Program-made: the position numbers and the translations under genes
Notes under the pieces: generated by a model
Database searches by the model: none
The model's input: the letters and a program-made list of their open reading frames with translations, nothing else
Told to the model about the DNA's origin: nothing
In this document: positions 1 to 64,000 of the stretch, piece by piece
How positions within the stretch are numbered: position 1 is the first letter of the stretch
How the letters are laid out: each line of letters opens with the position of its first letter
Assembly (NCBI GenBank): GCA_030619925.1
Contig: JAUXAL010000004.1
Span: forward strand, 18,661-82,660
Reading direction: 5' to 3'
From: Phycisphaerae bacterium
Lineage (GTDB): Bacteria > Planctomycetota > Phycisphaerae > Sedimentisphaerales > Anaerobacaceae
DNA length: 64,000 nucleotides

Positions 1-483
1 TGCCTGCGGGCTGTTGCCGGAGTTGTTGTCCTGCAGGCCGAAGATGTATTTATCTCGCCCTGGCTGATTATCTGCACCTTTGCTTTGTGTCTGTTCCTGG
101 CTTTCGGCAAACGTCGCAGCGAAATAGCCCAGCTTCGTGAAGATAGCGAGTCGTTTCGCAAAACACTGGCTGGCTATACACCCGAGCTGCTCGCTCATAT
201 GCTCGATGTAACCAGCGGTCTGGCGGTAGTATGTTTTCTGCTTTATGCGATGGATGACAGGACCCTGCGGATTTTCGGGAGCAACAACCTCGTCTATACC
301 ACCCCGCTGGTTTTGTACTGCATTTTCCGTTACAGTGCGCTGATACAAAAAGGTAAGTACTCAGGCCCGGTGCAGCTTATTCTCAGTGATTTACCGTTTC
401 AGATTGGCTTTGTGCTTTGGGTTATAGCGTGTATTGGAATTATTTACGCTGATAAGCTCGGTATCAGTTTCGGCAGCGTTTAG
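1..483 (+). CDS. UbiA-family prenyl-phosphate phosphoribosyltransferase (DPPR synthase-like), 3' part
   Basis: The frame is open from base 1, so the gene begins upstream of the window. The visible 160 residues are hydrophobic and contain LRAVAGVVVL, ISPWLIICTFALCLFLA and GKRRSEIAQL, the pattern of the C-terminal half of decaprenyl-phosphate phosphoribosyltransferases of the UbiA membrane prenyltransferase superfamily. These enzymes transfer phosphoribose from PRPP to a polyprenyl phosphate at the inner membrane, giving a pentose donor for surface glycans. About four membrane segments remain in this part. The aspartate-rich catalytic motifs would lie in the missing upstream half, so the exact substrate cannot be checked. 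Family assignment is fairly sure. Confidence 0.8.
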   Translation, partial: CLRAVAGVVVLQAEDVFISPWLIICTFALCLFLAFGKRRSEIAQLREDSESFRKTLAGYTPELLAHMLDVTSGLAVVCFLLYAMDDRTLRIFGSNNLVYTTPLVLYCIFRYSALIQKGKYSGPVQLILSDLPFQIGFVLWVIACIGIIYADKLGISFGSV

Positions 484-568
484 TCTTGTTGATCGGCGGC
501 GTTAAAGATGGATTCATAATTTTACATCAACGATATTTATTGAATTTGCTTAAGAGGAGGTTCGCGGC

Positions 569-2980
569 ATGAAACGAATCATAGTTTTCTCTATTTGCTT
601 TGGTCTTGTCCCGGCGGGTTTGTCAATTGCTCAAGATTCGAAAAGTAAATCATCATTGGATATTACTGTTCGGGATATGACGGGGCTAAAATCATTGAGG
701 CCGGTAACAGGCGGTGTTCCTCTCACTCAGGGGGCCGCTTCGGAAGGTGCGTATTTTGCCCTCTATGACCAGAATAATAAGCCCGTGCCCTGCCAGGCAT
801 CGGTTCTTGCTCGATGGAAGGACCGAAGTGCCCGCTGGGTTCTGCTTGATTTCCAGGCTGAGCCTCCCGCCAACGGGACATCGCATTTTAGACTATCCTG
901 GGGCAAAGAAGTCAGGCCAGTTGACCCTAAATTTCCGGTACGGATAACTGGGCGGGAAAAACCATCTGTCGAAACGAGAAGCATTGTCCTTTCACCGGTG
1001 AAGGATGCTCTGCTGCGGGTCTCTGACCGCATCGATCTCAAACTCTCGCTGACAGACGGCAAAGGGCAAAATTGCAAGGGAATTGTCGAATCGGTAGAGG
1101 TTCAAACAAAGGGTAAAATCCGTTCCACCCTGGTCTTAAAGGGCGCATTTCGCAGCCCTGGCCGAGAGCGCGTTTTCGGCTTCCGGGTGGGAGTTTCCGT
1201 CTTTGCCGGGTTATCGAAGGTTTACATTGAGCCGCAGATTCTAATCGATTCCGAAAAAGGCGTGATACAAAATATTTGTGGTTTGAAATTTGAAGTAATT
1301 CCCCTCAACGCAATCCGCTCTGCTGCCATAGGCGGGGCGCCTGGATGGAGTGGTGAACCGGCTTCGTCACTGCGTTTGTTCCAGGTTGACGACGAGAACT
1401 ACCGGCTCGAAGGTGCCCGGGGGAAAGGCTCAAAAGCCCCAGGCTGGGCCCAGATAGACGATGGAAAAGGCACTATAGCTATTGCCCTGAAGGACTTCTG
1501 GCAGCAATGGCCAAAAAGCATAAAGGCCGATTCAAAAGGATTAAGAATAGGTTTGTTCCCCGAATTTGAAGAGGGTGCTTTTGAGCACATGAAGCCCTGG
1601 TATAAGTATCAATATTTGTTCGAGGACAATTGCTATCGTTTGAGAACGGGACAAGCGCCTCGTTGGCGGCTCTGGTTGGATTTTTCAGGAGATGGAATCT
1701 CTCTGGCAAAGTCTGCCAACGCTCCGCTGGTCCCATCCGCTGAGCCGGCTGAGGCAATTGCTGCCGGCGTATGGGGCTACATTGCTGCGGCAGGGAGCCC
1801 GGGCATGAAAGAATATGACGATTGGGCGGAAAACCTTTTCGATAATGGATATGTCCACTCAATTAAAGCTCAGCGCGACTATGGACAGATGAACTGGGGT
1901 GACTGGTTCGGTGAACGTCAATGCAATTGGGGTAATCATGAATATGATACTCCAAAACACGTTTTTAAGCAGTTTGCACGCACAGGAGACCCGAAATATT
2001 TTTATTTGGCAAATGATGCTGCTCGTCATACCAGTGAAGTTGATGTTATCCAGTTTATTAATGATGACCTTAAAAAACATTTTGAGGATTTTTCAGGATT
2101 AAGAAAAGAGTATCCGATCCGTCCCGGAATGGTTCATGAGCATTGTGTTGGGCATGTAAGCGGTTTTTACAGCGTAGAAAAAATCCGTGAACTCTATGTT
2201 TCGTTTGGAACCGGAAGAAGCAAGACACCTTATCTCTGTCTGGATCCTTATAATTTAGGACATATTTTTACTCAGGGTATGGCTTACAATTATTTCCTTA
2301 CCGGCGATCCATGGATGAAAGAGACGGTAGAAAAAATTGGAAAGAATCTTGCACAATTAGTTGAAGACCGCGAATATAACTTCAAGGTCGGCAGTCACGT
2401 TGGGCGGAGGAACGGTTGGACAATGCTTGCCATAGCCGGGGCCTATGAGCTTGACTTTGACGAGCGCTACCTTAAGGCTATGAAATTGCTTGCCGATGAT
2501 GCCATTTCAGCTCAGGACCCGCACTGCGGCGGCTGGCTTTGGAAGCTCCCCTGGGGACATTGCTATTGCGAAACGAAACATGTAGGTGAAGCCGGCTTCA
2601 TAGGTTCAATCAGGATGAATGGATTGAGCCGATATTATGAGCTCTCAAGCGATGAACGCATTGCCGAAGTTATAAAAAGGGGTGTTACACACCTTAACAA
2701 TGATACCTGGATAGAACAAAATAGCGGTTGGCGCTACACATCGTGTCCAGCATCAGGATCTGGCAGCCAACCTGGCGTTACTATTGCTGCGCTGGTCAAT
2801 AGTGTGAAGCTCAATAGAGAACCTGAACATCTGAGAATCCTGCGAAAAGCATGGGATGCGAAATTTCAACGCCTCCTAATCGCGCCCGCCGCCAGACCGG
2901 GACTGGGCAAGGCTTACTCGACCATCATGTATGGAAGTCCGGAGGCAATGAATCTCTTCGTCAATGGTTTAGGACAATAA
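569..2980 (+). CDS. Secreted PcRGLX/YetA-like protein, probable polysaccharide lyase
   Basis: An 803-residue protein behind a strong AGGAGG ribosome site. It has a cleavable signal peptide (MKRIIVFSICFGLVPAG, then SIAQ). Residues about 30-120 carry a pattern (PVTGGVPLTQGA, then ARWKDRSARWVLLDFQ) that I associate with the N-terminal barrel domain of PcRGLX/YetA-like exo-rhamnogalacturonan lyases. The middle and C-terminal parts are rich in Trp, Tyr and His (for example NWGNHEYDTPKHV and MVHEHCVGHVSGFY), as in an alpha-toroid catalytic domain. I infer an extracytoplasmic enzyme acting on acidic plant or algal polysaccharide, which fits the sulfatases further on. The substrate is unknown and the family call is by pattern only. 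Confidence 0.6.
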   Translation: MKRIIVFSICFGLVPAGLSIAQDSKSKSSLDITVRDMTGLKSLRPVTGGVPLTQGAASEGAYFALYDQNNKPVPCQASVLARWKDRSARWVLLDFQAEPPANGTSHFRLSWGKEVRPVDPKFPVRITGREKPSVETRSIVLSPVKDALLRVSDRIDLKLSLTDGKGQNCKGIVESVEVQTKGKIRSTLVLKGAFRSPGRERVFGFRVGVSVFAGLSKVYIEPQILIDSEKGVIQNICGLKFEVIPLNAIRSAAIGGAPGWSGEPASSLRLFQVDDENYRLEGARGKGSKAPGWAQIDDGKGTIAIALKDFWQQWPKSIKADSKGLRIGLFPEFEEGAFEHMKPWYKYQYLFEDNCYRLRTGQAPRWRLWLDFSGDGISLAKSANAPLVPSAEPAEAIAAGVWGYIAAAGSPGMKEYDDWAENLFDNGYVHSIKAQRDYGQMNWGDWFGERQCNWGNHEYDTPKHVFKQFARTGDPKYFYLANDAARHTSEVDVIQFINDDLKKHFEDFSGLRKEYPIRPGMVHEHCVGHVSGFYSVEKIRELYVSFGTGRSKTPYLCLDPYNLGHIFTQGMAYNYFLTGDPWMKETVEKIGKNLAQLVEDREYNFKVGSHVGRRNGWTMLAIAGAYELDFDERYLKAMKLLADDAISAQDPHCGGWLWKLPWGHCYCETKHVGEAGFIGSIRMNGLSRYYELSSDERIAEVIKRGVTHLNNDTWIEQNSGWRYTSCPASGSGSQPGVTIAALVNSVKLNREPEHLRILRKAWDAKFQRLLIAPAARPGLGKAYSTIMYGSPEAMNLFVNGLGQ

Positions 2981-3069
2981 AATATACAAGTTCGCCGTTT
3001 CAGCCGATAATCAGGCGGTTCTGTGGAGTATCCAGGCGGAGCTTATCATCGAGTGATAAGCAGCTCACT

Positions 3070-3789
3070 ATGAGTGAACAAAGATTACAGAAGGTTTTGG
3101 CTGCTGCCGGTGTCGATTCGCGCAGAAAGTGCGAAGAGTTGATACTCGATGGAGCTGTACGCGTCAATCGTAAGGTCGTCGATAAGCTGCCGGCCTTTGT
3201 TGACCCCGAGAAAGACCTCATAACCGTAAATGGCAGAAAAATTCACGCCGCACAAAAAGTGTATTTTCTTTTGAATAAGCCCACCGGCGTGATTTGCACT
3301 AATCGCGACCCTCACGGCAGAAAAAAGGCGATAGACCTCGTTTCTGCCCGCGAACGTATCTTTTGTGTCGGCAGACTCGACGCCGATACCACGGGAATAA
3401 TTATCCTGACCAACGACAGCGAATTGGCGAACAGATTAGCACATCCAAGATACGGATTGGCCAAAACTTATGTTGTCAGGGTCAAAGGCGAAATTGCCGG
3501 CGAGCGGATAGAAAAGTTGAAAAGAGGAATTTGGTTGGCTGAAGGCAAAACCGGCAGGGCATCGGTAAAAATATTAAAACGCGGACATAAGGAATCATTG
3601 ATTGAAGTTACCATTCGCCAGGGCCTTAACCGCCAGGTTCGCAGAATGCTGGCAAAAGTTGGGCTGCCCGTAAGAACGCTGACGAGAACACGAATCGGCA
3701 AACTCAGCTCACGAGGCCTGGGTGTCGGCAATTTCAGAGCGCTAACGAAAGCTGAAGTGGCATATTTGAAAAAAGCCACCGCCGGCTAA
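3070..3789 (+). CDS. rluB: 23S rRNA pseudouridine synthase RluB/RsuA family
   Basis: A 239-residue protein starting at the ATG of MSEQRLQKVLAAAGVDSRRK. The frame is open further upstream, but that stretch overlaps the previous gene and lacks family similarity. Residues 1-60 form an S4 RNA-binding domain; the catalytic region follows with GRLDADTTGIIILTND, where the Asp of GRLD is the nucleophile of this superfamily. QGLNRQVRRMLAKVGL near the C terminus is also typical. RluB isomerises a uridine in 23S rRNA helix 89; the closely related RsuA acts on 16S rRNA, and the sequence alone does not fully separate them, although length and the C-terminal basic tail favour RluB. A hairpin terminator follows. 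Confidence 0.9.
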   Translation: MSEQRLQKVLAAAGVDSRRKCEELILDGAVRVNRKVVDKLPAFVDPEKDLITVNGRKIHAAQKVYFLLNKPTGVICTNRDPHGRKKAIDLVSARERIFCVGRLDADTTGIIILTNDSELANRLAHPRYGLAKTYVVRVKGEIAGERIEKLKRGIWLAEGKTGRASVKILKRGHKESLIEVTIRQGLNRQVRRMLAKVGLPVRTLTRTRIGKLSSRGLGVGNFRALTKAEVAYLKKATAG

Positions 3790-3833
3790 GCGGCAGATAC
3801 GTAAAGAGCCGACCAAATATCAAGTATGCCCTG

Positions 3834-3869
3834 AAAAAAGCGGTTTTAGGTAAAAAACGCTTTTTTTTC
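3834..3869 (+). terminator. Intrinsic terminator after rluB
   Basis: An 8-bp stem (AAAAAGCG paired with CGCTTTTT) encloses a short A/T-rich loop and runs into a T tract, about 45 bases after the rluB stop. The A-rich 5' arm means it could work in both directions, but no gene approaches from the right on the minus strand. Confidence 0.75.
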
Positions 3870-3945
3870 GCACTAAAACTTGGGTTTGGGCTTGCAATTT
3901 TGATGCAAAATCATTATTTAGTGAGCTTTGCGTTATTAATGGAAC

Positions 3946-3995
3946 CGGGTGGCACCCTCTCGTGCTTCGCAGCGAAGCGCCGCTTCGCAGAGTAG
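3946..3995. repeat. Dispersed palindromic repeat, copy 1
   Basis: The segment GGGTGGCACCCTCTCGTGCT leads into nested GCTTCGCAGCGAAGC palindromes and ends CTTCGCAGAGTAG. The last 100 bases of the window (63905-63970) share GGGTGGCA, CTCGTGCT, AGCGA and CTTCGCAGAGTAG in the same order. It lies in the otherwise empty stretch between rluB and rpmB. Two copies in 64 kb and internal palindromes suggest a REP- or MITE-like element; no open frame is present. Confidence 0.65.
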
Positions 3996-4094
3996 TACAA
4001 ACTTGTTTGGGGGTGTTCTGAGCCGTGGTTAATCGTGATTCGTGGATCGAACGCAAACAATGAGATATGAACTATGAGAATAGGGGTACATTAG

Positions 4095-4361
4095 ATGTCG
4101 AGAGTATGTTATTTTACCGGTAAGCGAACGGTGGCGGGCAGAAGTATAGCCCGGCGCGGCAAGGCCAAGCATCTTGGCGGTGTCGGCAGAAAAGTTACCG
4201 GAATTACCAAGAGAAAGTTTAAACCGAATATACAAAAGGTCCGGGCTGTTGTTGACGGCAGGGTTTGCAGGATTAAGGTCTCGGCCAAAGCTATACGTAT
4301 GGGACTCATTCAGAAACCAGTCAAGCGAAATTACAAACCTGCCGAAAAAACGGCTGACTAA
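4095..4361 (+). CDS. rpmB: 50S ribosomal protein L28
   Basis: An 88-residue basic protein beginning MSRVCYFTGKRTVAGRS, the standard L28 opening, followed by the Lys/Arg-rich KRKFKPNIQKVRAVVDGRV segment. L28 is a small protein of the large ribosomal subunit. Both length and motif order agree with the family. An intrinsic terminator follows 32 bases after the stop codon, so rpmB seems to form its own transcript separate from gatC. Confidence 0.95.
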   Translation: MSRVCYFTGKRTVAGRSIARRGKAKHLGGVGRKVTGITKRKFKPNIQKVRAVVDGRVCRIKVSAKAIRMGLIQKPVKRNYKPAEKTAD

Positions 4362-4392
4362 CGAAGCTGTTTTTGCGTACAAGCTTTTTGCA

Positions 4393-4420
4393 GCGAGGCG
4401 GGTTCTGCCTCGCTTTTTTA
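4393..4420 (+). terminator. Intrinsic terminator after rpmB
   Basis: A perfect 7-bp GC-rich stem (GCGAGGC with GCCTCGC, 7-base loop) is followed by six T residues. It ends about 19 bases before the gatC start codon, so gatC transcription must either read through or start very close by. Confidence 0.85.
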
Positions 4421-4438
4421 TTAAGGCAGGAATTTAAT

Positions 4439-4747
4439 ATGGCCAAAAAAATTGACCAGGCGCAGGTAAGAAAGGTTGCGAAGTTGTCTCGTCTGGAATT
4501 GACCGAAGCGGAAGTTGAGGAATTTACGGGCCAGCTAAGAGCAATCCTTGACTATGTGGAAAAAATGAACGAATTGGATACTACCAATGTTGAACCGTTA
4601 GCGCACTGTCTGCCGCTTAGCAATGTTTTTCGCCAGGACCGTGTTAAAGAATCGCTCGGAACCGAAAAGACACTCGGCAATGCACCGCAGCGAGATGGGG
4701 AGTTTTTCAAAGTGCCGAAAATTCTCGATGACAGTTCCGGTGCATAA
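4439..4747 (+). CDS. gatC: Asp-tRNA(Asn)/Glu-tRNA(Gln) amidotransferase subunit C
   Basis: A 102-residue protein with the GatC pattern: VRKVAKLSRLELTEAEVEEF, then LRAILDYVEKMNELDTTNVEP and a C-terminal APQRDGEFFKVPKIL. GatC wraps around the GatA-GatB interface and stabilises the heterotrimer that converts mischarged Glu-tRNA(Gln) or Asp-tRNA(Asn) to the amide form. The ATG chosen starts MAKKIDQAQV; the frame is open a little further upstream but crosses the rpmB terminator. gatA and gatB follow on the same strand, so the whole trimer is encoded here, with unusually large gaps between the genes. Confidence 0.93.
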   Translation: MAKKIDQAQVRKVAKLSRLELTEAEVEEFTGQLRAILDYVEKMNELDTTNVEPLAHCLPLSNVFRQDRVKESLGTEKTLGNAPQRDGEFFKVPKILDDSSGA

Positions 4748-4837
4748 AGGTTTTATTGACACCTGTGTTGTTAAAGGCTTGTGCTCGCGGAAGCGGGTAA
4801 ACGAATCGTAATTTGAGTTTCGACTATACAAACTCAT

Positions 4838-4868
4838 ATTTAGCCCCCCAATTTATTGGGGGTTGTTT
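4838..4868. terminator. CCCCCAA-TTTA-TTGGGGG hairpin, dispersed copy
   Basis: A 7-bp stem with a 4-base loop followed by TTGTTT, 100 bases after gatC. The surrounding text CATATTTAGCCCCCCAATTT recurs at about 39766-39795, and a variant sits just before it at 39729-39756. It may act as a terminator, but the copying shows it is also a repeated element. Confidence 0.6.
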
Positions 4869-5026
4869 AGCCGTCGCCGTGCCGGCAACAGCATACGTTC
4901 AGACGGTAGATACAAGGCAAAACATAGTTTGTTCCTTTAGAAAAACACCAAATCAATAGGAAAAAGAATTTTATGATTGGCTTCTTAAACATCGTAAAAA
5001 GAACAAGACGAAATGATGGTTGATTC

Positions 5027-6499
5027 GTGGTAACCGAAGAGCTAAGTGCGAGACAATTGCGTGATAGAATAGCAGCCGGCCAAATAACCAGCGTTGAGGC
5101 GGCCGAAGCCGTTTTCAAGCGCATCGAGGAGCTTGAGCCGGTCATTGGTGCTTACATCAGCACTTACCACGACAGGGCGTTGGAAACCGCTGCCGATGTT
5201 GACCGGCGGCTAATTGCCGGTGAGCCGGTAGGGCGGTTGGCAGGTGTGCCGGTTGCGGTAAAAGACAATATGTGCACCACTTTCGGAGCTACTACCTGCG
5301 CTTCGAAGATATTGGAAAATTTCCACGCCCCTTACAATGCTACCGTGGTGGAAAAACTGCTGGCCGCTGATGCGGTGATCGTGGGCAAGACGAATATGGA
5401 TGAGTTTGCGATGGGCTCGAGTACGGAGAACTCGGGCCTAAAGCAGACAGTCAATCCGTGGGATACCACTCGCGTGCCGGGCGGAAGCAGCGGTGGTTCA
5501 GCGGCTGCGGTTGCTGCGCGGTTGTGTTTTGCCGCGCTTGGTTCCGACACGGGCGGCTCAATTCGCCAGCCCGCTGGTTTCTGCGGCGTCGTGGGGCTAA
5601 AGCCAACATACGGCAGGGTCTCGCGATTTGGCCTGGTCGCATACGGTTCGAGCCTGGACCAGATCGGGCCGGTAACCCGCACGGTGGCTGATTCGGCGCT
5701 GATGATGAACGTTATAGCCGGCCACGACCCAGCCGACAGCACCAGCGTTGACGAAGCGGCTGCTCCTGTCTGTGATTATCTTGAAAAACTCAATGAGCCG
5801 CTAAAGAAACTCAAAATAGCAATTGTGCCGGAATTCGGTGCCGGGGCCGATGAGCAGGTGCAAAAGGCGATGACTGAGGCGATAGACGTATATAAAAAGC
5901 TCGGGGCCCAAATCGTAGAAATAGATATGCCTCATCTGGATTATGCCATTGCCGCTTATTACATAATAGCTACCGCTGAGGCATCGAGTAATTTGGCTCG
6001 GTACGACGGCGTACATTACGGCCACCGCAGCGAAAAAGCCACCGATTATGTCGAGGTCTATTCCAAATCCCGCGCTGAGGCATTCGGCAAAGAGGTCAAG
6101 AGACGGATAATGCTCGGGACTTATGCCCTGTCGAGCGGCTATTATGACGCCTATTATTTGAAAGCGCTCAAGGTCAGGAATTTGATACGTGGTGATTTCA
6201 CAAGCGCCTTTGAAAAGTGCGATTGCATTATGATGCCGGTCTCGCCCACGGTGGCTTTCAAAATCGGCGAAAAGATCGATGACCCGCTGCAGATGTATCT
6301 TTCAGATATTTATACGATAGCCGCTAATTTAGCCGGTGTCCCGGGGATTAGTGTCCCTTGCGGCTTCGACCAGAACAATTTGCCGATTGGTCTGCAGATA
6401 CTTGCGCCGGCCTTTGCTGAGGATAAATTACTGGCAATAGCGAGAATGTTCGAAAAAGAAACCGACTGGCACACGAAAATGCCAGCGATAATCACTTAG
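5027..6499 (+). CDS. gatA: Asp-tRNA(Asn)/Glu-tRNA(Gln) amidotransferase subunit A
   Basis: A 490-residue amidase-signature protein with a GTG start giving MVTEELSARQLRDRIAAGQI, typical of GatA. The Ser-Ser-Lys catalytic triad is visible: Lys in VPVAVKDNM, the Gly/Ser loop PGGSSGGSAAAVAA, and the nucleophile region GSDTGGSIRQPAGFCG. GatA hydrolyses glutamine and delivers ammonia to GatB. Length is normal. It lies 279 bases after gatC, an intervening stretch that holds a hairpin repeat and no gene, and 165 bases before gatB, where a long AT-rich palindrome has settled. Confidence 0.97.
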   Translation: MVTEELSARQLRDRIAAGQITSVEAAEAVFKRIEELEPVIGAYISTYHDRALETAADVDRRLIAGEPVGRLAGVPVAVKDNMCTTFGATTCASKILENFHAPYNATVVEKLLAADAVIVGKTNMDEFAMGSSTENSGLKQTVNPWDTTRVPGGSSGGSAAAVAARLCFAALGSDTGGSIRQPAGFCGVVGLKPTYGRVSRFGLVAYGSSLDQIGPVTRTVADSALMMNVIAGHDPADSTSVDEAAAPVCDYLEKLNEPLKKLKIAIVPEFGAGADEQVQKAMTEAIDVYKKLGAQIVEIDMPHLDYAIAAYYIIATAEASSNLARYDGVHYGHRSEKATDYVEVYSKSRAEAFGKEVKRRIMLGTYALSSGYYDAYYLKALKVRNLIRGDFTSAFEKCDCIMMPVSPTVAFKIGEKIDDPLQMYLSDIYTIAANLAGVPGISVPCGFDQNNLPIGLQILAPAFAEDKLLAIARMFEKETDWHTKMPAIIT

Positions 6500-6510
6500 T
6501 GGGTAAAAGA

Positions 6511-6660
6511 CAAATATGAAATCCGAAATTCGAAGCACGAAACAATATCGAAATTCTAATGTTCAAATTTTCAAAACTTGTTGTTTTGGTGATTTGAATT
6601 TCAGTCATTTGAATTTGTTTCGGATTTCGATATTCGATATTCGGATTTATACGGGATACG
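6511..6660. repeat. AT-rich palindromic repeat between gatA and gatB
   Basis: About 150 bases that start AAATATGAAATCCGAAATTC and end with TTTCGGATTTCGATATTCG followed by a second TATTCGGATTT. Perfect 11-base arms (GAAATCCGAAA at 6518-6528 and TTTCGGATTTC at 6618-6628) flank a core made of shorter inverted pieces such as TCAAATTTTCAAAAC and GATTTGAATTTCAGTCATTTG. I know this kind of sequence as a widespread repeat in uncultivated planctomycete and related genomes. It sits inside the gatCAB operon, 4 bases before gatB, so it will be transcribed and can fold. Confidence 0.75.
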
Positions 6661-6664
6661 ATAA

Positions 6665-8131
6665 ATGAGTGAGTTGCAGCACAAGGTGATAGTAGGATTG
6701 GAAATTCACGTACAATTGTGCACAAAGAGTAAGATGTTTTGCGGTTGTGCGGCCGAGTTTGGCGCCGAGCCCAACAGCAGGGTCTGTCCGGTGTGTCTTG
6801 GTATGCCCGGGGTCCTGCCGGTGATGAATAAGCAGGCATTTGAATATGCTGTTCTGGTAGGCCTGGCGCTTAATTGCCGGATAGCTGCATTCACAAAGTG
6901 GGACAGAAAGAGCTATTATTATCCTGATTTGCCGAAGAATTATCAGATAAGCCAGTATGATTTGCCGCTCAGCACCAATGGCTATATTGAAATACCGCTT
7001 GAGTCCGGCAGGACTAAAAAGGTCAGGATAACCAGGGCGCATCTGGAAGAAGACGCCGGCAAAAATCTGCACACAGCCGGAGATTTTTCGCAGGTGGATT
7101 TGAACAGAACCGGCACGCCATTGTTGGAGATTGTTACTGAGCCGGATATGAGCAGCGGCGCCGAAGTGCGGGCGCTGGCGGCCGAATTACAGCGAATGGT
7201 CAGATTCCTGGGTGTCTCTGAAGCCGATATGCAGAAAGGCCACATGCGTTTCGAGCCGAACATCAATTTGGTTATCACTAAAGACGGACGCCAATACAAA
7301 ACGCCCATAGTCGAAATCAAAAACCTCAACAGCTTCCGGGCGCTGGAAAGAAGTGTTGACTACGAAGAGCAAAGACAGCTCGACGAATTCCTTGAAACCG
7401 GCGAAGTGATGGAAATGGGCAATAAAACCACGCGTGGATGGGACGATGAGAGAGAGGTGACCGTCCTGCAGAGAGAAAAGGAAGAAGCTCACGATTACCG
7501 GTATTTTCCCGAGCCTGACCTTGTGCCGGTCGAATTGACAGACGCGTGGCTGGAAGAAATCCGCGGGCGTCTGTGTGAATTGCCGATTAAAAAACAAATT
7601 CGTTTCGTTGAGCAATACAAGTTAAGTGATTATGACGCCGGGGTTTTAACGGCTGACCGCTCGACGGCTGAGTTTTTTGACGAGGTGGTCAAAGCTGGCG
7701 GTGACCCGAAGCGAGCTTGTAACTGGGTCACACAGGACGGTCTGCGGCTGGCTAAAGAGCGCGGTTGTAGGGTCGATGAGCTGGGCATCAGCCCCCAACA
7801 AGTTGCTGAATTGACGAATATGATTGTAATGGGGGATGTCAGTGCGACAGCCGCAACGGCAATCAGTGATATAATGGTCACATCACCGGATCTAAGCGCC
7901 CGGCGGATTGCGGAAGAACACAATCTTATTCAGAAAAGCGATGCGGACGAATTGGAGGCGATAGTTGACCAGGTAATTGCGGCCAATCCCAACGCGGTTG
8001 AGGACGTAACCAGCGGCGGCAAAAAGAGCAAGAAGGCCAGAGGCTTTCTGCTCGGTCAGGTTATGCAGAAAACCAGGGGTCAGGCAAATCCGAAAGTGGT
8101 CTCTGAAATTCTCGCCAAGAAACTCGGCTGA
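6665..8131 (+). CDS. gatB: Asp-tRNA(Asn)/Glu-tRNA(Gln) amidotransferase subunit B
   Basis: A 488-residue protein starting MSELQHKVIVGLEIHVQLCT, the standard GatB opening. The catalytic kinase-like domain contains the zinc-binding cysteines (MFCGCAAEF and CPVCLGMPG) and the conserved YYYPDLPKNYQISQYD. The C-terminal YqeY-like tail (GFLLGQVMQKTRGQANPKV) is complete. GatB phosphorylates the mischarged aminoacyl-tRNA and uses ammonia from GatA. The start has little visible ribosome-binding sequence because the palindromic repeat ends just upstream. Presence of the trimer implies indirect synthesis of Gln-tRNA and/or Asn-tRNA in this organism. Confidence 0.97.
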   Translation: MSELQHKVIVGLEIHVQLCTKSKMFCGCAAEFGAEPNSRVCPVCLGMPGVLPVMNKQAFEYAVLVGLALNCRIAAFTKWDRKSYYYPDLPKNYQISQYDLPLSTNGYIEIPLESGRTKKVRITRAHLEEDAGKNLHTAGDFSQVDLNRTGTPLLEIVTEPDMSSGAEVRALAAELQRMVRFLGVSEADMQKGHMRFEPNINLVITKDGRQYKTPIVEIKNLNSFRALERSVDYEEQRQLDEFLETGEVMEMGNKTTRGWDDEREVTVLQREKEEAHDYRYFPEPDLVPVELTDAWLEEIRGRLCELPIKKQIRFVEQYKLSDYDAGVLTADRSTAEFFDEVVKAGGDPKRACNWVTQDGLRLAKERGCRVDELGISPQQVAELTNMIVMGDVSATAATAISDIMVTSPDLSARRIAEEHNLIQKSDADELEAIVDQVIAANPNAVEDVTSGGKKSKKARGFLLGQVMQKTRGQANPKVVSEILAKKLG

Positions 8132-8158
8132 TGTCGTGATAGATAGAAGGGATAAGGG

Positions 8159-8503
8159 ATGAAGATAGAAAAAAGTGCCAATATCAGCAAATCTTCAGTA
8201 GAGGTTGAGGGGGCAAAAGATGTGGAAATAAGATGGCTTATTTCCAAAGACGACGGGGCGGAAAATTTTGCGATGCGGATGTTTGAATTGCAGCCTGGTG
8301 GTCATACGCCTCTGCACACTCATCCGCATGAACACGAGGCGTTCGTGGTCCAAGGCCGAGGCGTCTTTGTTTATGAAGGTCAGGAACACCAATTTAGCGC
8401 CGAAGATGTGATATTTGTGCCGCCGAACAAAGAGCACCAGTTCAAGAATACGGGAGATTCCGTTTTAAGACTTCTTTGCATTATTCCGGCATCAGCCGTG
8501 TAG
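8159..8503 (+). CDS. Single-domain cupin protein
   Basis: A 114-residue cupin with a good GATAAGGG ribosome site. The metal-binding cupin motif 1 is seen as GGHTPLHTHPHEHEAFVVQG (three His and a Glu) and motif 2 as PPNKEHQFKNTGD. Members bind a metal in a small beta-barrel and range from isomerases to sensors, so no reaction can be assigned. It is 28 bases after gatB and could be cotranscribed with it. Nothing nearby indicates a substrate. Confidence 0.85.
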   Translation: MKIEKSANISKSSVEVEGAKDVEIRWLISKDDGAENFAMRMFELQPGGHTPLHTHPHEHEAFVVQGRGVFVYEGQEHQFSAEDVIFVPPNKEHQFKNTGDSVLRLLCIIPASAV

Positions 8504-8594
8504 GTTCGCGGCCGGTAAGGATTCTCACAAAAAATTCGGTTGACTTTTAGAGTAAAATTCTGTAACCGGTACAGCGGCATAGCCCATAGAATCG

Positions 8595-8702
8595 CTACCT
8601 AAGGGTCGCAACCAGGCGGAAGCCGAAGGACTGTCCAGGACGGACTTGTCGTAATTGCAAGTATTGACTGAGGGGGTTAGTTAGCCTGTAGGAGATGGAG
8701 CG
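8595..8702 (-). pseudogene. Possible C-terminal scrap of a formylglycine-generating-enzyme-like protein
   Basis: On the minus strand this stretch reads ...RPGQSFGFRLVATLR and then stops. GFRLVATL followed by a stop is the usual ending of FGE/SUMF1-type domains, which activate sulfatases, and of the related targets of diversity-generating retroelements. No upstream part is recognisable on this strand, because the region is occupied by the start of the histidine kinase gene. I see it as a small degraded remnant; the match is short and could be chance. Confidence 0.25.
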
Positions 8703-11700
8703 ATGCAGCATTCCAGCACGCAAGTCAGCCAAGTCGCTGAGACTTGGACGAACAACTGCACAAGTGGTTTGAATCCTGTCCGCGAAGCGCATATCGTGGG
8801 GGAGAATATGTCTAAGATAAAAACCAATCCTATGGAAAGAAACCAAGACAAGAGTTTGCTTAAAAACGTTCTTAGAAAGGTATTATATTCAACGGGATTT
8901 GTATGCGGAAAAGTCGCCAATATAAAACATATCAGGGATATTAAAGATTGGGAGAGCATTTCTTCTGTAGCAAAAGTTCACGGGTATAAGATAGAAGAAA
9001 TTTATAAGGGATTAATAGGATTTACTTTCGCTGTTGAACAGTCCATAGATGGTATAGCGATAGGTGACTTAGAATCAAAACTGACTTATGTCAACGATGC
9101 TTTTGCCCGGATGCATGGTTATTCCCCTGAAGAAATGATTGGTATGAAAGTTGTGAATTTACACAATAAAGAGCAGATGGATGAATATAACAGGGGTATG
9201 AAGCAGATAAAAACACAGGGTTCATGGATAGGTGAAATAGGCCATATTAGAAAAGACGGTACACCTTTTCCCACATACGTGTCTGTTACTTTATTGAAAG
9301 ACCCTGAAGGAGAAACCGGGGGAATTGTCTTAGTTTGTAGAGACATCACCGACCGCAAGCGGGCCGAGGAGAAGCTGCGGGAGTCGGGGCAAAGATACCG
9401 CCGGCTTTTTGAGAACGAATCAGACGCAGTTATGACTTTCGATGCTGAGACTTTACAGTTTGAAGATGCTAACCAGGCCACTCTGGATCTTTATGGGTAC
9501 ACAAAAGAGGAATTTCTTACTTTGAAAGTAGTGGACATCTCCGCTGAAAAGGAAAAAACAAAGGCAGTTATAGAAAAGCTTAACAATGGAGAACTGGAAA
9601 GTGAAAGAGTCCCTTTGCGTTATATGAGAAAGAAAGATGGCACAATTTTCCCTACAGAAATAAGCACGGGAACATTTATTTCTAAAGGGTGCAGGAAACT
9701 CATCGGTGCGGTTCGCGACATCACCGAACGCAGGAGGGCAGAGGAGGCGCTGCGAGAGAGTCAGGAGCATGCCAGAATCTTTGCATTATATCAACATGCG
9801 ATTTCGGAATTGCGCGAGTTTTATGTAACAGAGGTTAACCTTGAACAGATGCTTCAGAAGACAGTGAATGTATTTGTTAAGGATTTCGGTTATTACATGG
9901 TATGGTATGGCCAGTTAAAAGAGGATGAGAATGTACTTATCCCCAAAGTATGGGCCGGAAAATACGAGAAATACCTGGATGGATTGCGACTTGAGCTTGA
10001 CGATAGTAAAGATGCTAAATGTGCTATGAGTCTTGCGGTTATGAAGAAAAAACCTTTTGGTTATGCAGATCTTGAGCATGATAAAGATTTCGAAAAGTGG
10101 CGTCCATTAGCTCTTAAATATGGATATCGTTCGAACCAGGCGATTCCGCTTATCATAGGGGGTAAAAGCATCGGAGCATTTTTGGTTTATAGCATCCGGC
10201 CCCGAGCCTTTAGCGAAAATTTGATTCGGTATCTCATGGGAATCGTGAATGAGCTTGCTACGATTGTAGAAAAAATCACCGAACGCAAGAAGGCTGAGGC
10301 GGCGTATCGTGCGCTGGTGGACCATTCGCTGCAGGGGCTCCTAATCCTTCAAGACGGACGCGCTGTGTTTGCGAACCAGGCCATGACCGAAATCACCGGC
10401 TACACGGTCGACGAGATACTGGCCATGTCGTCCCAACAAGTCCAGGCGTTTGTACATCCGGAGGATCGAGCGCTGGTCTGGGGCCGACATCGGGGTCGGT
10501 TAAAGGGCAAACCACTGCCGGCGCGCTATGAGTTTCGCGGAATTCGCAAGGATGGAACGACATCTTGGCTGGAGATCCACGCCAGTCGGATTGAGTACCA
10601 GGGAAAGCCTGCTATCCAGGCCGCCTACGTCGACATCACTGACCGCAAACGGGCCGAGGAGGCACTGAAAGAGAGCGAGCAGCGCTATCGGACCATATTT
10701 GAATCGATGACCGATAGCCTATTTATCCTTGATGTGAAAGGAGAAAGATTCGTCGAGGTTAATCCTGCCGCCTGCAAGATGTATGGATATACCCACGACG
10801 AATTTCTGGAATTAACTCCATCAACTTTGGTCCATCCTGATTGTGCTCATCTCTTCGGTGAGTTTCTTGAAACCACCGAAGCAGACGGCGTTTTCCACAC
10901 GACTTCTGTCGATTTGCGGAAAGATGGAACCCCGATTGATGTTCAAGTTGATGGAAGGATGATATCTTACCAGGGCAAAGCGCACTTGTTAGCAGTGGTC
11001 CGCGACATCACCGACCGCAAGAAGGCGGAGGAAAGACTTCTTGACGACCAGGCGAAGCTTAAGTCTCTGGCTTCGCAATTAACATTGGCTGAGGAGCGTG
11101 AGAGACGGCGCATTGCCACAGAGCTGCATGACCGAATCAGCCAGTCGTTAGTCATTTCGAAGATGAATTTGGAAGCGCTTCGCAAATCAGAGTACGGCAA
11201 AAAAACTGATGAGACATTAGATGAAATCTGCAATTCGCTCGCCCAGACGATTGCAGACACGAGAACTTTGACATTTGACCTGAGCTCTCCCATACTGTAT
11301 GAGTTAGGTTTTGAGACAGCCGTGGCCGAGTGGCTTACCGAACAAATTCGGGACAAGCACGGTATTGCAACCCAGTTCGAAGATGATGGCCGGCCCAAGC
11401 CGCTGGATGACGATATTCGCGTCCTTTTGTTCCGTGATGTGCGAGAGTTGCTTATCAATGTTGTCAGGCATGCGTGGGCAGACCAAGTGAAAGTTTCTAT
11501 CCGCAAATTTGACGAACAGATATGCGTTAGTGTTGAAGATGATGGGGTGGGGTTTGACCCTGCTGAAACGGCGTCAATGGCGACTAAAAGGGCCGAATTC
11601 GGGCTTTTTAGTATTCGACAGCGTCTGGAAGAGTTAGGGGGACATCTTGAGATTGAGTCCGAACCCGGCCGTGGATGTAAGGTTATGATGACGGCGCCGC

Positions 11701-11714
11701 TAAAGCAAAAATAG
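8703..11714 (+). CDS. Multi-PAS/GAF sensor histidine kinase, HisKA_3 type
   Basis: A cytoplasmic-looking hybrid-free kinase with no clear membrane segment. Reading in order: a PAS domain (about 110-220, NDAFARMHGYSPEEMIG, ending in the RDITDRKRAEEKL linker), a second PAS (235-345), a GAF domain (365-515), two more PAS domains (530-655 and 660-775), a HisKA_3 dimerisation domain with the phospho-acceptor His at about residue 809 (RRRIATELHDRISQSLV), and an HATPase with DVRELLINVVRHAWA and VEDDGVGFDP. It belongs to the NarX/DesK class. The response regulator gene starts 19 bases later and is its evident partner. ATG at 8808 (after GGGGGAG) is an alternative start; the first 35 residues look like non-coding leader. 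The signal is unknown. Confidence 0.92.
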   Translation: MQHSSTQVSQVAETWTNNCTSGLNPVREAHIVGENMSKIKTNPMERNQDKSLLKNVLRKVLYSTGFVCGKVANIKHIRDIKDWESISSVAKVHGYKIEEIYKGLIGFTFAVEQSIDGIAIGDLESKLTYVNDAFARMHGYSPEEMIGMKVVNLHNKEQMDEYNRGMKQIKTQGSWIGEIGHIRKDGTPFPTYVSVTLLKDPEGETGGIVLVCRDITDRKRAEEKLRESGQRYRRLFENESDAVMTFDAETLQFEDANQATLDLYGYTKEEFLTLKVVDISAEKEKTKAVIEKLNNGELESERVPLRYMRKKDGTIFPTEISTGTFISKGCRKLIGAVRDITERRRAEEALRESQEHARIFALYQHAISELREFYVTEVNLEQMLQKTVNVFVKDFGYYMVWYGQLKEDENVLIPKVWAGKYEKYLDGLRLELDDSKDAKCAMSLAVMKKKPFGYADLEHDKDFEKWRPLALKYGYRSNQAIPLIIGGKSIGAFLVYSIRPRAFSENLIRYLMGIVNELATIVEKITERKKAEAAYRALVDHSLQGLLILQDGRAVFANQAMTEITGYTVDEILAMSSQQVQAFVHPEDRALVWGRHRGRLKGKPLPARYEFRGIRKDGTTSWLEIHASRIEYQGKPAIQAAYVDITDRKRAEEALKESEQRYRTIFESMTDSLFILDVKGERFVEVNPAACKMYGYTHDEFLELTPSTLVHPDCAHLFGEFLETTEADGVFHTTSVDLRKDGTPIDVQVDGRMISYQGKAHLLAVVRDITDRKKAEERLLDDQAKLKSLASQLTLAEERERRRIATELHDRISQSLVISKMNLEALRKSEYGKKTDETLDEICNSLAQTIADTRTLTFDLSSPILYELGFETAVAEWLTEQIRDKHGIATQFEDDGRPKPLDDDIRVLLFRDVRELLINVVRHAWADQVKVSIRKFDEQICVSVEDDGVGFDPAETASMATKRAEFGLFSIRQRLEELGGHLEIESEPGRGCKVMMTAPLKQK

Positions 11715-11733
11715 ATTAACGTAGAGCAGAAGG

Positions 11734-12387
11734 ATGAGTATAAGGATTTTATTAGCCGATGACCACGAAATTGTGCGGCAGGGTCTGCGTTCTCTGCTTG
11801 AGAAAGAGCCGGACATTGAGGTGGTTGGCGAAGCCGAAGATGGCCGAAAAGCGCTTGGCCTTGTGCGCCAACTGTTGCCGGACATCGTCGTTATGGATGT
11901 ATCTATGCCGAACTTGAACGGAGCGGACGCTACACGCCACATTGTTCGCGAGTTCCCGAAAGTCAGGGTCATTGGGCTGTCCATACACTCAAGGAGGGCA
12001 TTTGTCGCCGACATGCTTAAGGCCGGAGCGTCAGGCTACGTATTGAAGGAATGTCCAGTTGATGAGCTGGTTGAAGCGATACGAATAGTCGCTGCCGGTG
12101 ATAAGTACCTCAGCCCGAAAGTCGCCGGCGTGGTAGTCAGCGATTACGTAAAGCACTTGTCCGGCAGCACCGAGTCGCCGTTGGAGACTCTGACAGCCAG
12201 AGAGCGCGAGGTGCTTCAGCTCGTGAGTGAAGGAAAGAACACAAAGCAGATTGCTTTGGAGCTGCACGTAAGCACCAAGGCCATCGAGGCGAACCGCCGC
12301 AAAATTATGGAAAAGCTGCATGTCCACAGCATAGCCGAGCTTGTCAAAATTGCCATCCTCGGGGGGCTGACCTCTTTAGAAGTGTGA
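11734..12387 (+). CDS. NarL/FixJ-family response regulator
   Basis: A 217-residue two-domain regulator. The receiver domain has the acidic pair in LLADDHEIVRQG and the phosphorylated Asp55 (DIVVMDVSMPNLNGADA), and the conserved Lys in GYVLKECPVDELV. A LuxR-type helix-turn-helix follows at about 150-210 (LTAREREVLQLVSEGKNTKQ, then TKAIEANRRKIMEKL). It is encoded 19 bases after the histidine kinase and almost certainly receives phosphate from it. Target genes are not apparent: the downstream kilobase holds only decayed sequence. Confidence 0.95.
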   Translation: MSIRILLADDHEIVRQGLRSLLEKEPDIEVVGEAEDGRKALGLVRQLLPDIVVMDVSMPNLNGADATRHIVREFPKVRVIGLSIHSRRAFVADMLKAGASGYVLKECPVDELVEAIRIVAAGDKYLSPKVAGVVVSDYVKHLSGSTESPLETLTAREREVLQLVSEGKNTKQIALELHVSTKAIEANRRKIMEKLHVHSIAELVKIAILGGLTSLEV

Positions 12388-12754
12388 GTGCTCCAGGCTG
12401 GACCGATACCAATTTGCAAGTGCCGCCAAACAGCTTTATCACCATTGATACTGCGCCTGCTGTCGTTATATCGGACCAGATAGCTATATATCTGTCACCA
12501 ACCCCCCGGGAAATTGCCGACATACCCGTTTCGGTCGGTTCAGGCCCCATCCCCTTGCTTGTCCGATAATAGGTTTTGCGAAGCTTAAATTTAGGAAAAT
12601 CCTATTTGCTCTTCTTCTGTTCTCGCCGTAATTGTGGTTATTGTAGCAGCGAGCCAAGTAGGGCAGCAGCAGCCTTTATGCAAGGAAGCGGTTTTTGGGG
12701 GGGAGAAAAAGAAGGGCTGCGAAGTATAGGTGCTCAGTTGTTAATTGTGGGGGG

Positions 12755-12805
12755 GCCGGTCACAAAGTGATTGGCAAGCTGCCTCGCCGAGGTTTATTTG
12801 GGGCG
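12755..12805. repeat. 50-base direct repeat, copy 1
   Basis: Reads GCCGGTCACAAAGTGATTGG, then CAAGCTGCCTCGCCGAGG and TTATTTGGGGC. The second copy 270 bases on differs at only a few positions. Both copies are preceded by a run of G residues. No frame is conserved. Confidence 0.7.
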
Positions 12806-12860
12806 GAGGGCAAAGTCTCGGCTTTTTTTTTGAATTTGTGTAAGCGAAAAACGGACCGGT

Positions 12861-12986
12861 TCAATGCTCGTTTTTGCTGTTGGTCTTTAACAGCAGCTTA
12901 GTCCAGCCGTCAATACCGATTTTATTCTCGATATGGCCAAGATTGGTGAATCCGTCAAGATACTGCTGGATGTTGGCAAAGTATGA
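12861..12986 (-). pseudogene. C-terminal fragment of an unidentified protein
   Basis: A minus-strand reading frame of about 41 residues (SYFANIQQYLDGFTNLGHIE, then NKIGIDGWTKLLLKTNSKNE and a stop) has protein-like composition, with aromatic and amphipathic residues, but no start and no continuation upstream. It lies between the two copies of the 50-base repeat. I do not recognise the family. Most likely a decayed gene end. Confidence 0.35.
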
Positions 12987-13026
12987 AGTGGCGCTGGATT
13001 AGGGGACAGCGCTGCCAGGGGGGGGT

Positions 13027-13078
13027 GCCGGTCATAAAGTAATTGGCAAGCTGTCTCGCCGATGGTTATTTGGGGCCG
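13027..13078. repeat. 50-base direct repeat, copy 2
   Basis: Reads GCCGGTCATAAAGTAATTGG, then CAAGCTGTCTCGCCGATGG and TTATTTGGGGC; partner of the copy at 12755-12805 in the same orientation. The 270-base unit between the copies holds the minus-strand gene fragment. Confidence 0.7.
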
Positions 13079-13202
13079 ATAGGAGAGTGCTCCAGATAAC
13101 GGGTTAGATATTGCTTGGGATTGGTTCGCCCCCTTGGTTTTATTATTACCTGCCGTGCAGCCGATGTTGTCCTTATACCCCTGCAGAATTGGTCGCGGCG
13201 TG

Positions 13203-13278
13203 TTTTTGGCCTGCCTTTTTGAATTCTTCTCTCCGTCTCCGCAATCAGCCTTTTTATATTTTCCCGGTGGTGCTTATC
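13203..13278 (-). pseudogene. Fragment of plsY 3' end
   Basis: The minus strand reads KHHRENIKRLIAETERRIQK, nearly the same as the C terminus of the intact PlsY encoded 4.2 kb away (VRHRENIKRLIAGTESKISK). The DNA also shares ATCAGCCTTTTTATATTTTC. Nothing of the membrane part of PlsY precedes it. It is a stray copy of the gene end, in the same orientation as the intact gene, with the ThuA/sulfatase genes lying between the two. Confidence 0.75.
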
Positions 13279-13526
13279 GCGCGCAAAAATGAAGCAAGCC
13301 AACCGGCAATCTGATCGAGGATGACAAAGTGCGTATGCCGGCCGAGTAGGTGCTCGAACCAGGTAGATTCGTTTGTTTGCAGCCGTGTTTCCTGGATTCA
13401 TTTATTGTTAATAGTTTGTTCATTTTGTCTTTAAATTTAAATGAAACCATGTTAGAATGGTGAGCGTATAGTTCCATAAGATTAGTTTTAGTCAGTCTTT
13501 ACGGCTCAGTCAGGAGGTTTATAACA

Positions 13527-14429
13527 ATGAGTAATGATTTGTCGCGAAGGGAATTTATGGGGATTCTGGCCGCTGCGGGCCTTACTGTCGGCCCATCGTT
13601 GGTGGCAGCCAGGGCTCGCAAGGCCAAAGCACCTCATATAGTGTTCGTTACCGGCGACGACGAGTACCGCTCTGAGATTACAATGCCCTTTATTGCGCAA
13701 CTGCTTGAGCGCAAAAACCAATTCAAATGCACGGTGGTTTACGCCGTTGACCCTGCGACCGGCCAGCGCAACCCGAAGTACCAAAAGAATATCGAAGGGC
13801 TTGAGGTGCTGAAAACGGCGGACCTGGCGGTGTTCTTCATGCGGTTTCGAGCACTGCCCGATGAGCAGCTGAAGCTGATTCTCGACTACGTCAATTCGGG
13901 TAAGCCCATAGTCGGCCTGCGCACCAGCACACATGCTTTTCGCTATTCCGAAGGGCACAAAAATGCAAAGTACAAAGACGGCTTCGGGCGCGACGTATTC
14001 GGGCAGAAATGGATTGTCCACCATGGGCACACATCCACTACGGAAGTCTCGATTATCCCGGAGATGGCCGGGCACCCGATTTTGCGCGGGATATACGGGT
14101 CATTCCCCTGCAGTTCGTGGGTGTATCACGTCACGCCGCTGGTCGGCGACTGCAAACCGCTGCTGGTTGGCAAGGCCGTCAATTCGAACAAGACCAAGGA
14201 CCAGGACAAGTATCCTTTGACTCAGCCCGTTGCCTGGACTAAGAGCTACAAGAGCGCCCGCGTATTCTTCATCACGCTGGGCCACCCGAAGGATTTTGAA
14301 GAATATGCGGTGCGACGGCTGCTCATGAATGGCATTTACTGGGCGGCGGGTCTGGACGTGCCCGAGGGTGGTGCCCTTGCCGAACCAAAGGGCGAGCTGG
14401 CCGGCTGGGAGGCCCCAAACACTCATTGA
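13527..14429 (+). CDS. Tat-exported ThuA-like domain protein
   Basis: A 300-residue protein with a twin-arginine signal (SRREFMGILAAAGLTVGPSL). The body matches the ThuA-like, glutamine-amidotransferase-fold family: IVFVTGDDEYRSEITMPFIA, ADLAVFFMRFRALPDEQL, GKPIVGLRTSTHAFRYSEG and the C-terminal RVFFITLGHPKDFEEYAVRR. Such proteins are very frequent in planctomycetes beside sulfatases and glycoside-active enzymes; a keto-sugar-related role has been proposed for ThuA, but no reaction is certain. An AGGAGG site precedes the ATG. The next gene, a sulfatase, starts 16 bases after the stop, so they form an operon. Confidence 0.88.
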   Translation: MSNDLSRREFMGILAAAGLTVGPSLVAARARKAKAPHIVFVTGDDEYRSEITMPFIAQLLERKNQFKCTVVYAVDPATGQRNPKYQKNIEGLEVLKTADLAVFFMRFRALPDEQLKLILDYVNSGKPIVGLRTSTHAFRYSEGHKNAKYKDGFGRDVFGQKWIVHHGHTSTTEVSIIPEMAGHPILRGIYGSFPCSSWVYHVTPLVGDCKPLLVGKAVNSNKTKDQDKYPLTQPVAWTKSYKSARVFFITLGHPKDFEEYAVRRLLMNGIYWAAGLDVPEGGALAEPKGELAGWEAPNTH

Positions 14430-14445
14430 GCTTGCATAGGTTATT

Positions 14446-15903
14446 ATGAACCGTCGTGATTTTTTGAAGAGTTGTGCTGCAGCGGCGAATGGATTTGCGC
14501 TATCGAATTGTGCTGTTGCAGCGGCCGGCTGTGTGCTGTCCGGCAGCTCTCTGCAAGCCCGTATCGGTCGAAAACAGCCGAACATTGTTTTGGTCTTCAT
14601 CGATGACATGGGCTGGCGGGACGTTGGCTTTATGGGCAGTCGGTATTACGAGACGCCGAATATTGACAGGCTCGCCGGCCAGGGCATGGTCTTCACAAAT
14701 GCCTATGCCAATGGGCCTAACTGCGCTCCGTCACGCGCTTGCCTGCTATCGGGCCAGTACGGTCCCAGGCATGGTGTTTACACCGTTAACACTTCGAGTC
14801 GAGGCCCGTCGAAGTTAAGGAAACTTATCCCGATAGCCAATACTACAGTTCTTGATTCGAAGATTGTAACCATTGCTGAAGCTATCAAGCCGGCCGGCTA
14901 CGTCAGCGCCAGTATTGGCAAGTGGCATCTTGGTAATGACCCGCAGTTCGGTCCCGTAGGTCAGGGCTTCGACGTCAATGTCGGCGGCTACAGCGCAGGT
15001 CATCCGGTAAAAGGCTATTTTGTCCCCTACAATAATCCCGAACTTCCCGATGGTCCACCGGGCGAATACCTCACCGACAGGCTCACAGATGAGGCATTGA
15101 ATTTCATCCAGACCAACAAGGACAAACCCTTCTTTCTCTACCTGCCGCATTATGCCGTTCACACACCCCTGCACGCCAAACAGGAGCTGATTAATAAGTA
15201 TAAGAAAAAAGCTGGCTCTAACGGACAGAACAACCCGAAATATGCCGCTATGATTGAGAGCACCGACCAGGGCGTCGGGCGCATCATGGAAAAACTCGAT
15301 GAGCTGGGCCTTAGCGATAACACCATTGTTTTTTTCTTTTCCGACAACGGTGGTGTTAAGGGCATAACTTCCAATCAGCCGCTCCGCGGTGGTAAGGGAA
15401 TGCTGTACGAAGGGGGAATTCGTGAGCCGATGTTCGTTTGTTGGCCCGGCGTTGTCAAAGCCGGAACAATCTGTGATACACCGGTAATAGGTATTGATTT
15501 GTATCCGACAATTCTTGAAATGGCCGGCGTCCCCAGGCCCCGAGGAAAACTGTTGGATGGCCGGAGCATCGTGCCCCTTCTCAAAGGCCGAAAGAGTTTG
15601 AATCGCAAGGCCATATTCTGGCATTTCCCCGCTTATCTCCAGGGAAAAGCTGAAGGGGCCAGAGACCCTTATTTTAGGACGCGTCCCGGCGCTGCGGTGC
15701 GAGCGGGCCACTGGAAGCTCATCGAGTATTTTGAGGACGGCACACTGGAACTTTACAACCTCAAGGACGATATAGCTGAGCGGAACAACCTCGCCGAGAT
15801 AATGCCCGAAAAAACCAGCGAACTCCATAAATTGATGCTTGCCTGGCGCAAAGCGGTAAATGCGCCGGTCCCTACCGAGCTCAACCCTGATTATAACCCG
15901 TAG
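14446..15903 (+). CDS. Tat-exported type I sulfatase
   Basis: A 485-residue arylsulfatase-type enzyme with a twin-arginine start (MNRRDFLKSCAAAANG). The nucleophile motif CAPSR has Cys93, the residue converted to formylglycine; metal ligands appear in FIDDMGWRDVG and FFFSDNGGVKG. GKWHLGNDPQFGPVGQGFD and the C-terminal LYNLKDDIAERNNLAE are also family hallmarks. It should remove sulfate esters from polysaccharide outside the cytoplasm, using calcium. Exact substrate is unknown. It is the middle gene of a ThuA-sulfatase-sulfatase operon. A Cys-type sulfatase needs a formylglycine-generating enzyme or anaerobic radical-SAM maturase, none of which is intact in this window. Confidence 0.95.
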   Translation: MNRRDFLKSCAAAANGFALSNCAVAAAGCVLSGSSLQARIGRKQPNIVLVFIDDMGWRDVGFMGSRYYETPNIDRLAGQGMVFTNAYANGPNCAPSRACLLSGQYGPRHGVYTVNTSSRGPSKLRKLIPIANTTVLDSKIVTIAEAIKPAGYVSASIGKWHLGNDPQFGPVGQGFDVNVGGYSAGHPVKGYFVPYNNPELPDGPPGEYLTDRLTDEALNFIQTNKDKPFFLYLPHYAVHTPLHAKQELINKYKKKAGSNGQNNPKYAAMIESTDQGVGRIMEKLDELGLSDNTIVFFFSDNGGVKGITSNQPLRGGKGMLYEGGIREPMFVCWPGVVKAGTICDTPVIGIDLYPTILEMAGVPRPRGKLLDGRSIVPLLKGRKSLNRKAIFWHFPAYLQGKAEGARDPYFRTRPGAAVRAGHWKLIEYFEDGTLELYNLKDDIAERNNLAEIMPEKTSELHKLMLAWRKAVNAPVPTELNPDYNP

Positions 15904-15977
15904 CTCAGCCCGAAAAACAGGCAAGGCAATAGCCGGGACAAAAAAGGCGAAGACGAACAACAAAAATGGAGCCATTT

Positions 15978-17429
15978 ATGAATCGACGTGATTTTTTGAA
16001 GAAATGTATGGCGGCAGGAGCGGGCGGATTTGTGCTATCGAATCAGGCTCTGGAAGTCCGCGCCGGCGCCGAGCGTCCTAACATACTTCTTATCACGGCC
16101 GATGACATGAACTACGACTCGCCGGGAGTCTACGGATGTGGCATATCCGATATCACGCCGAATATCGACCGCCTTGCTGCGGAAGGACTGCGCTTTACCC
16201 ATTCGCATATTACCATTGCGGTCTGTCAGCCGAGCCGTTCGGTCCTAATGACCGGCCGGTATCCGCACCGCAATGGCGCCGAGGGCTTCGAACCGATTGA
16301 CGCAGCCGTCCCCACGCTGGCCGAGCAGCTCCGTTCGGCTGGGTACATCAACGGAATCATGGCCAAGAACTCTCACCTGACCCCCAAGGCGAAATTCTGC
16401 TGGGATTACTATATTCAGGGCCAGGAGCTTGGCAAAGGCCGCGACCCTTCGCTCTACTACAAATACGCCAGGAAATTTTTCGAAGACGCCACCGCGGCAG
16501 GCAAGCCGTTCTTCCTGATGGCCAATTCCCAGGACCCTCATCGGCCTTTCGCCGGTAGTCAACAGGAACAGAACAAATGGAAAACGCATCTGCCGTACAG
16601 CCGAAAGATTGCGCCTGAGGAGGCCGAAATCCCCGGCTTTCTGCCGGAGCTGAAGGACGTTCGTCAGGAGGTCTCGGAATACTTCACATCCGTCCACCGT
16701 TGCGACCAGACAGTCGGCCAGGTGCTGCGCGCGCTCAAAGATACCGGCTTCGAGGACAGCACGCTTGTGATGTTCCTCTCGGACAACGGCGTAGCGTTAC
16801 CCTTTGCCAAAACCAACTGCTATCTAAACAGCACGAGAACGCCGTGGATAGTCCGCTGGCCGGGTGTTGTCAAACCGGGAACGGTCGATACCGAGCATTT
16901 TATTTCCGGCATTGACTACATGCCCACGATTCTGGATGCCGTGGGACTGCCCCGTGTTGCCGGGATGGATGGAACCTCGTTTGTACCGCTGCTGACCGGC
17001 GCCGGACGGAAAAACCGCGACAAGGTCTTCACGGTCTTCCACGAGACCTCCGCCAAGCGCCGTTATGAGATGCGGTGTGTTCAGAACAAAAAGTTCGGAT
17101 ACATCTACAACGCCTGGTCTGACGGACAGACCGTATTCAAGAACGAATCGCAATCGGGCCTGACAATGAATGCTATGAAGCAGGCGGCAAACACCGACCC
17201 CGATATTGCCGCGAGGGTTCAGCTATTTCTCTACCGCGTGCCGGAGGAATTATACGATTTCGAAAGCGACCCTGATGCGCTGCACAACCTGGCCGATGAC
17301 CCGATATATCAGCAGCAGTTAGCCACAATGCGTCAGGAGCTGCTCGCCTGGATGGAAAGTACCAACGACGCCCTCATATCAGGCTACCGAGAATTCATCT
17401 TTAGCTCCGGCGTGAAAACCCGCGGCTAA
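15978..17429 (+). CDS. Tat-exported sulfatase, N-sulfoglucosamine sulfohydrolase-like
   Basis: A 483-residue sulfatase beginning MNRRDFLKKCMAAGAGGFVL; the ATG four codons upstream is less likely. Motifs: metal-binding ITADDMNYDSPG, formylglycine Cys83 in CQPSRSVLMTGRYPHRNG, SQDPHRPF, and FLSDNGVALPFAKTN followed by STRTPWIVRWPGVVKPGT. The pattern CQPSRSVLMTG...HRNG with the later TPW..RWPG resembles the heparan N-sulfatase (sulfamidase)-like group rather than the arylsulfatase-like neighbour, so the two enzymes probably remove different sulfates. The intergenic gap of about 75 bases is free of terminators. plsY faces it with 7 bases between the stop codons. Confidence 0.93.
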   Translation: MNRRDFLKKCMAAGAGGFVLSNQALEVRAGAERPNILLITADDMNYDSPGVYGCGISDITPNIDRLAAEGLRFTHSHITIAVCQPSRSVLMTGRYPHRNGAEGFEPIDAAVPTLAEQLRSAGYINGIMAKNSHLTPKAKFCWDYYIQGQELGKGRDPSLYYKYARKFFEDATAAGKPFFLMANSQDPHRPFAGSQQEQNKWKTHLPYSRKIAPEEAEIPGFLPELKDVRQEVSEYFTSVHRCDQTVGQVLRALKDTGFEDSTLVMFLSDNGVALPFAKTNCYLNSTRTPWIVRWPGVVKPGTVDTEHFISGIDYMPTILDAVGLPRVAGMDGTSFVPLLTGAGRKNRDKVFTVFHETSAKRRYEMRCVQNKKFGYIYNAWSDGQTVFKNESQSGLTMNAMKQAANTDPDIAARVQLFLYRVPEELYDFESDPDALHNLADDPIYQQQLATMRQELLAWMESTNDALISGYREFIFSSGVKTRG

Positions 17430-17436
17430 ATTTTAA

Positions 17437-18117
17437 CTACTGCTGCTGGTTTGTTTTTGTTTTATCTTTTGAGATTTTGCTTTCTGTTCCTGCGATCAGC
17501 CTTTTTATATTTTCACGGTGTCGGACAATGACCATCAGTGGTATCGCAGTTGCCGCTATAAGCAATGGCCACAGATTAACAAAATCCCAGCCGGGCGTCA
17601 GGATTATTGCTAAAATCAGAACGAGGGGAAAAGTAACCGAAGCCGCAATCGACGCCAGCGAGACATACCGCCATATCAAAACAACCACCGCCCATACCGC
17701 AACAGCGAACGAGGCGCAAATTGTATAATAAGGCCAAAGGCCCAGTGCCACGCCGAAACTGGTTGCAACGCCTTTACCGCCTTTGAGTCTCAGGTATATT
17801 GGGAAGATATGGCCCAATATGGCGGCACAACCTACCGCGAGCCATAACCAGAGCAGAACAACTCTTTCGGTCGGTGATTGAGTGGATAAAGGTCTGGTAA
17901 GAGATAATGTTGCCAGCATTGGCAGCAGGCCTTTAAGCACATCGAGCCCAAAGCAAAGATAGGCCCATTTCCTGCCGAGGGCGCGGGAGACGTTGGTTGC
18001 ACCGATATTGCCCGAGCCTATTGAGCGCAAGTCCTTGCCATGTGCTTTGGCAATGAGCAGCCCAAACGGTATCGAGCCGAGCAGATACGAGCCAATGATT
18101 AAAATAATGAATCTCAT
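17437..18117 (-). CDS. plsY: Acyl-phosphate:glycerol-3-phosphate acyltransferase
   Basis: A 226-residue integral membrane protein with about six hydrophobic segments. It has the three PlsY signatures: GSYLLGSIPFGLLIAK then GSGNIGATNVSRALG; DVLKGLLPM; and LRLKGGKGVATSFGV, the phosphate-binding loop. It acylates glycerol-3-phosphate at the inner membrane to start phospholipid synthesis. Length is slightly above normal owing to the C-terminal HRENIKRLIAGTESKISKDK tail, a portion found again as a stray copy at 13203-13278. The gene converges on the second sulfatase. Confidence 0.95.
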   Translation of the reverse strand: MRFIILIIGSYLLGSIPFGLLIAKAHGKDLRSIGSGNIGATNVSRALGRKWAYLCFGLDVLKGLLPMLATLSLTRPLSTQSPTERVVLLWLWLAVGCAAILGHIFPIYLRLKGGKGVATSFGVALGLWPYYTICASFAVAVWAVVVLIWRYVSLASIAASVTFPLVLILAIILTPGWDFVNLWPLLIAATAIPLMVIVRHRENIKRLIAGTESKISKDKTKTNQQQ

Positions 18118-18206
18118 TTTGCTTAAAGCCCAGACTATCTATGGAAGTCTGCTCTGTTGGTCAGTGAGCTACAGAGTATTCGTCCGAGAGTAATAAATAT
18201 CCTTTA

Positions 18207-18283
18207 CCCCGTTAGAAATTCAATAACGAGAGATTATATCATACCATCCGCCGAAAATTCCACAGCGGAAATTTCTAACGGGG
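18207..18283. repeat. Inverted repeat with 14-bp perfect arms
   Basis: CCCCGTTAGAAATT at 18207-18220 is the exact reverse complement of AATTTCTAACGGGG at 18270-18283, with 49 bases between. It lies between divergent plsY and the deacetylase gene. The arms are too far apart for a simple terminator. I associate the arm sequence with a repeat found in other uncultivated bacteria; a non-autonomous mobile element (MITE) is likely. Confidence 0.7.
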
Positions 18284-18365
18284 TTGACTTCCGCCTGATT
18301 ATACTTAAAATCTGCCGAAAACCGGTTAGTTTGGCTTGATTATATCTAAAGTATGGCAAAACTCA

Positions 18366-19058
18366 ATGATTCCAATATTAATGTATCATCGGATTGGTGC
18401 TCCCGCTCGCAAGAGTCGATTCAAGGGCCAATATACTCCTGAAAAGATGTTTGCCAGGCAAATGAAATATCTGTTTGAGCACGGTTACCAGACCGTTTCT
18501 TTGAGGGATTTAATAAGCTCCGCAGAGCAGCCGACGCCGGCCGGGGATAAAAGGATATGCATTACGTTTGACGATGGGTACGAGAGCGTTTATACACACG
18601 GCTTTGGCATTTTACAGAAATACAATTTTACAGCCGTCGTTTTTTTGGTTGCTGACTGCATCAATAAGACTTGTCTCTGGGACAAGGACACGGAGCCCAT
18701 TTTGAGGGCTGAGCAGATAAGAGAAATGGCCGAGGCCGGCATTGATTTTGGGTCACATTCGTTTTCGCACAGGTTGCTGGTAGAGCTCGATACCGAAGAA
18801 TTGGAAAAAGAAGTCAAAGGGTCAAAGACGGTTTTAGAAGAGCTGCTGGGAAAGCAAATTGACTCATTTAGTTACCCTTACGGAGCTTTTAATGAAACCG
18901 TTAAAAAAATGGTGCAACAAAGTTACAAAGTCGCTTTTTCCACGAAAAATGGTATAAGTGACATTCAAGGTTTTGCGCTGCCGAGAATCGACATGAATAA
19001 AGACAAGATTTTACCTGTTTTTATCTATCTACTTTGGGAGGCCAGACACAAAAAATGA
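18366..19058 (+). CDS. Polysaccharide deacetylase (NodB domain)
   Basis: A 230-residue single-domain NodB protein starting MIPILMYHRIGAPARKS, the common opening of this family. Catalytic motifs are present: TFDDGY (metal-binding Asp), SHSFSHRLL (two His ligands) and SYPYGAFNETV. It probably removes acetyl groups from a GlcNAc-containing surface glycan. No signal peptide is seen. A TTG ten codons upstream is open but has no ribosome site. The last codon overlaps the following glycosyltransferase start as ATGA, so the two are translationally coupled and open the polysaccharide locus. Confidence 0.9.
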   Translation: MIPILMYHRIGAPARKSRFKGQYTPEKMFARQMKYLFEHGYQTVSLRDLISSAEQPTPAGDKRICITFDDGYESVYTHGFGILQKYNFTAVVFLVADCINKTCLWDKDTEPILRAEQIREMAEAGIDFGSHSFSHRLLVELDTEELEKEVKGSKTVLEELLGKQIDSFSYPYGAFNETVKKMVQQSYKVAFSTKNGISDIQGFALPRIDMNKDKILPVFIYLLWEARHKK

Positions 19059-19942
19059 CTATCAGCGGTTTTACTTTTGTTTATCATGCCCTCGAATTGG
19101 ACTATCCGGTCGTTGAGAGCATTAAATCCATGTTGCCGATATGCGACGAGTTCATAGTAAATGTTGGTCTGCCCGATGACGGAACTATAGATGTAATAAG
19201 GTCGATAGATGATAAAATAAAAATCATCACCACGCCTTGGTATCCTAAAAGAATCAGGCTGGGTGGCTGGAGGTACGACCAGTTTGCCGATATTCCTCTG
19301 TTCACCTGCCAGGGAGACTGGATATTTTTCCTGCAGGCGGACGAGGTCGTTCACGAAGAAGATCTCCCGAAGATTAAAGAAGCAATGTCAAAATACGCCG
19401 GCGATCCGGAGGTCGAGGGTATTTTGCTTAGATATTACGAATTTTACGGAAGTTATGACTTTTACCGTACAGACCGGATATGGCCGGAGGCTGCTGTGAG
19501 AATGGTCAAAAACGGCATGAACGTTTATTCTGCTAATGATGCACAAAGTTTTTATGTTGGCGAGAGAAGGAAAATGCGCCTGCTAAACGTGGCCGATATC
19601 GGGGCCCGTATTTACCATTATGGCTGGGCAAGACACCCTGCAATGATGAAAAAGAAAAACGTTTCAGTGGGTAAATATTGGCACAGCAAAGAAGAAATTT
19701 CAAACACCGAAGGCGAAACGTTTGACTACTATAATGTGAACGACAAGTACCTGGCGGCTTTTAAGGGTTCACATCCTAAAGTAATGCAGGAAAGAATAGA
19801 TAAGTGCGATTGGGTTTTTGACCCTTCCAAGTCTTATTATAAGCCAACCTTGAAGAGTCTGCGGTACGAGCTTCAATCGTACATTGAGCGAATCATAGGC
19901 AGGCGGCTTTTCGGCCCGCATCATTATAAAATCGTGAGGTAG
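19055..19942 (+). CDS. Family 2-type glycosyltransferase
   Basis: A 295-residue protein starting MTISGFTFVYHALELDYPVV. CDEFIVNVGLPDDGTIDVI and GDWIFFLQADEVVHEED place it in a GT-A fold family related to GT2, with the QADE motif serving as the metal-binding DxD equivalent. HYGWARHPAMMKKKN is also typical of this subgroup. The product is presumably a sugar linkage in a surface glycan. It overlaps the deacetylase stop by four bases. The 3' end of this gene is echoed downstream in decayed form (20016-20276). Confidence 0.85.
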   Translation: MTISGFTFVYHALELDYPVVESIKSMLPICDEFIVNVGLPDDGTIDVIRSIDDKIKIITTPWYPKRIRLGGWRYDQFADIPLFTCQGDWIFFLQADEVVHEEDLPKIKEAMSKYAGDPEVEGILLRYYEFYGSYDFYRTDRIWPEAAVRMVKNGMNVYSANDAQSFYVGERRKMRLLNVADIGARIYHYGWARHPAMMKKKNVSVGKYWHSKEEISNTEGETFDYYNVNDKYLAAFKGSHPKVMQERIDKCDWVFDPSKSYYKPTLKSLRYELQSYIERIIGRRLFGPHHYKIVR

Positions 19943-20015
19943 AAGCCTTACTTTTATCACATAAAATCTTAATCGGTTTTCCTTATCACGGCTCTGGCTT
20001 TGTTTTCGTAAACAC

Positions 20016-20276
20016 GATTGGACTTTTGAGTCTTCCAAGTGCTACTACAAACTGACTTTAAAAAGCCTTTAACAAGATTTTGAATGGTTTAGTGAGAGAA
20101 TTTTGGGAAGGCGGATTTTCGATTCTCACTATATTATAAAAAGATTAAGCGAAAAATTCATTATTTGTTATAATCGTTTGGCAAGAAATATCAGTCGTTT
20201 CAGACAGGGCTGGCTGCTGCTTGAGACGAACTGGATAGCGTTTAAGAAAATCAAGTGGCTTGATAAGGAGCGTTAG
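20016..20276 (+). pseudogene. Remnant 3' end of a second copy of the glycosyltransferase
   Basis: Reads DWTFESSKCYYKLTLKSL, stop, then in another frame WFSERILGRRIFDSHYIIKR and on to WLLLETNWIAFKKIKWLDKE before a stop. The intact gene upstream ends DWVFDPSKSYYKPTLKSL, then IERIIGRRLFGPHHYKI. The match across the frame break shows a decayed paralogue of which only the C-terminal part remains, placed in tandem directly after the intact copy. Confidence 0.75.
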
Positions 20277-20290
20277 GCTGCTATATGTAA

Positions 20291-20461
20291 GAAATCAATC
20301 AAGACAAGAGTAAGCCTGTCCGGGCGGTGGAGGGCAAGAAGAAGATACTAATATTTGTAGTATGCTATAACGCCGAAAAGTCGATCGAGGCGGGTCTTGA
20401 TCAGATTCCGAAGGATGGATGGGAAAGCTTAGCAAAACCGCATACGAGATACGAATTTTGA
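20291..20461 (+). pseudogene. Truncated 5' end of a GT2 glycosyltransferase
   Basis: An open stretch contains GKKKILIFVVCYNAEKSIEA then GLDQIPKDGWES and soon a stop. KILIFVVxYNAEKxIE...RIP is the N-terminal beginning of dolichyl-phosphate-sugar-synthase-like GT2 enzymes. After about 50 residues all similarity ends. The lost remainder should have included the metal-binding DxD. It sits directly before the GT9 gene, suggesting a deletion that joined the two regions. Confidence 0.65.
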
Positions 20462-20485
20462 ATATGGCTGAAAATAGAGGATTCG

Positions 20486-21709
20486 ATGAAAGTATCCACA
20501 ATGCGACGAGTCGACCACCTGGTGGGGGTGGTAGTCTGCTTTGTGTTGACGGCGTTTCGGAGATACGTTGATTTGTTGAAAAAGCTGCGGAAGTCCCAGC
20601 CGGCAGATATCAGGCGGATACTGTTCATCAAACTGGCTGAGCAAGGCGCCACAGTCCTGGCTGACCGCGCTATTAGAAGAGCTATCCAGATGGTCGGTCG
20701 GGAAAATGTTTACTTCCTTGTTTTCGAGGAAAACCGTTTCATTTTGGACCTTATGGGGCTTATCCCCAAGCAAAACGTTATTGCCATTTCTGCCGACAAT
20801 TTCTACTCACTGCTGTGCGGGACAGTTTTGGCATTGTGGCGACTGTGCAAACTGCATGTCGGCGCAGCTATCGACTTTGAATTCTTTGCTCGAAGCTCCG
20901 CTGCCTTGGCTTATCTTAGCGGTGCCAGGGTACGGGTGGGCTTACATTCTTTCGCTGGCGAAGCAGCTTATCGCGGCAACCTTATGACCCACAGGCTCAG
21001 TTACAACCCGCACATACATGCCAGCCGGATGTTCGAGGTAATGGTTGAGGCCCTCAATGTCCCGCCAGAGCAGTTGCCCGCTCTGGATATAGATGCGCCG
21101 TCCGTGCCGAGCTCAGAGCCGACTTTTACGCCCACAACTCAGGAACTGGGAGAATTCAAAGCTGTTGTGCAGAGCTGGGCTCAAACGAGTGAGTATTCTC
21201 CCTTGGTGTTGCTTAATGCCAACGCTTCAGATCTGCTGCCCATTCGCCGTTGGCCGGCGCAGCGCTACGTCGAGTTAGCACAACGACTGATAGAACACTC
21301 GGCTGGCGTTCACGTGGCCTTTACCGGCACCTCCAAAGAGGCCGAATTAGCCGGCAGACTTGTCCAGACGATAGGGTCCGAGCGGTGTTTTTCAATGACG
21401 GGCAAAACCACCTTGCGCCAGCTCATGGTGCTGTATTGCTTAGCTGACGTTCTGGTCACCAATGACAGTGGTCCTGCCCATTTTGCCACACTGACGCCGA
21501 TTCAGGTAATTACGCTGTTCGGCCCGGAGAGCCCTGCGCTTTTCGGCGCCAAAAGCCCACGCACACATATTATCTACAAGGCCATACCATGCAGCCCCTG
21601 TGTCAACGCATATAATAACCGTCTCTCGGCCTGCAGGAATAACGTCTGTTTGCAGCGAATTAGCGTTGATGAAGTCTTCGATTTAGTATGCTCACTTTGC
21701 AAATTATAA
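20486..21709 (+). CDS. Glycosyltransferase family 9 (heptosyltransferase-like)
   Basis: A 407-residue GT9 protein. N-terminal RRILFIKLAEQGATVLADRA is the usual donor-domain start, GARVRVGLHSF is mid-protein, and the nucleotide-sugar part has LTNDSGPAHFATLTPIQVIT with LFGPESPALFG. The C-terminal IPCSPCVNAYNNRLSACRNN cysteine pattern is frequent in this group. It lacks the first Gly-rich GDxLL loop of classical WaaC/F, having EQGATVL instead. About 40 hydrophobic residues precede the domain. The sugar transferred is unknown. Confidence 0.88.
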   Translation: MKVSTMRRVDHLVGVVVCFVLTAFRRYVDLLKKLRKSQPADIRRILFIKLAEQGATVLADRAIRRAIQMVGRENVYFLVFEENRFILDLMGLIPKQNVIAISADNFYSLLCGTVLALWRLCKLHVGAAIDFEFFARSSAALAYLSGARVRVGLHSFAGEAAYRGNLMTHRLSYNPHIHASRMFEVMVEALNVPPEQLPALDIDAPSVPSSEPTFTPTTQELGEFKAVVQSWAQTSEYSPLVLLNANASDLLPIRRWPAQRYVELAQRLIEHSAGVHVAFTGTSKEAELAGRLVQTIGSERCFSMTGKTTLRQLMVLYCLADVLVTNDSGPAHFATLTPIQVITLFGPESPALFGAKSPRTHIIYKAIPCSPCVNAYNNRLSACRNNVCLQRISVDEVFDLVCSLCKL

Positions 21710-21756
21710 ATGGTCAAATAATTCCAAGGACCAACTTATAAGGATTTTTTAATCCA

Positions 21757-23358
21757 TTACTTTTTCATCTCTAATTTTTTATGGCTGTTTTTATCAAAGG
21801 TTGACTGTATTTTCTCTGGGAGTATATACATATCATAGTTGAATATTGTCTGATTAAGTGCATATTCCTTTTTAATCTTTTCATCCAGCCATTCCGGCAC
21901 TTTTTCCTGTCGGTCAATCACTATGACAGTAGGGGGGTTAGCTTTTACATCCTGCCGAATCTCTTGCTCTGCCCCGAATCTTCTTATGAATAAAGTATGG
22001 AAGTGTCGACTTGGTGACCTTCGGCCTGAACAGGTCAATACCTGATGTTTTCCGCCCCAAAAAAGGACAAAATCCTCAGGAGATGTCAGCTTTCGTATAG
22101 TTTGACCGACGTAGATTGCATTTTCAGAATTACGGTGTGGGCTTGTATCCCAGTACCTTTTTTCAAATCTTGTATAAGCAAACATCAGAATAACAATTAC
22201 AAACAGCGTATTGTATTTATTTGATGATAGCAGAGGATATGTACTGTATTTCCGTTCAACCTGGTAAATGAAGCGATCCAAAAAGAAGCCTGAGATAATA
22301 CAAATAGCAGGGATAATTTGCTTAAGCTGATGGCTGATGTAATACCCCGAAGCATTTACGCCTGCAAAGTCGAGTATAAGCCATAAAATCCAAAAGCTTC
22401 GTAAAGGCATTTTATCGGCGAATCTCTTGCTTGATTTTAAGAAACCAATAATGCAAAGATAAGGAATGATCAGTCTTAAGTCCAAAAAGGCATCAAAGAA
22501 ATGGTCTATGCGTATTGCTATATCCATGGTTCCTGAGCCGGGCTGCAGAAGGCAAAGCCATGCTTCGTATATATAGTCCCAAACTGTAACACCGCTAAGG
22601 AGCAATGGTACGATACTAACTGCTTGAGCTATGATTATACCGGAGGCCAACAGGGCAAAATCAGCAAACATATTTTTAATATTTTTGCGAGCGGTTAAAT
22701 AATAAGCCAAGACGAACAATGCTGCAATATCGAAAATGGCTATCTGTTTGAAGGCTATTGCCCAGCCCATTAGAAAGCCCGAAAGGATAGTGAAAAACCA
22801 GCGATAGCAATTTTGATAATCCCTGCTCTTAATCAAGGAGTGTAAGCTAAAAATAACGAAACAGACTAGAAAAGTTTCAGTCACAGAGGTGGATTCGCCA
22901 CCTACAAGATTTGTCGGCATTATCAGATAAAACAGTATAGATGCAAATACAGCAGGGACTTTAAAGCCAAGCTTTTTGAGCAATAAGTAGATACCAAGTC
23001 CGCTAATTGCTATAACAGCCGCACCCACAAGGCGGGAGAACCAGAGAATAGGACCAAACAACGAGTAAGATATGTAATACAAGTAATGAACACCAGGTGT
23101 TTTATTATCAACTGTTCCAATATATGGCGGCTGTCCGTAGTCAACCCATAGACGGGCCATATAGACCCAGCTGGCCTCGTCATTCTGCATAGGTTTTCCT
23201 GTGGCCGCTGCCGCTGACAGAATAAAACCGACGGTTAGCCAGAATATCGGGCTTGTGAGTATATTAAAAACAATTCCCGTCTCAGCTGGCTGTTTTTTGT
23301 GGGCATCTAAACTTCCGGTTTTTGTATCTGTTCGTACCGAGTTCATTTTACCATGCAT
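21757..23358 (-). CDS. Membrane glycosyltransferase of the GT39/ArnT-PMT type
   Basis: A 533-residue protein with 10-12 membrane segments. The first periplasmic loop carries QNDEASWVYMARLWVDYGQP then KTPGVHYLYYISY, which holds the acidic residue required by lipid-linked-sugar transferases of the GT-C fold. The C-terminal soluble part has HFHTLFIRRFGAEQEI. These enzymes use polyprenyl-phosphate sugars and act on the outer face of the inner membrane, adding a sugar to lipid A, protein or glycan. It faces the GT9 gene and lies downstream of another GT-C gene on the minus strand. Confidence 0.85.
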   Translation of the reverse strand: MHGKMNSVRTDTKTGSLDAHKKQPAETGIVFNILTSPIFWLTVGFILSAAAATGKPMQNDEASWVYMARLWVDYGQPPYIGTVDNKTPGVHYLYYISYSLFGPILWFSRLVGAAVIAISGLGIYLLLKKLGFKVPAVFASILFYLIMPTNLVGGESTSVTETFLVCFVIFSLHSLIKSRDYQNCYRWFFTILSGFLMGWAIAFKQIAIFDIAALFVLAYYLTARKNIKNMFADFALLASGIIIAQAVSIVPLLLSGVTVWDYIYEAWLCLLQPGSGTMDIAIRIDHFFDAFLDLRLIIPYLCIIGFLKSSKRFADKMPLRSFWILWLILDFAGVNASGYYISHQLKQIIPAICIISGFFLDRFIYQVERKYSTYPLLSSNKYNTLFVIVILMFAYTRFEKRYWDTSPHRNSENAIYVGQTIRKLTSPEDFVLFWGGKHQVLTCSGRRSPSRHFHTLFIRRFGAEQEIRQDVKANPPTVIVIDRQEKVPEWLDEKIKKEYALNQTIFNYDMYILPEKIQSTFDKNSHKKLEMKK

Positions 23359-23441
23359 TTGTTAGGTCAGTTTCGTGGAAAATTTAAACCTCTTTCGTTC
23401 TAAAAATATACTCTCAAAACAGTTGTGTTGGCAATGGTACT

Positions 23442-24737
23442 TCAAACTGCGCTCGTCTGTTGGTTGTAAGATTTAAGATTACATAAAAAGCGGTGGCTAT
23501 TTGAGAACCAAATGCTAAAGATGAATAAAATTAGAACTATCCAGGTTATTATGCTATAGCCGCCAAAGTATAAGTGAAGTCTGGAGCCCAGGATTTCTCT
23601 GCCGGTCACACCTAATATCACAACCAGACAGTAAAGTACACAGAAAACATATCTATAGCGTTTTGTCAACTCCTTATAATCAATTGACAGAAATGCCATA
23701 AGCACAAATATCAATGGTATCAATTGTGCCTTTTGAGTAATTCCAGAAAGCAGAAAACCAACCAGAAACACACTGCTGATTTCAAAAGATGAAACCGGAA
23801 ATCTTTTTAAGCTTAGATATATAATGTTTGCAACAAAAATCAGCAGTATTGTGACGAAAGAAATCTTATATATAGCTTTCACGGTTGCCTCTGGGAGCGA
23901 CAAAATCTGATAGTTCAGGTTTTCTTCGTTTTTGCTGGTTAGTGCCATTCTGTAAATTGCAGCTGCGAGGTTTTGATTCAGGTAAGTTGTCCTGACTTTG
24001 CCCTTCTGGAACGGCTTTAAGAATGAATGATAATAATCAAAGCCGTCCTTAGTCCCCTTTTCGAAGCCCCGCTGAAGAACCGGCAATGACAGACAGATTA
24101 TACCTGTAAGCACAACAGATATAATTGCTTTGGCTCGACCACGAACCATTATCCAGAAGATAAAGAATATGGGCACTATCTTTAGAAATGTGGCTACTGT
24201 AAACAAGCAACCTGATAAGCCGATTCTTCTCTTAAGGTACGCATATATCCCTAATAGGCAGAGAACAAGAATTATCTCATTTGCTTGCAGAAGGTTTATG
24301 TTGTTGATAAAAAATCTTGCAGAGAAGAATATTGAGAATATGAGCGGCCACTTAAGGTTCGTTCTGTTAGGGTAGAACTGTTCAAATATCAGCTTCGTTA
24401 GATATATCGATGCAATAAGTAAAACGATATTCATCAAGTAATATAATCCTCCCGCAACTTTCAGCGGGAAAACCGCAAATATCTGGTACATCATTGCAGC
24501 GAAAGGAGGATAAAGAAAATAACGGACTCCTTCAACGATTTCGGTCGGGTACAACGGCTGGCCAGTAAAGAAGTTTCTGCCGGCATTCCAAACAACGTAA
24601 AAGTCGAATCCGATTTCCTGGTGGGCTCCCCTGATAATAGACATTATAACAACAGCCAAGAAGGTAATAGTGAATATTACGATTCGCTGTTTTGTCCACC
24701 ATTGCCTCTTAAAAACCGGATTACTTAGTATCTTCAT
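23442..24737 (-). CDS. GT87 (DUF2029) polyprenyl-phosphate mannosyltransferase-like membrane protein
   Basis: A 431-residue protein with about ten membrane helices. FDFYVVWNAGRNFFTGQPLY then GVRYFLYPPFAAMMYQIFAV is the DUF2029/GT87 signature, with the catalytic Asp in the first loop (GFDFYVVW). Such enzymes add sugars from polyprenyl-phosphate donors to growing lipid-linked glycans. It lies 84 bases upstream of the GT39-type gene in the same direction, so the pair is probably cotranscribed; the UbiA-type enzyme at the window start could supply a polyprenyl donor. Confidence 0.87.
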   Translation of the reverse strand: MKILSNPVFKRQWWTKQRIVIFTITFLAVVIMSIIRGAHQEIGFDFYVVWNAGRNFFTGQPLYPTEIVEGVRYFLYPPFAAMMYQIFAVFPLKVAGGLYYLMNIVLLIASIYLTKLIFEQFYPNRTNLKWPLIFSIFFSARFFINNINLLQANEIILVLCLLGIYAYLKRRIGLSGCLFTVATFLKIVPIFFIFWIMVRGRAKAIISVVLTGIICLSLPVLQRGFEKGTKDGFDYYHSFLKPFQKGKVRTTYLNQNLAAAIYRMALTSKNEENLNYQILSLPEATVKAIYKISFVTILLIFVANIIYLSLKRFPVSSFEISSVFLVGFLLSGITQKAQLIPLIFVLMAFLSIDYKELTKRYRYVFCVLYCLVVILGVTGREILGSRLHLYFGGYSIITWIVLILFIFSIWFSNSHRFLCNLKSYNQQTSAV

Positions 24738-24888
24738 AGGATAAACTCCTTTGGTTTCCTATACTGGGTACCGGCCGACTTACTATCAAACCGGCTTTCT
24801 GCTGTGCGCATTTACTTGGTCGAGCCGGATTTATTTTAGCTTACTGTTTTATTTTTCTAAAGATGCAAGGTAACTCGCTGCGCTAACT

Positions 24889-24971
24889 GCTCGGGACCAA
24901 GGTCGAACCTGGCGTGCCCCGAAGGCCGATAGCCATCGAGTTGGCGTACCTGCCAATTCCGCCGCCTAAGC
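24889..24971 (-). other. Degenerate tRNA-Leu-like sequence
   Basis: On the minus strand an 83-base segment starts GCTTAGG, has the leucine-tRNA D-arm GCGGAATTGGCAGGTACGC, a CCAGGTTCGACCTTGG stem-loop like a T-arm, and ends CCCGAGC, which pairs with the first 7 bases with one mismatch. No proper anticodon stem can be drawn from the middle portion and no CCA follows. I take it as a decayed tRNA gene, or a tRNA-derived element, not a working tRNA. The rest of the 440-base gap shows nothing else. Confidence 0.35.
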
Positions 24972-25180
24972 TCATAGAAAAAGCATTTTATCGAAAAAAT
25001 TTTCCTCGGCAAGGATTTTCCTATAATCGATAGCGAAAACCGAGGTAGATAGCCGATTTGGCATAATAAAAGCACGACGGTCGACTGTGGGGAATATCCT
25101 GCTATAAACAAGTGCACTAACCACCGAGCAACAAAAGCTTTTGCATTCGACCAAGAAGAATTTATACTGTTATAGGAGTT

Positions 25181-26188
25181 ATGGAGACCCTTGGAAACCA
25201 AAGAGCTGTCGTCGTAAAAGAGCGGATCGATAATATAAACCCGTGCGCTTATTGCGGGACCAGACAAAGTCTGCGCTTATATCCAACCTATAGTATTTCG
25301 GGAGATAATTTCTATATTAACCGCTGCCTTGACTGCCGCGCGGTATTCTTGAGCCCCAGACCCACACAGAAGCAGTTAGACCAGGCTTATGATGATTCCT
25401 ATTACGGCGAAGGAGAGGCGAAGTTTAGCGCATGCATCGAGAAAGTACTGGATTATTTCCGTTCGGCGCGTGCCCGCAGGATAAGCAGGTATATTAGCCC
25501 ACCCGCCAAAATACTGGATATCGGCTGCGGCAATGGGAGATTTCTTGGCTACTTGATTAATCAAGGGTTTGAGGGCTACGGCATAGAATTACCCGGAAAA
25601 GCCGCACAAAGGGCGGGGCAAATACCAGGCCTGAAGCTTAAAGTGGGCCGGCTGACAACAGAGGACTTCGGCGAAATTTTTTTTGATGCCATCTGCATGT
25701 GGCATGTTTTTGAGCACCTTACGGAGCCTAAAAAAACTTTGAAAGTTATCCAGAACATATTGAAGCCAGGTGGCTACCTGATGATGTCTTTGCCAAACAT
25801 CGACAGTCTGCAGAGCAGATTATTCCGGGGAAAGTGGCTCCATTTAGACCCTCCCAAGCACCTGTTTTTTCTGGGAGCATCCGATTTGATTTCGGCAACG
25901 AAAGAGTTTGGTCTTGAATTAATTAAACAAAGGTATTTCTCGCTGGAACAAAATCCCTTTGGCATACAACAAAGTATCCTGAATTGTCTCCTGAGCCGAA
26001 GAGAAGTTCTTTTTGAAGCACTTAAAGGGAATGATACTTATATAAAAGGGTATCCCCGATGCAGCATTACGTTGCAAAAAATGTTCTACTTGAGCAGCTT
26101 TCCCATATTTGCCTTCGTGGCTGCGCTGGAAGCGATTCTGAGAAGGGGCGGTACAATGGAACTGATTTTCAGGAAGGAAGAGACGTAA
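25181..26188 (+). CDS. SAM-dependent methyltransferase with N-terminal Cys4 zinc-ribbon-like segment
   Basis: A 335-residue protein after a TAGGAG ribosome site. Residues 20-60 have CAYCGTRQSLRL and INRCLDCRAVFLSPRP, four cysteines in the arrangement often seen before class I methyltransferases in polysaccharide loci. Motif I is ILDIGCGNGRFLGYL, followed by AICMWHVFEHLTEPKKTL and ILKPGGYLMMSLPN, a Methyltransf_23-type core. It probably methylates a sugar or lipid-linked intermediate. It is oriented with the next GT2 gene 78 bases later. Confidence 0.88.
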   Translation: METLGNQRAVVVKERIDNINPCAYCGTRQSLRLYPTYSISGDNFYINRCLDCRAVFLSPRPTQKQLDQAYDDSYYGEGEAKFSACIEKVLDYFRSARARRISRYISPPAKILDIGCGNGRFLGYLINQGFEGYGIELPGKAAQRAGQIPGLKLKVGRLTTEDFGEIFFDAICMWHVFEHLTEPKKTLKVIQNILKPGGYLMMSLPNIDSLQSRLFRGKWLHLDPPKHLFFLGASDLISATKEFGLELIKQRYFSLEQNPFGIQQSILNCLLSRREVLFEALKGNDTYIKGYPRCSITLQKMFYLSSFPIFAFVAALEAILRRGGTMELIFRKEET

Positions 26189-26266
26189 TTGTTGTATCAA
26201 TTTTTTCAGGGTAGTAGATTTCTGATTTAGTCAGGAACTGTTATAATACCCAGCGTCGGAGCTTAT

Positions 26267-27022
26267 ATGTTCGAAGATAAGAAAGTCGTTGTTGTCATGC
26301 CGGCCTACAATGCGGCCCAGATGCTTCGCAAGACCTATGACGAGGTTATGGCCCAGAATATTGTGGACGTGGTCATTGTCGTTGACGATGCCAGTAGTGA
26401 TGGAACTGCCGCTGTCGCCGCCAAGCTGCCTAACACAATACTCCAGGTTCATCCGAACAATTGCGGCTATGGTGCCAATCAAAAAACCTGCTATACCCTC
26501 GCGCTACAACAAGGCGCAGATATCATTATTATGGTTCATCCCGATTATCAATACACACCCAGGTTGATACCCGCGATGGCATCGATGATTGGCAACGGCC
26601 TCTACCCCTGTGTGCTGGGGTCGAGAATTCTTGGCGGATATGCCCTCAGAGGTGGAATGCCGTTGTGGAGGTATATTGCAAACCGGTTTCTAACCTTTAT
26701 AGAAAATATCCTCACCGGCGCAAAACTCTCCGAATACCATACAGGCTACAGAGCATTTTCTCGCCAGCTTCTGGAACAATTACCACTCGGAGCCAATTCT
26801 GATGATTTCGTATTTGATAACCAGATGCTGGCACAAATATTGTGGTATGGTCACACAATCGCAGAGGTCAGTTGTCCAACCAAATATTTCTCCGGAGCGT
26901 CTTCAATTAATCTTCAGCGAAGTATCAGGTATGGTTTTGGATGTCTGTGGACAGCCTTGATATTTCGCCTTGCCAAAATGAATCTGGTCAAATCAAAGTT
27001 GTTCCCTGATGTAGATGGATAA
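26267..27022 (+). CDS. GT2 glycosyltransferase, dolichyl-phosphate-mannose-synthase-like
   Basis: A 251-residue soluble GT2 enzyme: KVVVVMPAYNAAQMLRKTYD, VVDDASSDGTAAVAAKLP, IIMVHPDYQYTPRLIPAM (the metal-binding region) and EYHTGYRAFSRQLLEQLPL. The order is that of polyprenyl-phosphate sugar synthases without the C-terminal membrane anchor. It may make the lipid-linked donor used by the GT39/GT87 enzymes nearby; this is an inference from neighbourhood. Confidence 0.88.
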   Translation: MFEDKKVVVVMPAYNAAQMLRKTYDEVMAQNIVDVVIVVDDASSDGTAAVAAKLPNTILQVHPNNCGYGANQKTCYTLALQQGADIIIMVHPDYQYTPRLIPAMASMIGNGLYPCVLGSRILGGYALRGGMPLWRYIANRFLTFIENILTGAKLSEYHTGYRAFSRQLLEQLPLGANSDDFVFDNQMLAQILWYGHTIAEVSCPTKYFSGASSINLQRSIRYGFGCLWTALIFRLAKMNLVKSKLFPDVDG

Positions 27023-27113
27023 AGCATCAAACAAATACCACGGTTTTCTAATTTATCTGACTTGGCATTGATTTTTCCGGATACATAACTGTACATACTA
27101 AGCAGTTTGTTTG

Positions 27114-28328
27114 TTAGCCGTTACGACTAACTACGATAGTCTCGGTTGGGCCCAGTAGTCTATAGCATATTCCCCGCCAGCAGACGGTTTTGCCAAAAGC
27201 TGAAGAGACAATGAAAAACAGCAGCAGTAGCGACCATACCCAGCAGGCCAGGATATCAGCGGCCATAGCGAGCTTCATTTTGTGGCGGTCTTTTGTCAGC
27301 AATGTACCGACCATTCTCTGTCTCAGTATCGCCTGGCCCATCTGACTTATAAAAAACAGGATAGGTACAGCAGCAAAAAGGAGAAGGTGTTCTTCTCCAA
27401 TCACCGCGGCATAGACCGCCAGGGCGGCTGTGCCCCATAAGGTCAATACCGAATATAGACTGCCGCACAACCCGAACCACCAGATTCTTGGGGCGCTTAT
27501 GCGAGTAGTCAGAAATTGCCGCCGGGCAAATCTAAAAAGCCCGCCCCACGTGGCCGATTCGTACGAAGCCGTGAGGCAGGAGGGGACGTAAGCGATTCTC
27601 AGGCCGGCTTTCTTAACGGCACAACTGAGGGACAAATCATCGCTGAAGGCTCTTGGCCAGATCTTGTCAAGCCCGACTTGCCGAAAGACCTCGGTGCGAA
27701 TGGCCATAGAACCACCCCAGGCTTGATTGAAACGGCCCGGGCCAAGCAGCTGGACTACCTTGGCATTTATTGCTGAAAGCGCCAGGGAGGCGAGGTTGTT
27801 TTTTTTAGGCACAAACCAGCGATGCCCACTGGTGACACCCAGTTTGGGGTCGCGTAGATAATGTACTATTTGGTCGAGCCAATCAGGACGGAGGCACACA
27901 TCTGAATCGGCAAAGGCCATTACTTCAACGTCATCGCCAATGCGCTCGTAGCAGCAGAGCAAATTATGAATTTTTTGACTACAGAATTGGCTTTGGCCCG
28001 CAACAAATATTTGCACATCCCGGGCCTTTGAGCTTCGGCTCAGTTGGTCTTTTAAGCGGCACAGATGGTCGTAGGCCGGATCCGCCTTATCGGCAACGAC
28101 AAACCACAGAAGATAATCATCGTAGTCCTGATTAAAAAAGGAAGCAATATTTTTTTCAAATGCAAGCTCCAGGCCTTTGCAGGGTACGATAAGGGCGGTG
28201 TGCGGCTGATAGGCAGCGTGTGGCTTTTTGGGCTGGGCTAATGCATCACGATAATTGCGGCGTATGTGGTGTAAGAAAACCAGTTGTGATAAAATTAGCA
28301 GCAACGCGATATAAAAATAGTAGTCCAT
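27114..28328 (-). CDS. Membrane-anchored GT2 glycosyltransferase, ceramide-glucosyltransferase-like
   Basis: A 404-residue protein with one N-terminal and about three C-terminal membrane segments. Motifs in order: ALIVPCKGLELAFEKNIASF, VMAFADSDVCLRPDWLDQIV (DxD), NQAWGGSMAIRTEVF, AFSDDLSLSCAVKKAG and RFARRQFLTTR as the QxxRW-like element. This matches GT21/GT2 processive-type enzymes that act on lipid acceptors at the membrane. The acceptor is unknown. It is followed three bases later (upstream in its own direction) by the O-antigen ligase gene, so they are one transcription unit. Confidence 0.87.
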   Translation of the reverse strand: MDYYFYIALLLILSQLVFLHHIRRNYRDALAQPKKPHAAYQPHTALIVPCKGLELAFEKNIASFFNQDYDDYLLWFVVADKADPAYDHLCRLKDQLSRSSKARDVQIFVAGQSQFCSQKIHNLLCCYERIGDDVEVMAFADSDVCLRPDWLDQIVHYLRDPKLGVTSGHRWFVPKKNNLASLALSAINAKVVQLLGPGRFNQAWGGSMAIRTEVFRQVGLDKIWPRAFSDDLSLSCAVKKAGLRIAYVPSCLTASYESATWGGLFRFARRQFLTTRISAPRIWWFGLCGSLYSVLTLWGTAALAVYAAVIGEEHLLLFAAVPILFFISQMGQAILRQRMVGTLLTKDRHKMKLAMAADILACWVWSLLLLFFIVSSAFGKTVCWRGICYRLLGPTETIVVSRNG

Positions 28329-28331
28329 TTC

Positions 28332-29624
28332 TTATAATACCAGTCCTAATAAAAAGCATAGATTAAGCAAAATTTCTGAATCGTGAGAACTTTGGTGAGT
28401 AAGACCGCCTATGCAAAAAGAAATAACCGCTATCAGCACACCTAAAACCAAACTCTTCTCAAAGGTTGAATCACAGCTTTTGTATTTTGAGATTAAAAGG
28501 CGAAAGACCGTAAAAAAGAAAAAAAGCAACGCTAAGAAACCTGCGATCCCCATTGTAGCCAAGTAGTCAAAATAAATGCTGTGAGCGTGGTTGAAAGTGC
28601 AGTTCTTAAAAAATTCCTCTTTAACTTCTTCGGAAAGATAATTGGGTAATTCTTTTTGGTATCGGTGAGGTCCTACGCCGAACAGTGGGTGTTCGGTAAA
28701 CATCTGCCAGGAGGCTTTCCACTTATACAAGCGTCTTAAATTAGAAGCAGCTGCGCGAGGCACCTGCTTGTCAAAAGGCCGCAAGAGACTTGTGACAGCT
28801 TTTCCCGGCCCGGAATTTGGAAAGTAAGTAAACAAAACTGAAGCAATCAATATAAGTGTGACCGCAGAAGTAGCTAAAAAAAGCCACTTTCGCTTTATGA
28901 TAAAGAATAAGGCCAAGCCAGCGATAAAACCTATCCAAGCTCCACGAGTACAGGTAAAAAACAGAGCAAGAACACCGACTGTAAAGGTCAATACTGAAAG
29001 GATAGACGTGCGCTTGTAATCTTTCGATCCTATTAGCGATAGACCTACGCCTAAAAACATCAATGCGACATGACCAAAAGTTATACAGCCAAAAAACCCA
29101 CCTGGACGAATGGTTCCTCTGAAATATTCTATGATAGTCCACGCAGAAGCTATAATTGCGCCTAAAAGCCAAACATCTATCAGGCGTTTTTTTTCGATTT
29201 CGGAGTTCAGACTATTGGTTAAGACGAGAAACAGTCCTACGAGAATGGGCTTTTTTAGAATCTTGGCGCTTTCCAAGGGAGAGGGTGAAAAGAGAATCGC
29301 TGCAATATATACTATCGCAAAGACTATGATGGGAATTTCCAATTTGGTGCGGCGAAAAGGCTTTTTGGAGGCGACCATATTTGTTAGGCAGACCGCAAAG
29401 GCCAGAGCATAGAAAGTCTGGGACAACGTAATGGAAAGTGGCAGCGAAAACGCTAATAAAATAAAAAGAAAAACCTGGAACTTATCTAATGTGTCGCTGT
29501 TCATTGTCGCGTAAAGCTTTTGCACTAACACACGCGTACGATGTTGGCCGATCTTTCTACAAAAGAATCCCTTTAGCTTTGTCATAATCAGTAGGTATTT
29601 AGTAAAGAGCAGGGTTTTATTCAA
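28332..29624 (-). CDS. O-antigen ligase / polymerase (Wzy_C family)
   Basis: A 430-residue protein with 10-12 membrane helices. The large periplasmic loop has MFTEHPLFGVGPHRYQKELP and the catalytic-site-like CTFNHAHSIYFDYLATMGIA, diagnostic of WaaL/Wzy_C proteins, with FTCTRGAWIGFIAGL earlier. It transfers a lipid-linked glycan to lipid A-core or polymerises it. Start is probably MNKTLLFTKYLL, though later Met residues (MTKLKG, MNSDTL) are possible. It overlaps the preceding methyltransferase gene by 8 bases. Confidence 0.88.
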   Translation of the reverse strand: MNKTLLFTKYLLIMTKLKGFFCRKIGQHRTRVLVQKLYATMNSDTLDKFQVFLFILLAFSLPLSITLSQTFYALAFAVCLTNMVASKKPFRRTKLEIPIIVFAIVYIAAILFSPSPLESAKILKKPILVGLFLVLTNSLNSEIEKKRLIDVWLLGAIIASAWTIIEYFRGTIRPGGFFGCITFGHVALMFLGVGLSLIGSKDYKRTSILSVLTFTVGVLALFFTCTRGAWIGFIAGLALFFIIKRKWLFLATSAVTLILIASVLFTYFPNSGPGKAVTSLLRPFDKQVPRAAASNLRRLYKWKASWQMFTEHPLFGVGPHRYQKELPNYLSEEVKEEFFKNCTFNHAHSIYFDYLATMGIAGFLALLFFFFTVFRLLISKYKSCDSTFEKSLVLGVLIAVISFCIGGLTHQSSHDSEILLNLCFLLGLVL

Positions 29625-30423
29625 TAAACATTACTTCTCTTAGCCATTTTGATGGGTTGGCATCCCGATGAGATATCCTTGATCGAAGAACTTTGTATTT
29701 TATTTTAGTAAACCCTTTTATGTCGTCGTTAAGAACAGAATAGGGAAGCAGCCTGCTTAGTTTTTGATAAAGTTTAATTTTTGGGTGTTTGAATTTCCAA
29801 CCGATATTTGAATCTTTGAAGTATTGGGACCAGCCTATGGAACCGCACATGCCCGCAGGACCAAAATGTTTTGAAAGAAGAACATCCTCCAAAAAAACTC
29901 TGATAGTTCCTTCAAAATTATGCAAAACATCATGTATCGCTATAATTGCCCCATTCGATAAAAATCGAGAAAACATATCAAAGTCTGACTTCGTCCCGGC
30001 ATATGTGTGGTCACCATCGATCCAGAGTAGCCTAATATCCCTATTCCAGATTTTAGCAAGTTCCCGAGAGCGCTTGCGATGAAATTCAACATGTTTTTCA
30101 ACACCTGCATTCCTCAGATTGGTTTGAAAGTCCCCCGAACTTGATTCTTGCCCTTTCAAATCAGGGTCGGTAGTTGCCGGTGAGGTTAAAGGGTCGACGG
30201 CCACGACTCTGGTCTTGGCGGTCAGTGACGCGCCTTTAGCAAGTATTACAGTTGACTTACCCTTGAAACTTCCTATCTCCAGTATTTCTCCTTCGGCGGT
30301 TGGGCAGGCCGCCAATAATGCAAGGAACTTCATTTCTTTCTCAGAAAGAAGTCCTTCTATGTTCTTCGTGGTTTCGATGAGTCGAGCTGTAAAATTCTCA
30401 AAATCTTTAGGTAATGATATCAC
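29617..30423 (-). CDS. Class I methyltransferase (Methyltransf_24 type)
   Basis: A 268-residue protein. EGEILEIGSFKGKSTVILA is motif I; AVDPLTSP and LLWIDGDHTYAGTKSDFDMF give the IDGDH signature of the Methyltransf_24 group, with AIIAIHDVLHNFEGTIRVFL following. Members are often found in surface-glycan loci and methylate sugars or related alcohols. It overlaps the O-antigen ligase start and is 13 bases from the next upstream gene, so it belongs to the minus-strand run from 27114 to 31750. Confidence 0.85.
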   Translation of the reverse strand: MISLPKDFENFTARLIETTKNIEGLLSEKEMKFLALLAACPTAEGEILEIGSFKGKSTVILAKGASLTAKTRVVAVDPLTSPATTDPDLKGQESSSGDFQTNLRNAGVEKHVEFHRKRSRELAKIWNRDIRLLWIDGDHTYAGTKSDFDMFSRFLSNGAIIAIHDVLHNFEGTIRVFLEDVLLSKHFGPAGMCGSIGWSQYFKDSNIGWKFKHPKIKLYQKLSRLLPYSVLNDDIKGFTKIKYKVLRSRISHRDANPSKWLREVMFIE

Positions 30424-30435
30424 TGAAAAACCTCC

Positions 30436-30906
30436 TTAGAATTTCTCGACAAAAATTCGCATAATTCCTTCATCATATTCACCGGAGGTTCTATGTCTTC
30501 TTGCAAATTCCATTTTTGCAGTAAAAGTCCGCTTGTGATCAGGATTGAATTTTGACGGGAAAACTCCCTGTTCATACAAATCCTCATCAGGAACTGTAAA
30601 CACCAAATAGCCGCCTTCCTTTACAAGGGCAAACCAATTCTTCAAGGCCACTACCGGGTCGCTCATATCTTCTAAACAGTTAGAACTATAGACAAAATCA
30701 TAGCTGCCCTCGTCTCTGTATTTGTTTATATATTGCGCGTCCCCGTCTTGAATGTCAAATGGCTCAATTGATGTGATTCCCTTAAACCATCTTTTTCTTA
30801 ATATATCATTTCCACATCCTATATCGATTCCTTTTCCAACAAAAGCTCTTTCTTTCAACAAATAAGACCTTTTTCTTCGTCTCTTGGCTTTAGCAGTTTC
30901 CCGCAT
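30436..30906 (-). CDS. Small SAM-dependent methyltransferase-like protein
   Basis: A 156-residue protein with a lysine/arginine-rich start (MRETAKAKRRRKRSYLLKER), motif I GKGIDIGCGNDILRKRWF, then SYDFVYSSNCLEDMSDPVVA and FALVKEGGYLVFTVPDEDLY. These are the core motifs of Methyltransf_11 proteins, but the fold is shorter than normal and the C-terminal part is minimal. It may be a compact but complete family member, as similar short ones occur in glycan loci. The substrate is unknown. Confidence 0.75.
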   Translation of the reverse strand: MRETAKAKRRRKRSYLLKERAFVGKGIDIGCGNDILRKRWFKGITSIEPFDIQDGDAQYINKYRDEGSYDFVYSSNCLEDMSDPVVALKNWFALVKEGGYLVFTVPDEDLYEQGVFPSKFNPDHKRTFTAKMEFARRHRTSGEYDEGIMRIFVEKF

Positions 30907-30972
30907 AGTTATTTTGCTCCTTACTCTTACTATTTCACCAGCGCGGTTTACCGCGTCCGCTGCATTTTAATG

Positions 30973-31750
30973 TTAGATTTTACTGAAAGGTTTAAAGTTT
31001 TTCATACGTAGGCTCATTTTTATTTTTCTTATTAACAGACTAAGATACAATTTCTTAAATAATTTTAACTTTTCCTTGACGGTCGCAAAGCTAAAGTCTT
31101 GATTGTGAGGAATATACCAGTTATTGCCCCCCGTGCGTTTTACCAGCTTATAACCACATTTTTTTAGATATCTATGTTTATCTAAAAAAACTAGTGAATC
31201 TTCTATCAATATAAGCTTTGGTCTGTATCTGTTTACATCAAAACCTTTCAGCACATCAATCTCAGTGCCTTCTACATCTATTGATAAAAAGTCTATTTCC
31301 TGAACATTATTCTCTTCTAAGATTGAGTCCAAAGTAACCACTTTAATTTTAATTTTTTCATATTTTTCGAATCCAACATTATCTACTTCTACTTCATAGC
31401 GCTGCCTTTTCAGAAGCCACTTCACCATTAATAAAGGGTATATTTAGCTCTGCACTTCCTACTTTATCTGGCGAACTGCAAGCCACGGAATACAGCTTAC
31501 TATTTAGCCTTTTTCTTTTTATTTCTTCTGCAAAACCAGGATTGGGTTCAACTAAGATTCCAGACCAGCCTATTTCTTCTAGATGGAATGTCTGGGAAGA
31601 CACAGAAGCCGGTTCATTTGCCCCAACCTCGACAAAAAAACCGTTTTTTTTATGGTCGAAATAGGCTCTAACTAGCTCTTTTTCTTGCTTTAACACTTCT
31701 TTGTCCACTTCATTTAGAATTTGCCACACCCCTGTTTTGCTATCGGTCAT
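30973..31750 (-). pseudogene. FkbM-family methyltransferase, frameshifted
   Basis: Two overlapping minus-strand frames make one FkbM protein. The first (31750 down to 31394) has GFFVEVGANEPASVSSQTFH and GWSGILVEPNPGFAEEIKRK; the second (from about 31410 to 30973) has VVTLDSILEENNVQEIDFLS then IDVEGTEIDVLKGF, the second half of the same domain. The frames meet near 31400-31415 in GCTTCTGAAAAGGCAGC; skipping one base of the four-A run would join them. Either a real loss-of-function insertion or a homopolymer error in assembly. The domain is otherwise complete. Confidence 0.8.
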
Positions 31751-31962
31751 ATCTCTTGTCCTATCAATAATAATACAATATGTTTATTTGGCAACGTACT
31801 TTAATAGAAATAAAATGTCAACGATTAAGGTGTTATTAAATAAAACAATAAGATTTTCTCCGTTTATCATCTTGATTATTAAATATGGATAAAGTAAAAT
31901 CTCTACAATGGTAACAAGCTATTACAAAAATATCAAGTGCTAATGTTTATACGGTTTGCGTT

Positions 31963-33120
31963 TTGAAAAAATCTTTCTTCAAAAATTTCTATAACAATAT
32001 CACTGCTCTGCCTATACCCTACGACTCTTCTGCGATATTAGGCAAAAAGTATTTCGAAACCGAAATTTTCAAAACCCTTCGTCGCTTCTCCCGTAGATAT
32101 TTAAATCTCTTCATCAAAGGCCAATGCAAACTCGAACAAGCCCACATTCTCTCTGAACACAAAAAAATCTTATGGATTTTTCTGAGCATGCCTCAAATAG
32201 GTGATTCTTTGATGGATCTATCCAGCCGTATTTTACTTTCCAACAAAAAAGTGGATATTTTTTCTCAGCCTGTTGTATGTAACCTGATGAAATATGATCA
32301 ATACTTTAACGAATTGATTTCTAACCAAGAAGATTTAAGAAACAGACATTATGATTTGATTATTATAGATGCATTTATAAGCAAAAGCCTAAGAATAAAA
32401 AACAAATATTTCAAGAAGATTCCCTTTGTTTCTATGGCAAGGTTTTTTGGTGGGCCTGAATTTAACCGTACATTGTTTAGTTTTAGCAGAATGCATGATT
32501 TATTGAAAACATCAAATACTATTGAAGATATAAAAAAAGATGCGAAATTAACCCTTGCTCTGCCGCAAAATTTAAACCAGCAAATCAAACACTCCAGTAA
32601 AATAATAACGATTGCCGTAGGCGGCGTACATCCATTCAAAACTTACGCGAAATGGGATAGGGTAATCGCCCGGTTAATTGAAGAATATCCTGATTTTAAA
32701 TTTATAATAGTAGGCAGCAAAAACGGTATCGAGGACGGCAAAAAAATCCAGCAGGCCTGTGCTGTTGACAATTACGTCGGCAAACTCTCAATCTTTGAAA
32801 CAGCCAACATCATCAAGCAGTCAGATTTATTTATCTGCGCCGACGGAGGATTGATGCATATCGCAAATGCAATGAACACACCTGTTTTGGCGCTTTTTGC
32901 AAATGATATTTGGCCTCAAACAAAAACAACAGGTCTTAAAAACTCAAAAGCCTTATATCACACCGAATCAGTTAATCGGATAGCTCCTGAAAAAATACTA
33001 TCAGCTTTTGACGAGGCAATATTTAATCTGCAGGGACACATCGCCCTGCCTCCTTTGTGTCAGGTAGCCACCAGGCACTCTAGCCAGATGTTCCGTGAGC
33101 GTTATATGTCGAAACAATAA
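31963..33120 (+). CDS. GT9-like glycosyltransferase, AT-rich, 3' end within a duplicated segment
   Basis: A 385-residue protein with a TTG start. The C-terminal donor domain is clear: ITIAVGGVHPFKTYAKWDRV, FKFIIVGSKNGIEDGKKIQQ, and LFICADGGLMHIANAMNTPV then LALFANDIWPQTK. The N-terminal domain is weakly conserved. Base composition is markedly AT-rich compared with the housekeeping genes, which suggests transfer. The last 21 residues (CQVATRHSSQMFRERYMSKQ) come from the 275-base duplicated segment and may replace the original end. An AT-rich 210-base gap precedes it. Confidence 0.8.
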   Translation: MKKSFFKNFYNNITALPIPYDSSAILGKKYFETEIFKTLRRFSRRYLNLFIKGQCKLEQAHILSEHKKILWIFLSMPQIGDSLMDLSSRILLSNKKVDIFSQPVVCNLMKYDQYFNELISNQEDLRNRHYDLIIIDAFISKSLRIKNKYFKKIPFVSMARFFGGPEFNRTLFSFSRMHDLLKTSNTIEDIKKDAKLTLALPQNLNQQIKHSSKIITIAVGGVHPFKTYAKWDRVIARLIEEYPDFKFIIVGSKNGIEDGKKIQQACAVDNYVGKLSIFETANIIKQSDLFICADGGLMHIANAMNTPVLALFANDIWPQTKTTGLKNSKALYHTESVNRIAPEKILSAFDEAIFNLQGHIALPPLCQVATRHSSQMFRERYMSKQ

Positions 33121-33329
33121 TCGCAGCCGTCGTCGTCAATCTTCTCGCTCCTTCATTTCAACGCACTTCATATATTTATAAAAGCTCCCGACAGCATTTG
33201 AAAATGCTATAACAAGGCCCATCCAGCCGTCCAGAATCCCCATTTTCAAAAAATACTTCTTAACAAAAACCAATGTGCTGTGGCTCAATGCAGTGCAGCA
33301 GGAACAATTTTTACCTTCCGCTACCAAAA
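33054..33329. repeat. 275-bp duplicated segment, copy B
   Basis: Starts TTTGTGTCAGGTAGCC and ends GCTACCAAAA. It matches 34451-34725 in the same orientation along its whole length with moderate divergence; shared stretches include TTATATGTCGAAACAATAA, CTCCTTCATTTCAACGCACT and CCATCCAGCCGTCCAGAATC. It holds the end of the upstream GT9 gene on one strand and the 3' end of a GT2 gene on the other. Confidence 0.9.
33136..33327 (-). pseudogene. 3' fragment of a WaaE-like GT2 gene
   Basis: Encodes VAEGKNCSCCTALSHSTLVF then VKKYFLKMGILDGWMGLVIA, nearly the same as the last 60 residues of the intact GT2 at 34532-35290. The N-terminal 190 residues with the catalytic motifs are absent; beyond 33329 the sequence is unrelated. 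It cannot make an enzyme. The remaining 270 bases up to the next gene (33330-33596) show no gene I recognise. Confidence 0.9.
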
Positions 33330-33596
33330 TCCAAAATGTTCTTCTTATCGTTAAGCAGGCGTATTATTTTTAATGTGCTCTTATCTTGGCGCACTTGTCC
33401 TTTAGAAGTTTCTGAGGTGTATATATTATCCCAATATTCTTTTGTATTTGGACTGAGTATTTTTTTAACTAATTTTACCAAACTCATTTTAGTGATCCTA
33501 CGGAGAAGGGCGCCTGTATCACCTCCGGTTTTTGCTCACCCACTTTACCGAAGCGTTCAGGTCATCAAGGACCAACGCTATCTGGTTAGCTTCTCC

Positions 33597-34328
33597 TCAC
33601 TTTTTTAGAAATAGCGAACCAAAAGTATATGAATAATATCTTTTCCTGTTCCTCAGCTTAAAACGTGTTCCTGTATCAAGAAAATTATGATTGCCCACGA
33701 CATCTAACCCTGAAATTCTTATCAACTTTTCAACATCAGATGGTTTGCGCAATGGGTTTTCTGTTGGTGCCTCTTCCCCGTAATCAAAAGTGATGACCAT
33801 AACACCTCCATCAGCAAGCAAATCAGCCATTTTTCTTAATACCGAATGCTGACAATCAGTGTTAAGGTGTTCTATAGTACAGAAAGTGATAATGTATTCG
33901 AACATCCCCCACTCAGCTGGGACTTCAGATTCACAAAGGTTTACAGTTGACCCCCTTAATTTCCATCCCATTCTCTTAGAAATCCTGTTTGTATGTTCAG
34001 TAAGTTTTTCATTAATATCAACGCTGGTTACTTCAGTTCCTTTTTCCGCAAGATAAAAAACCGGTAAAGTTGCCCCGCCGCCAAAATCAAGTACTCTTTT
34101 TTCTGATTTTATATCAAGGTGAGCCAGAGAACGTGCATATTCCCACATCTTATACCATCTTACATAGTAACGCCTCTTCAAAACACCATTTGCAGCAAAT
34201 GGTATCCCCCTTAGAAACAATTTTTTGCTGTACCAGCTAAGTTCCTTTTTCATTGAAGCTACCAAAGGATCCCCAAAATCCGCCTTATCCATTGTTTTAT
34301 TATAAATCATATTTTCATCGATTAGCAC
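33597..34328 (-). CDS. SAM-dependent methyltransferase
   Basis: A 243-residue protein with RVLDFGGGATLPVFYLAEKG (motif I with DFGGG), TEVTSVDINEKL, YIITFCTIEHLNTDC and LLADGGVMVITFDYGEEAPT. These are class I methyltransferase motifs; the acceptor is unknown. The gene is inserted exactly between the two copies of the 275-base duplication (120-270 bases from each) and is AT-rich, which suggests it arrived together with the duplication. The first Met residues (MLIDENMIYNKTM) leave the start uncertain by a dozen codons. Confidence 0.83.
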   Translation of the reverse strand: MLIDENMIYNKTMDKADFGDPLVASMKKELSWYSKKLFLRGIPFAANGVLKRRYYVRWYKMWEYARSLAHLDIKSEKRVLDFGGGATLPVFYLAEKGTEVTSVDINEKLTEHTNRISKRMGWKLRGSTVNLCESEVPAEWGMFEYIITFCTIEHLNTDCQHSVLRKMADLLADGGVMVITFDYGEEAPTENPLRKPSDVEKLIRISGLDVVGNHNFLDTGTRFKLRNRKRYYSYTFGSLFLKK

Positions 34329-34450
34329 TTAAGTTAATCTCCTTTGTCCCTTTAGTCCCTGAAATTATGATTATACGCGATGATAGGAACAACGCCAACT
34401 CATCTTCCCTGAAAAGTCAAGGGAACAAATCAGTTCATCTGCTGGCCTGC

Positions 34451-34725
34451 TTTGGATCAGGTAGCCTTCAAGCACTATGGCCAAGTGTTCGTGGCCATTA
34501 TATGTCGAAACAATAACCGCAACTGTAGGTGTCATTTCTGTTGCTCCTTCATTTCAACGCACTTCACATACCGATAAAAGACCCCGACGGCATTTGAATA
34601 CGCTATAACAAGCCCCATCCAGCCGTCCAGAATCCCCATTTTCAAAAAATACGTCTTAACGAAAGCCAATGTACTGTGGCTCAATGCAGTGCAGCAGGAA
34701 CAGCGTGTACCTTCTGCGACCAAAA
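34451..34725. repeat. 275-bp duplicated segment, copy A
   Basis: Partner of 33054-33329. It contains the intact 3' end of the GT2 gene at 34532-35290 plus about 80 bases beyond its stop. The stretch beyond the stop also preserves a plus-strand end reading YMSKQ-stop, as in copy B. Confidence 0.9.
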
Positions 34726-35290
34726 CCTGTGCACCCAAAGTAGAGTACTCATCAGCTTTTCTAATCAGCTCACTGACCGACAAGTAGGGACGATGTTCCA
34801 GGGGATTATTAAGCCTGCCTGTTGGTCCGTCCAATTTTAATGCTTCATGCACTAATCTATCGGAGAAGCGCCCACAATCTCTGCGGAACAATCTCAAGAC
34901 GTAGTCAGGCCACCAGCCGCAATGTTTTATCCATTTGTTTGCGAAGTAGGACTTTCGCCGCATGTAATAACCACACGCTCGAGGATTAGCCAAGGTTCTC
35001 TCGATTTCTTCCCGCAATTCGGCGGTCACTCTTTCATCGGCGTCAATTGACAAAACCCAGTCGCCCTTTGCTTTTGATAAAGCATAGTTCTTCTGCTCGC
35101 CAAAACCTGTAAATTCTCTTTGGTGAATCTTGGACGTATATTCCCCGGCAACTTCCACTGTTGTATCCCGGCTGCAACTGTCCACCACGATTATCTCGTC
35201 GGCCCATTTTACCGACTCCAGGCAATCTCTAATGTTCTTTTCTTCGTTTAACGTAATAATCACAACTGACAGCATAGACCTGTTAACCAC
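34532..35290 (-). CDS. GT2 glycosyltransferase, LPS core WaaE/KdtX-like
   Basis: A 252-residue enzyme: MLSVVIITLNEEKNIRDCLE, SVKWADEIIVVDSCSRDTTV, GDWVLSIDADERVTAELREE and HEALKLDGPTGRLNNPLEHR are all typical of WaaE-like beta-glucosyltransferases that add glucose to the first heptose of LPS core. The C terminus (VKTYFLKMGILDGWMGLVIA) is an amphipathic membrane-contact segment. The GTG start sits in TGAGTG, overlapping the stop of the upstream GT9 gene, so translation is coupled; ATG five codons on is an alternative. Placement next to heptose genes supports a core-LPS role. Confidence 0.88.
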   Translation of the reverse strand: MVNRSMLSVVIITLNEEKNIRDCLESVKWADEIIVVDSCSRDTTVEVAGEYTSKIHQREFTGFGEQKNYALSKAKGDWVLSIDADERVTAELREEIERTLANPRACGYYMRRKSYFANKWIKHCGWWPDYVLRLFRRDCGRFSDRLVHEALKLDGPTGRLNNPLEHRPYLSVSELIRKADEYSTLGAQVLVAEGTRCSCCTALSHSTLAFVKTYFLKMGILDGWMGLVIAYSNAVGVFYRYVKCVEMKEQQK

Positions 35291-36418
35291 TCACCACTCA
35301 TTACTCACCATCTGTTCTTTCTCAAGCAATTCTTTTGCAGCCCCGCAAAGCCTATCCACCGTGATTGCCTGCATACATAAATGTTCTGGCTTTTTGCATA
35401 TTGGCTTGTCGCAGGGAGCACAAGGCGCGTCGCCGACTATTTGAATCTCATTTTCGTAGCCGGTATCCGTCCAGGCTGGGTTGTTCGGCCCGAAAAGCGT
35501 GACGACCTTACGCCCCAGAGCTATAGCTATATGCCGTGGACCTGTATCGTTGCTTATTACCAAATCCGCAATGGAAAGAAGCGCTTTTAATTCACCAAGA
35601 CTTATAGCCATCTCTGCCAGGTTGATGAGATTATGTTTGCTTGACTCGCAAATTTCCTTTGCGATTTGCTTCTCAATAGGATTGGATGCAACGGATATGG
35701 CAACCGTTGCGTTGTAGTTAGTAATCAGCCAATCGGCCGTTTGTGCGAACCTCTCGCTGGCCCAGCACTTGCTCGGGCCAAATGCTCCACCCGGCACAAT
35801 AACAACAACCGGACCGCCGGGATTTAAGACTTGTGGCAATTTGCCACAGAGCCTCTGTTTGGCTTGCACGTCGATAAGCAGTTCAGGGTTTCTGTCGGCT
35901 GTGTCACAACCTAACCATGACGCGATTGCAAGATAGTAGTCAATCATGGAAAGGGGCTTGAATTTGCCGTTAGGCAGTTTCGTCGGGTAAAGTTTGTCAG
36001 TGAGCAAAAAACCACGCCCTTCGCGGGCATAGCCGATACGCGATGGTATCCCTGCTAAGGAAACCGACAGTGCTGAAGCAAAGGAGTTCTTGAAGAGGAT
36101 TGTGTGCGTGAACTTATGCTTCTTGAACATTTTTGCAGCGGCAAACGGATTCTTGTCCCGTTGCTCGAGCCATCTGTCATTAAAGCTGCTTGGTGATAAA
36201 ACCTCGCGAACCACGCCCTTGGCGAAAAACGAGATTTCGCAGGATTTGAAATGTTTGCGGATGGCCCGCAAGGCCGGTGTGCAAAGAATAGCATCACCCA
36301 TAGGAGAAGGAAGCCAGACTAAAATATTCGTATCTCGTATCCGCCTGCAGTTACGCACGTTGCTAACAGGCGCCTCAGAGGCGCATGTATCCACTTTATG
36401 CTCCGTATATCGCTTCAC
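35291..36418 (-). CDS. LPS heptosyltransferase family 9 (WaaF-like)
   Basis: The GT9 domain starts at DTNILVWLPSPMGDAILCTP, the classical MGD(A/L) loop. Then IPSRIGYAREGRGFLLTDKL, VVVIVPGGAFGPSKCWASER and LVISNDTGPRHIAIALGRKV with LFGPNNPAWTDTGY follow. It transfers L-glycero-D-manno-heptose from ADP-heptose to the LPS core. I chose the GTG at 36418 since the frame, although open to 36565, would otherwise overlap gmhB by 130 bases with unrelated sequence. Downstream of gmhB, gmhA and hldE in one run, so precursor and transferase genes are together. Confidence 0.85.
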   Translation of the reverse strand: MKRYTEHKVDTCASEAPVSNVRNCRRIRDTNILVWLPSPMGDAILCTPALRAIRKHFKSCEISFFAKGVVREVLSPSSFNDRWLEQRDKNPFAAAKMFKKHKFTHTILFKNSFASALSVSLAGIPSRIGYAREGRGFLLTDKLYPTKLPNGKFKPLSMIDYYLAIASWLGCDTADRNPELLIDVQAKQRLCGKLPQVLNPGGPVVVIVPGGAFGPSKCWASERFAQTADWLITNYNATVAISVASNPIEKQIAKEICESSKHNLINLAEMAISLGELKALLSIADLVISNDTGPRHIAIALGRKVVTLFGPNNPAWTDTGYENEIQIVGDAPCAPCDKPICKKPEHLCMQAITVDRLCGAAKELLEKEQMVSNEW

Positions 36419-36432
36419 GCTTTGCACCGACC

Positions 36433-37473
36433 TTATTTTCGTCCCTGCATTATGTAAAAGGTTAGTGACATAAGCTGAAGAACCATAGCAAATCCAAGTG
36501 CAATTAAAACCGAAATATCCTGCTTGTTTGGGCTCATCAGGAACCATATAGTTATCAACAAGCAAAATAGAACAGCAATTTGTATAACCCCGGCCATCAG
36601 TCTCATTATCGAAAACTCACCGAACATATCGTCCCGTTGCATCCTTTTTAGTTGTCTCAGGATGTTGTTTAGAAGCTGTTCGGTTCTGTCGCCGGCAATT
36701 CCCTGCTCTGGGGGCCGCGTTTGCAGCTCTACCGGCTCTGATTGAGGTTGCTCTTGCTCGGTTTGAGAAACCGGTTCAGTTTCTTGAGCGACCTGTTCGG
36801 CGGCTTGTGAAACCGGTTCAGCTTCTTGAGCGACCTGTTCAGTGGTTTGTGAAACCGGTTCAGCTTGGCCGGTGGAGGTCGGCCCGGTTGTGACTACGGC
36901 GGCATCGGGGCAGCGGTGGGATTTTTTTACGATATTTACCGCCTCCTTTATGTTTACAGCCCCGTAGTCCGGCCTCGGCTGGCCTGGGCTGAGCTGTTTT
37001 TGATGGGAAGGCAGATCTATTAATATCGTTTTACAGCCTGCCCGTAGACCGGCCTCTATGTCACTGCTGCTATTGCCGATGCACCAGGACCGGCCAAGGT
37101 CGATATCCATCTCGTCGGCTGCCGTCAGCAGCATTCCCGGGTTCGGCTTTCTGCAGTTGCTTTCTTTGCGGTATTTTGCGACAGCTCCGTCCGGATGGTA
37201 AGGGCAGTAATAAATCCGGTCTAAAAATACACCCTTTTCAGTCAGCAGTTGTTTTAAGCGGTTATGAATCTCGCCGAGGACTTTCTCGGTGACAATCCCA
37301 CGTGCGACAGCCGATTGATTGGTGACGACAATCAGCTTATACTCAAGGGCTTTAAGCTCGATAAGTGCCTCAGCGACACCGTCAAGCAGCTTTACCTGGT
37401 CGGGATGATTGATATAGCCCGGGTCTTCAATCAGGGTGTCATCACGGTCTAAAAATATAGCTTTGTCAGACAT
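36433..37473 (-). CDS. gmhB: D,D-heptose 1,7-bisphosphate phosphatase with membrane-anchored extension
   Basis: Residues 1-190 are a HAD-IIIA phosphatase: IFLDRDDTLIEDPGYI (nucleophile Asp9, Asp11), VVTNQSAVARG, and CPYHPDGAVAKYRKESNCRK. The latter is the zinc loop, in which one of the usual ligands Cys is Ser (ESNC where the Escherichia coli enzyme has VCDC). Residues 215-260 are a low-complexity Glu/Gln/Pro linker with a 14-residue unit EPVSQTTEQVAQEA repeated. Residues about 300-345 form two membrane helices (IQIAVLFCLLITIWFL and VLIALGFAMVLQLMSL). Typical GmhB has about 190 residues and no anchor. The extension would tether the soluble enzyme to the membrane. Confidence 0.88.
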   Translation of the reverse strand: MSDKAIFLDRDDTLIEDPGYINHPDQVKLLDGVAEALIELKALEYKLIVVTNQSAVARGIVTEKVLGEIHNRLKQLLTEKGVFLDRIYYCPYHPDGAVAKYRKESNCRKPNPGMLLTAADEMDIDLGRSWCIGNSSSDIEAGLRAGCKTILIDLPSHQKQLSPGQPRPDYGAVNIKEAVNIVKKSHRCPDAAVVTTGPTSTGQAEPVSQTTEQVAQEAEPVSQAAEQVAQETEPVSQTEQEQPQSEPVELQTRPPEQGIAGDRTEQLLNNILRQLKRMQRDDMFGEFSIMRLMAGVIQIAVLFCLLITIWFLMSPNKQDISVLIALGFAMVLQLMSLTFYIMQGRK

Positions 37474-37496
37474 ATCTATTAAAATCCATTTTTGGC

Positions 37497-38081
37497 TTAA
37501 CTGTTGATGGCACTTTGTTCTACAAGGTCACAAATTATATGATAGGCAAGCTGGTGAATCTCCTGGCTGCGCGCTGTCGATTCGGCATCGGCGCAAAAAC
37601 AAATATCAGACATTTGTTCGAGCTTGCTGTTAGTCGTGCCTGTAAAGGCCAGTACACAAGCGCCTTTTTCTTTAGCTGATTGCGCCGCTGCAGTAATACT
37701 TGGTGACGTGCCGCTGGTCGAGAAAGCCCACAAGATATCACCTTCTCTGACCAGGGCCTCCACCTGCCGGGCGAACACGTTCTCGTAAGCATAATCGTTG
37801 GCAATAGATGTCAGTACGGAGGTGTCGGTCGAAAGTGCTACCGCGGCCAAAGCCTTTCGCTCCCTGCTGAATCTGCCCACTAACTCGCCGGCTATATGTT
37901 GAGCGTCTGCTGCCGAGCCCCCGTTGCCACAGAGATAAACCGTGCCGTTCTGCTTTAGTGCTCTTGTTATTGCCTCAGCAGCGGCGGCGATTGTTTCAAT
38001 GTCACTTTGCTGGATTCCGGCAAGCATCTTTTTGTGCGTTTCTACGGCCTCTATAATCTGTTTTTTCGTATCCTCGTTCAT
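37497..38081 (-). CDS. gmhA: Sedoheptulose-7-phosphate isomerase
   Basis: A 194-residue SIS-domain protein with the GmhA signature GTVYLCGNGGSAADAQHIAG then ELVGRFSRERKALAAVAL, TDTSVLTSIANDYAYENVF and FSTSGTSPSITAAAQSAK. It makes D-glycero-D-manno-heptose 7-phosphate, the first step of the ADP-heptose pathway. hldE is upstream and gmhB 23 bases downstream, both in the same direction. A mobile palindrome lies in the gap to hldE. Confidence 0.95.
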   Translation of the reverse strand: MNEDTKKQIIEAVETHKKMLAGIQQSDIETIAAAAEAITRALKQNGTVYLCGNGGSAADAQHIAGELVGRFSRERKALAAVALSTDTSVLTSIANDYAYENVFARQVEALVREGDILWAFSTSGTSPSITAAAQSAKEKGACVLAFTGTTNSKLEQMSDICFCADAESTARSQEIHQLAYHIICDLVEQSAINS

Positions 38082-38104
38082 CAGGATTTTTTCCCTATAT
38101 CGGT

Positions 38105-38183
38105 GTCATTGCGAGGCCTGCGAAGCAGGCCGCGGCAATCTCATTCGTTCCGTTTTAGATTGCTTCGTTCCACTCGCAATGAC
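38105..38183. repeat. MITE-like palindrome GTCATTGCGAG...CTCGCAATGAC
   Basis: Terminal arms GTCATTGCGAG and CTCGCAATGAC (11 bp, perfect) flank internal pairs such as GCCTGCGAAGCAGGC and GGCAATCTCATTCG. This is one of the most widely scattered short palindromes in bacterial genomes. It lies between hldE and gmhA, inside the operon, where its hairpin would form in the mRNA. Confidence 0.85.
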
Positions 38184-38203
38184 GGAAAAAACGCTCACCT
38201 CGT

Positions 38204-39673
38204 TCATCGGGATTCTGTTTCCAATGACTTCATTTTTTCGATTGTTGCGCTTGAGCTTTTGCCCTCAACAATCGGCGCAAGGACGACTTTGCCGCTATAG
38301 GATTCGACAAATTCGCGACCGACGACACCTTTCTGTGCCCAGTCTTCGCCCTTTACTAATATGTCCGGCTTTACTTTTTTGATTAAGTCCAGCGGGTCCG
38401 GCTCATCGAAGAGCGTGACGTAATCGACCATTTCCAATGCAGCCAGGACGACAGCCCTGTCATACTGATTATTTATTGGCCGGGCGGGACCCTTAATGGT
38501 CTTTACAGAGCTGTCACTGTTTAGTCCGACAACAACTATATCACCCTGCAACTTGCAGAATTTCAGAAATTCGATGTGTCCTCTATGCACAACATCAAAA
38601 CAGCCATTTGTAAAAACTATAGTCTTATTTTGCTGGCGGTGCCACGTGAGCTGGTCTAACAGGGAGTCAACAGAATGCACTTTGTCGCTGATTTCGTTGA
38701 TAATTTCTTCAATCGTTACCGGTTCAGCGCCGAACTTCTCCACTTCAATGCCGGCGGTTATGTTGGACAGCTGAACAGCGGTCTTATAATCGCAACCGGC
38801 AGCCAGTGTTATTACCAGTGTTGCCAGAACCATATCACCTGCTCCGGTGACATCGTAAACGCTGCGCGGTTTTGTAGCTATGATGTCACTGATTTTTTCC
38901 GTTTTGAGATATGCGCCTTCTCTGTCTAAGGTAATTACCACAGCCTCAAGATTTAATTCCCTTATAAAGTGTTCTGCTGCTTTGGCCGCCGTCTCCGCGT
39001 TTTTTATCTCAAAACCAACCGCTTTAGAAGTCTCTTCGCGGTTTGGCGTAATGACGGTGGCGCCGAGGTATTTTGAATAGTCGCTGGTCAGCGAAGGGTC
39101 AATAAGGACCTTTTTGCCTGCCTGGGTTGCCAATTGTATCATTTGCTTGCAAAGCGACGGACTAAGCAAACCCTTGTTATAATCCTGCAGACAAACGATA
39201 TCAGCTTGTGCCAGTTTGTCTTTGTAAGCCCGGCCAATCGCCTCATTCAGCTCATCAGAGAGCGGCTCTGTAGATTCCTGGTCCATTCTTATCAATTGCT
39301 GCCGATGACGATGTTGCGCCAGACCAATTAGTCTTTGTTTACTGATGGTAGGGCGACCCGTTACTTCAAGCAGGCCGGTAATGTCGGCGCCGATTTCTGT
39401 CAGCTCTTTTTTGAGGATTTTGCTGTTGCGGTCATCATCTCCGGTAACGCCCAGACATAAAGGCGCGGCTCCTAAAGCGGCAAGATCAGCAGCTACAGAG
39501 CCTGCTCCGCCACAACGGTATTCGGTTTTAGTAACTTTCAGTACCGGCACGGGCGCCTCAGGGCTGATTCGCAGCGCATCGCCGTACGTATAGACATCGA
39601 GCATAAAGTCGCCCACGACCAGAACTTTCGGCGAGCCGAGATTCGTTACCGTTTTTAGCAGCTTTTCGTACAT
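38204..39673 (-). CDS. hldE: Bifunctional heptose-7-phosphate kinase / heptose-1-phosphate adenylyltransferase
   Basis: A 489-residue fusion. Residues 1-330 are a PfkB-type kinase (RCGGAGSVAADLAALGAAPL, then VYDVTGAGDMVLATLVITLA with the catalytic Asp). Residues 350-489 are a nucleotidyltransferase with TNGCFDVVHRGHIEFLKFCK (the HxGH motif) and the late SSSATIEKM. It phosphorylates heptose 7-phosphate and later adenylylates heptose 1-phosphate. With gmhA and gmhB all steps up to ADP-D-glycero-D-manno-heptose are here; the epimerase hldD is not in the window. Confidence 0.96.
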   Translation of the reverse strand: MYEKLLKTVTNLGSPKVLVVGDFMLDVYTYGDALRISPEAPVPVLKVTKTEYRCGGAGSVAADLAALGAAPLCLGVTGDDDRNSKILKKELTEIGADITGLLEVTGRPTISKQRLIGLAQHRHRQQLIRMDQESTEPLSDELNEAIGRAYKDKLAQADIVCLQDYNKGLLSPSLCKQMIQLATQAGKKVLIDPSLTSDYSKYLGATVITPNREETSKAVGFEIKNAETAAKAAEHFIRELNLEAVVITLDREGAYLKTEKISDIIATKPRSVYDVTGAGDMVLATLVITLAAGCDYKTAVQLSNITAGIEVEKFGAEPVTIEEIINEISDKVHSVDSLLDQLTWHRQQNKTIVFTNGCFDVVHRGHIEFLKFCKLQGDIVVVGLNSDSSVKTIKGPARPINNQYDRAVVLAALEMVDYVTLFDEPDPLDLIKKVKPDILVKGEDWAQKGVVGREFVESYSGKVVLAPIVEGKSSSATIEKMKSLETESR

Positions 39674-39728
39674 TTTATTGATACCTGCGTTATTAACGAA
39701 ACAAATCGTGATTTGCGTTTTGAGCCCA

Positions 39729-39796
39729 TAGTTTAGCCCCCAAATTTATTTGGGGGTCAGCCATCCCATATTTAGCCCCCCAATTTATTGGGGGGT
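39729..39796. repeat. Pair of C5-AATTTATT-G5 hairpins
   Basis: Two hairpins side by side: CCCCCAAATTTATTTGGGGG at 39737-39756 and CCCCCCAATTTATTGGGGGG at 39776-39795, each preceded by (A/C)ATA(T/G)TTTAG. The second, with its flank, is nearly the same as 4838-4862. They lie between lpxK and hldE and could stop transcription on either strand, but look like a multiplied element. Confidence 0.75.
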
Positions 39797-39834
39797 TAGG
39801 TTGTTTAACCTTCCAGATTTCACTTTTTATCCTT

Positions 39835-40977
39835 TTACTTCTTTGGGATTTTACCTGCTAACGCATTTTCAATCAAGCCTGTTAATTTATCCTCCCCGGC
39901 CAGGAACTTTATCTCGATTGCCAGATATGTAAGTGGTATATCTCTTTTAGCCGGCGCCAGCCGGGTGATTTTGGTCCAGTCTTTCTGTGTTGTCAGTATT
40001 AAATCGGCCTTGAGATGCGCCGCTTGTCTGCAGATATCAGCTAAACAATCGTCGCTGTAGTGATGATGGTCGTTATAGACTTTAGAGCCGACCAGCTCAG
40101 GGCCCAGTGCCTTGATTGTGTTTAGGAAGGCCTCCGGATTGCCTATGCCGCAGAACGCAAATATTTTTTTGTCCTTTAGTTGTTCAAGGCTGATTTCTTT
40201 GTCGTTCGTCGATTTTACACAAACAGCGGCGTGTATCGACCTTGCAATTGTCATATTGGGATTGACCTGTTGCAGTTTTTCCTCGATTTGGGTCAATTTG
40301 GCCTCAGTGGTTTGGTCGCACCGGGTAATAACAGCAGCATTCGCTCGCTTCAGTGAGACCAGAGGTTCTCGCAGCAGCCCGGCCGGCAGCATCTTCCCAT
40401 AGCCGAAAGGTCGCGTTGCATCGATGGTTACGATGTCCAGGTCTCTGCCCAATCGCCGATGTTGAAATCCGTCGTCCATAACCAGTGTCTTTGCACCGAA
40501 TTTGTTCACCGCTTCGGCCGCACCTGCAGCGCGGTCCGGATTTACAATTACTTTAGTCTCCGGGCAGCTTTCAATAAGAATCGCCGGCTCATCTATCGTA
40601 TCGCGTATATCGTATTGCGTATCGCGTGTGTTTTTCGCACGACGCATCACGCACGACGCACGACGAGTTTTATAGCCGCGGGTCAGTATCGCACATTTAT
40701 AGTTTTTAGTTTTAAGTTTTAAGTTTTCAGTTAATTTTTTGCACAGCCAGATTACAAGCGGTGTCTTACCTGTCCCGCCGGTTGTTATATTACCGATGCT
40801 TATTACCGGCGCATCTGCACGATGTGTTTTCAACCAGCCCTTGGAGTATGAGAAATTGCGCAGCCTGATAACAATTGCGTAACCTCTCGCAGCGACCCCT
40901 AAGAGCAAACGCACTAAGCCCGCACCTAAACCGGCTTTTTGACCCGAAATCAATTTGCGGAAATTATCCTGATTCAT
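39835..40977 (-). CDS. lpxK: Tetraacyldisaccharide 4'-kinase
   Basis: A 380-residue LpxK starting MNQDNFRKLISGQKAGLGAG; the open frame extends 22 codons further but into the next gene. Walker A is VISIGNITTGGTGKTPLVIW, followed by CAILTRGYK, then after an unusual insert DEPAILIESCPETKVIVNPD and VMDDGFQHRRLGRDLDIVTI. It phosphorylates the 4' position of the lipid A precursor, so this organism makes lipid A-like molecules. Between TRGYK and DEPA lie about 24 extra residues (RRASCVMRRAKNTRDTQYDI then RDTI) encoded by a repetitive DNA segment. Normal enzymes have a short loop here. Confidence 0.93.
   Translation of the reverse strand: MNQDNFRKLISGQKAGLGAGLVRLLLGVAARGYAIVIRLRNFSYSKGWLKTHRADAPVISIGNITTGGTGKTPLVIWLCKKLTENLKLKTKNYKCAILTRGYKTRRASCVMRRAKNTRDTQYDIRDTIDEPAILIESCPETKVIVNPDRAAGAAEAVNKFGAKTLVMDDGFQHRRLGRDLDIVTIDATRPFGYGKMLPAGLLREPLVSLKRANAAVITRCDQTTEAKLTQIEEKLQQVNPNMTIARSIHAAVCVKSTNDKEISLEQLKDKKIFAFCGIGNPEAFLNTIKALGPELVGSKVYNDHHHYSDDCLADICRQAAHLKADLILTTQKDWTKITRLAPAKRDIPLTYLAIEIKFLAGEDKLTGLIENALAGKIPKK
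40592..40668. repeat. Repetitive palindrome-like insert inside lpxK
   Basis: The plus strand reads TATCGTATCGCGTATATCGT, ATTGCGTATCGCGTGTG, then ACGCATCACGCACGACGCAC and GACGAG. TATCG/GCGTA units and ACGACGCA units are repeated, unlike the surrounding gene. The length is a multiple of three and the reading frame stays open. Similar short repeats inserted in frame inside genes are known in Rickettsia as RPE elements; I use this only as an analogy. Confidence 0.7.
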
Positions 40978-40999
40978 AGTATGAACTATGAACTCATAA

Positions 41000-42082
41000 C
41001 TACGAACTGCCAATCTTTTCAATAATGGCGTCGGCCATTTCACTTGTTCCCACAGCGGTCGGGTCGTTGCGGTCGGGTTTCATATCGTAAGTTACACTTT
41101 TGCCCTCGGCAATTACCGCAGCGACCGCATTTTCCAGCTTGTCTGCTTCGGCTGTTTTACCTATGTGTCTCAGCATCATCGCGCCGCTGAGTATCAAGGC
41201 CGTCGGGTTGACTTTGTTTTGGCCTTTGTATTTCGGTGCGCTGCCGTGTGTCGCCTCGAAAATAGCTATTTTCTCGCCGATGTTTGCGCCGGGTGCCACG
41301 CCAAGTCCACCGACCAGACCGGCGCACAGGTCACTGATTATGTCGCCGTAAAGGTTCGGCAGCACGAGCACATCATAAAGTTCCGGCTTTTGAATCAACT
41401 GCATACACATATTGTCAACGATGCGGTCTTCAAATTCGATGTCCATATATTGCTTTGCGACCTGCCGGCTTACCTCAAGCCAAAGTCCATCTGAGAATTT
41501 CATAATATTGGCTTTGTGAACGCTTGTTACCTTTTTGCGTCCCAATTTACGGGCGTAATCAAATGCGAAACGTACTATTCGCTTTGTCGCCTGGACAGAA
41601 ATGGGCTTTATGCTTATGCCGGAATCGCTGCTTACCTTTCGGCTGCTGTGTTTGTTTAGCCAGTTGATAATTTCAGCCGTATCGTCTTTGCCCTTTTGAA
41701 ATTCGATGCCTGCGTAGAGGTCTTCGGTATTTTCGCGCACGACCACAAGGTCGATACCGGAGTACCTGCTGCGCACGCCCTCATAGCTTTTGCAGGGTCT
41801 AAGGCAGGCATATAAATCGAGCGTCTGGCGAAGATGCACATTTATGCTTCTATAGCCCTTTCCGACCGGCGTAGTGATTGGGGCTTTTAACGCAATGCCG
41901 TTCTTCTTGATTGATTCGACGGTGGCGTCCGGCAGGGGGGTCCCAAGCTCTTCCATTACCTCCACGCCCGCCTGGGCCACATCCCAGTTGATTCCAGCAC
42001 CCGTAGCGTCGACACATCTACGCGCAGCTTCTGCAATTTCCGGCCCGATTCCATCACCGGTAACCAGGGTTACATTAGTCAT
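41000..42082 (-). CDS. NAD-type isocitrate / isopropylmalate dehydrogenase family protein
   Basis: A 360-residue beta-decarboxylating dehydrogenase starting [20 protein letters not shown]. Substrate-site and metal motifs: [52 protein letters not shown] and [20 protein letters not shown]. The ENTEDLYAG and [12 protein letters not shown] patterns resemble NAD-dependent isocitrate dehydrogenase more than LeuB. It oxidises isocitrate to 2-oxoglutarate if so, but the homologous 3-isopropylmalate or homoisocitrate activity cannot be excluded. lpxK starts 22 bases after its stop. Confidence 0.88.
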
Positions 42083-42182
42083 TCTCAACACTCCAAAATT
42101 CTCACAGAACCGGTATACTATCTTTAAATGACCAGACTGTCAACGATACAGTACCGCTGATTGCCGGAAATCGCACAACGCG

Positions 42183-42210
42183 TTGTTGAATTAGGCAGTT
42201 ATGCTATAAT
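42183..42210 (+). promoter_or_regulatory. Probable sigma-70-type promoter for sixA
   Basis: TTGTTG, 16-base spacer, then a perfect TATAAT at 42205-42210, 36 bases before the sixA ATG, which has an AAAGGAG ribosome site. The gene upstream is divergent, so sixA needs its own promoter. Confidence 0.6.
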
Positions 42211-42245
42211 AATTCCATCTGAATTCTATTAAAAGGAGCTTAAGA

Positions 42246-42710
42246 ATGAGATTATTCCTTGTCCAACATGCACAAGCAGCTTCAAAGCAGGCCGACCCCG
42301 AACGGCCACTGACCCAAGAGGGACGCCGGGACATACAGAAAGTCGCTGCATTTATCAAACCCTTAAACCTGTCTGTTGGTTATTTGTGGCACAGCGGCAA
42401 GAAACGCGCTGCCCAGACAGCCGATGCGTTGGCTGAAGTTGTAGAGGTAAGGACAGAGACGACTGCCCGTGACGGCCTCGCGCCGAATGACGACGTTACG
42501 GTTATCAAAAATGAGATTGAGGCAGCGCAGCACGATATTATGCTTGTCGGCCATCTGCCTTTCTTAAGCAAGCTGGCGTCATTGCTTTTGACCGGCAGCG
42601 AATCGGCCAACACGGTGGCGTTCAAGAACTCGGGTATAGTATGCTTGGACCGGTGCGATGAGAATCAGTGGCATCTCAATTGGATGATAATACCGGAGCT
42701 TCTTATCTAA
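42246..42710 (+). CDS. sixA: SixA-like phosphohistidine phosphatase
   Basis: A 154-residue histidine phosphatase: MRLFLVQHAQAASKQADPER has the catalytic His8, and LWHSGKKRAAQTADAL and IMLVGHLPFLSKLASLLL give the remaining active-site residues. The usual RHG motif reads QHA here, so the Arg that helps bind phosphate is Gln; such QH variants occur in this subfamily and may still be active. SixA removes phosphate from phosphohistidine in phosphorelay or PTS proteins. No target kinase lies next to it. Confidence 0.85.
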   Translation: MRLFLVQHAQAASKQADPERPLTQEGRRDIQKVAAFIKPLNLSVGYLWHSGKKRAAQTADALAEVVEVRTETTARDGLAPNDDVTVIKNEIEAAQHDIMLVGHLPFLSKLASLLLTGSESANTVAFKNSGIVCLDRCDENQWHLNWMIIPELLI

Positions 42711-42741
42711 AGTTTTGTGCCGTCAATTCGATGGCGAGGTT

Positions 42742-43197
42742 TTATTTGGGTGCGTACCAGTATCTTTTTCCTTTGACGAAGGCGGCGGGGCCTTGCCTCT
42801 TGAGTTTTCGCAGGTTCCTTAAATGGGCCGTGCCATGGTGCTCTTCCAGGAACGTGAGCTTTTCGCAGGTCTGGAAATCGTCGCACTTCCAGCAGCCTGC
42901 GAGTCCTTTCTTTCTGCTACAATTTCTTATTTTGCAGTTGGGTGGCCCGCCATTGCCTCTGCAGGCCTTTTTGCAGCGCATTTTCATCATTGTACCCAGC
43001 AGGTTATAACACTTGTCGTAGTCCTTGAATTCCCTGAAGAAAGGCACCTTTGCCAGCATGTCAGCCATTTGACCGAACCGGTGGTGCCTCAGTTCCTTTC
43101 TCAGGTCTCTCGCTATATTTGCTACTGTTTGCGTATAGCCGGCGCAGTCGCCGCAATAAAGGCCGCAGTAGCCGATTAAATCTTGCTTTTTAGCCAT
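42742..43197 (-). CDS. DUF3795 cysteine-rich protein
   Basis: A 151-residue protein starting MAKKQDLIGYCGLYCGDCAG, typical of DUF3795. Further cysteines come in MMKMRCKKACRGNGGPPNC then KIRNCSRKKGLAGCWKCDDF and QTCEKL, about 12 in all, suggesting zinc or iron-sulfur binding. Function is unknown. An in-frame ATG 23 codons upstream is possible but less conserved in look. It converges on sixA. Confidence 0.85.
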   Translation of the reverse strand: MAKKQDLIGYCGLYCGDCAGYTQTVANIARDLRKELRHHRFGQMADMLAKVPFFREFKDYDKCYNLLGTMMKMRCKKACRGNGGPPNCKIRNCSRKKGLAGCWKCDDFQTCEKLTFLEEHHGTAHLRNLRKLKRQGPAAFVKGKRYWYAPK

Positions 43198-43336
43198 AGC
43201 ATGTCCCTCACTATATAAGCAATTATTGTCTTTGGCATAGCATAACAGGCTTGTTAGTGAAATCAAAGTTCAGAAGGTCAGAACCTCGACAATGGCTTTA
43301 GAAATTAAAAAACCCCTGCGGTTTGCGTACGTTCTG

Positions 43337-43834
43337 TTAATGCCGGTTTTGTTTAGCGCTTTTCAGACGCTTTATCGCTTCAAGCTGTAGGATAGCCTGC
43401 TTGTCGTGCGGGCGGTTCATCTCCTTTTTTGCCTTTATCAAAGCATCCAGTCTCATCACACGTAGCTGCATATCCTGCACCTGAACAAGCACACTGACCC
43501 GCTTGACCTTTTGATAATCGCCAACACCATCAATGAAGTTGAGGCAATCCAGTTGGCCGATGTCCGTATCGAGATATAGGTTCTTGAGCTGCCCGCAGGT
43601 CTTCTCTGTGAGGCTGAGCTTTTTGCGGTTCGGCGTCATCCTATGAACCGGGTGCAAGTCCCAGATGGCTTTTTGCAGTGCAAGTAGATTGGTGGGCGAA
43701 AAGTCACAGCAGATGTCGATATCTTGCGTTACGTATGTACATCCATGCGCAACACCTGCAAAACCCCCGACGACGGCGAAATCAACGCCGCCACTAACAA
43801 GCCGTTCGAGCAGGTTCATAAAATCGCTGCTCAC
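43337..43834 (-). CDS. Nucleotidyltransferase-like protein, probable toxin-antitoxin component
   Basis: A 165-residue protein. FAVVGGFAGVAHGCTYVTQD then IDICCDF carries the GG...(D)xD core of minimal nucleotidyltransferases, and MRLDALIKAKKEMNRPHDKQ with AILQLEAIKRLK is the common C-terminal ending of AbiEii-like or DUF6036-type proteins. Some relatives inactivate tRNA by adding nucleotides. The start overlaps the 3' end of a 65-residue gene by four bases (ATGA), the classic TA arrangement. Whether it is toxic is not shown by the sequence. Confidence 0.8.
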   Translation of the reverse strand: MSSDFMNLLERLVSGGVDFAVVGGFAGVAHGCTYVTQDIDICCDFSPTNLLALQKAIWDLHPVHRMTPNRKKLSLTEKTCGQLKNLYLDTDIGQLDCLNFIDGVGDYQKVKRVSVLVQVQDMQLRVMRLDALIKAKKEMNRPHDKQAILQLEAIKRLKSAKQNRH

Positions 43835-44028
43835 ACGTGCCTCGCTTTCCGCAATTTCTCCGCCGTGTTAAGTGCGATTTGATGGCGTATGATACGCTCG
43901 GTGTAGCTTCTGGCCATATTCTGAATCAGCATGGAAACATCAATCCCGTAGTCGATTGCCGCCTGGATTTCATCTATTTGCCGGCGATTGTTCCTCACCG
44001 GCTTATTTTGCCTTGGTTTTAATGTCAT
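43831..44028 (-). CDS. Small partner of the nucleotidyltransferase, putative antitoxin
   Basis: A 65-residue protein (KPVRNNRRQIDEIQAAIDYG, then IDVSMLIQNMARSYTERIIR and HQIALNTAEKLRKARHV). The IDYGIDVSMLI..N..RS.TERI.RH segment is one I associate with short genes placed before nucleotidyltransferase genes. It overlaps the downstream gene by ATGA. Likely an antitoxin or accessory protein. No DNA-binding domain is obvious. Confidence 0.7.
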   Translation of the reverse strand: MTLKPRQNKPVRNNRRQIDEIQAAIDYGIDVSMLIQNMARSYTERIIRHQIALNTAEKLRKARHV

Positions 44029-44059
44029 GGCCTAAGTATAAACCTCCCGCCGCATGGAT

Positions 44060-44137
44060 TCAATATACGATGAGGTACTCAACTTTATGGGCGTTGAACA
44101 ACTCGAGCAGTTCTTTGAAGTCTTTCTGTATGTCCAT
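44060..44137 (-). pseudogene. Truncated 5' end of a second nucleotidyltransferase gene
   Basis: Reads MDIQKDFKELLELFNAHKVE then YLIVY-stop, the start of nucleotidyltransferases that normally continue YLIVGGYA. The gene is cut just before the catalytic GG. It overlaps the last 53 bases of the small partner gene in a different frame. Its loss leaves the second module without a toxin-like part. Confidence 0.7.
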
Positions 44138-44264
44138 TGACCTGCCGTCTCAAGTAATCAACAGCGGCAAGGCGTTCTTCAGGCGCCCTGCTCAACCAGT
44201 ATTCAAGATTCTGCCTGATTTCGATATTACCGTCCAGATTGTGCTTGTGTACCGTTTTCTTCAT
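44085..44264 (-). CDS. Small partner protein of the broken nucleotidyltransferase module
   Basis: A 59-residue protein, MKKTVHKHNLDGNIEIRQNL then EYWLSRAPEERLAAVDYLRR and HTERLQRTARVVQRP. YWLSR.PEER..AV..LRRQ is a pattern known from small genes just before nucleotidyltransferases annotated as TA components. It seems intact while the partner is truncated. The C-terminal TERLQRTARVVQR and the partner's IQKDFKELLELFN are encoded by the same bases in two frames. An upstream ATG would add 13 residues. Confidence 0.65.
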   Translation of the reverse strand: MKKTVHKHNLDGNIEIRQNLEYWLSRAPEERLAAVDYLRRQVNGHTERLQRTARVVQRP

Positions 44265-44473
44265 CATAAGGTCCATTATACAGGCCCGCCTCCGTCCGGC
44301 CAAACAAAAAAAGTGTTGCCCGACACCGGCCTGCGGCCGGAAACCCCAATCACTAAATTCGAAATCCTAAACAAACCTGTCCTGAGCAGTGTCGAACGGA
44401 CTCAAAGACCCGAAATTCAAAGTCTCCAAACGCTGTTTGTTGCGTTATAAGGCCCCGGCCACAGGTGCCGGGG

Positions 44474-44593
44474 CTAATCGAGGTTGTGTTTATTGTTGTG
44501 TTTGTTTACGTACTGAATTCTTTGTGTTAATTCGTCTTCGGAAAAACAAAAGCGTTTGTCGTAACCCCTGGTCCAGATACGGCCCTTACCAAT
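44474..44593 (-). pseudogene. Y1 (IS200-like/RAYT) transposase C-terminal remnant
   Basis: Minus-strand reading GRIWTRGYDKRFCFSEDELT then QRIQYVNKHNNKHNLD-stop resembles the end of REP-associated tyrosine transposases (xVWxRGYxKxFxFxExxLxxxIxYVxxHN). The catalytic HUH and Tyr parts are missing. It joins a different transposase start at about 44590. Confidence 0.5.
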
Positions 44594-44649
44594 GCCCAGT
44601 AAGTATGCTGCTTGCCGTTCTTTTTACGTTTACAACGCCGCAAAAACAT
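44587..44649 (-). pseudogene. IS1634-like transposase N-terminal remnant
   Basis: Reads MFLRRCKRKKNGKQHTYWAL followed by V and a break in similarity. MFxRRxxRxKxGKxHxYWxLVE is the usual start of IS1634/IS4-type transposases. Only about 21 residues remain, abutting the IS200-like remnant, so one element probably landed in or recombined with another. Confidence 0.5.
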
Positions 44650-44769
44650 TTGCCATCCTTGACTGTCCCTATCATCAACAGTCATAAGAATCGCAAGTTT
44701 TCACGGCTGTGCAAGTGGGTAGGTCTTCACTACATCGGGTTTGCCAACTGTAAGGCCAAGTGGCGAGGC

Positions 44770-44967
44770 CTAATCGTGGATTTCATACCGAATTTTTTTT
44801 TTATCTTCCCGCAACTGCGTAACTTGGGCTAACATATGCAATCCACACTGCCCCAGGTTACGGAAATAGAAAAGCATGGAAAACTCACAATCCCCGATCC
44901 CTCGACTCACTGCCGGTCTTTCTATATCAAGTCTCCCCCTTGCCAATATTTCTTGGACCACTTCCAC
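44770..44967 (-). pseudogene. Unidentified gene fragment
   Basis: A 65-residue open stretch (LVEVVQEILARGRLDIERPA, then VSRGIGDCEFSMLFYFRNLG and QCGLHMLAQVTQLREDKKKI) with protein-like composition, ending RYEIHD-stop. No ribosome site and no extension upstream. I do not recognise the family. It lies in a 1.1-kb region (44265-45424) made of gene scraps. Confidence 0.3.
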
Positions 44968-45144
44968 CAGCCTTCGAGGCCCAGTGTGCGCGCACGAAAC
45001 ATGCCCTTTTGGGGCTTGTTCAGCGTTTGCCTGATTCTTGGCCAGTTGTCGTAAATGCTTATCAATACTGATTTAACCTCAATTTCCATGAAATTGAGAA
45101 AAGGTGACTTCTTAACTATTTGTTCAAACGCCGTTGATCAGAGT

Positions 45145-45252
45145 TTCATTGCCTGGGTTTGTGTAACCGCAATTAGCAAAAGCCAGGAGATTGACAAGGT
45201 CATGGGACTGAAGCTCGGTGCGGACGATTCCGGAATATCGATTCGAAGTTGA
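45145..45252 (+). pseudogene. Response-regulator receiver-domain fragment
   Basis: Reads WVCVTAISKSQEIDKVMGLK then LGADDSGISIRS-stop. The pattern VTA...EIDKVxGLxLGADD is from the second half of OmpR/PhoB-type receiver domains, where the family continues Y(I/L)TKPF. The phosphorylated Asp and the DNA-binding domain are absent. It is a remnant. Confidence 0.55.
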
Positions 45253-45424
45253 CCCAAGAAACACAAACTTCTCCTACCCCTCTGCGCAACTCAAGAAAAG
45301 TTGTCGAAATCTCCGCAGGTAGTGTTCAGTTCTTTCGTTCAATTTATGGATTTGTGGCTACGACGTGCTTCAGAGGCCAGTTACAGCATTATCAGAAAAA
45401 CTGTTCTCGTAAAGGAGAGAAAGG

Positions 45425-46238
45425 CATGAGCAATAAAACCAAGGAACCATTTAATCGCAGGGCATTCGTTTCGGTTTTGACGGGTTTCTCGTTTGTATTA
45501 ATGGCCGTTACTGGGCTGGTTTTGTTCTTTACCCCTTCTTGCCGAATCGCTCGCGACACGTCCTGGGCTATTTGGGGGCATGACAAGGATCAATGGGTAG
45601 CTGTTCATGTGTGGTTTAGCATAGCATTTGTAGTGGCATCGCTGTTCCACGTTTACCTTAACTGGTCTGTTCTGACCAACTACTTCAAGACGAAACTCCG
45701 GCAGGGTCTTGCGTTTCGGGCTGAATGGATTTTGGCTTTGGTCATATGTTGCATTGTTTACGCTGGGACTGTTTATGAGGCGGCGCCTTTTTCATCGCTC
45801 ATAGCCTGGAAAGAAACTTTCAAGCACGGTGCGGACGCCAAAGGACAACAAGGCGATGGCTGGCGCGGAGGCAGAGCAGGCGGACACCAGCTTGGAAATC
45901 ACCCCGGTTCCCTCGAGGGGCATCTGGCAAGCAGGGCGCAGGATTTGAACGGGCACGGCAGTAATTACCAGCAGAGGCATTCGGGACAAGAGCAACAGCA
46001 GGTTGGATTTTGCGAAGAAGGCCAGGCGCAGGTGCGGGGCCCGGGCGCAGCCCAGGGCGGGATGGGGCATAAAACTCTCAGGCAGTTCTGCAACGATGAA
46101 AGGATTGAGCTTTCTTGGGCATTATCGCGTCTGCGAAATGAAGGTTTTACGGCCCGAGAGACAATGACAATGCGAGAAATAGCTGATGGGGCTGGCATAC
46201 ATCCGCGTGAACTCCGCGCTGTTCTGCAGGCCAGGTGA
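45425..46238 (+). CDS. DUF4405 membrane protein with Gly/Gln-rich linker
   Basis: A 270-residue protein after a strong AAAGGAG. Residues 10-135 hold about four membrane helices: RRAFVSVLTGFSFVLMAVTG, then KDQWVAVHVWFSIAFVVASL with HVYLNW, and AEWILALVICCIVYAGTVYE. Membrane His residues of DUF4405/cytochrome-b-like proteins are visible in VHVWF and FHVYLNW, so heme binding is possible. Then a hydrophilic linker rich in Gly, His and Gln, and a C-terminal helical domain (KTLRQFCNDERIELSWALSR, then MTMREIADGAGIHPRELRAV) frequent in such proteins. It may be a quinone-linked membrane redox component. Confidence 0.82.
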
Positions 46239-46273
46239 CAGTGTTCGCTGTCGCCGCTTGCTGCCGGGGTCGA

Positions 46274-47149
46274 CTAAGAACCGCCCTGGATTCGTCGGCA
46301 CAGGCCAATCAACCACTTCTGCTGCTCAACGGTAAGGTACGGCCGTAGCACCAGCACGTGCTCGGCAATTCGCCTTTCGATCCAACTGTATGTCGAGATG
46401 AACTTTTCTATCTGCTGCAGCAACTCAACATCACCACTGTTGGGATTTTCGAACATGGACAAGAGCTTCTCCCTTTCGGTCACAAGGGCATCGCGCAAAT
46501 TCATAGAATTGGCTTCGAAGTCTGGATCCTTTTCCTGTAATAGCTTGGCTTGCTCCTCATCAAGCCTCAATCTGCGTGCCAACCTGTCCCTGACTCTCAG
46601 ACGTAGTCCGTAACCACCTCCGTTTCCCCGGCCAGCACCACCGCGACGTCCGTACCCATAACCCCGACCACCCGGCCCGCCCCCACCGATACCGTTTCGC
46701 CTGCCGCCTCCACCAGCCCGACCACCCAGTCTGCTGATCGGTCCTCTCACAGTCTCAGCGCAAAGGTGCATCAGGTAATCTCGGTTGCTTGCCGGCAGTT
46801 TACCGCGAAGTTCGACCACATGTTCGCCTACTCGTCTTATCAGATGCTCATGTGCCCCAATGACATCTTCAGTGTGCCCCAGAACAACCTCATTCGGTGT
46901 GCACGGATCCTCCAGTGCCAACGCGAGGGATTTCTGCTGTGCCGCAAGATTCTTAATAAGTCCATCCAACTCCTCATCAAATTTCTCCTCCAGTTCGATG
47001 GCGGCGCGGGATGCGTCACTCAGCCACTGTCCTGATGGCCTGTGCTCTGTCTTTTGATCGCTGAGTGCCGTTAAGCGGGCGTTGAAAAACGAGATAGCTC
47101 CACAAGCAAACGCAACTATCGCAAGCACTGCTGTTCTTTTTCGATTCAT
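46274..47149 (-). CDS. Periplasmic CnrX/ZraP/Spy-like protein with two copies of the domain
   Basis: A 291-residue protein anchored by MNRKRTAVLAIVAFACGAIS. Residues 30-145 and 200-285 are two helical segments resembling LTxxQ/heavy-metal-sensor domains (for example EVVLGHTEDVIGAHEHLIRR, then YLMHLCAETVRG; and DVELLQQIEKFISTYSWIER, then LRPYLTVEQQKWLIGLCRRI). A Gly/Arg-rich linker, mostly Gly, Arg and Tyr, joins them at 150-195. The start overlaps the anti-sigma stop as ATGA. In CnrYXH-type systems such a periplasmic protein senses metal and controls the anti-sigma factor; I infer a like role. The internal duplication is unusual. Confidence 0.75.
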   Translation of the reverse strand: MNRKRTAVLAIVAFACGAISFFNARLTALSDQKTEHRPSGQWLSDASRAAIELEEKFDEELDGLIKNLAAQQKSLALALEDPCTPNEVVLGHTEDVIGAHEHLIRRVGEHVVELRGKLPASNRDYLMHLCAETVRGPISRLGGRAGGGGRRNGIGGGGPGGRGYGYGRRGGAGRGNGGGYGLRLRVRDRLARRLRLDEEQAKLLQEKDPDFEANSMNLRDALVTEREKLLSMFENPNSGDVELLQQIEKFISTYSWIERRIAEHVLVLRPYLTVEQQKWLIGLCRRIQGGS

Positions 47150-47625
47150 CGCTCCTCCCCCATATTCGACGAGTCGTCCTCTAATATCAGCCATGCCAAC
47201 TCGCTCGACCATTCCAGACCCAGTGCCGCGAGATATGCTGGCCCGTTTTCTGAGGCCGCGGCCCTCGGCGTATGCCCTCTAACGCTGTACTTGCCCAGCT
47301 GGTGTCCAACGCCGACGGCAATGATAATGGATGCCGCCACGCGGACCACCGCCGGCAGAAACCCTATCTGCATATCACGAGCGATCTTGTGTTGTTGTTG
47401 ACCTCGTTCTGCCTCCTTAGCCAGGGCCGTGATTCTCTCCGCCACATCGTGATCGGCTGTATCAACATCCCATTGCCCAAGTGCATTCCACATCTTAGCA
47501 GCTTCCCGCCAGCGTTCGGAACACTCCTTGCATGCCGCTATGTGTTCTCGTACCTCTTCGTCTCTGGACGCTGTTAGTTTGCCAGCCACATATTCTATCA
47601 ATTCGATGTCATTTACGTGTTTCAT
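47146..47625 (-). CDS. Membrane anti-sigma factor with zinc-finger-like domain
   Basis: A 159-residue protein starting MKHVNDIELIEYVAGKLTAS. The ZAS-type anti-sigma motif is HIAACKECSERWREAAKMW (H..xC..C), preceded by DEEVREHI. Residues about 87-105 are a membrane helix (IGFLPAVVRVAASIIIAVGV). It should hold the ECF sigma factor encoded just upstream inactive at the membrane until the periplasmic partner transmits a signal. The sigma gene ends 47 bases earlier. The downstream gene overlaps by four bases. Confidence 0.85.
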   Translation of the reverse strand: MKHVNDIELIEYVAGKLTASRDEEVREHIAACKECSERWREAAKMWNALGQWDVDTADHDVAERITALAKEAERGQQQHKIARDMQIGFLPAVVRVAASIIIAVGVGHQLGKYSVRGHTPRAAASENGPAYLAALGLEWSSELAWLILEDDSSNMGEER

Positions 47626-47672
47626 TATACTTACCCATACTTTAAACGGTCTCAAAGCCTAAAAACTGCGGA

Positions 47673-48230
47673 CTATTCAACAAAATATTTCATTTTATCC
47701 AACTTTTCTCGCAGATTTGCATACGCTCTAACCAGCAGCGATTCGACTGCCGACTTAGTCCAGCCCGTTACTTCGCCGATCTCTGCGTGACTCAAGCCAT
47801 CGTACCGATGTAGTATCACCGCCAGCCGCTGGCGCTCTGGCAGCTCATTAACGGCTGTTTTTACCAATTCCGCAACTTCCTTTCTTTCAGCGGCGTTACA
47901 GTCCGATTCGGCCAGTACTGCCTGGCCCGCCTCCTCCAGCGATACTGCAGTCTTAGCTTGCTTGCGTTGTTCATCGAAGCAAAGGTTTATGACAATACGG
48001 TAGAGCCAAGTCGTGAACTTGGCTTTCGGCTTGTAGTGTTTCGCTGCCCTATAAACCCGCAAGAACGTTTCCTGAGCAACATCTTCAGCTCTGTGCCAAT
48101 CCCTGAGGACACGGTAAGAGAGCGACAAAACCTTGTCCTGATGTCTCCTTACTAGATCACCAAGGGCGGACATATCGCCCGCGGCGAGACGAGTCATCAG
48201 TTCAGTGTCATTAGGCTTGTCACTTGTCAT
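47673..48230 (-). CDS. ECF-type RNA polymerase sigma factor
   Basis: A 185-residue sigma factor. Region 2 reads DLVRRHQDKVLSLSYRVLRD, then AEDVAQETFLRVYRAAKHYK and FTTWLYRIVINLCFDEQRKQ; region 4 reads ELPERQRLAVILHRYDGLSH then AEIGEVTGWTKSAVESLLVR. This is a typical ECF protein, and the gene order sigma, anti-sigma, periplasmic sensor matches metal- or envelope-stress systems such as CnrH. It is divergent from the Gly/Cys-rich protein gene. A palindrome with a GGAAC core in the 490-base gap is a candidate promoter element for autocontrol. Confidence 0.92.
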   Translation of the reverse strand: MTSDKPNDTELMTRLAAGDMSALGDLVRRHQDKVLSLSYRVLRDWHRAEDVAQETFLRVYRAAKHYKPKAKFTTWLYRIVINLCFDEQRKQAKTAVSLEEAGQAVLAESDCNAAERKEVAELVKTAVNELPERQRLAVILHRYDGLSHAEIGEVTGWTKSAVESLLVRAYANLREKLDKMKYFVE

Positions 48231-48723
48231 GACAGAGATTCAACTCCTGGACCTTGTCAAAAACACATGTCTTTATACTACTTCTATGCATTCGAGTTCA
48301 ATCAAAAATTTTTCAAGAAAGACCGCAGGCTTGAGTTGGCTCAGTCAGTTAAAGGGATGACTGTAGAAGGTTCCGGAACCGTGTAAGAACGACTCGGCCA
48401 TGGTTAGTTTCGACCGAACGCATGGGCCAGTGCAGCAATAGGTGTGAAATCCAAAGAACTCAGGTGTAATCTGGGGCTTTGCCCTGAAACGGCGTCACTG
48501 ATACGGAAAGTTCTGGATGCGGTGTTGAATAAATTGCATAGTCGAACATTTTTTTGAATAGAAGCCAAAAATTACCCGCAGGTCTTAACACCTTGTCTTC
48601 GTTAAATATGTGGACGTGCAAAACTCGAGAGTTGCGATTCCACTTGATAAGAAAGAAAAGAAGAATCAGCATTGCTTCGCAATGAGAATCAAACTGAAAC
48701 GATATGAATTAAGGAGAACAAAA
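48231..48723. other. Divergent control region between sigma factor and Gly/Cys-rich gene
   Basis: No gene is seen in about 490 bases. It holds the perfect 12-base palindrome GGTTCCGGAACC at 48369-48380; GGAAC is the usual -35 core of ECF promoters, and the palindrome offers it on both strands. No clear -10 is certain. The Gly/Cys-rich gene has its AAGGAG ribosome site at 48713-48718. Confidence 0.5.
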
Positions 48724-49515
48724 ATGAGAACGAAAATGTCAATAGGTATCATTCTGGCTGCCGTTGTTGCAATTGGGCTTACCGCCGTCTCTGCAAACGG
48801 GCAGGCATCTGAGACCCGTAGAGCCGCCCGGAGAGACCGACGGCTTCAGGCACTTGCCTCTCTCGACGCGCCTGTTGACCCACAACTACCCGGCTATGGC
48901 GAGCCCAGAGGTGAAGGTCGTGGACGCGGAACCGGAGCAGGCAATTGGAGCGGTCGTCCCGTAGCTCAACGTGGCAGACTTGGTGGTTGCAGCGACTGTG
49001 GTGGCGGTGGTCAAGGGTGTGGAACCACCGGCGGCAATTGCAGCTGCAGCGGTTGTTCCGGAGCTCAATGTGGCAGACTTGGTGGTTGCAGCGACTGTGG
49101 TGGTGGTCAAGGCCGTGGAGCCGTCGGAGGTAATTGCAGTTGCAGTGGTTGTTCCGGAGCTCAATCTGGCAGGCTTAGTGGCTGCAGCGACTGCGGTGGT
49201 GGTGGTCGAGGCTGTGGAACCGTCAGAGGCAATTGCAGCTGCAGCGGTTGTTCCGGAGCTCAATCTGGCAGGCTTAGTGGCTGCAGCGACTGTGGCGGCG
49301 GTGGTCAAGGCCGTGGAGCCGTCAGAGGCAATTGGAGCGGTCGCTTCGGAGGCCAACATGGCAGGCTTAGTGGCTGCAGCGACTGTGGTGGTGGTCAAGG
49401 CCATGGGGCCGGTAGAGGCAATTGGGGTGGTTGTCCCGGAGCCCAACGTGGTAGAGGCTACGGTCGAAACTATGCTCGTAACTTTGCTCCGCAGAATAGA
49501 GGAGGATGCCGCTGA
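48724..49515 (+). CDS. Secreted Gly/Cys-rich tandem-repeat protein
   Basis: A 263-residue protein with a signal peptide (MRTKMSIGIILAAVVAIGLT then AVSANGQA). From residue about 75 on it is built of five repeats of 25-35 residues, each with GRL(S/G)GCSDCGGG, then RG(N/C)-type GNCSCSGCSGAQ. CxxC and CxCxxC pairs recur throughout, giving over 25 cysteines. The C-terminal tail turns to GRNYARNFAPQNRGGCR. The cysteine spacing suits soft-metal binding, or a cross-linked surface layer. The location beside an ECF/metal-sensor operon supports metal binding; no family is recognised. The DNA repeats keep other frames open too, but only this frame has a signal peptide and ribosome site. Confidence 0.8.
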   Translation: MRTKMSIGIILAAVVAIGLTAVSANGQASETRRAARRDRRLQALASLDAPVDPQLPGYGEPRGEGRGRGTGAGNWSGRPVAQRGRLGGCSDCGGGGQGCGTTGGNCSCSGCSGAQCGRLGGCSDCGGGQGRGAVGGNCSCSGCSGAQSGRLSGCSDCGGGGRGCGTVRGNCSCSGCSGAQSGRLSGCSDCGGGGQGRGAVRGNWSGRFGGQHGRLSGCSDCGGGQGHGAGRGNWGGCPGAQRGRGYGRNYARNFAPQNRGGCR

Positions 49516-49842
49516 GAAAAACTCGTACATCGGTAGTAGTGTTTCGCTCTGCAGCAAGGTGGGATTACCCATCTTGCTGCAGACTGTATTATAGTGAGAC
49601 CTTGTATCGCCTTCTGGCCATGAAAGCCGAGAACACAAACTCGATGGAACCGTGAGTGTAAAGAATAGTTTTTTCAAGAAAGTTTTCTTTCACTATCCAC
49701 ACTGGCAGATAACTGTTTTATAAACGGACAAAGCTGCATTTCTGTGCCGAAAACGGAGTTTCTCAGCCTTTCCTGAGATTTAAGCAGCAATAGGAATTGC
49801 CTCAGCCGCAGTTTAGAGGCCATGATTTTGTAGATACTTGAA
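49516..49842. other. Intergenic stretch without a gene
   Basis: About 330 bases between the Gly/Cys-rich gene and the arsR promoter. No convincing frame or strong terminator; a weakly paired TTTCTCAGCCTTTCCTGAGA segment near 49760 might fold. Confidence 0.5.
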
Positions 49843-49871
49843 TTGACAGGCCGAGAGAATTATATTAGTAT
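49843..49871 (+). promoter_or_regulatory. Promoter and possible operator of arsR-like gene
   Basis: TTGACA at 49843-49848, 17-base spacer, TAGTAT at 49866-49871, about 30 bases before the start codon. The overlapping AATTATATTAGTATATTAG is AT-rich with imperfect dyad symmetry and could be the operator for the ArsR protein itself. Confidence 0.6.
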
Positions 49872-49901
49872 ATTAGCGTCCACTAAAGTAAAGTGAGAAG
49901 C

Positions 49902-50183
49902 ATGAGTAAGACCTCAGATTTAGCTTATGTTTGTAAGATTTTGTCCGTAGGTACACGGGTCCGGATTCTTCAATTGTTGAAGGGTCGCGCTCTTTGTGTA
50001 GGAGCCCTTTCGGCCCGGTTAGACGTTACACAAGGAGCTGTCTCGCAGCACTTGAGAATTCTCAGAGACGCAGATTTGGTTGTGGCCGAGAAACGTGGGT
50101 ACTTCGTCCACTATCAGCTGAACGAGAGGACGCTAAGTAAATGGAAGAGTATGGTGGACAGGTTACTCACAACCAATGCTTAG
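49902..50183 (+). CDS. ArsR-family transcriptional repressor
   Basis: A 93-residue winged-helix protein starting MSKTSDLAYVCKILSVGTRV. The recognition region reads CVGALSARLDVTQGAVSQHL then RILRDADLVVAEKRGYFVHY, typical of ArsR/SmtB proteins. A Cys is present at the helix-3 position (LCVGAL) and another near the N terminus (VCKIL), but the classical ELCVCDL metal site is not complete, so the inducer is uncertain. A few codons upstream lies a GTG. It opens a cluster with a Cys/His-rich peptide and a heavy-metal-chelation-domain protein. Confidence 0.9.
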   Translation: MSKTSDLAYVCKILSVGTRVRILQLLKGRALCVGALSARLDVTQGAVSQHLRILRDADLVVAEKRGYFVHYQLNERTLSKWKSMVDRLLTTNA

Positions 50184-50228
50184 TCCTTTGACCACAATAT
50201 TTAATGACATATCGAAAGGCCAAGAGAC

Positions 50229-50366
50229 ATGTGTGAAGGCAAGAAAACATGCCAGAAACCAGAAGAACCTGCTGGCAAGCCTCATGATTGCTTGCCTGAG
50301 CATGTCCGAAAATGCCACGGAGACGTCGGCGAACATCCGTGCGTCAAGAGAGCCAAAAAGAAATAG
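50229..50366 (+). CDS. Small Cys/His-rich protein, likely metal-binding
   Basis: A 45-residue protein: MCEGKKTCQKPEEPAGKPHD then CLPEHVRKCHGDVGEHPCVK and RAKKK. It has five Cys and four His, in C-x5-C, C-x7-CH and C patterns, and a basic tail. It begins 45 bases after arsR and ends 70 bases before the DUF364 gene, in the same direction. I recall similar tiny proteins beside metal-related genes, but have no named family. A weak GAAAGG precedes the ATG. Its composition is far from random for this DNA, which supports it being real. Confidence 0.65.
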   Translation: MCEGKKTCQKPEEPAGKPHDCLPEHVRKCHGDVGEHPCVKRAKKK

Positions 50367-50436
50367 CGTTGGGACTGGTAAGTGGCTGGATGCATCATGC
50401 TGTTGCCAGCCATAACTCCTGTCCGTGAGATATCCC

Positions 50437-51180
50437 ATGAGCATTTTGGAAAAAGCCAAGAATGAATTCATCCGTGTCTGCAACGAGCGAAGCCTCGATC
50501 TGAATCAGGCCGTCATTATCCATCCCTTACTACCTCGTGATGCCATCGGAGATGCGGAGGGCGATTTCGTAATCAAGAAGGGCAAAGAGTATGTGATTGA
50601 GGCCACATTCGAAAACACATGTGGGCAAGCCTTTACCGGCACACCCTGCGAGTGGAGCGGAACGTTAGAAGAGTTATTGTCTCTGGAGTTGTCGGATATA
50701 AGCAACCGAGGCATCTTTGTGTCCGCTATGAACGCGGTACTGCGTACTCTTGGCGTGGCGACCGGCACAATCCACTGTCGTGATGAAGACCCAACCAACT
50801 GCGGTCCCGAGATTGCAGGACAACTTAAGGCCCGCTTCGGATCCAAACGATTTGGCCTTGTTGGCCTTCAGCCGGCCATTTTGAAAGGTCTTACAAACCA
50901 TTTTGCCCCAGAGTTTGTTCGTGTCGTGGATCTTAACCCTGACAACATCGGCAGTCTGAAATTTGGCGTCGAAATCTGGGATGGACAAACCGATCTGCGG
51001 CGTCTCGTGGAATGGTCGGAGGTTGGCTTGGCCACGGGGTCCAGCATTGTCAACGGTACCATCGACGAGGTCATTCGATGTTTCAAAGATGATGGGAAAC
51101 CTCTGGTGTTCTTCGGCAACACCATCTCCGGTGCAGCGGCCCTATTGGACATAGATCGCATCTGCCCGTTTGGGCGTTGA
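50437..51180 (+). CDS. DUF364 putative heavy-metal chelation domain protein
   Basis: A 247-residue protein. LVGLQPAILKGLTNHFAPEF, VRVVDLNPDNIGSLKFGVEI and VGLATGSSIVNGTIDEVIRC match the C-terminal Rossmann-like part of DUF364 (heavy-metal chelation family); the N-terminal half has EYVIEATFENTCGQAFTGTP, an enolase-N-like region as in that family. DUF364 proteins are found near nitrogenase-like and metal-transport genes; the reaction is not established. The ATG at MSILEKAKNEFIR was chosen over a GTG four codons earlier. It follows arsR and the small Cys/His protein. Confidence 0.85.
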   Translation: MSILEKAKNEFIRVCNERSLDLNQAVIIHPLLPRDAIGDAEGDFVIKKGKEYVIEATFENTCGQAFTGTPCEWSGTLEELLSLELSDISNRGIFVSAMNAVLRTLGVATGTIHCRDEDPTNCGPEIAGQLKARFGSKRFGLVGLQPAILKGLTNHFAPEFVRVVDLNPDNIGSLKFGVEIWDGQTDLRRLVEWSEVGLATGSSIVNGTIDEVIRCFKDDGKPLVFFGNTISGAAALLDIDRICPFGR

Positions 51181-51348
51181 ACGTGCTTGTTTGGATCGTA
51201 TGAGTTAAGTCTTCGCGAATTAGCAGGTTTGAGGCCAGCTTTCTACAAGGACGTCAGCCTGCTCGCCTTGCCCACAAAATACCCAACGCCCAACCGTTAT
51301 GAAAATCTAATTGTTGCGGAAACCATTCCTATGTGGTACAAATAAATC

Positions 51349-52683
51349 ATGTTAAATAGGGTACGAAGTAAAGAACGAGATGTTATTTTGGACTCAATAA
51401 CCGAGGGTGTTTTCACGGTGGATTCGAATTGGCGGATCACCTCGTTTAATCGGGCCGCTGAGGAAATTACGGGAATTCCTCGCGCAAAGGTCCTCGGACA
51501 AAAGTGTAGCGATATATTGAGGGCGGATGTTTGCGAGACGAAATGCGCACTGCGTGAAACAATGGGAACCGGCAAACCTATAATCAGCAAAGCGGTCCAC
51601 ATCGTTGATGCCAGGGGAGAGCGACACGCAATTGCCATATCTACGGCTGTGCTAAAAGATAAAAGTGGTAAGGTTATTGGAGGCGTGGAAACATTTCGTG
51701 ATATGAGCCTTGTTGAGCAGCTTCGTAAAGAAATTAGTCACAGCTATAGCTTCGAAGACATTCTGAGCCGAAATCATCAGATGCAAAATCTCTTTGCTGT
51801 TCTGTCAAACATCGCTGAAAGCAATACTACGGTTTTAATTGTTGGCGAAAGCGGCACAGGCAAGGAACTTTTCGCCCGGGCCATTCACAATATCAGCTCT
51901 CGCAAGGATAAACCTTTTATTGCGGTAAATTGTGGCGCACTGCCGGATACACTGCTCGAATCGGAACTGTTTGGCTACAAAGCCGGTGCATTTACCGATG
52001 CGAAAAAGGACAAGCCCGGCCGATTTGCCCTGGCTGAAGGCGGTACAATTTTCCTGGATGAGATCGGTGATATTTCAACTGCGTTGCAGGTTCGGCTGCT
52101 GCGCGTGTTGCAGGAAAAAGTCTATGAACCGCTCGGCTCTGTATCTTCTGTCAAAGCTGATGTCCGTATTATTACCGCAACCAATAAAGACCTGGACAAG
52201 TTAGTTGAAGCCGATAAGTTCAGGGAAGATTTGTATTATCGAATCAATGTCGTCAAATTGGCGATTCCGCCGTTGCGAGACAGAAAAGAAGACATCCCTC
52301 TTTTGATAGACCACTTTATAGGCCGATTCAATCACCTCCATAATAAGAATATAAATGGCGTCACAGACCAAGTGTTAGCTACTCTCTTGGAGCACGACTA
52401 CCGAGGTAATGTACGTGAACTTGAGAACATCATTGAACATTGTTTTGTTTTGTGCCAGGGCGAGATAATAGAGAGGAAACATCTGCCAGCAAGTTTCCAA
52501 ACAACCGCAGATACCGGTTACCCTGATATTAAAAAAGCGGTAACTCTCGAAGAGATGGAAAGAATATTCATCACGCACGCCTTGAGGCAAAACAACGGCA
52601 ACCGCACCGCCGCTGCAAAACAGTTGGGTATTCACAAAAGCACCCTCTTCCGCAAATTAAAATCCCTCAACATAGAGCTCTAA
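51349..52683 (+). CDS. PAS-domain sigma-54-dependent transcriptional activator
   Basis: A 444-residue enhancer-binding protein. The PAS domain (10-120) carries a cysteine cluster, GQKCSDILRADVCETKCALR (Cys53, 62, 66), which in similar proteins may bind an iron-sulfur cluster for redox sensing. The AAA+ domain (140-370) has Walker A GESGTGKE at 166-173, YKAGAFTDAKKDKPGRF where most activators have GAFTGA, and GGTIFLDEIGDIS. The C-terminal Fis helix-turn-helix reads ALRQNNGNRTAAAKQLGIHK. It should activate the sigma-54 promoter found 150 bases after its stop and thereby the downstream NifX/MinD cluster, as DVU2106 does for the orp genes of Desulfovibrio vulgaris. Confidence 0.92.
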   Translation: MLNRVRSKERDVILDSITEGVFTVDSNWRITSFNRAAEEITGIPRAKVLGQKCSDILRADVCETKCALRETMGTGKPIISKAVHIVDARGERHAIAISTAVLKDKSGKVIGGVETFRDMSLVEQLRKEISHSYSFEDILSRNHQMQNLFAVLSNIAESNTTVLIVGESGTGKELFARAIHNISSRKDKPFIAVNCGALPDTLLESELFGYKAGAFTDAKKDKPGRFALAEGGTIFLDEIGDISTALQVRLLRVLQEKVYEPLGSVSSVKADVRIITATNKDLDKLVEADKFREDLYYRINVVKLAIPPLRDRKEDIPLLIDHFIGRFNHLHNKNINGVTDQVLATLLEHDYRGNVRELENIIEHCFVLCQGEIIERKHLPASFQTTADTGYPDIKKAVTLEEMERIFITHALRQNNGNRTAAAKQLGIHKSTLFRKLKSLNIEL

Positions 52684-52690
52684 TGCAAGC

Positions 52691-52737
52691 CGCAAAATGC
52701 GACTGAGCTAAGTAGCCAAAAGACGCATAATGCAACT
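52691..52737 (+). promoter_or_regulatory. Candidate upstream activator sites
   Basis: CGCAAAATGCGACT (52691-52704) and CGCATAATGCAACT (52724-52737) are direct repeats 33 bases apart, three helical turns, each centred on the palindrome GCA-N3-TGC. They lie about 100-145 bases before the -24 element of the sigma-54 promoter, the usual position for an enhancer-binding protein. Confidence 0.6.
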
Positions 52738-52834
52738 CATTTAGTTTTCCATTGGCAACTCAAAACACATACAAATTTTCTAACCTCTGTGTCAATAAAG
52801 ACATACACTCATTGCTCTTCTTTCGACATCTTTT

Positions 52835-52850
52835 TGGCACATCACTTGCT
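52835..52850 (+). promoter_or_regulatory. Sigma-54 (-24/-12) promoter
   Basis: TGGCACATCACTTGCT matches the consensus TGGCACG-N4-TTGCW with one difference and exact spacing. The start of transcription is expected near 52861, only about 6 bases before the ATG of the NifX-like gene, so the mRNA would be nearly leaderless. Confidence 0.88.
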
Positions 52851-52866
52851 CAAATAGTTTAGTGAT

Positions 52867-53277
52867 ATGAGTAAGACAACAAAAATAGCGATACCCGAAT
52901 GGCAGGGGTGTGTTTCGACGGTCTTTGATTTTGCTAATAGACTGCTGCTGATCGATATTGATGGGAACGAGGAAATAAACCGGGCTGAGATAGCTTTGCC
53001 CGATGAACCTATGCTGCAACGGGTTACCAGCCTTAAAAATCTTGGCGTTGACGTACTGATATGTGGAGCAATTTCGCGGCCTTTGTCGTTTATGATCACA
53101 GGATTAGGAATTGAAGTTTTACCTTACATAAGTGGTCGAATCGACGAAGTCCTAAATGCGTATTTGACAGGACGATTAACAGAGCAGCGGTTTTCGATGC
53201 CGGGGTGCTGGCCAGGTGCGAGGAAAGGTTTTGGCCGCGGACACCGCGGTAGACGAAGATGTCGCAGAAGATGGTAA
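52867..53277 (+). CDS. NifX/ORP-like dinitrogenase iron-molybdenum cofactor domain protein
   Basis: A 136-residue protein: KIAIPEWQGCVSTVFDFANR, LLLIDIDGNEEINRAEIALP, GVDVLICGAISRPLSFMITG and VLPYISGRIDEVLNAYLTGR are the NifX/NifB-type fold elements. The C-terminal tail GCWPGARKGFGRGHRGRRRC is Gly/Arg-rich with two Cys. In Desulfovibrio, homologues (orange protein) carry a Mo-Cu sulfide cluster; the same is an inference here. First gene after the sigma-54 promoter and therefore probably the main controlled gene. Confidence 0.88.
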   Translation: MSKTTKIAIPEWQGCVSTVFDFANRLLLIDIDGNEEINRAEIALPDEPMLQRVTSLKNLGVDVLICGAISRPLSFMITGLGIEVLPYISGRIDEVLNAYLTGRLTEQRFSMPGCWPGARKGFGRGHRGRRRCRRRW

Positions 53278-53368
53278 GTTGTTTAACTTTTACTGAAGTT
53301 GGGACAAGGGCGGTTTACTTGTGAAAGTAATATCTTAGGCAGGAAAATGAAAAAGGCGGTGAGCAAGA

Positions 53369-53557
53369 ATGGGTAAGGGCAAAACTTTTGGTGGTTTAGG
53401 AATTGGCATTGTTTTAAGTACGATTGCAACGGCATTTCTCACTAAGAAGAAAAAGAACATTTTTGACGCAGTGAAAAAACATTTTGGAAGTCTTGCGCCA
53501 TTACTAAAGTCATTAACTTCATGCGCAACTGAGCAAAACAAGAAGGAGGTGACATAA
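53369..53557 (+). CDS. Small membrane-associated protein, paralogue 1
   Basis: A 62-residue protein, MGKGKTFGGLGIGIVLSTIA then TAFLTKKKKNIFDAVKKHFG. A glycine-rich hydrophobic segment (residues 8-25) is followed by a basic amphipathic helix. The design is the same as the next gene and like YtxH-type small proteins. Role unknown. It ends with AAGGAGGTGA, the ribosome site for the next gene, so translation is linked. Confidence 0.7.
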   Translation: MGKGKTFGGLGIGIVLSTIATAFLTKKKKNIFDAVKKHFGSLAPLLKSLTSCATEQNKKEVT

Positions 53558-53558
53558 T

Positions 53559-53750
53559 ATGGATAAATCCTTAGGCCAATTACTAATAGGTGCTGTTTTG
53601 GGTGCAGTTGCAGTAGAGGTGTTAAGAGAAAAGAAACCTGAACTTTTTGATGAGATTAAAAAGAATGCAAAGGACATTGCTAAAGACCTTAAGAGCATCT
53701 ACAGTCAGACAAAGACAGCCGTCAATGACTGGGCTCAGAGCGCCTCGTGA
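53559..53750 (+). CDS. Small membrane-associated protein, paralogue 2
   Basis: A 63-residue protein, MDKSLGQLLIGAVLGAVAVE then VLREKKPELFDEIKKNAKDI, with a Gly/Ala hydrophobic segment and a charged helix, as in the YtxH-like group. It starts one base after the previous stop and has a perfect AAGGAGGTGA ribosome site. Paralogous design with its neighbour suggests they work as a pair at the membrane. Function is unknown. Confidence 0.75.
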   Translation: MDKSLGQLLIGAVLGAVAVEVLREKKPELFDEIKKNAKDIAKDLKSIYSQTKTAVNDWAQSAS

Positions 53751-53850
53751 CGAAAAACGTACCAAAATTTCCGAAACAGGCAAGAGCTCTTGGTAGTATT
53801 TGTAAACAGAATCCATATAAATAGTTTCCGATTGAAAGGAGGTGATATAA

Positions 53851-54054
53851 ATGCCAGGTAGAAATAGAACAGGTCCTTCTGGACAAGGTCCGGGAACAGG
53901 CTGGGGCTTAGGTGGTTGCTCAGTCGGCGAGCAGGCTATGACGGGAAATTACGTCAGAGGTTTTGGTTATGGCGCCGGCCGCGGCGGACGTCCCTGGGGC
54001 GGTGGAAGAGGCCGCTGTTCTGGCGGCGGCCGTGGCCGAGGACGCCGGCAGTAA
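53851..54054 (+). CDS. DUF5320-like small Gly/Arg-rich protein 1
   Basis: A 67-residue protein, MPGRNRTGPSGQGPGTGWGL then GGCSVGEQAMTGNYVRGFGY and a Gly/Arg/Trp tail. MPxxxRTGPxGxGPxTGxxxGxC is the signature of DUF5320 proteins, which are regularly found with NifX-like and MinD-like genes in anaerobes. Function unknown. An AAAGGAGGTGA site precedes the start. Two Cys are present. Confidence 0.8.
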   Translation: MPGRNRTGPSGQGPGTGWGLGGCSVGEQAMTGNYVRGFGYGAGRGGRPWGGGRGRCSGGGRGRGRRQ

Positions 54055-54107
54055 ATAAAAAAACAGGTTAATTTGAAAGACACATTTAATGAAAGGAGCG
54101 TGTAATT

Positions 54108-54452
54108 ATGCCAAGAGGTGATAGAACAGGCCCAGCAGGTATGGGCCCAATGACAGGTAGAGCTGCTGGTTTCTGTGCGGGCTACCCAGTTCCCGGCTAT
54201 ATGAACCCTGTTGGCGGGCGCGGCTACTGGGGCTGGGGCAGAGGTAGAGGAATGGGTCGAGGTCGTGGTTTTGGACGAGGCTTTGGTTGGTCCGGTGCCG
54301 CAGGCCCATATCCGGCAAATGCATTTTTTGGGCCAACAGTAACTGCCGAGCAGGAATTGGAAGGTTTGAAGCAGCAGGCAGAATTCCTGCAAAACAGCCT
54401 CGGCCAGATCAACGAACGTATAGAGCAGTTCGAAAAAGAAAGCAAGAAGTAA
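54108..54452 (+). CDS. DUF5320 protein 2 with coiled-coil tail
   Basis: A 114-residue protein. The start MPRGDRTGPAGMGPMTGRAA then GFCAGYPVPGYMNP is the clear DUF5320 signature; the middle is Gly/Arg/Trp-rich (GYWGWGRGRGMGRGRG); residues 80-113 are a coiled coil (AEQELEGLKQQAEFLQNSLG then QINERIEQFEKESKK). Function unknown; it travels with metal-cofactor genes. A hairpin follows 25 bases after the stop. Confidence 0.88.
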   Translation: MPRGDRTGPAGMGPMTGRAAGFCAGYPVPGYMNPVGGRGYWGWGRGRGMGRGRGFGRGFGWSGAAGPYPANAFFGPTVTAEQELEGLKQQAEFLQNSLGQINERIEQFEKESKK

Positions 54453-54476
54453 ACTATTACTATTACTTTTGCTTTC

Positions 54477-54507
54477 CAGAGTGAGGTGCTGTTGCGCCCT
54501 CACTCTG
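54477..54507 (+). terminator. Strong hairpin between DUF5320 and second NifX gene
   Basis: A perfect 10-bp stem (CAGAGTGAGG with CCTCACTCTG) and 11-base loop. There is no T run after it, so it may be a weak terminator, an mRNA stabiliser or processing point that sets the level of the downstream genes. The next start codon is 33 bases later. Confidence 0.65.
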
Positions 54508-54539
54508 TCTATATCTATAGTTTGAGAAGGAAAGTTCTT

Positions 54540-54908
54540 ATGAAAATTGCGATTACGTCAACTGGTCAGACGCTGGATTCACTTGTGGACGAGCGATTTG
54601 GAAGAGCAGCTTACTTTAGCATTGTTGACACTGAAACAATGGATTTTAGTGTCATTGAAAATGAAAATGTGGCTGCCGCAGGTGGAGCTGGCATTAGTTC
54701 TGCCAGGGCTGTAATTGACACCGGTGCCGAAGCTGTGCTGACAGGCAATTGTGGCCCAAACGCTGAACGCGCCCTAAGTGCTGCCGGAGTGAAATTATAT
54801 ACCGGCGTGACAGGGACAGTTTCAGAAGCTCTTGAGCTTTTCCGAAATGGCAAGTTGACCGAGGCTGACGGCCCAAATGTTCAGTCGCATTTTGGCACTG
54901 GCAATTAG
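54540..54908 (+). CDS. NifX/NifB-type Mo-Fe cluster-binding domain protein
   Basis: A 122-residue protein, MKIAITSTGQTLDSLVDERF then GRAAYFSIVDTETMDFSVIE, with AGISSARAVIDTGAEAVLTG and ALSAAGVKLYTGVTGTVSEA. This is the compact MTH1175/NifX-like family whose members bind iron-sulfur-molybdenum precursors. DERFGRAAYF holds the usual cluster-region residues. It is the second of three NifX-like domains in this cluster. An AGAAGG site precedes the start. Confidence 0.92.
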   Translation: MKIAITSTGQTLDSLVDERFGRAAYFSIVDTETMDFSVIENENVAAAGGAGISSARAVIDTGAEAVLTGNCGPNAERALSAAGVKLYTGVTGTVSEALELFRNGKLTEADGPNVQSHFGTGN

Positions 54909-55103
54909 TTTGCTGTAGGAGTGGCTACAGGATAGACAAAGCAGCTTCGCCGATGAATCGGTATACAAAATAGCAAATTCTACCAGGGAATCGATGGCGT
55001 GACCCAGAACCGGTCTGTTTTGATTCATTGCCTCAAAAAGGCTGGATCGTGAAGGACAAATTCGATTGGCACAAATCCAATATTGCCTGGGAGTGCGGTT
55101 GAC

Positions 55104-55955
55104 ATGAAGATTGCCATTGCTAGCGGCAAAGGTGGTACAGGCAAGACGACGATAGCGGTCAATCTTGCTGCATCATATGCACGTATGGGCAGAAGAGTCC
55201 AATATCTTGATTGTGATGTTGAAGAACCAAATGGACATATTTTTCTTAAGCCGAAAATAGATCTCAGTCAGATAGTTACTGTTGATGTACCGCAAGTTGA
55301 TTTGAAAAAGTGTACCGGCTGCGGCAAATGCAGCGAAATCTGCCAATACAGTGCGATTGTACACCTTAAAGAAAATAATGTGTTGACATTTGAGCAGCTT
55401 TGCCACTCCTGTGGCGGCTGTTTACGTGTGTGTCCAGCCGATGCAATTAAACAAAAGCCGCTCAATATTGGAGATATTGAATTTGGCAAGACTGGAGAGA
55501 TTGATTTTATTGGCGGCAAATTATACATTGGCTACGTACGAACAGTATCACTGATAAAAGAAGTAAAAAGGCATATAAGACAAGACTCTCTGGCAATCAT
55601 TGATGTTCCACCGGGTACATCCTGTCCGGTGGTTGAAGCTGTTAAGGGTGTAGATTTTGTTTTGCTTGTGACCGAGCCGACACCGTTTGGGTTAAATGAT
55701 TTGAAGATAGCTGTTGGTTTAGTCCGGGAAATGAATTTGCCCTTTGCTGTTATTATAAATCGCTATGGAATTGGTGATGATGAAGTGGAGAAATACTGCA
55801 AAACTGAGAATATAGAAATCGCTCTAAAGTTGCCGGACGACAGACGCATTGCTGAGGCTTATTCGGTTGGCAAGATGATTGTTGACGTATTACCCGAGTA
55901 CAAGAAAGATTTTTCAGGACTGTATGAAAGTGTTTCCCAAAGGCTCAAAGGCTAA
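55104..55955 (+). CDS. MinD-family ATPase with inserted 2x[4Fe-4S] ferredoxin domain (1)
   Basis: A 283-residue P-loop ATPase. Deviant Walker A: MKIAIASGKGGTGKTTIAVN; then YLDCDVEEPNGHIFL. Two [4Fe-4S] motifs follow at about 70-115 (CTGCGKCSEIC and CHSCGGCLRVCP). Walker B-like: SLAIIDVPPGTSCPVVEA. It is the same type as the two ferredoxin-MinD proteins of the Desulfovibrio orp locus and is proposed to insert or move metal clusters. A TTG seven codons upstream is open but less likely as start. A J-domain gene follows 3 bases after the stop. Confidence 0.92.
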   Translation: MKIAIASGKGGTGKTTIAVNLAASYARMGRRVQYLDCDVEEPNGHIFLKPKIDLSQIVTVDVPQVDLKKCTGCGKCSEICQYSAIVHLKENNVLTFEQLCHSCGGCLRVCPADAIKQKPLNIGDIEFGKTGEIDFIGGKLYIGYVRTVSLIKEVKRHIRQDSLAIIDVPPGTSCPVVEAVKGVDFVLLVTEPTPFGLNDLKIAVGLVREMNLPFAVIINRYGIGDDEVEKYCKTENIEIALKLPDDRRIAEAYSVGKMIVDVLPEYKKDFSGLYESVSQRLKG

Positions 55956-55958
55956 AAA

Positions 55959-56315
55959 ATGAAAAGAGATGACTGGGACTTTATGGAAAGGATAAGCCTT
56001 GATCTGGAGACTCGCCGTATGGCATGTAAAGTTCTTGATGTAGATGAAATGGCAGACAAGAAACAACTTAAGAAAGCTTACCGGCGAGTTGCAATGAAGT
56101 TTCACTCTGATAAAAACTTGAACGGTCCTGATGCGAATAAAAAATTTACGTTGGTCAAATGTGCGTATGAGCTTTTAGCAAATGACAAACCCTGCCACGC
56201 TTTGTTAGAGGAAATTAACTCTTGGCCATGTGTTCCTGAAGATGACAAATACAGACTTGATAACCCATGGGGGCACTTTTTGTGGTGGCGCGAAAAGTTT
56301 TTCGGAGGAATGTAG
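55959..56315 (+). CDS. J-domain protein with altered HPD motif
   Basis: A 118-residue protein. KVLDVDEMADKKQLKKAYRR then VAMKFHSDKNLNGPDANKKF has the helix II-III design of DnaJ proteins, but the essential HPD tripeptide is HSD. KFTLVKCAYELLANDKP completes the J-domain; the C-terminal tail is rich in Trp (HFLWWREKFFGGM). J-domains without HPD usually cannot stimulate DnaK and act as scaffolds or decoys. Position 3 bases after the MinD-ferredoxin gene suggests a shared role in protein or cluster assembly. Confidence 0.82.
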   Translation: MKRDDWDFMERISLDLETRRMACKVLDVDEMADKKQLKKAYRRVAMKFHSDKNLNGPDANKKFTLVKCAYELLANDKPCHALLEEINSWPCVPEDDKYRLDNPWGHFLWWREKFFGGM

Positions 56316-56326
56316 GATTCACTCGT

Positions 56327-56650
56327 ATGGAGAAATATTTAAAATCATGTAAATCAAAATTCTGGAAGGAGGTCTTCAAAGCAGAATTAGACTATATTTT
56401 GCACCAGTTAAAAGGGACTAAAGACATTCTAAGTATCGGATGCGGCCCTGCGATTATAGAGACAGGCCTGGCTGAATACGGTTTTAATGTTACCGGCCTG
56501 GATATTTCCAAAGAGGCTTTAGGTTGTGCACCGGATACTGTAAGAACTGTTGCAGGCTCTGCAGAAAAGATAACCATCAAAAAGGGTGTCAAGATTAATA
56601 CAGTTATTATAGGGAGACTTATCTTATGGAAAGAAAAGTGGATGTTTTAG
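56327..56650 (+). pseudogene. Truncated class I methyltransferase
   Basis: The frame starts MEKYLKSCKSKFWKEVFKAE then LDYILHQLKGTKDILSIGCG, with motif I (ILSIGCGPAIIETGLAEYGF) and TGLDISKEALGCAPDTVRTV. After about residue 85 similarity ends (ITIKKGVKINTVIIGRL) and the frame runs 25 bases into the oxidoreductase gene. A full enzyme would have about 200 residues. The second half has been lost, probably when the oxidoreductase gene was joined. The short product, if made, cannot be a complete methyltransferase. Confidence 0.75.
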
Positions 56651-57972
56651 TGATAGGTGCGGGACCTGCGGGGATAATAAGTGCTGTTACTGCACGAAAA
56701 TATTACCCGGAAAAGAAAATCGCTGTAATAAAAAGTGTAGAGAAAGGTGTGATTCCCTGCGGCATTCCTTATATGTTTGCAAGCTTGAAAGACCCCGAAG
56801 AAAACAAACTTGGCAATGCTGCACTGGAAAAAAACGATATCGATGTAGTCGTGGATGAGGCGATAAAGATAAATCGCAGTGAAAAAACAGTCACCACTAA
56901 GAACGACCGGAAGTTTGCCTATGAAAAGTTGATTCTTGCCACCGGCTCAGAGCCAATTACTCCACCAATAGATGGCATTGATAAAGAAGGTGTTTATCCC
57001 ATATACAAAGATATGGATTACCTCAAAAAACTCATAGAGGAGGTTAAAGAAGCAAAAAATGTTCTGATATTAGGCGGCGGCTTCATAGGCGTAGAGCTTG
57101 CGGATGAAATATCCAAAATAGACGGCTTAAATGTTTCGTTAGTAGAAATGTTGCCCACATTGCTTCCTAATTCCTTTGATGCGGAGTTTTCGGTAGTCGC
57201 CCGTGAAGCGTTGGAATCAAGAGGTGTTACAGTTTTAACCGACACCAAAGTCGAAGAGATTTCAGGTGATGAAAAGGTTGAAAAAGTACGGCTTTCAGAC
57301 GGCAGGGAAATCGCTGCTGACAAAATTATAATTGGAACTGGTGGATTGCCTAACACGAAAATCGCATCTGATGCAGGGCTGAATTTGGGCAGGGGCAAAG
57401 GAGTATTGGTAGATGAATATATGCGTACAAACGACCCGGATGTCTTTGCAGTTGGCGACTGTGCTGCAAAAAGAGATTTTTATACCCATAAAGAAACTTC
57501 GGTAATGCTTGCATCAACCGCTACAGCCGAAGCCAGAATCGCGGGCGCAAATCTTTATAGCCTGAAAGTTGTGCGGGAAAACAAGGGTACAATTGCTATA
57601 TACTCAACTTATATCGACGGAAAGGTATTAGGCTCGGCAGGTCTTACCGAAAATGCCGCTGAAAAAGAAGGGTTTGAAATTGTTACAGGCAATGTTGAGG
57701 GAGTAGATAAGCATCCCGGTACGTTACCTGGTGCGAGCAAGATTAAGCTTAAATTAATCTTTTCAAAAAACTCCGGCATCATATTAGGCGGCCAGGTGGC
57801 CGGCGGAATGTCCTGCGGAGAGATAATAAATCTCATCGGAATTGCTATCCAAAAGAGGATGTCTTTTGTTGAACTGGGAACCCTGCAGATGGCTACTCAT
57901 CCTTACTTGACAAGTGCTCCTACAGTTTACCCGGTTGTGTTAGCCGCTGAAAATGCATCTGCTAAAAGGTAG
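56626..57972 (+). CDS. FAD-dependent pyridine nucleotide-disulfide oxidoreductase (NADH oxidase / CoA-disulfide reductase type)
   Basis: A 448-residue flavoprotein: FAD-binding VDVLVIGAGPAGIISAVTAR, redox Cys45 in VIPCGIPYMFASL, LILATGSEPITPP, NAD-binding NVLILGGGFIGVELADEIS, and FAD-closing NDPDVFAVGDCAAKRDFYT. A C-terminal dimerisation domain follows (VLGSAGLTENAAEKEGFEIV, ending HPYLTSAPTVYPVVLAAENA). The single Cys is that of CoA-disulfide reductases and NADH oxidases. In this cluster it could deliver electrons to the ferredoxin-type ATPases or handle persulfide; that is inference. Its start overlaps the truncated methyltransferase. Confidence 0.93.
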   Translation: MERKVDVLVIGAGPAGIISAVTARKYYPEKKIAVIKSVEKGVIPCGIPYMFASLKDPEENKLGNAALEKNDIDVVVDEAIKINRSEKTVTTKNDRKFAYEKLILATGSEPITPPIDGIDKEGVYPIYKDMDYLKKLIEEVKEAKNVLILGGGFIGVELADEISKIDGLNVSLVEMLPTLLPNSFDAEFSVVAREALESRGVTVLTDTKVEEISGDEKVEKVRLSDGREIAADKIIIGTGGLPNTKIASDAGLNLGRGKGVLVDEYMRTNDPDVFAVGDCAAKRDFYTHKETSVMLASTATAEARIAGANLYSLKVVRENKGTIAIYSTYIDGKVLGSAGLTENAAEKEGFEIVTGNVEGVDKHPGTLPGASKIKLKLIFSKNSGIILGGQVAGGMSCGEIINLIGIAIQKRMSFVELGTLQMATHPYLTSAPTVYPVVLAAENASAKR

Positions 57973-57993
57973 TTTAATGTATAAGGACAGTTT

Positions 57994-58881
57994 GTGAAAG
58001 AAATAGTTGTCATAAGCGGTAAAGGCGGGACAGGCAAGACAAGTATAGTCGCCTCATTTGCCGCACTTGCAAAAAATATTGTGTTGGCCGATTGTGACGT
58101 GGATGCAGCAGACCTTCATTTAGTTTTGCACCCGAATATAAAACAAACTTCTGATTTTAGCGGTGGTAAACAGGCATCTGTTATTACGGAAAAATGCACA
58201 GGATGTGGCAAATGCCAGGAGGTTTGTAATTTCAACGCAGTCCTCTTTAATGGCCCAGCTAATGATGTGGTCGAAAAAACTTGTACCATAGACCCTATCT
58301 CGTGCGAGGGTTGCGGCGTCTGCGTTCACTTTTGCCCAAACGACGCAATAGAGTTCAAAGATGCTGTTAACGGACAATGGTTCATTTCAGATACCAGATT
58401 TGGGCCGATGGTTCACGCAAGGCTTGGAATCGCTGAAGAAAACAGTGGCAAACTGGTAACTCTGATTCGTAAAGAAGCTAAGCGAATTGCCAGCGAACAA
58501 AATAAAGACTTGCTGATTATAGATGGTTCGCCGGGAATTGGCTGTCCAGTGATTGCATCGATTACCGGAGCAGATATAGTTTTGGTAATTACAGAACCCA
58601 CACTTTCAGGAAAACATGATTTAGTCCGGGTCGCGGATTTAACCGCTGGTTTTAATATCCCTACCCTGGTCGCAATCAACAAATTCGATTTGAATCCTGA
58701 TATAGCAGAGCAAATTGAAGAAGATGCTTGTAAGCGAAATGTAAGAGTGGTTGGAAAAATACGTTATGACAAGGCATTTACCAAGGCACAGATTATGAAA
58801 TGCTCAGTAGTTGAGTATACTGGTAGTGCCGTATCGCAAGATGTAAAGGCCCTATGGAGGAACGTTACATATGCCTTTTGA
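57994..58881 (+). CDS. MinD-family ATPase with inserted 2x[4Fe-4S] ferredoxin domain (2)
   Basis: A 295-residue protein with a GTG start after AAGGAC. KEIVVISGKGGTGKTSIVAS is the deviant Walker A, LADCDVDAADLHLVLHP follows, and two [4Fe-4S] motifs come at about 68-115 (CTGCGKCQEVCN and CEGCGVCVHFCP). LLIIDGSPGIGCPVIASI is the Walker B-like part. It is the paralogue of the ATPase at 55104; pairs of this kind are a mark of orp-type loci. Its 3' end overlaps the Mrp-like gene by 11 bases. Confidence 0.93.
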   Translation: MKEIVVISGKGGTGKTSIVASFAALAKNIVLADCDVDAADLHLVLHPNIKQTSDFSGGKQASVITEKCTGCGKCQEVCNFNAVLFNGPANDVVEKTCTIDPISCEGCGVCVHFCPNDAIEFKDAVNGQWFISDTRFGPMVHARLGIAEENSGKLVTLIRKEAKRIASEQNKDLLIIDGSPGIGCPVIASITGADIVLVITEPTLSGKHDLVRVADLTAGFNIPTLVAINKFDLNPDIAEQIEEDACKRNVRVVGKIRYDKAFTKAQIMKCSVVEYTGSAVSQDVKALWRNVTYAF

Positions 58882-60067
58882 CAAAGATCAGCAAAGACAA
58901 TTGCAGGCTGAGCAGGAACAGATTAATCAAAATATAAAACGCATCAAACACCAGATACTGGTGCTCTCCGGCAAAGGCGGTGTAGGCAAAAGTAGCATTG
59001 CCGTTAACCTAGCCGTTTGGCTTTCAATGCTTGGTAAAAGAGTCGGTCTGCTGGATGTTGATATCCACGGGCCAAGTGTTCCCAAATTGCTCAATCTCGA
59101 AGGGAGAAGACTTCAGGGCAAGGGAAATAGAATTGAGCCGATCTTATATAACGACACGCTTAAAGTAATAAGTATAGGGTTCTTGATACAGGATGAAAAC
59201 GCCGCTTTGATCTGGCGAGGTCCTATGAAACATAATGTTATAAAACAGTTTGTCTCAGAAGTCTCCTGGGGTGATCTGGATTATCTGATAATTGACTGTC
59301 CGCCTGGTACCGGTGATGAGCCGTTATCAATAGTCCACCTGTTGGGCAAAGCCGACGGGGCAGTTGTCGTCACTACTCCCCAAGAGCTTGCGGTTGCCGA
59401 TGTTAAAAAGTGCATAACATTTTGCAAACAGTTGAACCTGCCGGTTTTAGGAGTAATAGAGAATATGAGCGGTTTCGTCTGCCCACATTGCAGCCAAAGA
59501 ACCGATATTTTCAAAGGCAACGGCGGCCGGCAGATGGCCAAAGATTTTGATGTACCATTCTTAGGCAGTATCCCGATGGACTCTAATATGGTCTCCGCTG
59601 CTGATTCGGGTAAACCATTCATTTACCACAACAACCAAAGTCAGACAGCTCAGGCTCTCAACTGTGCATTTGAGCCATTAGTGCAATCCAATAGACAAAT
59701 TGAAACCAATAAAAAGGAGCAGAATGAAATGAAAATAGCAATTCCCCTAACAAACGGAAAGTTATCACAACATTTCGGCCATTGTGAGCAGTTTGCCATT
59801 GTTGATGTTGACAGTGACAGCAAGAGTATCAAAAACCAGGAATTACTAAGTCCACCGCCTCATGAGCCGGGTATCCTGCCCAAATGGCTGTCAGGATTAC
59901 ATGTCAGCTTGGTAATTGCAGGCGGTATGGGCCAGCGTGCACAGCAGTTGTTCGTACAAAATCAGATCGAGGTAGTGGTCGGTGCGCCAGCCGAAGCTCC
60001 TGAAGATTTGGTATCAGCTCATCTTAACGGCACACTTGAAACCAGTGGCAACATTTGTGACCACTAA
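58871..60067 (+). CDS. mrp: Mrp/NBP35 ATPase fused to a C-terminal NifX domain (MrpORP-like)
   Basis: A 398-residue fusion. Residues 1-275 are an Mrp/ApbC Fe-S carrier: QILVLSGKGGVGKSSIAVNL, LLDVDIHGPSVPKLL, LDYLIIDCPPGTGDEPLSIV and the cluster-binding Cys pair in VIENMSGFVCPHCSQRTDIF. Residues 287-398 are a NifX domain: MKIAIPLTNGKLSQHFGHCE then QFAIVDVDSDSKSIKNQELL. Fused MrpORP proteins with a Mo-Cu cluster are known from Desulfovibrio alaskensis. At the junction the mRNA has AAGGAG and an in-frame ATG, so the NifX part may also be made alone. Confidence 0.92.
   Translation: MPFDKDQQRQLQAEQEQINQNIKRIKHQILVLSGKGGVGKSSIAVNLAVWLSMLGKRVGLLDVDIHGPSVPKLLNLEGRRLQGKGNRIEPILYNDTLKVISIGFLIQDENAALIWRGPMKHNVIKQFVSEVSWGDLDYLIIDCPPGTGDEPLSIVHLLGKADGAVVVTTPQELAVADVKKCITFCKQLNLPVLGVIENMSGFVCPHCSQRTDIFKGNGGRQMAKDFDVPFLGSIPMDSNMVSAADSGKPFIYHNNQSQTAQALNCAFEPLVQSNRQIETNKKEQNEMKIAIPLTNGKLSQHFGHCEQFAIVDVDSDSKSIKNQELLSPPPHEPGILPKWLSGLHVSLVIAGGMGQRAQQLFVQNQIEVVVGAPAEAPEDLVSAHLNGTLETSGNICDH
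59714..59731 (+). promoter_or_regulatory. Internal ribosome-binding site and start codon in the Mrp-NifX fusion
   Basis: AAGGAG at 59714-59719, 9 bases, then ATG at 59729-59731, which is exactly the first residue of the NifX domain (MKIAIPLTNG). A separate NifX protein of 112 residues could be produced from it. The site also suggests that the fusion arose by loss of a stop codon between two adjacent genes. Confidence 0.65.
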
Positions 60068-60253
60068 AGGATTGGAGAACGGTCTGGCTGGCAGGACCTT
60101 GGGGGCCCGGTTCGCTAATTCTCAAGACGCTAGGCCATATTGTAGAAGAACGAGAAGCCGCGAAGAATTGATTGATAAGATGCAACAATCAAAAATAAAG
60201 GCGGAGAAGCGCAGAGGTTAAAGGCGCAAAGACCCAGCAAACAGATAACGAAC

Positions 60254-60460
60254 ATGAGCTTTCTGATGACAAAGATCCTTGACCTCACCGCCAGTATAGG
60301 ACTTTATGATTTGTGGGCACATCACAATCTAAAGGAACTACATGATACCATCATCAAGATAGCAAATCTTAACGGAAATGAACAAGTCTTAGATGTCGGC
60401 TGTGGAACGGGGATAAAGACAGCAGTGGCCAAAGCCGACGGCCCGACGAAATCGCTCTGA
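60254..60460 (+). pseudogene. 5' fragment of a methyltransferase gene
   Basis: Reads MSFLMTKILDLTASIGLYDL then LKELHDTIIKIANLNGNEQV and LDVGCGTGIKTAVAKADG before ending. LDVGCGTG is motif I of a UbiE-like class I methyltransferase; everything after it is missing. It is the second methyltransferase in this cluster cut off soon after motif I. The 190 bases before it (60068-60253) hold an unidentified frame (ENGLAGRTLGARFANSQDAR) too weak to call. Confidence 0.7.
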
Positions 60461-60708
60461 GAAACGTACAGAGGATTCCATGAGATCAGGTCGGCTCCAG
60501 AACCTTCTATTATGGTACTCTTGGAGATCAATAGTGCAGCAAGCCAACACGAGAACGAGTCGATTTCGAACAACTCAAAGATGACCGTTTTCTTCATAAG
60601 GCATTTATAAGTAACAAGTTACGAAGAAGCAAGCGGTTCTAACTTGCAGTGTACGGCTAAGATCTGGTCAATACCTCCGGAAATCTACGATTTTTGTCAA
60701 ATCTTTTC
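60461..60708. other. Intergenic stretch without a gene
   Basis: No convincing coding frame in about 250 bases after the methyltransferase fragment. The short TAACAAGTTACGAAGAAGCA segment has no matching partner for a hairpin of note. It separates the metal cluster from the secreted-protein genes. Confidence 0.5.
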
Positions 60709-60737
60709 TTGACATGGTAGCACGAATCTGATATTTT
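60709..60737 (+). promoter_or_regulatory. Sigma-70-type promoter for the dockerin-like secreted protein
   Basis: TTGACA (60709-60714), a 17-base spacer, and TATTTT (60732-60737), some 48 bases before the ATG at 60786. A GGAGG ribosome site lies in the leader. It has the best -35 match in the window. Confidence 0.75.
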
Positions 60738-60785
60738 TATGCGCAAACGGAATCAGTAAATTGTAACTCTTTGGAGGATGCAGTT

Positions 60786-61769
60786 ATGAAAAACATTATT
60801 TTCTTAACAACGGTTTTGAGCTTAGCGCTCGGGGCCATCGTAAAAGCCGCTCCTACCGTCGCCGAGGTAACTCACTCGGAATTTCAAGCAGTAGATGCCA
60901 GCGGTGAACACACGTATAACGCAACCGATAAGGTTGTTCTTGAAGGGATTTTGCTGCACAACCCTGCGGACATGCTGGACCCGACGCCTGATGATACTAT
61001 AACTGAGACGTTCAACCTTGGCGGTGCGTGGCAAATCTTCTTTCAGGGTGAAGGAGATGACCATGCAGGCACGGCTGTTTTTTTAGGACAGCTTTACAAC
61101 AATCTTCCGTGGGTTGCTCCCGATGGAGGGTATTCAAACGAAGAGTTTATAGCAGAGCTTAGCCGGCTGAACGCCGCCCAATTTGGTCCGGGAGATAGAA
61201 TACGAGTTACGGGCTACTATCTGTCATATAAGGGGAAATTGAATATAAATGAGCAGCATAATAACAATCCCGACCATGATTTCACCGTTGAATTGTTGGA
61301 GCGAGGTGTCGGATTGCCTCGTCCGGAAGTTGTTATGCTGGACGAGTTAAAAAACGTCGACGATGACTTCATTTTTGATCCTAACCGGCAAAGAGGCGGT
61401 GAGTATTACCAGGCCCGGCTGACAAAAATTGAAGATGTTTACTTCATTGATGCAAACGACTGGGGTCCGCATGGGGAACTGGTAATAACTGATGGCACAA
61501 AGACGTTCGGCGTGAAATTGGGTCGCGGCAATGGTATTTATGCCGGCTCAAATAATCTGACCGAGCCTTTTGATATCATTGGGGTTATGGACCAGGAAAG
61601 CCCGGACTTAACCAACGGTTACCGATTATACGTAATGAACTATGACGGAAATGGTTCTGTTTTAGCCAGTCGTGAACACCGTCTGGCAGATAAACCTGGT
61701 GACATTAATTTGAATGGTGTAGTTGACTTCGTTGATCTTGTCAAGTTGGTCGAGGACTGGCCCAAGTGA
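60786..61769 (+). CDS. Secreted protein with C-terminal dockerin-like calcium loop
   Basis: A 327-residue protein with a signal peptide (MKNIIFLTTVLSLALGAIVK then AAP). Two beta-rich segments follow: residues 15-150 (KVVLEGILLHNPADM, RIRVTGYYLSYKGKLN) and 175-285 (YYQARLTKIEDVYFIDANDW, ELVITDGTKTFGVKLGRGNG), of OB-like look. The end GDINLNGVVDFVDLVKLVED is a single dockerin-type EF-hand (D-x-N-x-N-G-x-V-D). In planctomycetes such modules are common in extracellular proteins. Single rather than paired dockerin repeats make true cohesin binding doubtful. The function of the body is unknown. Confidence 0.82.
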   Translation: MKNIIFLTTVLSLALGAIVKAAPTVAEVTHSEFQAVDASGEHTYNATDKVVLEGILLHNPADMLDPTPDDTITETFNLGGAWQIFFQGEGDDHAGTAVFLGQLYNNLPWVAPDGGYSNEEFIAELSRLNAAQFGPGDRIRVTGYYLSYKGKLNINEQHNNNPDHDFTVELLERGVGLPRPEVVMLDELKNVDDDFIFDPNRQRGGEYYQARLTKIEDVYFIDANDWGPHGELVITDGTKTFGVKLGRGNGIYAGSNNLTEPFDIIGVMDQESPDLTNGYRLYVMNYDGNGSVLASREHRLADKPGDINLNGVVDFVDLVKLVEDWPK

Positions 61770-61776
61770 GAAACTG

Positions 61777-62451
61777 ATGCGGGGAATTTTTGAGAAGAGG
61801 TGGCAATCAGTGAAACACGCTTTTACTCTAATTGAGTTATTGGTGGTTATTGCTATTATCGCTTTGTTGCTGGGGATTCTGCTTCCTGTGATGGGGCAGG
61901 CCCGTCTTCAGGCAAAAGTTGTTGCGGTTAATGCCGAACTGCGTGAGATTGGGATGGCACTTGAGGCCTATTCGCTGGACAACGACGACGAGTATCCGCC
62001 CACGCGGGTGGACTGTATGTTAGGGGGGCATTTTTATCAGCTTCCTTGCGAACTTGTTGAAAGTAAGTATCTTCCGGAGCCGGGCAGCGATACCTTTATG
62101 GCAGCGAGTATAGAAGACCGGTTCAATCGCGGATACACGTACAAGTACAGGTCGGTAGGGACACTAATCTATAATAGAACAGTTGTTGTTAAAAATGGAG
62201 CCTATCTGTGGGTTTCTGATGGATTCCCTGACAACGAGAAGGAAGAAGGACAAACGTATGATAATCTCAAAGACTCGCCGGTAAGCTGGGTCCTTTACAG
62301 TGAAGGGCCCAGGTTTGACCTGGATAGTATGAAAGAGCTGAAATACCCTGTGCCGAAGGAAACGTGGTACAACACGGAGAATAAGAAGGGCGTTATAGTC
62401 CGGATGCGTTTGAAAAAAGGCCGACAGATTGGTTCGTTTGAAGGTAAATGA
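61777..62451 (+). CDS. Prepilin-type N-methylation domain protein
   Basis: About 224 residues from MRGIFEKRWQSVKHAFTLIE. HAFTLIELLVVIAIIALLLG then ILLPVMGQARLQAK is a class III prepilin segment with cleavage expected before Phe (Ala in place of the usual Gly at -1). The remainder is a soluble domain with many Tyr and Asp residues (ALEAYSLDNDDEYPPTRVDC). A GTG at 61810 (VKHAFTL) is an alternative start. Such proteins are greatly expanded in Phycisphaerae and planctomycetes. The gene starts 8 bases after the dockerin-like gene and may be read with it. It is likely a pseudopilin or surface protein. Confidence 0.85.
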   Translation: MRGIFEKRWQSVKHAFTLIELLVVIAIIALLLGILLPVMGQARLQAKVVAVNAELREIGMALEAYSLDNDDEYPPTRVDCMLGGHFYQLPCELVESKYLPEPGSDTFMAASIEDRFNRGYTYKYRSVGTLIYNRTVVVKNGAYLWVSDGFPDNEKEEGQTYDNLKDSPVSWVLYSEGPRFDLDSMKELKYPVPKETWYNTENKKGVIVRMRLKKGRQIGSFEGK

Positions 62452-62500
62452 CAAGATTGTGTGTTGAATATCTACCGAAGTCTATTTGAGGAGTAGAATC

Positions 62501-63103
62501 ATGAAAAGAGTCTGCTTGTGTACCATTGTTCTCGGCATTTTTGGCCTGGGGATTGTTGCTGTTTTGGCTCACCAGGACAACCCTGTCCCCATCGGCCAGA
62601 AATCAGACGGGCCGGTCCGCTCCACTCCTGGAGAGAATCCTTGGAACCAAGGACAGGCACCCGAGGATTGGTGGGGTGCAATCAAACGTATGCACGGCCA
62701 TGTTGGGCCTTGGAACGTATTGGGGTGGCGTATTGGCCAGGTGGCGTTGCGTGAATTCAATACCAAATGGGGCAGGCACGATCTTGATATCATTTGCTAT
62801 ATTCCTATGGAGACTCCATATTCGTGCATGGCCGATGGTCTGGTCATCGGCACAGGCAACTGTATTGGCCGGCTCGATATTCGCCTGGCTGAGGTGATGT
62901 CGATCGACCTTATTCATGTCGCCATCCGCCGCAAGGACGGCACAGGCCCTCTTTTGATTTTAAGACCGAGGCCTGAGTACCTCAAGCGCATAGAGAGACG
63001 TACAGTGCAAGAGTTGGAAAAACTCTCACGGCAGTGCAGAATCATGAAAGAGAGTGACCTGTTTCGAATCGAGCGGCTTATGTCTTCCAGGACGAAAAAA
63101 TAG
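62501..63103 (+). CDS. Exported FmdE-domain protein
   Basis: A 200-residue protein with a signal peptide (MKRVCLCTIVLGIFGLGIVA then VLAHQ). The body matches the FmdE family: IKRMHGHVGPWNVLGWRIGQ then VALREFNTKW, CYIPMETPYSCMADGLVIGT and NCIGRLDIRLAE. In FmdE-like proteins the His of HGH and the two Cys (SCMADG, GNC) are the metal-site residues. The N-terminal signal is unusual for a family named after a cytoplasmic formylmethanofuran dehydrogenase subunit; exported versions may bind metal or cofactor in the periplasm. A GAGGAG site precedes the ATG. Confidence 0.85.
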   Translation: MKRVCLCTIVLGIFGLGIVAVLAHQDNPVPIGQKSDGPVRSTPGENPWNQGQAPEDWWGAIKRMHGHVGPWNVLGWRIGQVALREFNTKWGRHDLDIICYIPMETPYSCMADGLVIGTGNCIGRLDIRLAEVMSIDLIHVAIRRKDGTGPLLILRPRPEYLKRIERRTVQELEKLSRQCRIMKESDLFRIERLMSSRTKK

Positions 63104-63283
63104 GGTCAGAGGAAGGTATTGGACGATAAAGTGCGTCGTATGGTTGCAGAACCAGCAAGGATAGTCCAAATAATATGTCCGGTCTTGTGAAAAAATGCAC
63201 CAAGTATCGCAAGAAGGTACAACTTGCAGTTGATATGGAAAATTCTCGCTAAGAGTTCCTCACCGGGAGAAGCTTAAGTGAAC

Positions 63284-63862
63284 ATGAAAGTATCAAGCAA
63301 CAACACAAACGATGGGAGCTGCCCGACTATGCGGGAATACTCGTCTGCTCAGGAGCTTGTCAACAACATTCCTTACATGGCTATGACGGTGCTGGGAACG
63401 GCTATTTTCGTAGTGGGCTTTCGCAGTTCGGCATGGGGACTGATAGCAGCGGCTGCTTATTTGGCATACGGCGCGGCGGGGGCCTTCTGGATTATGATAT
63501 TTGTATGTCCGCACTGCAGATACTGGAACTCGAGATTATGTCCCTGTGGCTACGGCCGCATAGCTGCAAGGTTTCGAGAAAAAAGTCCTGTCGAATGCTT
63601 CAATGAGAAGTTCAAAAAGCATATACCTGTGATTGTGCCTTTGTGGTTCATACCAATATTGGCCGGTCTGCCTGTTGTCATACGTAGCTTCTCTTGGGGG
63701 CTTTTAGCTTTGCTGGTCATATTTGCTCTCGATGCATTTGTCGTCTTGCCGCTGATTTCGACCAAACACGGCTGCAAAGAGTGTCCCCAGAAGGATCTGT
63801 GTCCCTGGATGAAGCTCAGAGGCAAATCTGCTGGCTTGCCAGTGTGGAGGCCACAAACCTAG
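63284..63862 (+). CDS. Membrane protein with cysteine motifs, unknown function
   Basis: A 192-residue protein. Two pairs of membrane segments (MAMTVLGTAIFVVGFRS with IAAAAYLAYGAAGAFWIMIF; and IPVIVPLWFIPILAGLPVVI with GLLALLVIFALDAFVVLPLI) flank a loop with FVCPHCRYWNSRLCPCGYGR, and the C terminus has KHGCKECPQKDLCPWMKL. Seven or eight Cys in CxxC-type pairs suggest a metal or iron-sulfur site at the membrane face. I have seen the design in anaerobe genomes but know no function. The start could also be GTG two codons earlier. It may form a unit with the FmdE-like gene 180 bases upstream. Confidence 0.75.
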   Translation: MKVSSNNTNDGSCPTMREYSSAQELVNNIPYMAMTVLGTAIFVVGFRSSAWGLIAAAAYLAYGAAGAFWIMIFVCPHCRYWNSRLCPCGYGRIAARFREKSPVECFNEKFKKHIPVIVPLWFIPILAGLPVVIRSFSWGLLALLVIFALDAFVVLPLISTKHGCKECPQKDLCPWMKLRGKSAGLPVWRPQT

Positions 63863-63904
63863 TAGTCTGTCAAGATTGAATCTGTAAGTTGTCATTCCCA
63901 TGGT

Positions 63905-63970
63905 TGGGTGGCAGCCTCAAAGCCGCTCGTGCTACGTAGCGAGCTACTTCGCAGAGTAGCAAAGGCTTTG
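63905..63970. repeat. Dispersed palindromic repeat, copy 2
   Basis: GGGTGGCAGCCTCAAAGCC, then CTCGTGCTACGTAGCGAGCT, ACTTCGCAGAGTAG and CAAAGGCTTTG. CAAAGCC and GGCTTTG form the outer arms and CTACGTAG the inner palindrome. It shares the order of blocks with 3946-3995 and lies after the last gene. Confidence 0.65.
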
Positions 63971-64000
63971 GGGATGGTGAATACAGGAGAAGCCATCCCC

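Follow-up and report, generated by a model that had tools for sequence, protein, structure and literature searches.

Gene content and regulatory sites of the locus

The analyzed window, a 64,000-nucleotide stretch of planctomycete DNA, contains a same-strand gene cluster at positions 49893-60067, in which all genes lie on the + strand. Its genes and sites are as follows:

49893-50183, +, ArsR-family regulator (PF01022, 55 bits)
50425-51180, +, DUF364 protein, putative heavy-metal chelation (PF04016, 31 bits; cut-off 23)
51349-52683, +, sigma-54 activator with PAS, AAA+ and Fis-type HTH domains (PF00158, 244 bits; GAFTDA at residue 213)
52690-52702, +, palindrome CCGCAAAATGCGA, proposed activator site 1
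52723-52735, +, palindrome ACGCATAATGCAA, proposed activator site 2, 33 bp from site 1
52835-52850, +, sigma-54 promoter TGGCACATCACTTGCT (0 mismatches)
52867-53277, +, NifX1, ORP-like, with Arg/Gly-rich tail (PF02579, 30.7 bits, weak; cut-off 26.3)
53369-53557, +, small protein 1, without Pfam match, paralogue of small protein 2
53559-53750, +, small protein 2, weak YtxH similarity (21.4 bits; cut-off 37.5)
53851-54054, +, short DUF5320-like protein (26.4 bits, just below the 27-bit cut-off)
54108-54452, +, DUF5320 protein (102 bits)
54540-54908, +, NifX2, orange-protein-like (PF02579, 86 bits; D. gigas ORP 2wfb, E=1.2e-20)
55104-55955, +, MinD1 ATPase, two [4Fe-4S] motifs; orthologous group across phyla
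55959-56315, +, J-domain protein, WGHFLWWREKFF tail, motif HSD (PF00226, 52 bits)
56267-56650, +, class I methyltransferase, N-terminal half (truncated; 200-230 aa in relatives)
56626-57972, +, FAD oxidoreductase (FADox), CoA-disulfide/persulfide reductase superfamily, Cys45 (PF07992, 221 bits; PDB 6pfz, 8a56)
57994-58881, +, MinD2 ATPase, two [4Fe-4S] motifs; orthologous group across phyla
58871-60067, +, MrpORP (Mrp-NifX fusion), CPHC at residue 204 (NF041136, 543 bits; cut-off 450)

Every part named in the preliminary description of this DNA is present, all on the + strand. The sigma-54 activator is borne out by its three domains, the two DUF5320 proteins by their scores, the second just under the cut-off, and the paralogy of the two small proteins by a BLASTP match (E=8e-11); no relatives of the latter were found in the 79 loci searched. 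That description overlooked the ArsR regulator and the DUF364 protein at the 5' end, the truncated methyltransferase, and the HSD motif that stands in place of HPD in an otherwise genuine J-domain.

The core of the cluster likewise agrees with the earlier claims. The three NifX-type domains, the last of which forms the C-terminal part of MrpORP (66 bits), are the only PF02579 matches in the genome at E<=0.001. NifX2 matches the D. gigas ORP structure, with 1rdu and 1eo1 scoring about equally. Each of the two MinD ATPases combines a KGGTGKT motif with two CX2CX2CX3C motifs, in keeping with the double [4Fe-4S] domains attributed to them, and the Mrp-NifX fusion passes the curated NCBIfam MrpORP model. 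A nitrogenase-cofactor (nif) cluster is unsupported, given that neither a radical-SAM NifB nor a nitrogenase subunit was seen in the 16 cluster ORFs scanned and that PF02579 has no further matches in the genome.

The sigma-54 promoter, described earlier as near-consensus, is in fact a perfect match and the only site with 0 mismatches in the window, where sites with up to two mismatches occur at chance level (19 found, 20.7 expected). Downstream of the genes for activators with GAFTDA, a site with at most one mismatch is present in 10 of 18 cases and one with at most two in 14 of 18; L046 and L133 encode non-GAFTDA activators, yet also have a one-mismatch site downstream. Upstream of the window promoter lie two palindromes of the form YYGCA-N3-TGCRR, 33 bp apart (52690-52735), which are likely to be the sites of the activator. 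In the 18 GAFTDA regions, the same ones from which the motif was first read, it has 33 matches, compared with 7.2 on average and at most 15 after shuffling; at least one match is present in 15 regions and none in L053, L121 and L137. The exact pair has a single occurrence in the host genome and is found in 8 of 90 family genomes, against 3 of 90 for the reversed control. Five of these eight pairs lie between the activator and nifX1, three of them in genomes outside the motif derivation; those in G020 and G643 look like chance occurrences.

Relationship to the orp system

A characteristic feature of the orange-protein (orp) system of Desulfovibrio is a Mo-Cu sulfide cluster carried on ORP. The proposal that the planctomycete locus is a relative of this gene set is supported by the MrpORP model, the match to D. 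gigas ORP, the GAFTDA motif, the conserved sigma-54 promoters, and the gene order of the loci L122 and L123. The activator, the promoter, two double-[4Fe-4S] MinD proteins, ORP/NifX and MrpORP are shared with the D. vulgaris Hildenborough system (DVU2103-DVU2109); the direct comparison covered the D. gigas ORP sequence and the MrpORP model, and the other likenesses follow the published description. The window activator shares the GAFTDA variant that a published account gives for DVU2106 (PMC4641369). Palindromic activator sites upstream of the promoter belong to the D. vulgaris system too, and the paired palindromes of the window may correspond to them in arrangement; IHF sites between the activator sites and the promoter are reported for D. 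vulgaris in a further paper (PMC3897727).

In contrast to the two divergent operons of D. vulgaris, the genes in the window are on one strand. The one-strand layout also occurs in L122 and L123, and hence the divergent layout was not taken as defining orp. The window further differs in the insertion of the DUF5320, J-domain, methyltransferase and flavoprotein genes, and in the ArsR and DUF364 genes upstream. The four N-terminal cysteines described for D. vulgaris MrpORP, similarly not taken as defining, are absent from the window protein, whose N-terminus has 0 Cys. At least four occur in just one of 31 planctomycete-side sequences (a set that takes in the L089 and L099 loci) and one of 15 from the phylum of the Desulforhopalus MAG, while CxxC is present in all 31 and all 15.

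The same gene combination, expected in other genomes if the earlier proposal was correct, is found in L122 and L123, which belong to the latter phylum, probably Desulfobacterota. Both have the order activator-NifX1-DUF5320-NifX2-MinD1-MinD2-MrpORP, as in the window, at 40-67% identity, and L123 also has a methyltransferase between MinD1 and MinD2. Neither the J-protein nor FADox has a match there at E<=1e-3, in contrast to the window. Placement of the MinD and Mrp genes among housekeeping genes, named beforehand as evidence against kinship, was not observed. Both cluster MinD proteins separate from six housekeeping ParA/MinD-like proteins, MinD2 with weak support, and the window Mrp groups with cluster-borne Mrp of both phyla (98/87) in a tree with L103 as the sole outside row, the housekeeping L104 and L105 having been dropped by the CxxC filter.

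The J-domain protein and the accessory genes

The chaperone-like and redox additions suggested by the preliminary description are real and recur in relatives. The J-domain protein has 118 residues, and its conserved tail is retained across Planctomycetota and in one Omnitrophota locus. Of the 39 distinct loci for which upstream sequence is available, 35 have it directly after MinD1, at most 45 bp downstream as measured from alignment ends; L088 and L098 carry it without an adjacent MinD match. Forty of the 41 distinct sequences retain the HPD motif; only the window copy has HSD. The proline of this motif matters for Hsp70 stimulation. In a fold search with the J model, J-domains ranked first, the best at E=0.014, and no match reached E<=0.001. 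No J-MinD fusion was seen in the phylum and family genome searches, in which the J reading frames reached at most 206 residues. PF00226 matches two proteins of the host genome, DnaJ and the cluster protein, and the HSP70 family matches three, one of them full-length at 865 bits.

At E<=1e-20 the J family is present in 24 of 90 family genomes, the host included, and 8 of 392 phylum genomes, on which a wide spread was rejected. It was not found in the other 66 family genomes, many of them incomplete, and so the core seems functional without it. The Desulforhopalus locus L089 was considered as a sign of spread to another phylum by transfer, but its contig is 3 kb long and shares 89% identity over 1723 bases with the planctomycete L092, so that it is probably misbinned and was discounted.

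Relatives of the cluster also carry a methyltransferase, DsrE, and flavoproteins of the CoA-disulfide/persulfide-reductase type. The flavin disulfide oxidoreductase assignment made earlier is sound. FADox shares with the CoA-disulfide and CoA-persulfide reductases the FAD and dimerisation domains and Cys45 in a C-G-I-P-Y context, and its best structure matches are the two PDB entries listed above. However, at 237 bits it does not reach the NCBIfam equivalog cut-off of 578.8 for CoA-disulfide reductase, and it is without the rhodanese domain found in FAD2 of L041. Relatives at 75-81% identity follow the J or methyltransferase gene in 7 of 40 loci (L073, L083, L085, L086, L087, L096, L097), on which grounds a general NADH oxidase that is a neighbor by chance was set aside; two more matches, in L064 and L076, are located elsewhere. 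A gene for DsrE is found no more than 7 kb downstream of J in 14 of 41 rows, and none was matched in the host genome. The truncated methyltransferase, the missing DsrE and the HSD motif suggest that the window copy may be partly decayed.

The coupling to heavy-metal genes at the 5' side, as claimed earlier, holds in a weaker form. The synteny ArsR-DUF364-activator-NifX1 is seen in one other genome, L143, with its ArsR and DUF364 proteins each 91% identical and in the same position. In the other phylum, DUF364 genes are close to the orp clusters L118 (43% identical) and L124 (40%), which are also adjoined by NifU-like genes. On the other hand, just 5 of the 90 family genomes have a DUF364 relative. 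The opposite strand carries an ECF sigma factor, a zf-HC2 anti-sigma factor and a sub-threshold Metal_resist protein still farther upstream.

Proposed function and alternatives

The reading we favor, and consider somewhat better than even, is that the cluster encodes an orp-type, sigma-54-controlled machine which assembles and delivers a metal-sulfide cluster, in a form specific to the Phycisphaerae lineage. The PAS-containing activator would sense a redox, metal or sulfur signal, bind the two palindromes and open the promoter at 52835, such that the genes from nifX1 to mrpORP are made together, with ArsR and DUF364 possibly contributing metal control and handling. The CoA-disulfide/persulfide-reductase-like flavoprotein, joined in relatives by DsrE and rhodanese, might then reduce sulfane sulfur and pass it on. 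With ATP and their own [4Fe-4S] clusters, MinD1 and MinD2 would reduce the cluster on the NifX/ORP proteins or load it there, from where MrpORP could deliver it to targets; in vitro transfer of Fe-S clusters by MrpORP to Orp3-Orp4-Orp8 is described in PMC6345978. Finally, the J-protein may bind a partner in the complex, plausibly with its C-terminal helix, and recruit DnaK to bring about release. The sulfur-supply and release steps may be impaired in the host on account of the same three signs of decay.

By analogy, and with the same confidence as the whole reading, the J-protein would be a dedicated Hsp70 co-chaperone with an HscB-like role. HscB (Hsc20) of the ISC system is likewise a small J-protein whose gene belongs to a cluster-assembly system, and the action of HscB and HscA on IscU offers a proposed precedent for chaperone-driven release. 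The window protein is nevertheless distinct from HscB: it has no HSCB_C match up to E=0.1, scores 16.8 bits on NCBIfam HscB (cut-off 198), has a different tail and the HSD motif, and sits outside any isc operon. A passenger of the operon, whether a DnaJ-like helper of general use or a non-functional remnant with no part in cluster handling, would accord with that motif, the many family genomes in which J was not found, and its location away from the cluster in L088 and L098, but its fixed position after MinD1, the near-universal HPD and the conserved tail make this improbable. A more elaborate scenario, which we put forward tentatively and rate below even, is that the Phycisphaerae evolved a dedicated Hsp70 co-chaperone for a Mrp/Nbp35- and ORP-based cluster pathway independent of HscB/ISC, with DnaK releasing clusters from MinD1, NifX or MrpORP and sulfur coming from DsrE and the CoA-persulfide reductase.

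The cluster might alternatively be a sulfur, polysulfide or metal-stress set. Its genes would then be switched on by persulfide or metal stress, with the flavoprotein acting on persulfide as a reductase and the Fe-S ATPases mending damaged clusters, and the purpose would be repair rather than synthesis of a special cofactor. The 5' ArsR and DUF364 genes with their synteny in L143, the ECF sigma factor, anti-sigma factor and Metal_resist protein farther upstream, and the kinship of the flavoprotein to CoA-persulfide reductases are compatible with such a role, which we nonetheless regard as unlikely, because the ArsR-DUF364 module is rare and NifX/ORP and MrpORP point to the building or carrying of clusters. 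Least probable of all is a role in cell division or septum placement, with the MinD-like ATPases positioning proteins and their ferredoxin domains reporting redox state. The orp papers mention a putative role of the orp complex in cell division and, in a section on MrpORP, polar localization (PMC6345978, PMC3897727), but the accessory genes seen with the cluster (DsrE, rhodanese, CoA-disulfide reductase, NifU-like) are of a sulfur- or cluster-handling type, no division gene was found among the proteins scanned, and the in vitro cluster transfer mentioned above also argues against this role.

The orp core is of a known kind, and what is new is its extension by the J-protein and sulfur-handling proteins. 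These accessory genes suggest that sulfur is supplied and that a chaperone assists in the handling of clusters, and they offer concrete, testable partners for the orp system. If this is true, Hsp70 help in cluster delivery would not be confined to IscU-type scaffolds but would include P-loop carriers of the Mrp/Nbp35 family, a kind of carrier that eukaryotes use as well. Further members may be sought with the palindrome pair and the conserved tail of the J-protein as markers. The named relatives of the host are in the Phycisphaerae, Sedimentisphaerales.

Gene content and relation to the orp system

Pfam and NCBIfam scans of the ORFs resolved a compact run of genes, all on the same strand, at 49893-60067:

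49893-50183, +, ArsR regulator, first in order
50425-51180, +, DUF364 protein
51349-52683, +, sigma-54 activator, PAS/AAA+/HTH
52867-53277, +, NifX1, stand-alone NifX-type protein
53369-53750, +, two small proteins, paralogous (E=8e-11 to each other)
between the small proteins and NifX2, +, two DUF5320 proteins
54540-54908, +, NifX2, stand-alone NifX-type protein
55104-55955, +, MinD1, ATPase with two [4Fe-4S] motifs
55959-56315, +, J-domain protein
56267-56650, +, half methyltransferase
56626-57972, +, FAD disulfide oxidoreductase (FADox)
57994-58881, +, MinD2, ATPase with two [4Fe-4S] motifs
58871-60067, +, Mrp-NifX fusion (MrpORP; NCBIfam MrpORP 543 bits, cut-off 450)

Across the 4.0-Mb genome, PF02579 matches nothing but the three NifX domains of this cluster. 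The core is of the orp (orange-protein) type known from Desulfovibrio vulgaris, a new example of a kind already known. PMC6345978 describes a sigma-54-controlled D. vulgaris complex of Orp3, Orp4, Orp5, Orp8 and MrpORP, in which Orp3 and Orp4 each have two [4Fe-4S] motifs and MrpORP transfers Fe-S clusters in vitro to Orp3-Orp4-Orp8. The window activator has GAFTDA instead of GAFTGA, a variant also tabulated for the D. vulgaris activator DVU2106 (PMC4641369). NifX2 matches the D. gigas ORP structure 2wfb (E=1.2e-20), the NifX-type structures 1rdu and 1eo1 scoring about equally.

An MrpORP above the cut-off is encoded in 11 of 61 genomes, the set being the window genome plus 60 from its family and order; in the phylum of a Desulforhopalus MAG, inferred to be Desulfobacterota, 40 of 198 genomes have a match at E<=1e-120, 25 of them above the cut-off. 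Gene order was examined in 20 regions of the latter phylum. The order activator-NifX1-DUF5320-NifX2-MinD1-MinD2-MrpORP is common to the window and loci L122 and L123, the latter with a methyltransferase (54% identical) between the MinDs; MrpORP without MinD or NifX matches is found in L129, L130, L131, L132, L134 and L136.

An outgroup-free tree of 55 of the 116 MinD rows splits cleanly into MinD1 and MinD2 (100/100), each group holding rows from Planctomycetota, the Desulforhopalus phylum and Omnitrophota. When six housekeeping ParA/MinD-like proteins without the ferredoxin motif, all with very long branches, were added, MinD1 remained one group (92/90; 94% of bootstrap trees), MinD2 less firmly so (74/26; 76%). 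In the Mrp-domain tree (37 rows) the window shares a group (98/87) with 19 further rows; 18 of these are cluster-borne, L122, L123, L124 and L099 among them. Cluster-borne rows overall do not form a single clade (5 changes); in the Desulforhopalus phylum they are intermixed with lone MrpORPs. The relation to the orp system proposed in the preliminary description stands as far as checked: these trees keep MinD1, and less firmly MinD2, apart from the housekeeping proteins and place the window's Mrp with cluster-borne ones.

The J-domain and sulfur extension

The novelty of the cluster is the J-domain and sulfur extension of this orp-type core. Among the open-licence papers listed on orange protein or MrpORP in planctomycetes and on J-domains with NifX, Mrp or ORP, none deals with this combination; the main text of a 2025 sigma-54 regulon survey that includes Planctomycetota mentions neither Mrp nor orange protein (PMC12316311).

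Searching genome contigs with an alignment of the 118-residue J protein yielded 40 loci: 26 from Phycisphaerae/Phycisphaerales/Sedimentisphaerales, 11 from other Planctomycetota, and one each from a Desulforhopalus MAG contig, Omnitrophota and Rhizobium. The Rhizobium locus is off-target, and the 3-kb Desulforhopalus contig (L089), which shares 89% identity with planctomycete L092 across 1723 bases, is probably misbinned; the Omnitrophota locus (L099) has MinD, methyltransferase, FAD2 and MrpORP matches, FAD2 being a flavoprotein of relatives. The family is limited, occurring in 8 of 392 phylum-sample genomes and 24 of the 90 genomes of the window organism's family, its own included. With two of the 41 distinct sequences set aside at contig edges, and some loci sharing one MAG, J starts no more than 45 bp behind MinD1, measured between alignment ends, in 35 of 39, the exceptions being L034, L088, L098 and L099.

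The HPD motif is present in 40 of the 41, the window alone having HSD. Tail residues W104, G105, F107, L108, W109 and W110 are invariant in a 35-row alignment; L148 and L150, both outside it, have Cys at position 108. In an AlphaFold model (mean pLDDT 82.7) the tail makes a separate helix, 103-115, beside the J-domain helices, and a PDB fold search with this model returned J-domains on top, none at E<=0.001. The window genome holds two PF00226 matches (DnaJ and the cluster protein), three HSP70-family matches, one of them full length, and one NifU-type scaffold; NifU-like scaffolds occur in L118 and L124, with a TauE transporter also in L118.

FADox lies behind J or the methyltransferase at 75-81% identity in seven of the 40 J loci, and FAD2 matches occur in seven; FAD2 of L041 carries a rhodanese domain. 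The best PDB matches of FADox are NoxA-3 (6pfz) and CoA-persulfide reductase (8a56), its score being below the CoA-disulfide reductase cut-off. In 14 of 41 rows DsrE is found downstream of J at a distance of up to 7 kb; it lies between methyltransferase and FADox in L151 and L158, and replaces J between MinD1 and MinD2 in L039 and L053; no DsrE match was found in the window genome (92.8% complete). The methyltransferase is full length in relatives (200-230 aa); in the window the match ends after about residue 103, with FADox immediately next, a truncation for which misassembly is a possible alternative explanation. Given these gaps and a J motif that reads HSD, not HPD, impairment of the accessory branch is possible in the window organism.

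A second methyltransferase fragment (68 aa) lies just downstream of MrpORP at 60254-60460, and in several loci of relatives a methyltransferase, not the same one, stands between MinD2 and MrpORP. At L041 8067-9674, NifX2 is fused to a double [4Fe-4S] domain and adjoins a DUF1847 Cys-rich protein and an FmdB-type zinc ribbon; the NifX2 frame at L035 1318-2109 is similar in length.

Promoter and palindromes upstream of nifX1

A sigma-54 promoter with 0 mismatches lies at 52835-52850; with up to 2 mismatches allowed, the window has no more sites than chance predicts (19 found versus 20.7 expected). Downstream of GAFTDA activators (n=18), the best site comes within 1 mismatch of the consensus in 10 regions and within 2 in 14; 1-mismatch sites also occur at two non-GAFTDA activators (L046, L133). 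The palindrome YYGCA-N(2-4)-TGCRR, one mismatch allowed, gave 33 matches in 15 of the 18 regions, against 7.2 on average and 15 at most in 300 dinucleotide shuffles, a test biased because the motif was derived from those very regions; three non-GAFTDA regions had 0 matches.

A less biased test, a whole-genome search for the exact palindrome pair with a 33-bp period, found it in 8 of the 90 family genomes versus 3 for the reversed control. Five of the eight pairs lie between activator and nifX1: the single pair of the window genome (52691-52734) and those of G031, G018, G664 and G685, the last three genomes having played no part in motif derivation. The pair lies 144 bp from the promoter in the window, and in L163-L165 and L167 the corresponding distance is 145-147 bp. 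At the G009 pair, a sigma-54-like site with 2 mismatches occurs at that same spacing, with no activator or NifX match; G020 and G643 have neither such a site nor such matches. Palindromic activator sites are described in D. vulgaris (PMC3897727). At L163 5412-5600 (G009), an activator-type pair and a sigma-54-like site precede an apparently broken NifX1 start, with no activator match on the 5.9-kb contig.

The 5' module and flanking genes

Locus L143 is syntenic for ArsR-DUF364-activator-NifX1 (91, 91, 76 and 60% identity), with a second NifX at the position of the small proteins. DUF364 relatives occur in five of the 90 family genomes. Four of these, the window genome included, reach 78% identity or more, and all four have the J gene too; in G681 and G694 the DUF364 gene lies away from the cluster (L144, L145). 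DUF364 has been linked to genes for the transport or chelation of molybdate, tungstate, vanadium and iron (PMC2954201), links that would be compatible with, and no proof of, a role in Mo or W handling.

Just upstream of the ArsR gene, an ORF at 48610-49515 spans about five tandem 99-bp repeats, each encoding a unit of about 33 residues rich in Cys and Gly. Its N-terminus looks signal-like by eye and it has no Pfam match; the product is possibly a secreted metal-binding protein. A possible metal-sensing set lies on the minus strand at 46274-48230: an ECF sigma factor, an anti-sigma factor of the zf-HC2 type and a protein that resembles Metal_resist below threshold (24.3 bits against a cut-off of 29.2). 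DUF4405/cytochrome b561-like proteins are encoded upstream of the cluster (45249-46238) and inside that of L036 (9616-9969). An FmdE-like protein (PF02663, 46 bits) lies on the cluster's strand at 62486-63103, 2.4 kb downstream of MrpORP.
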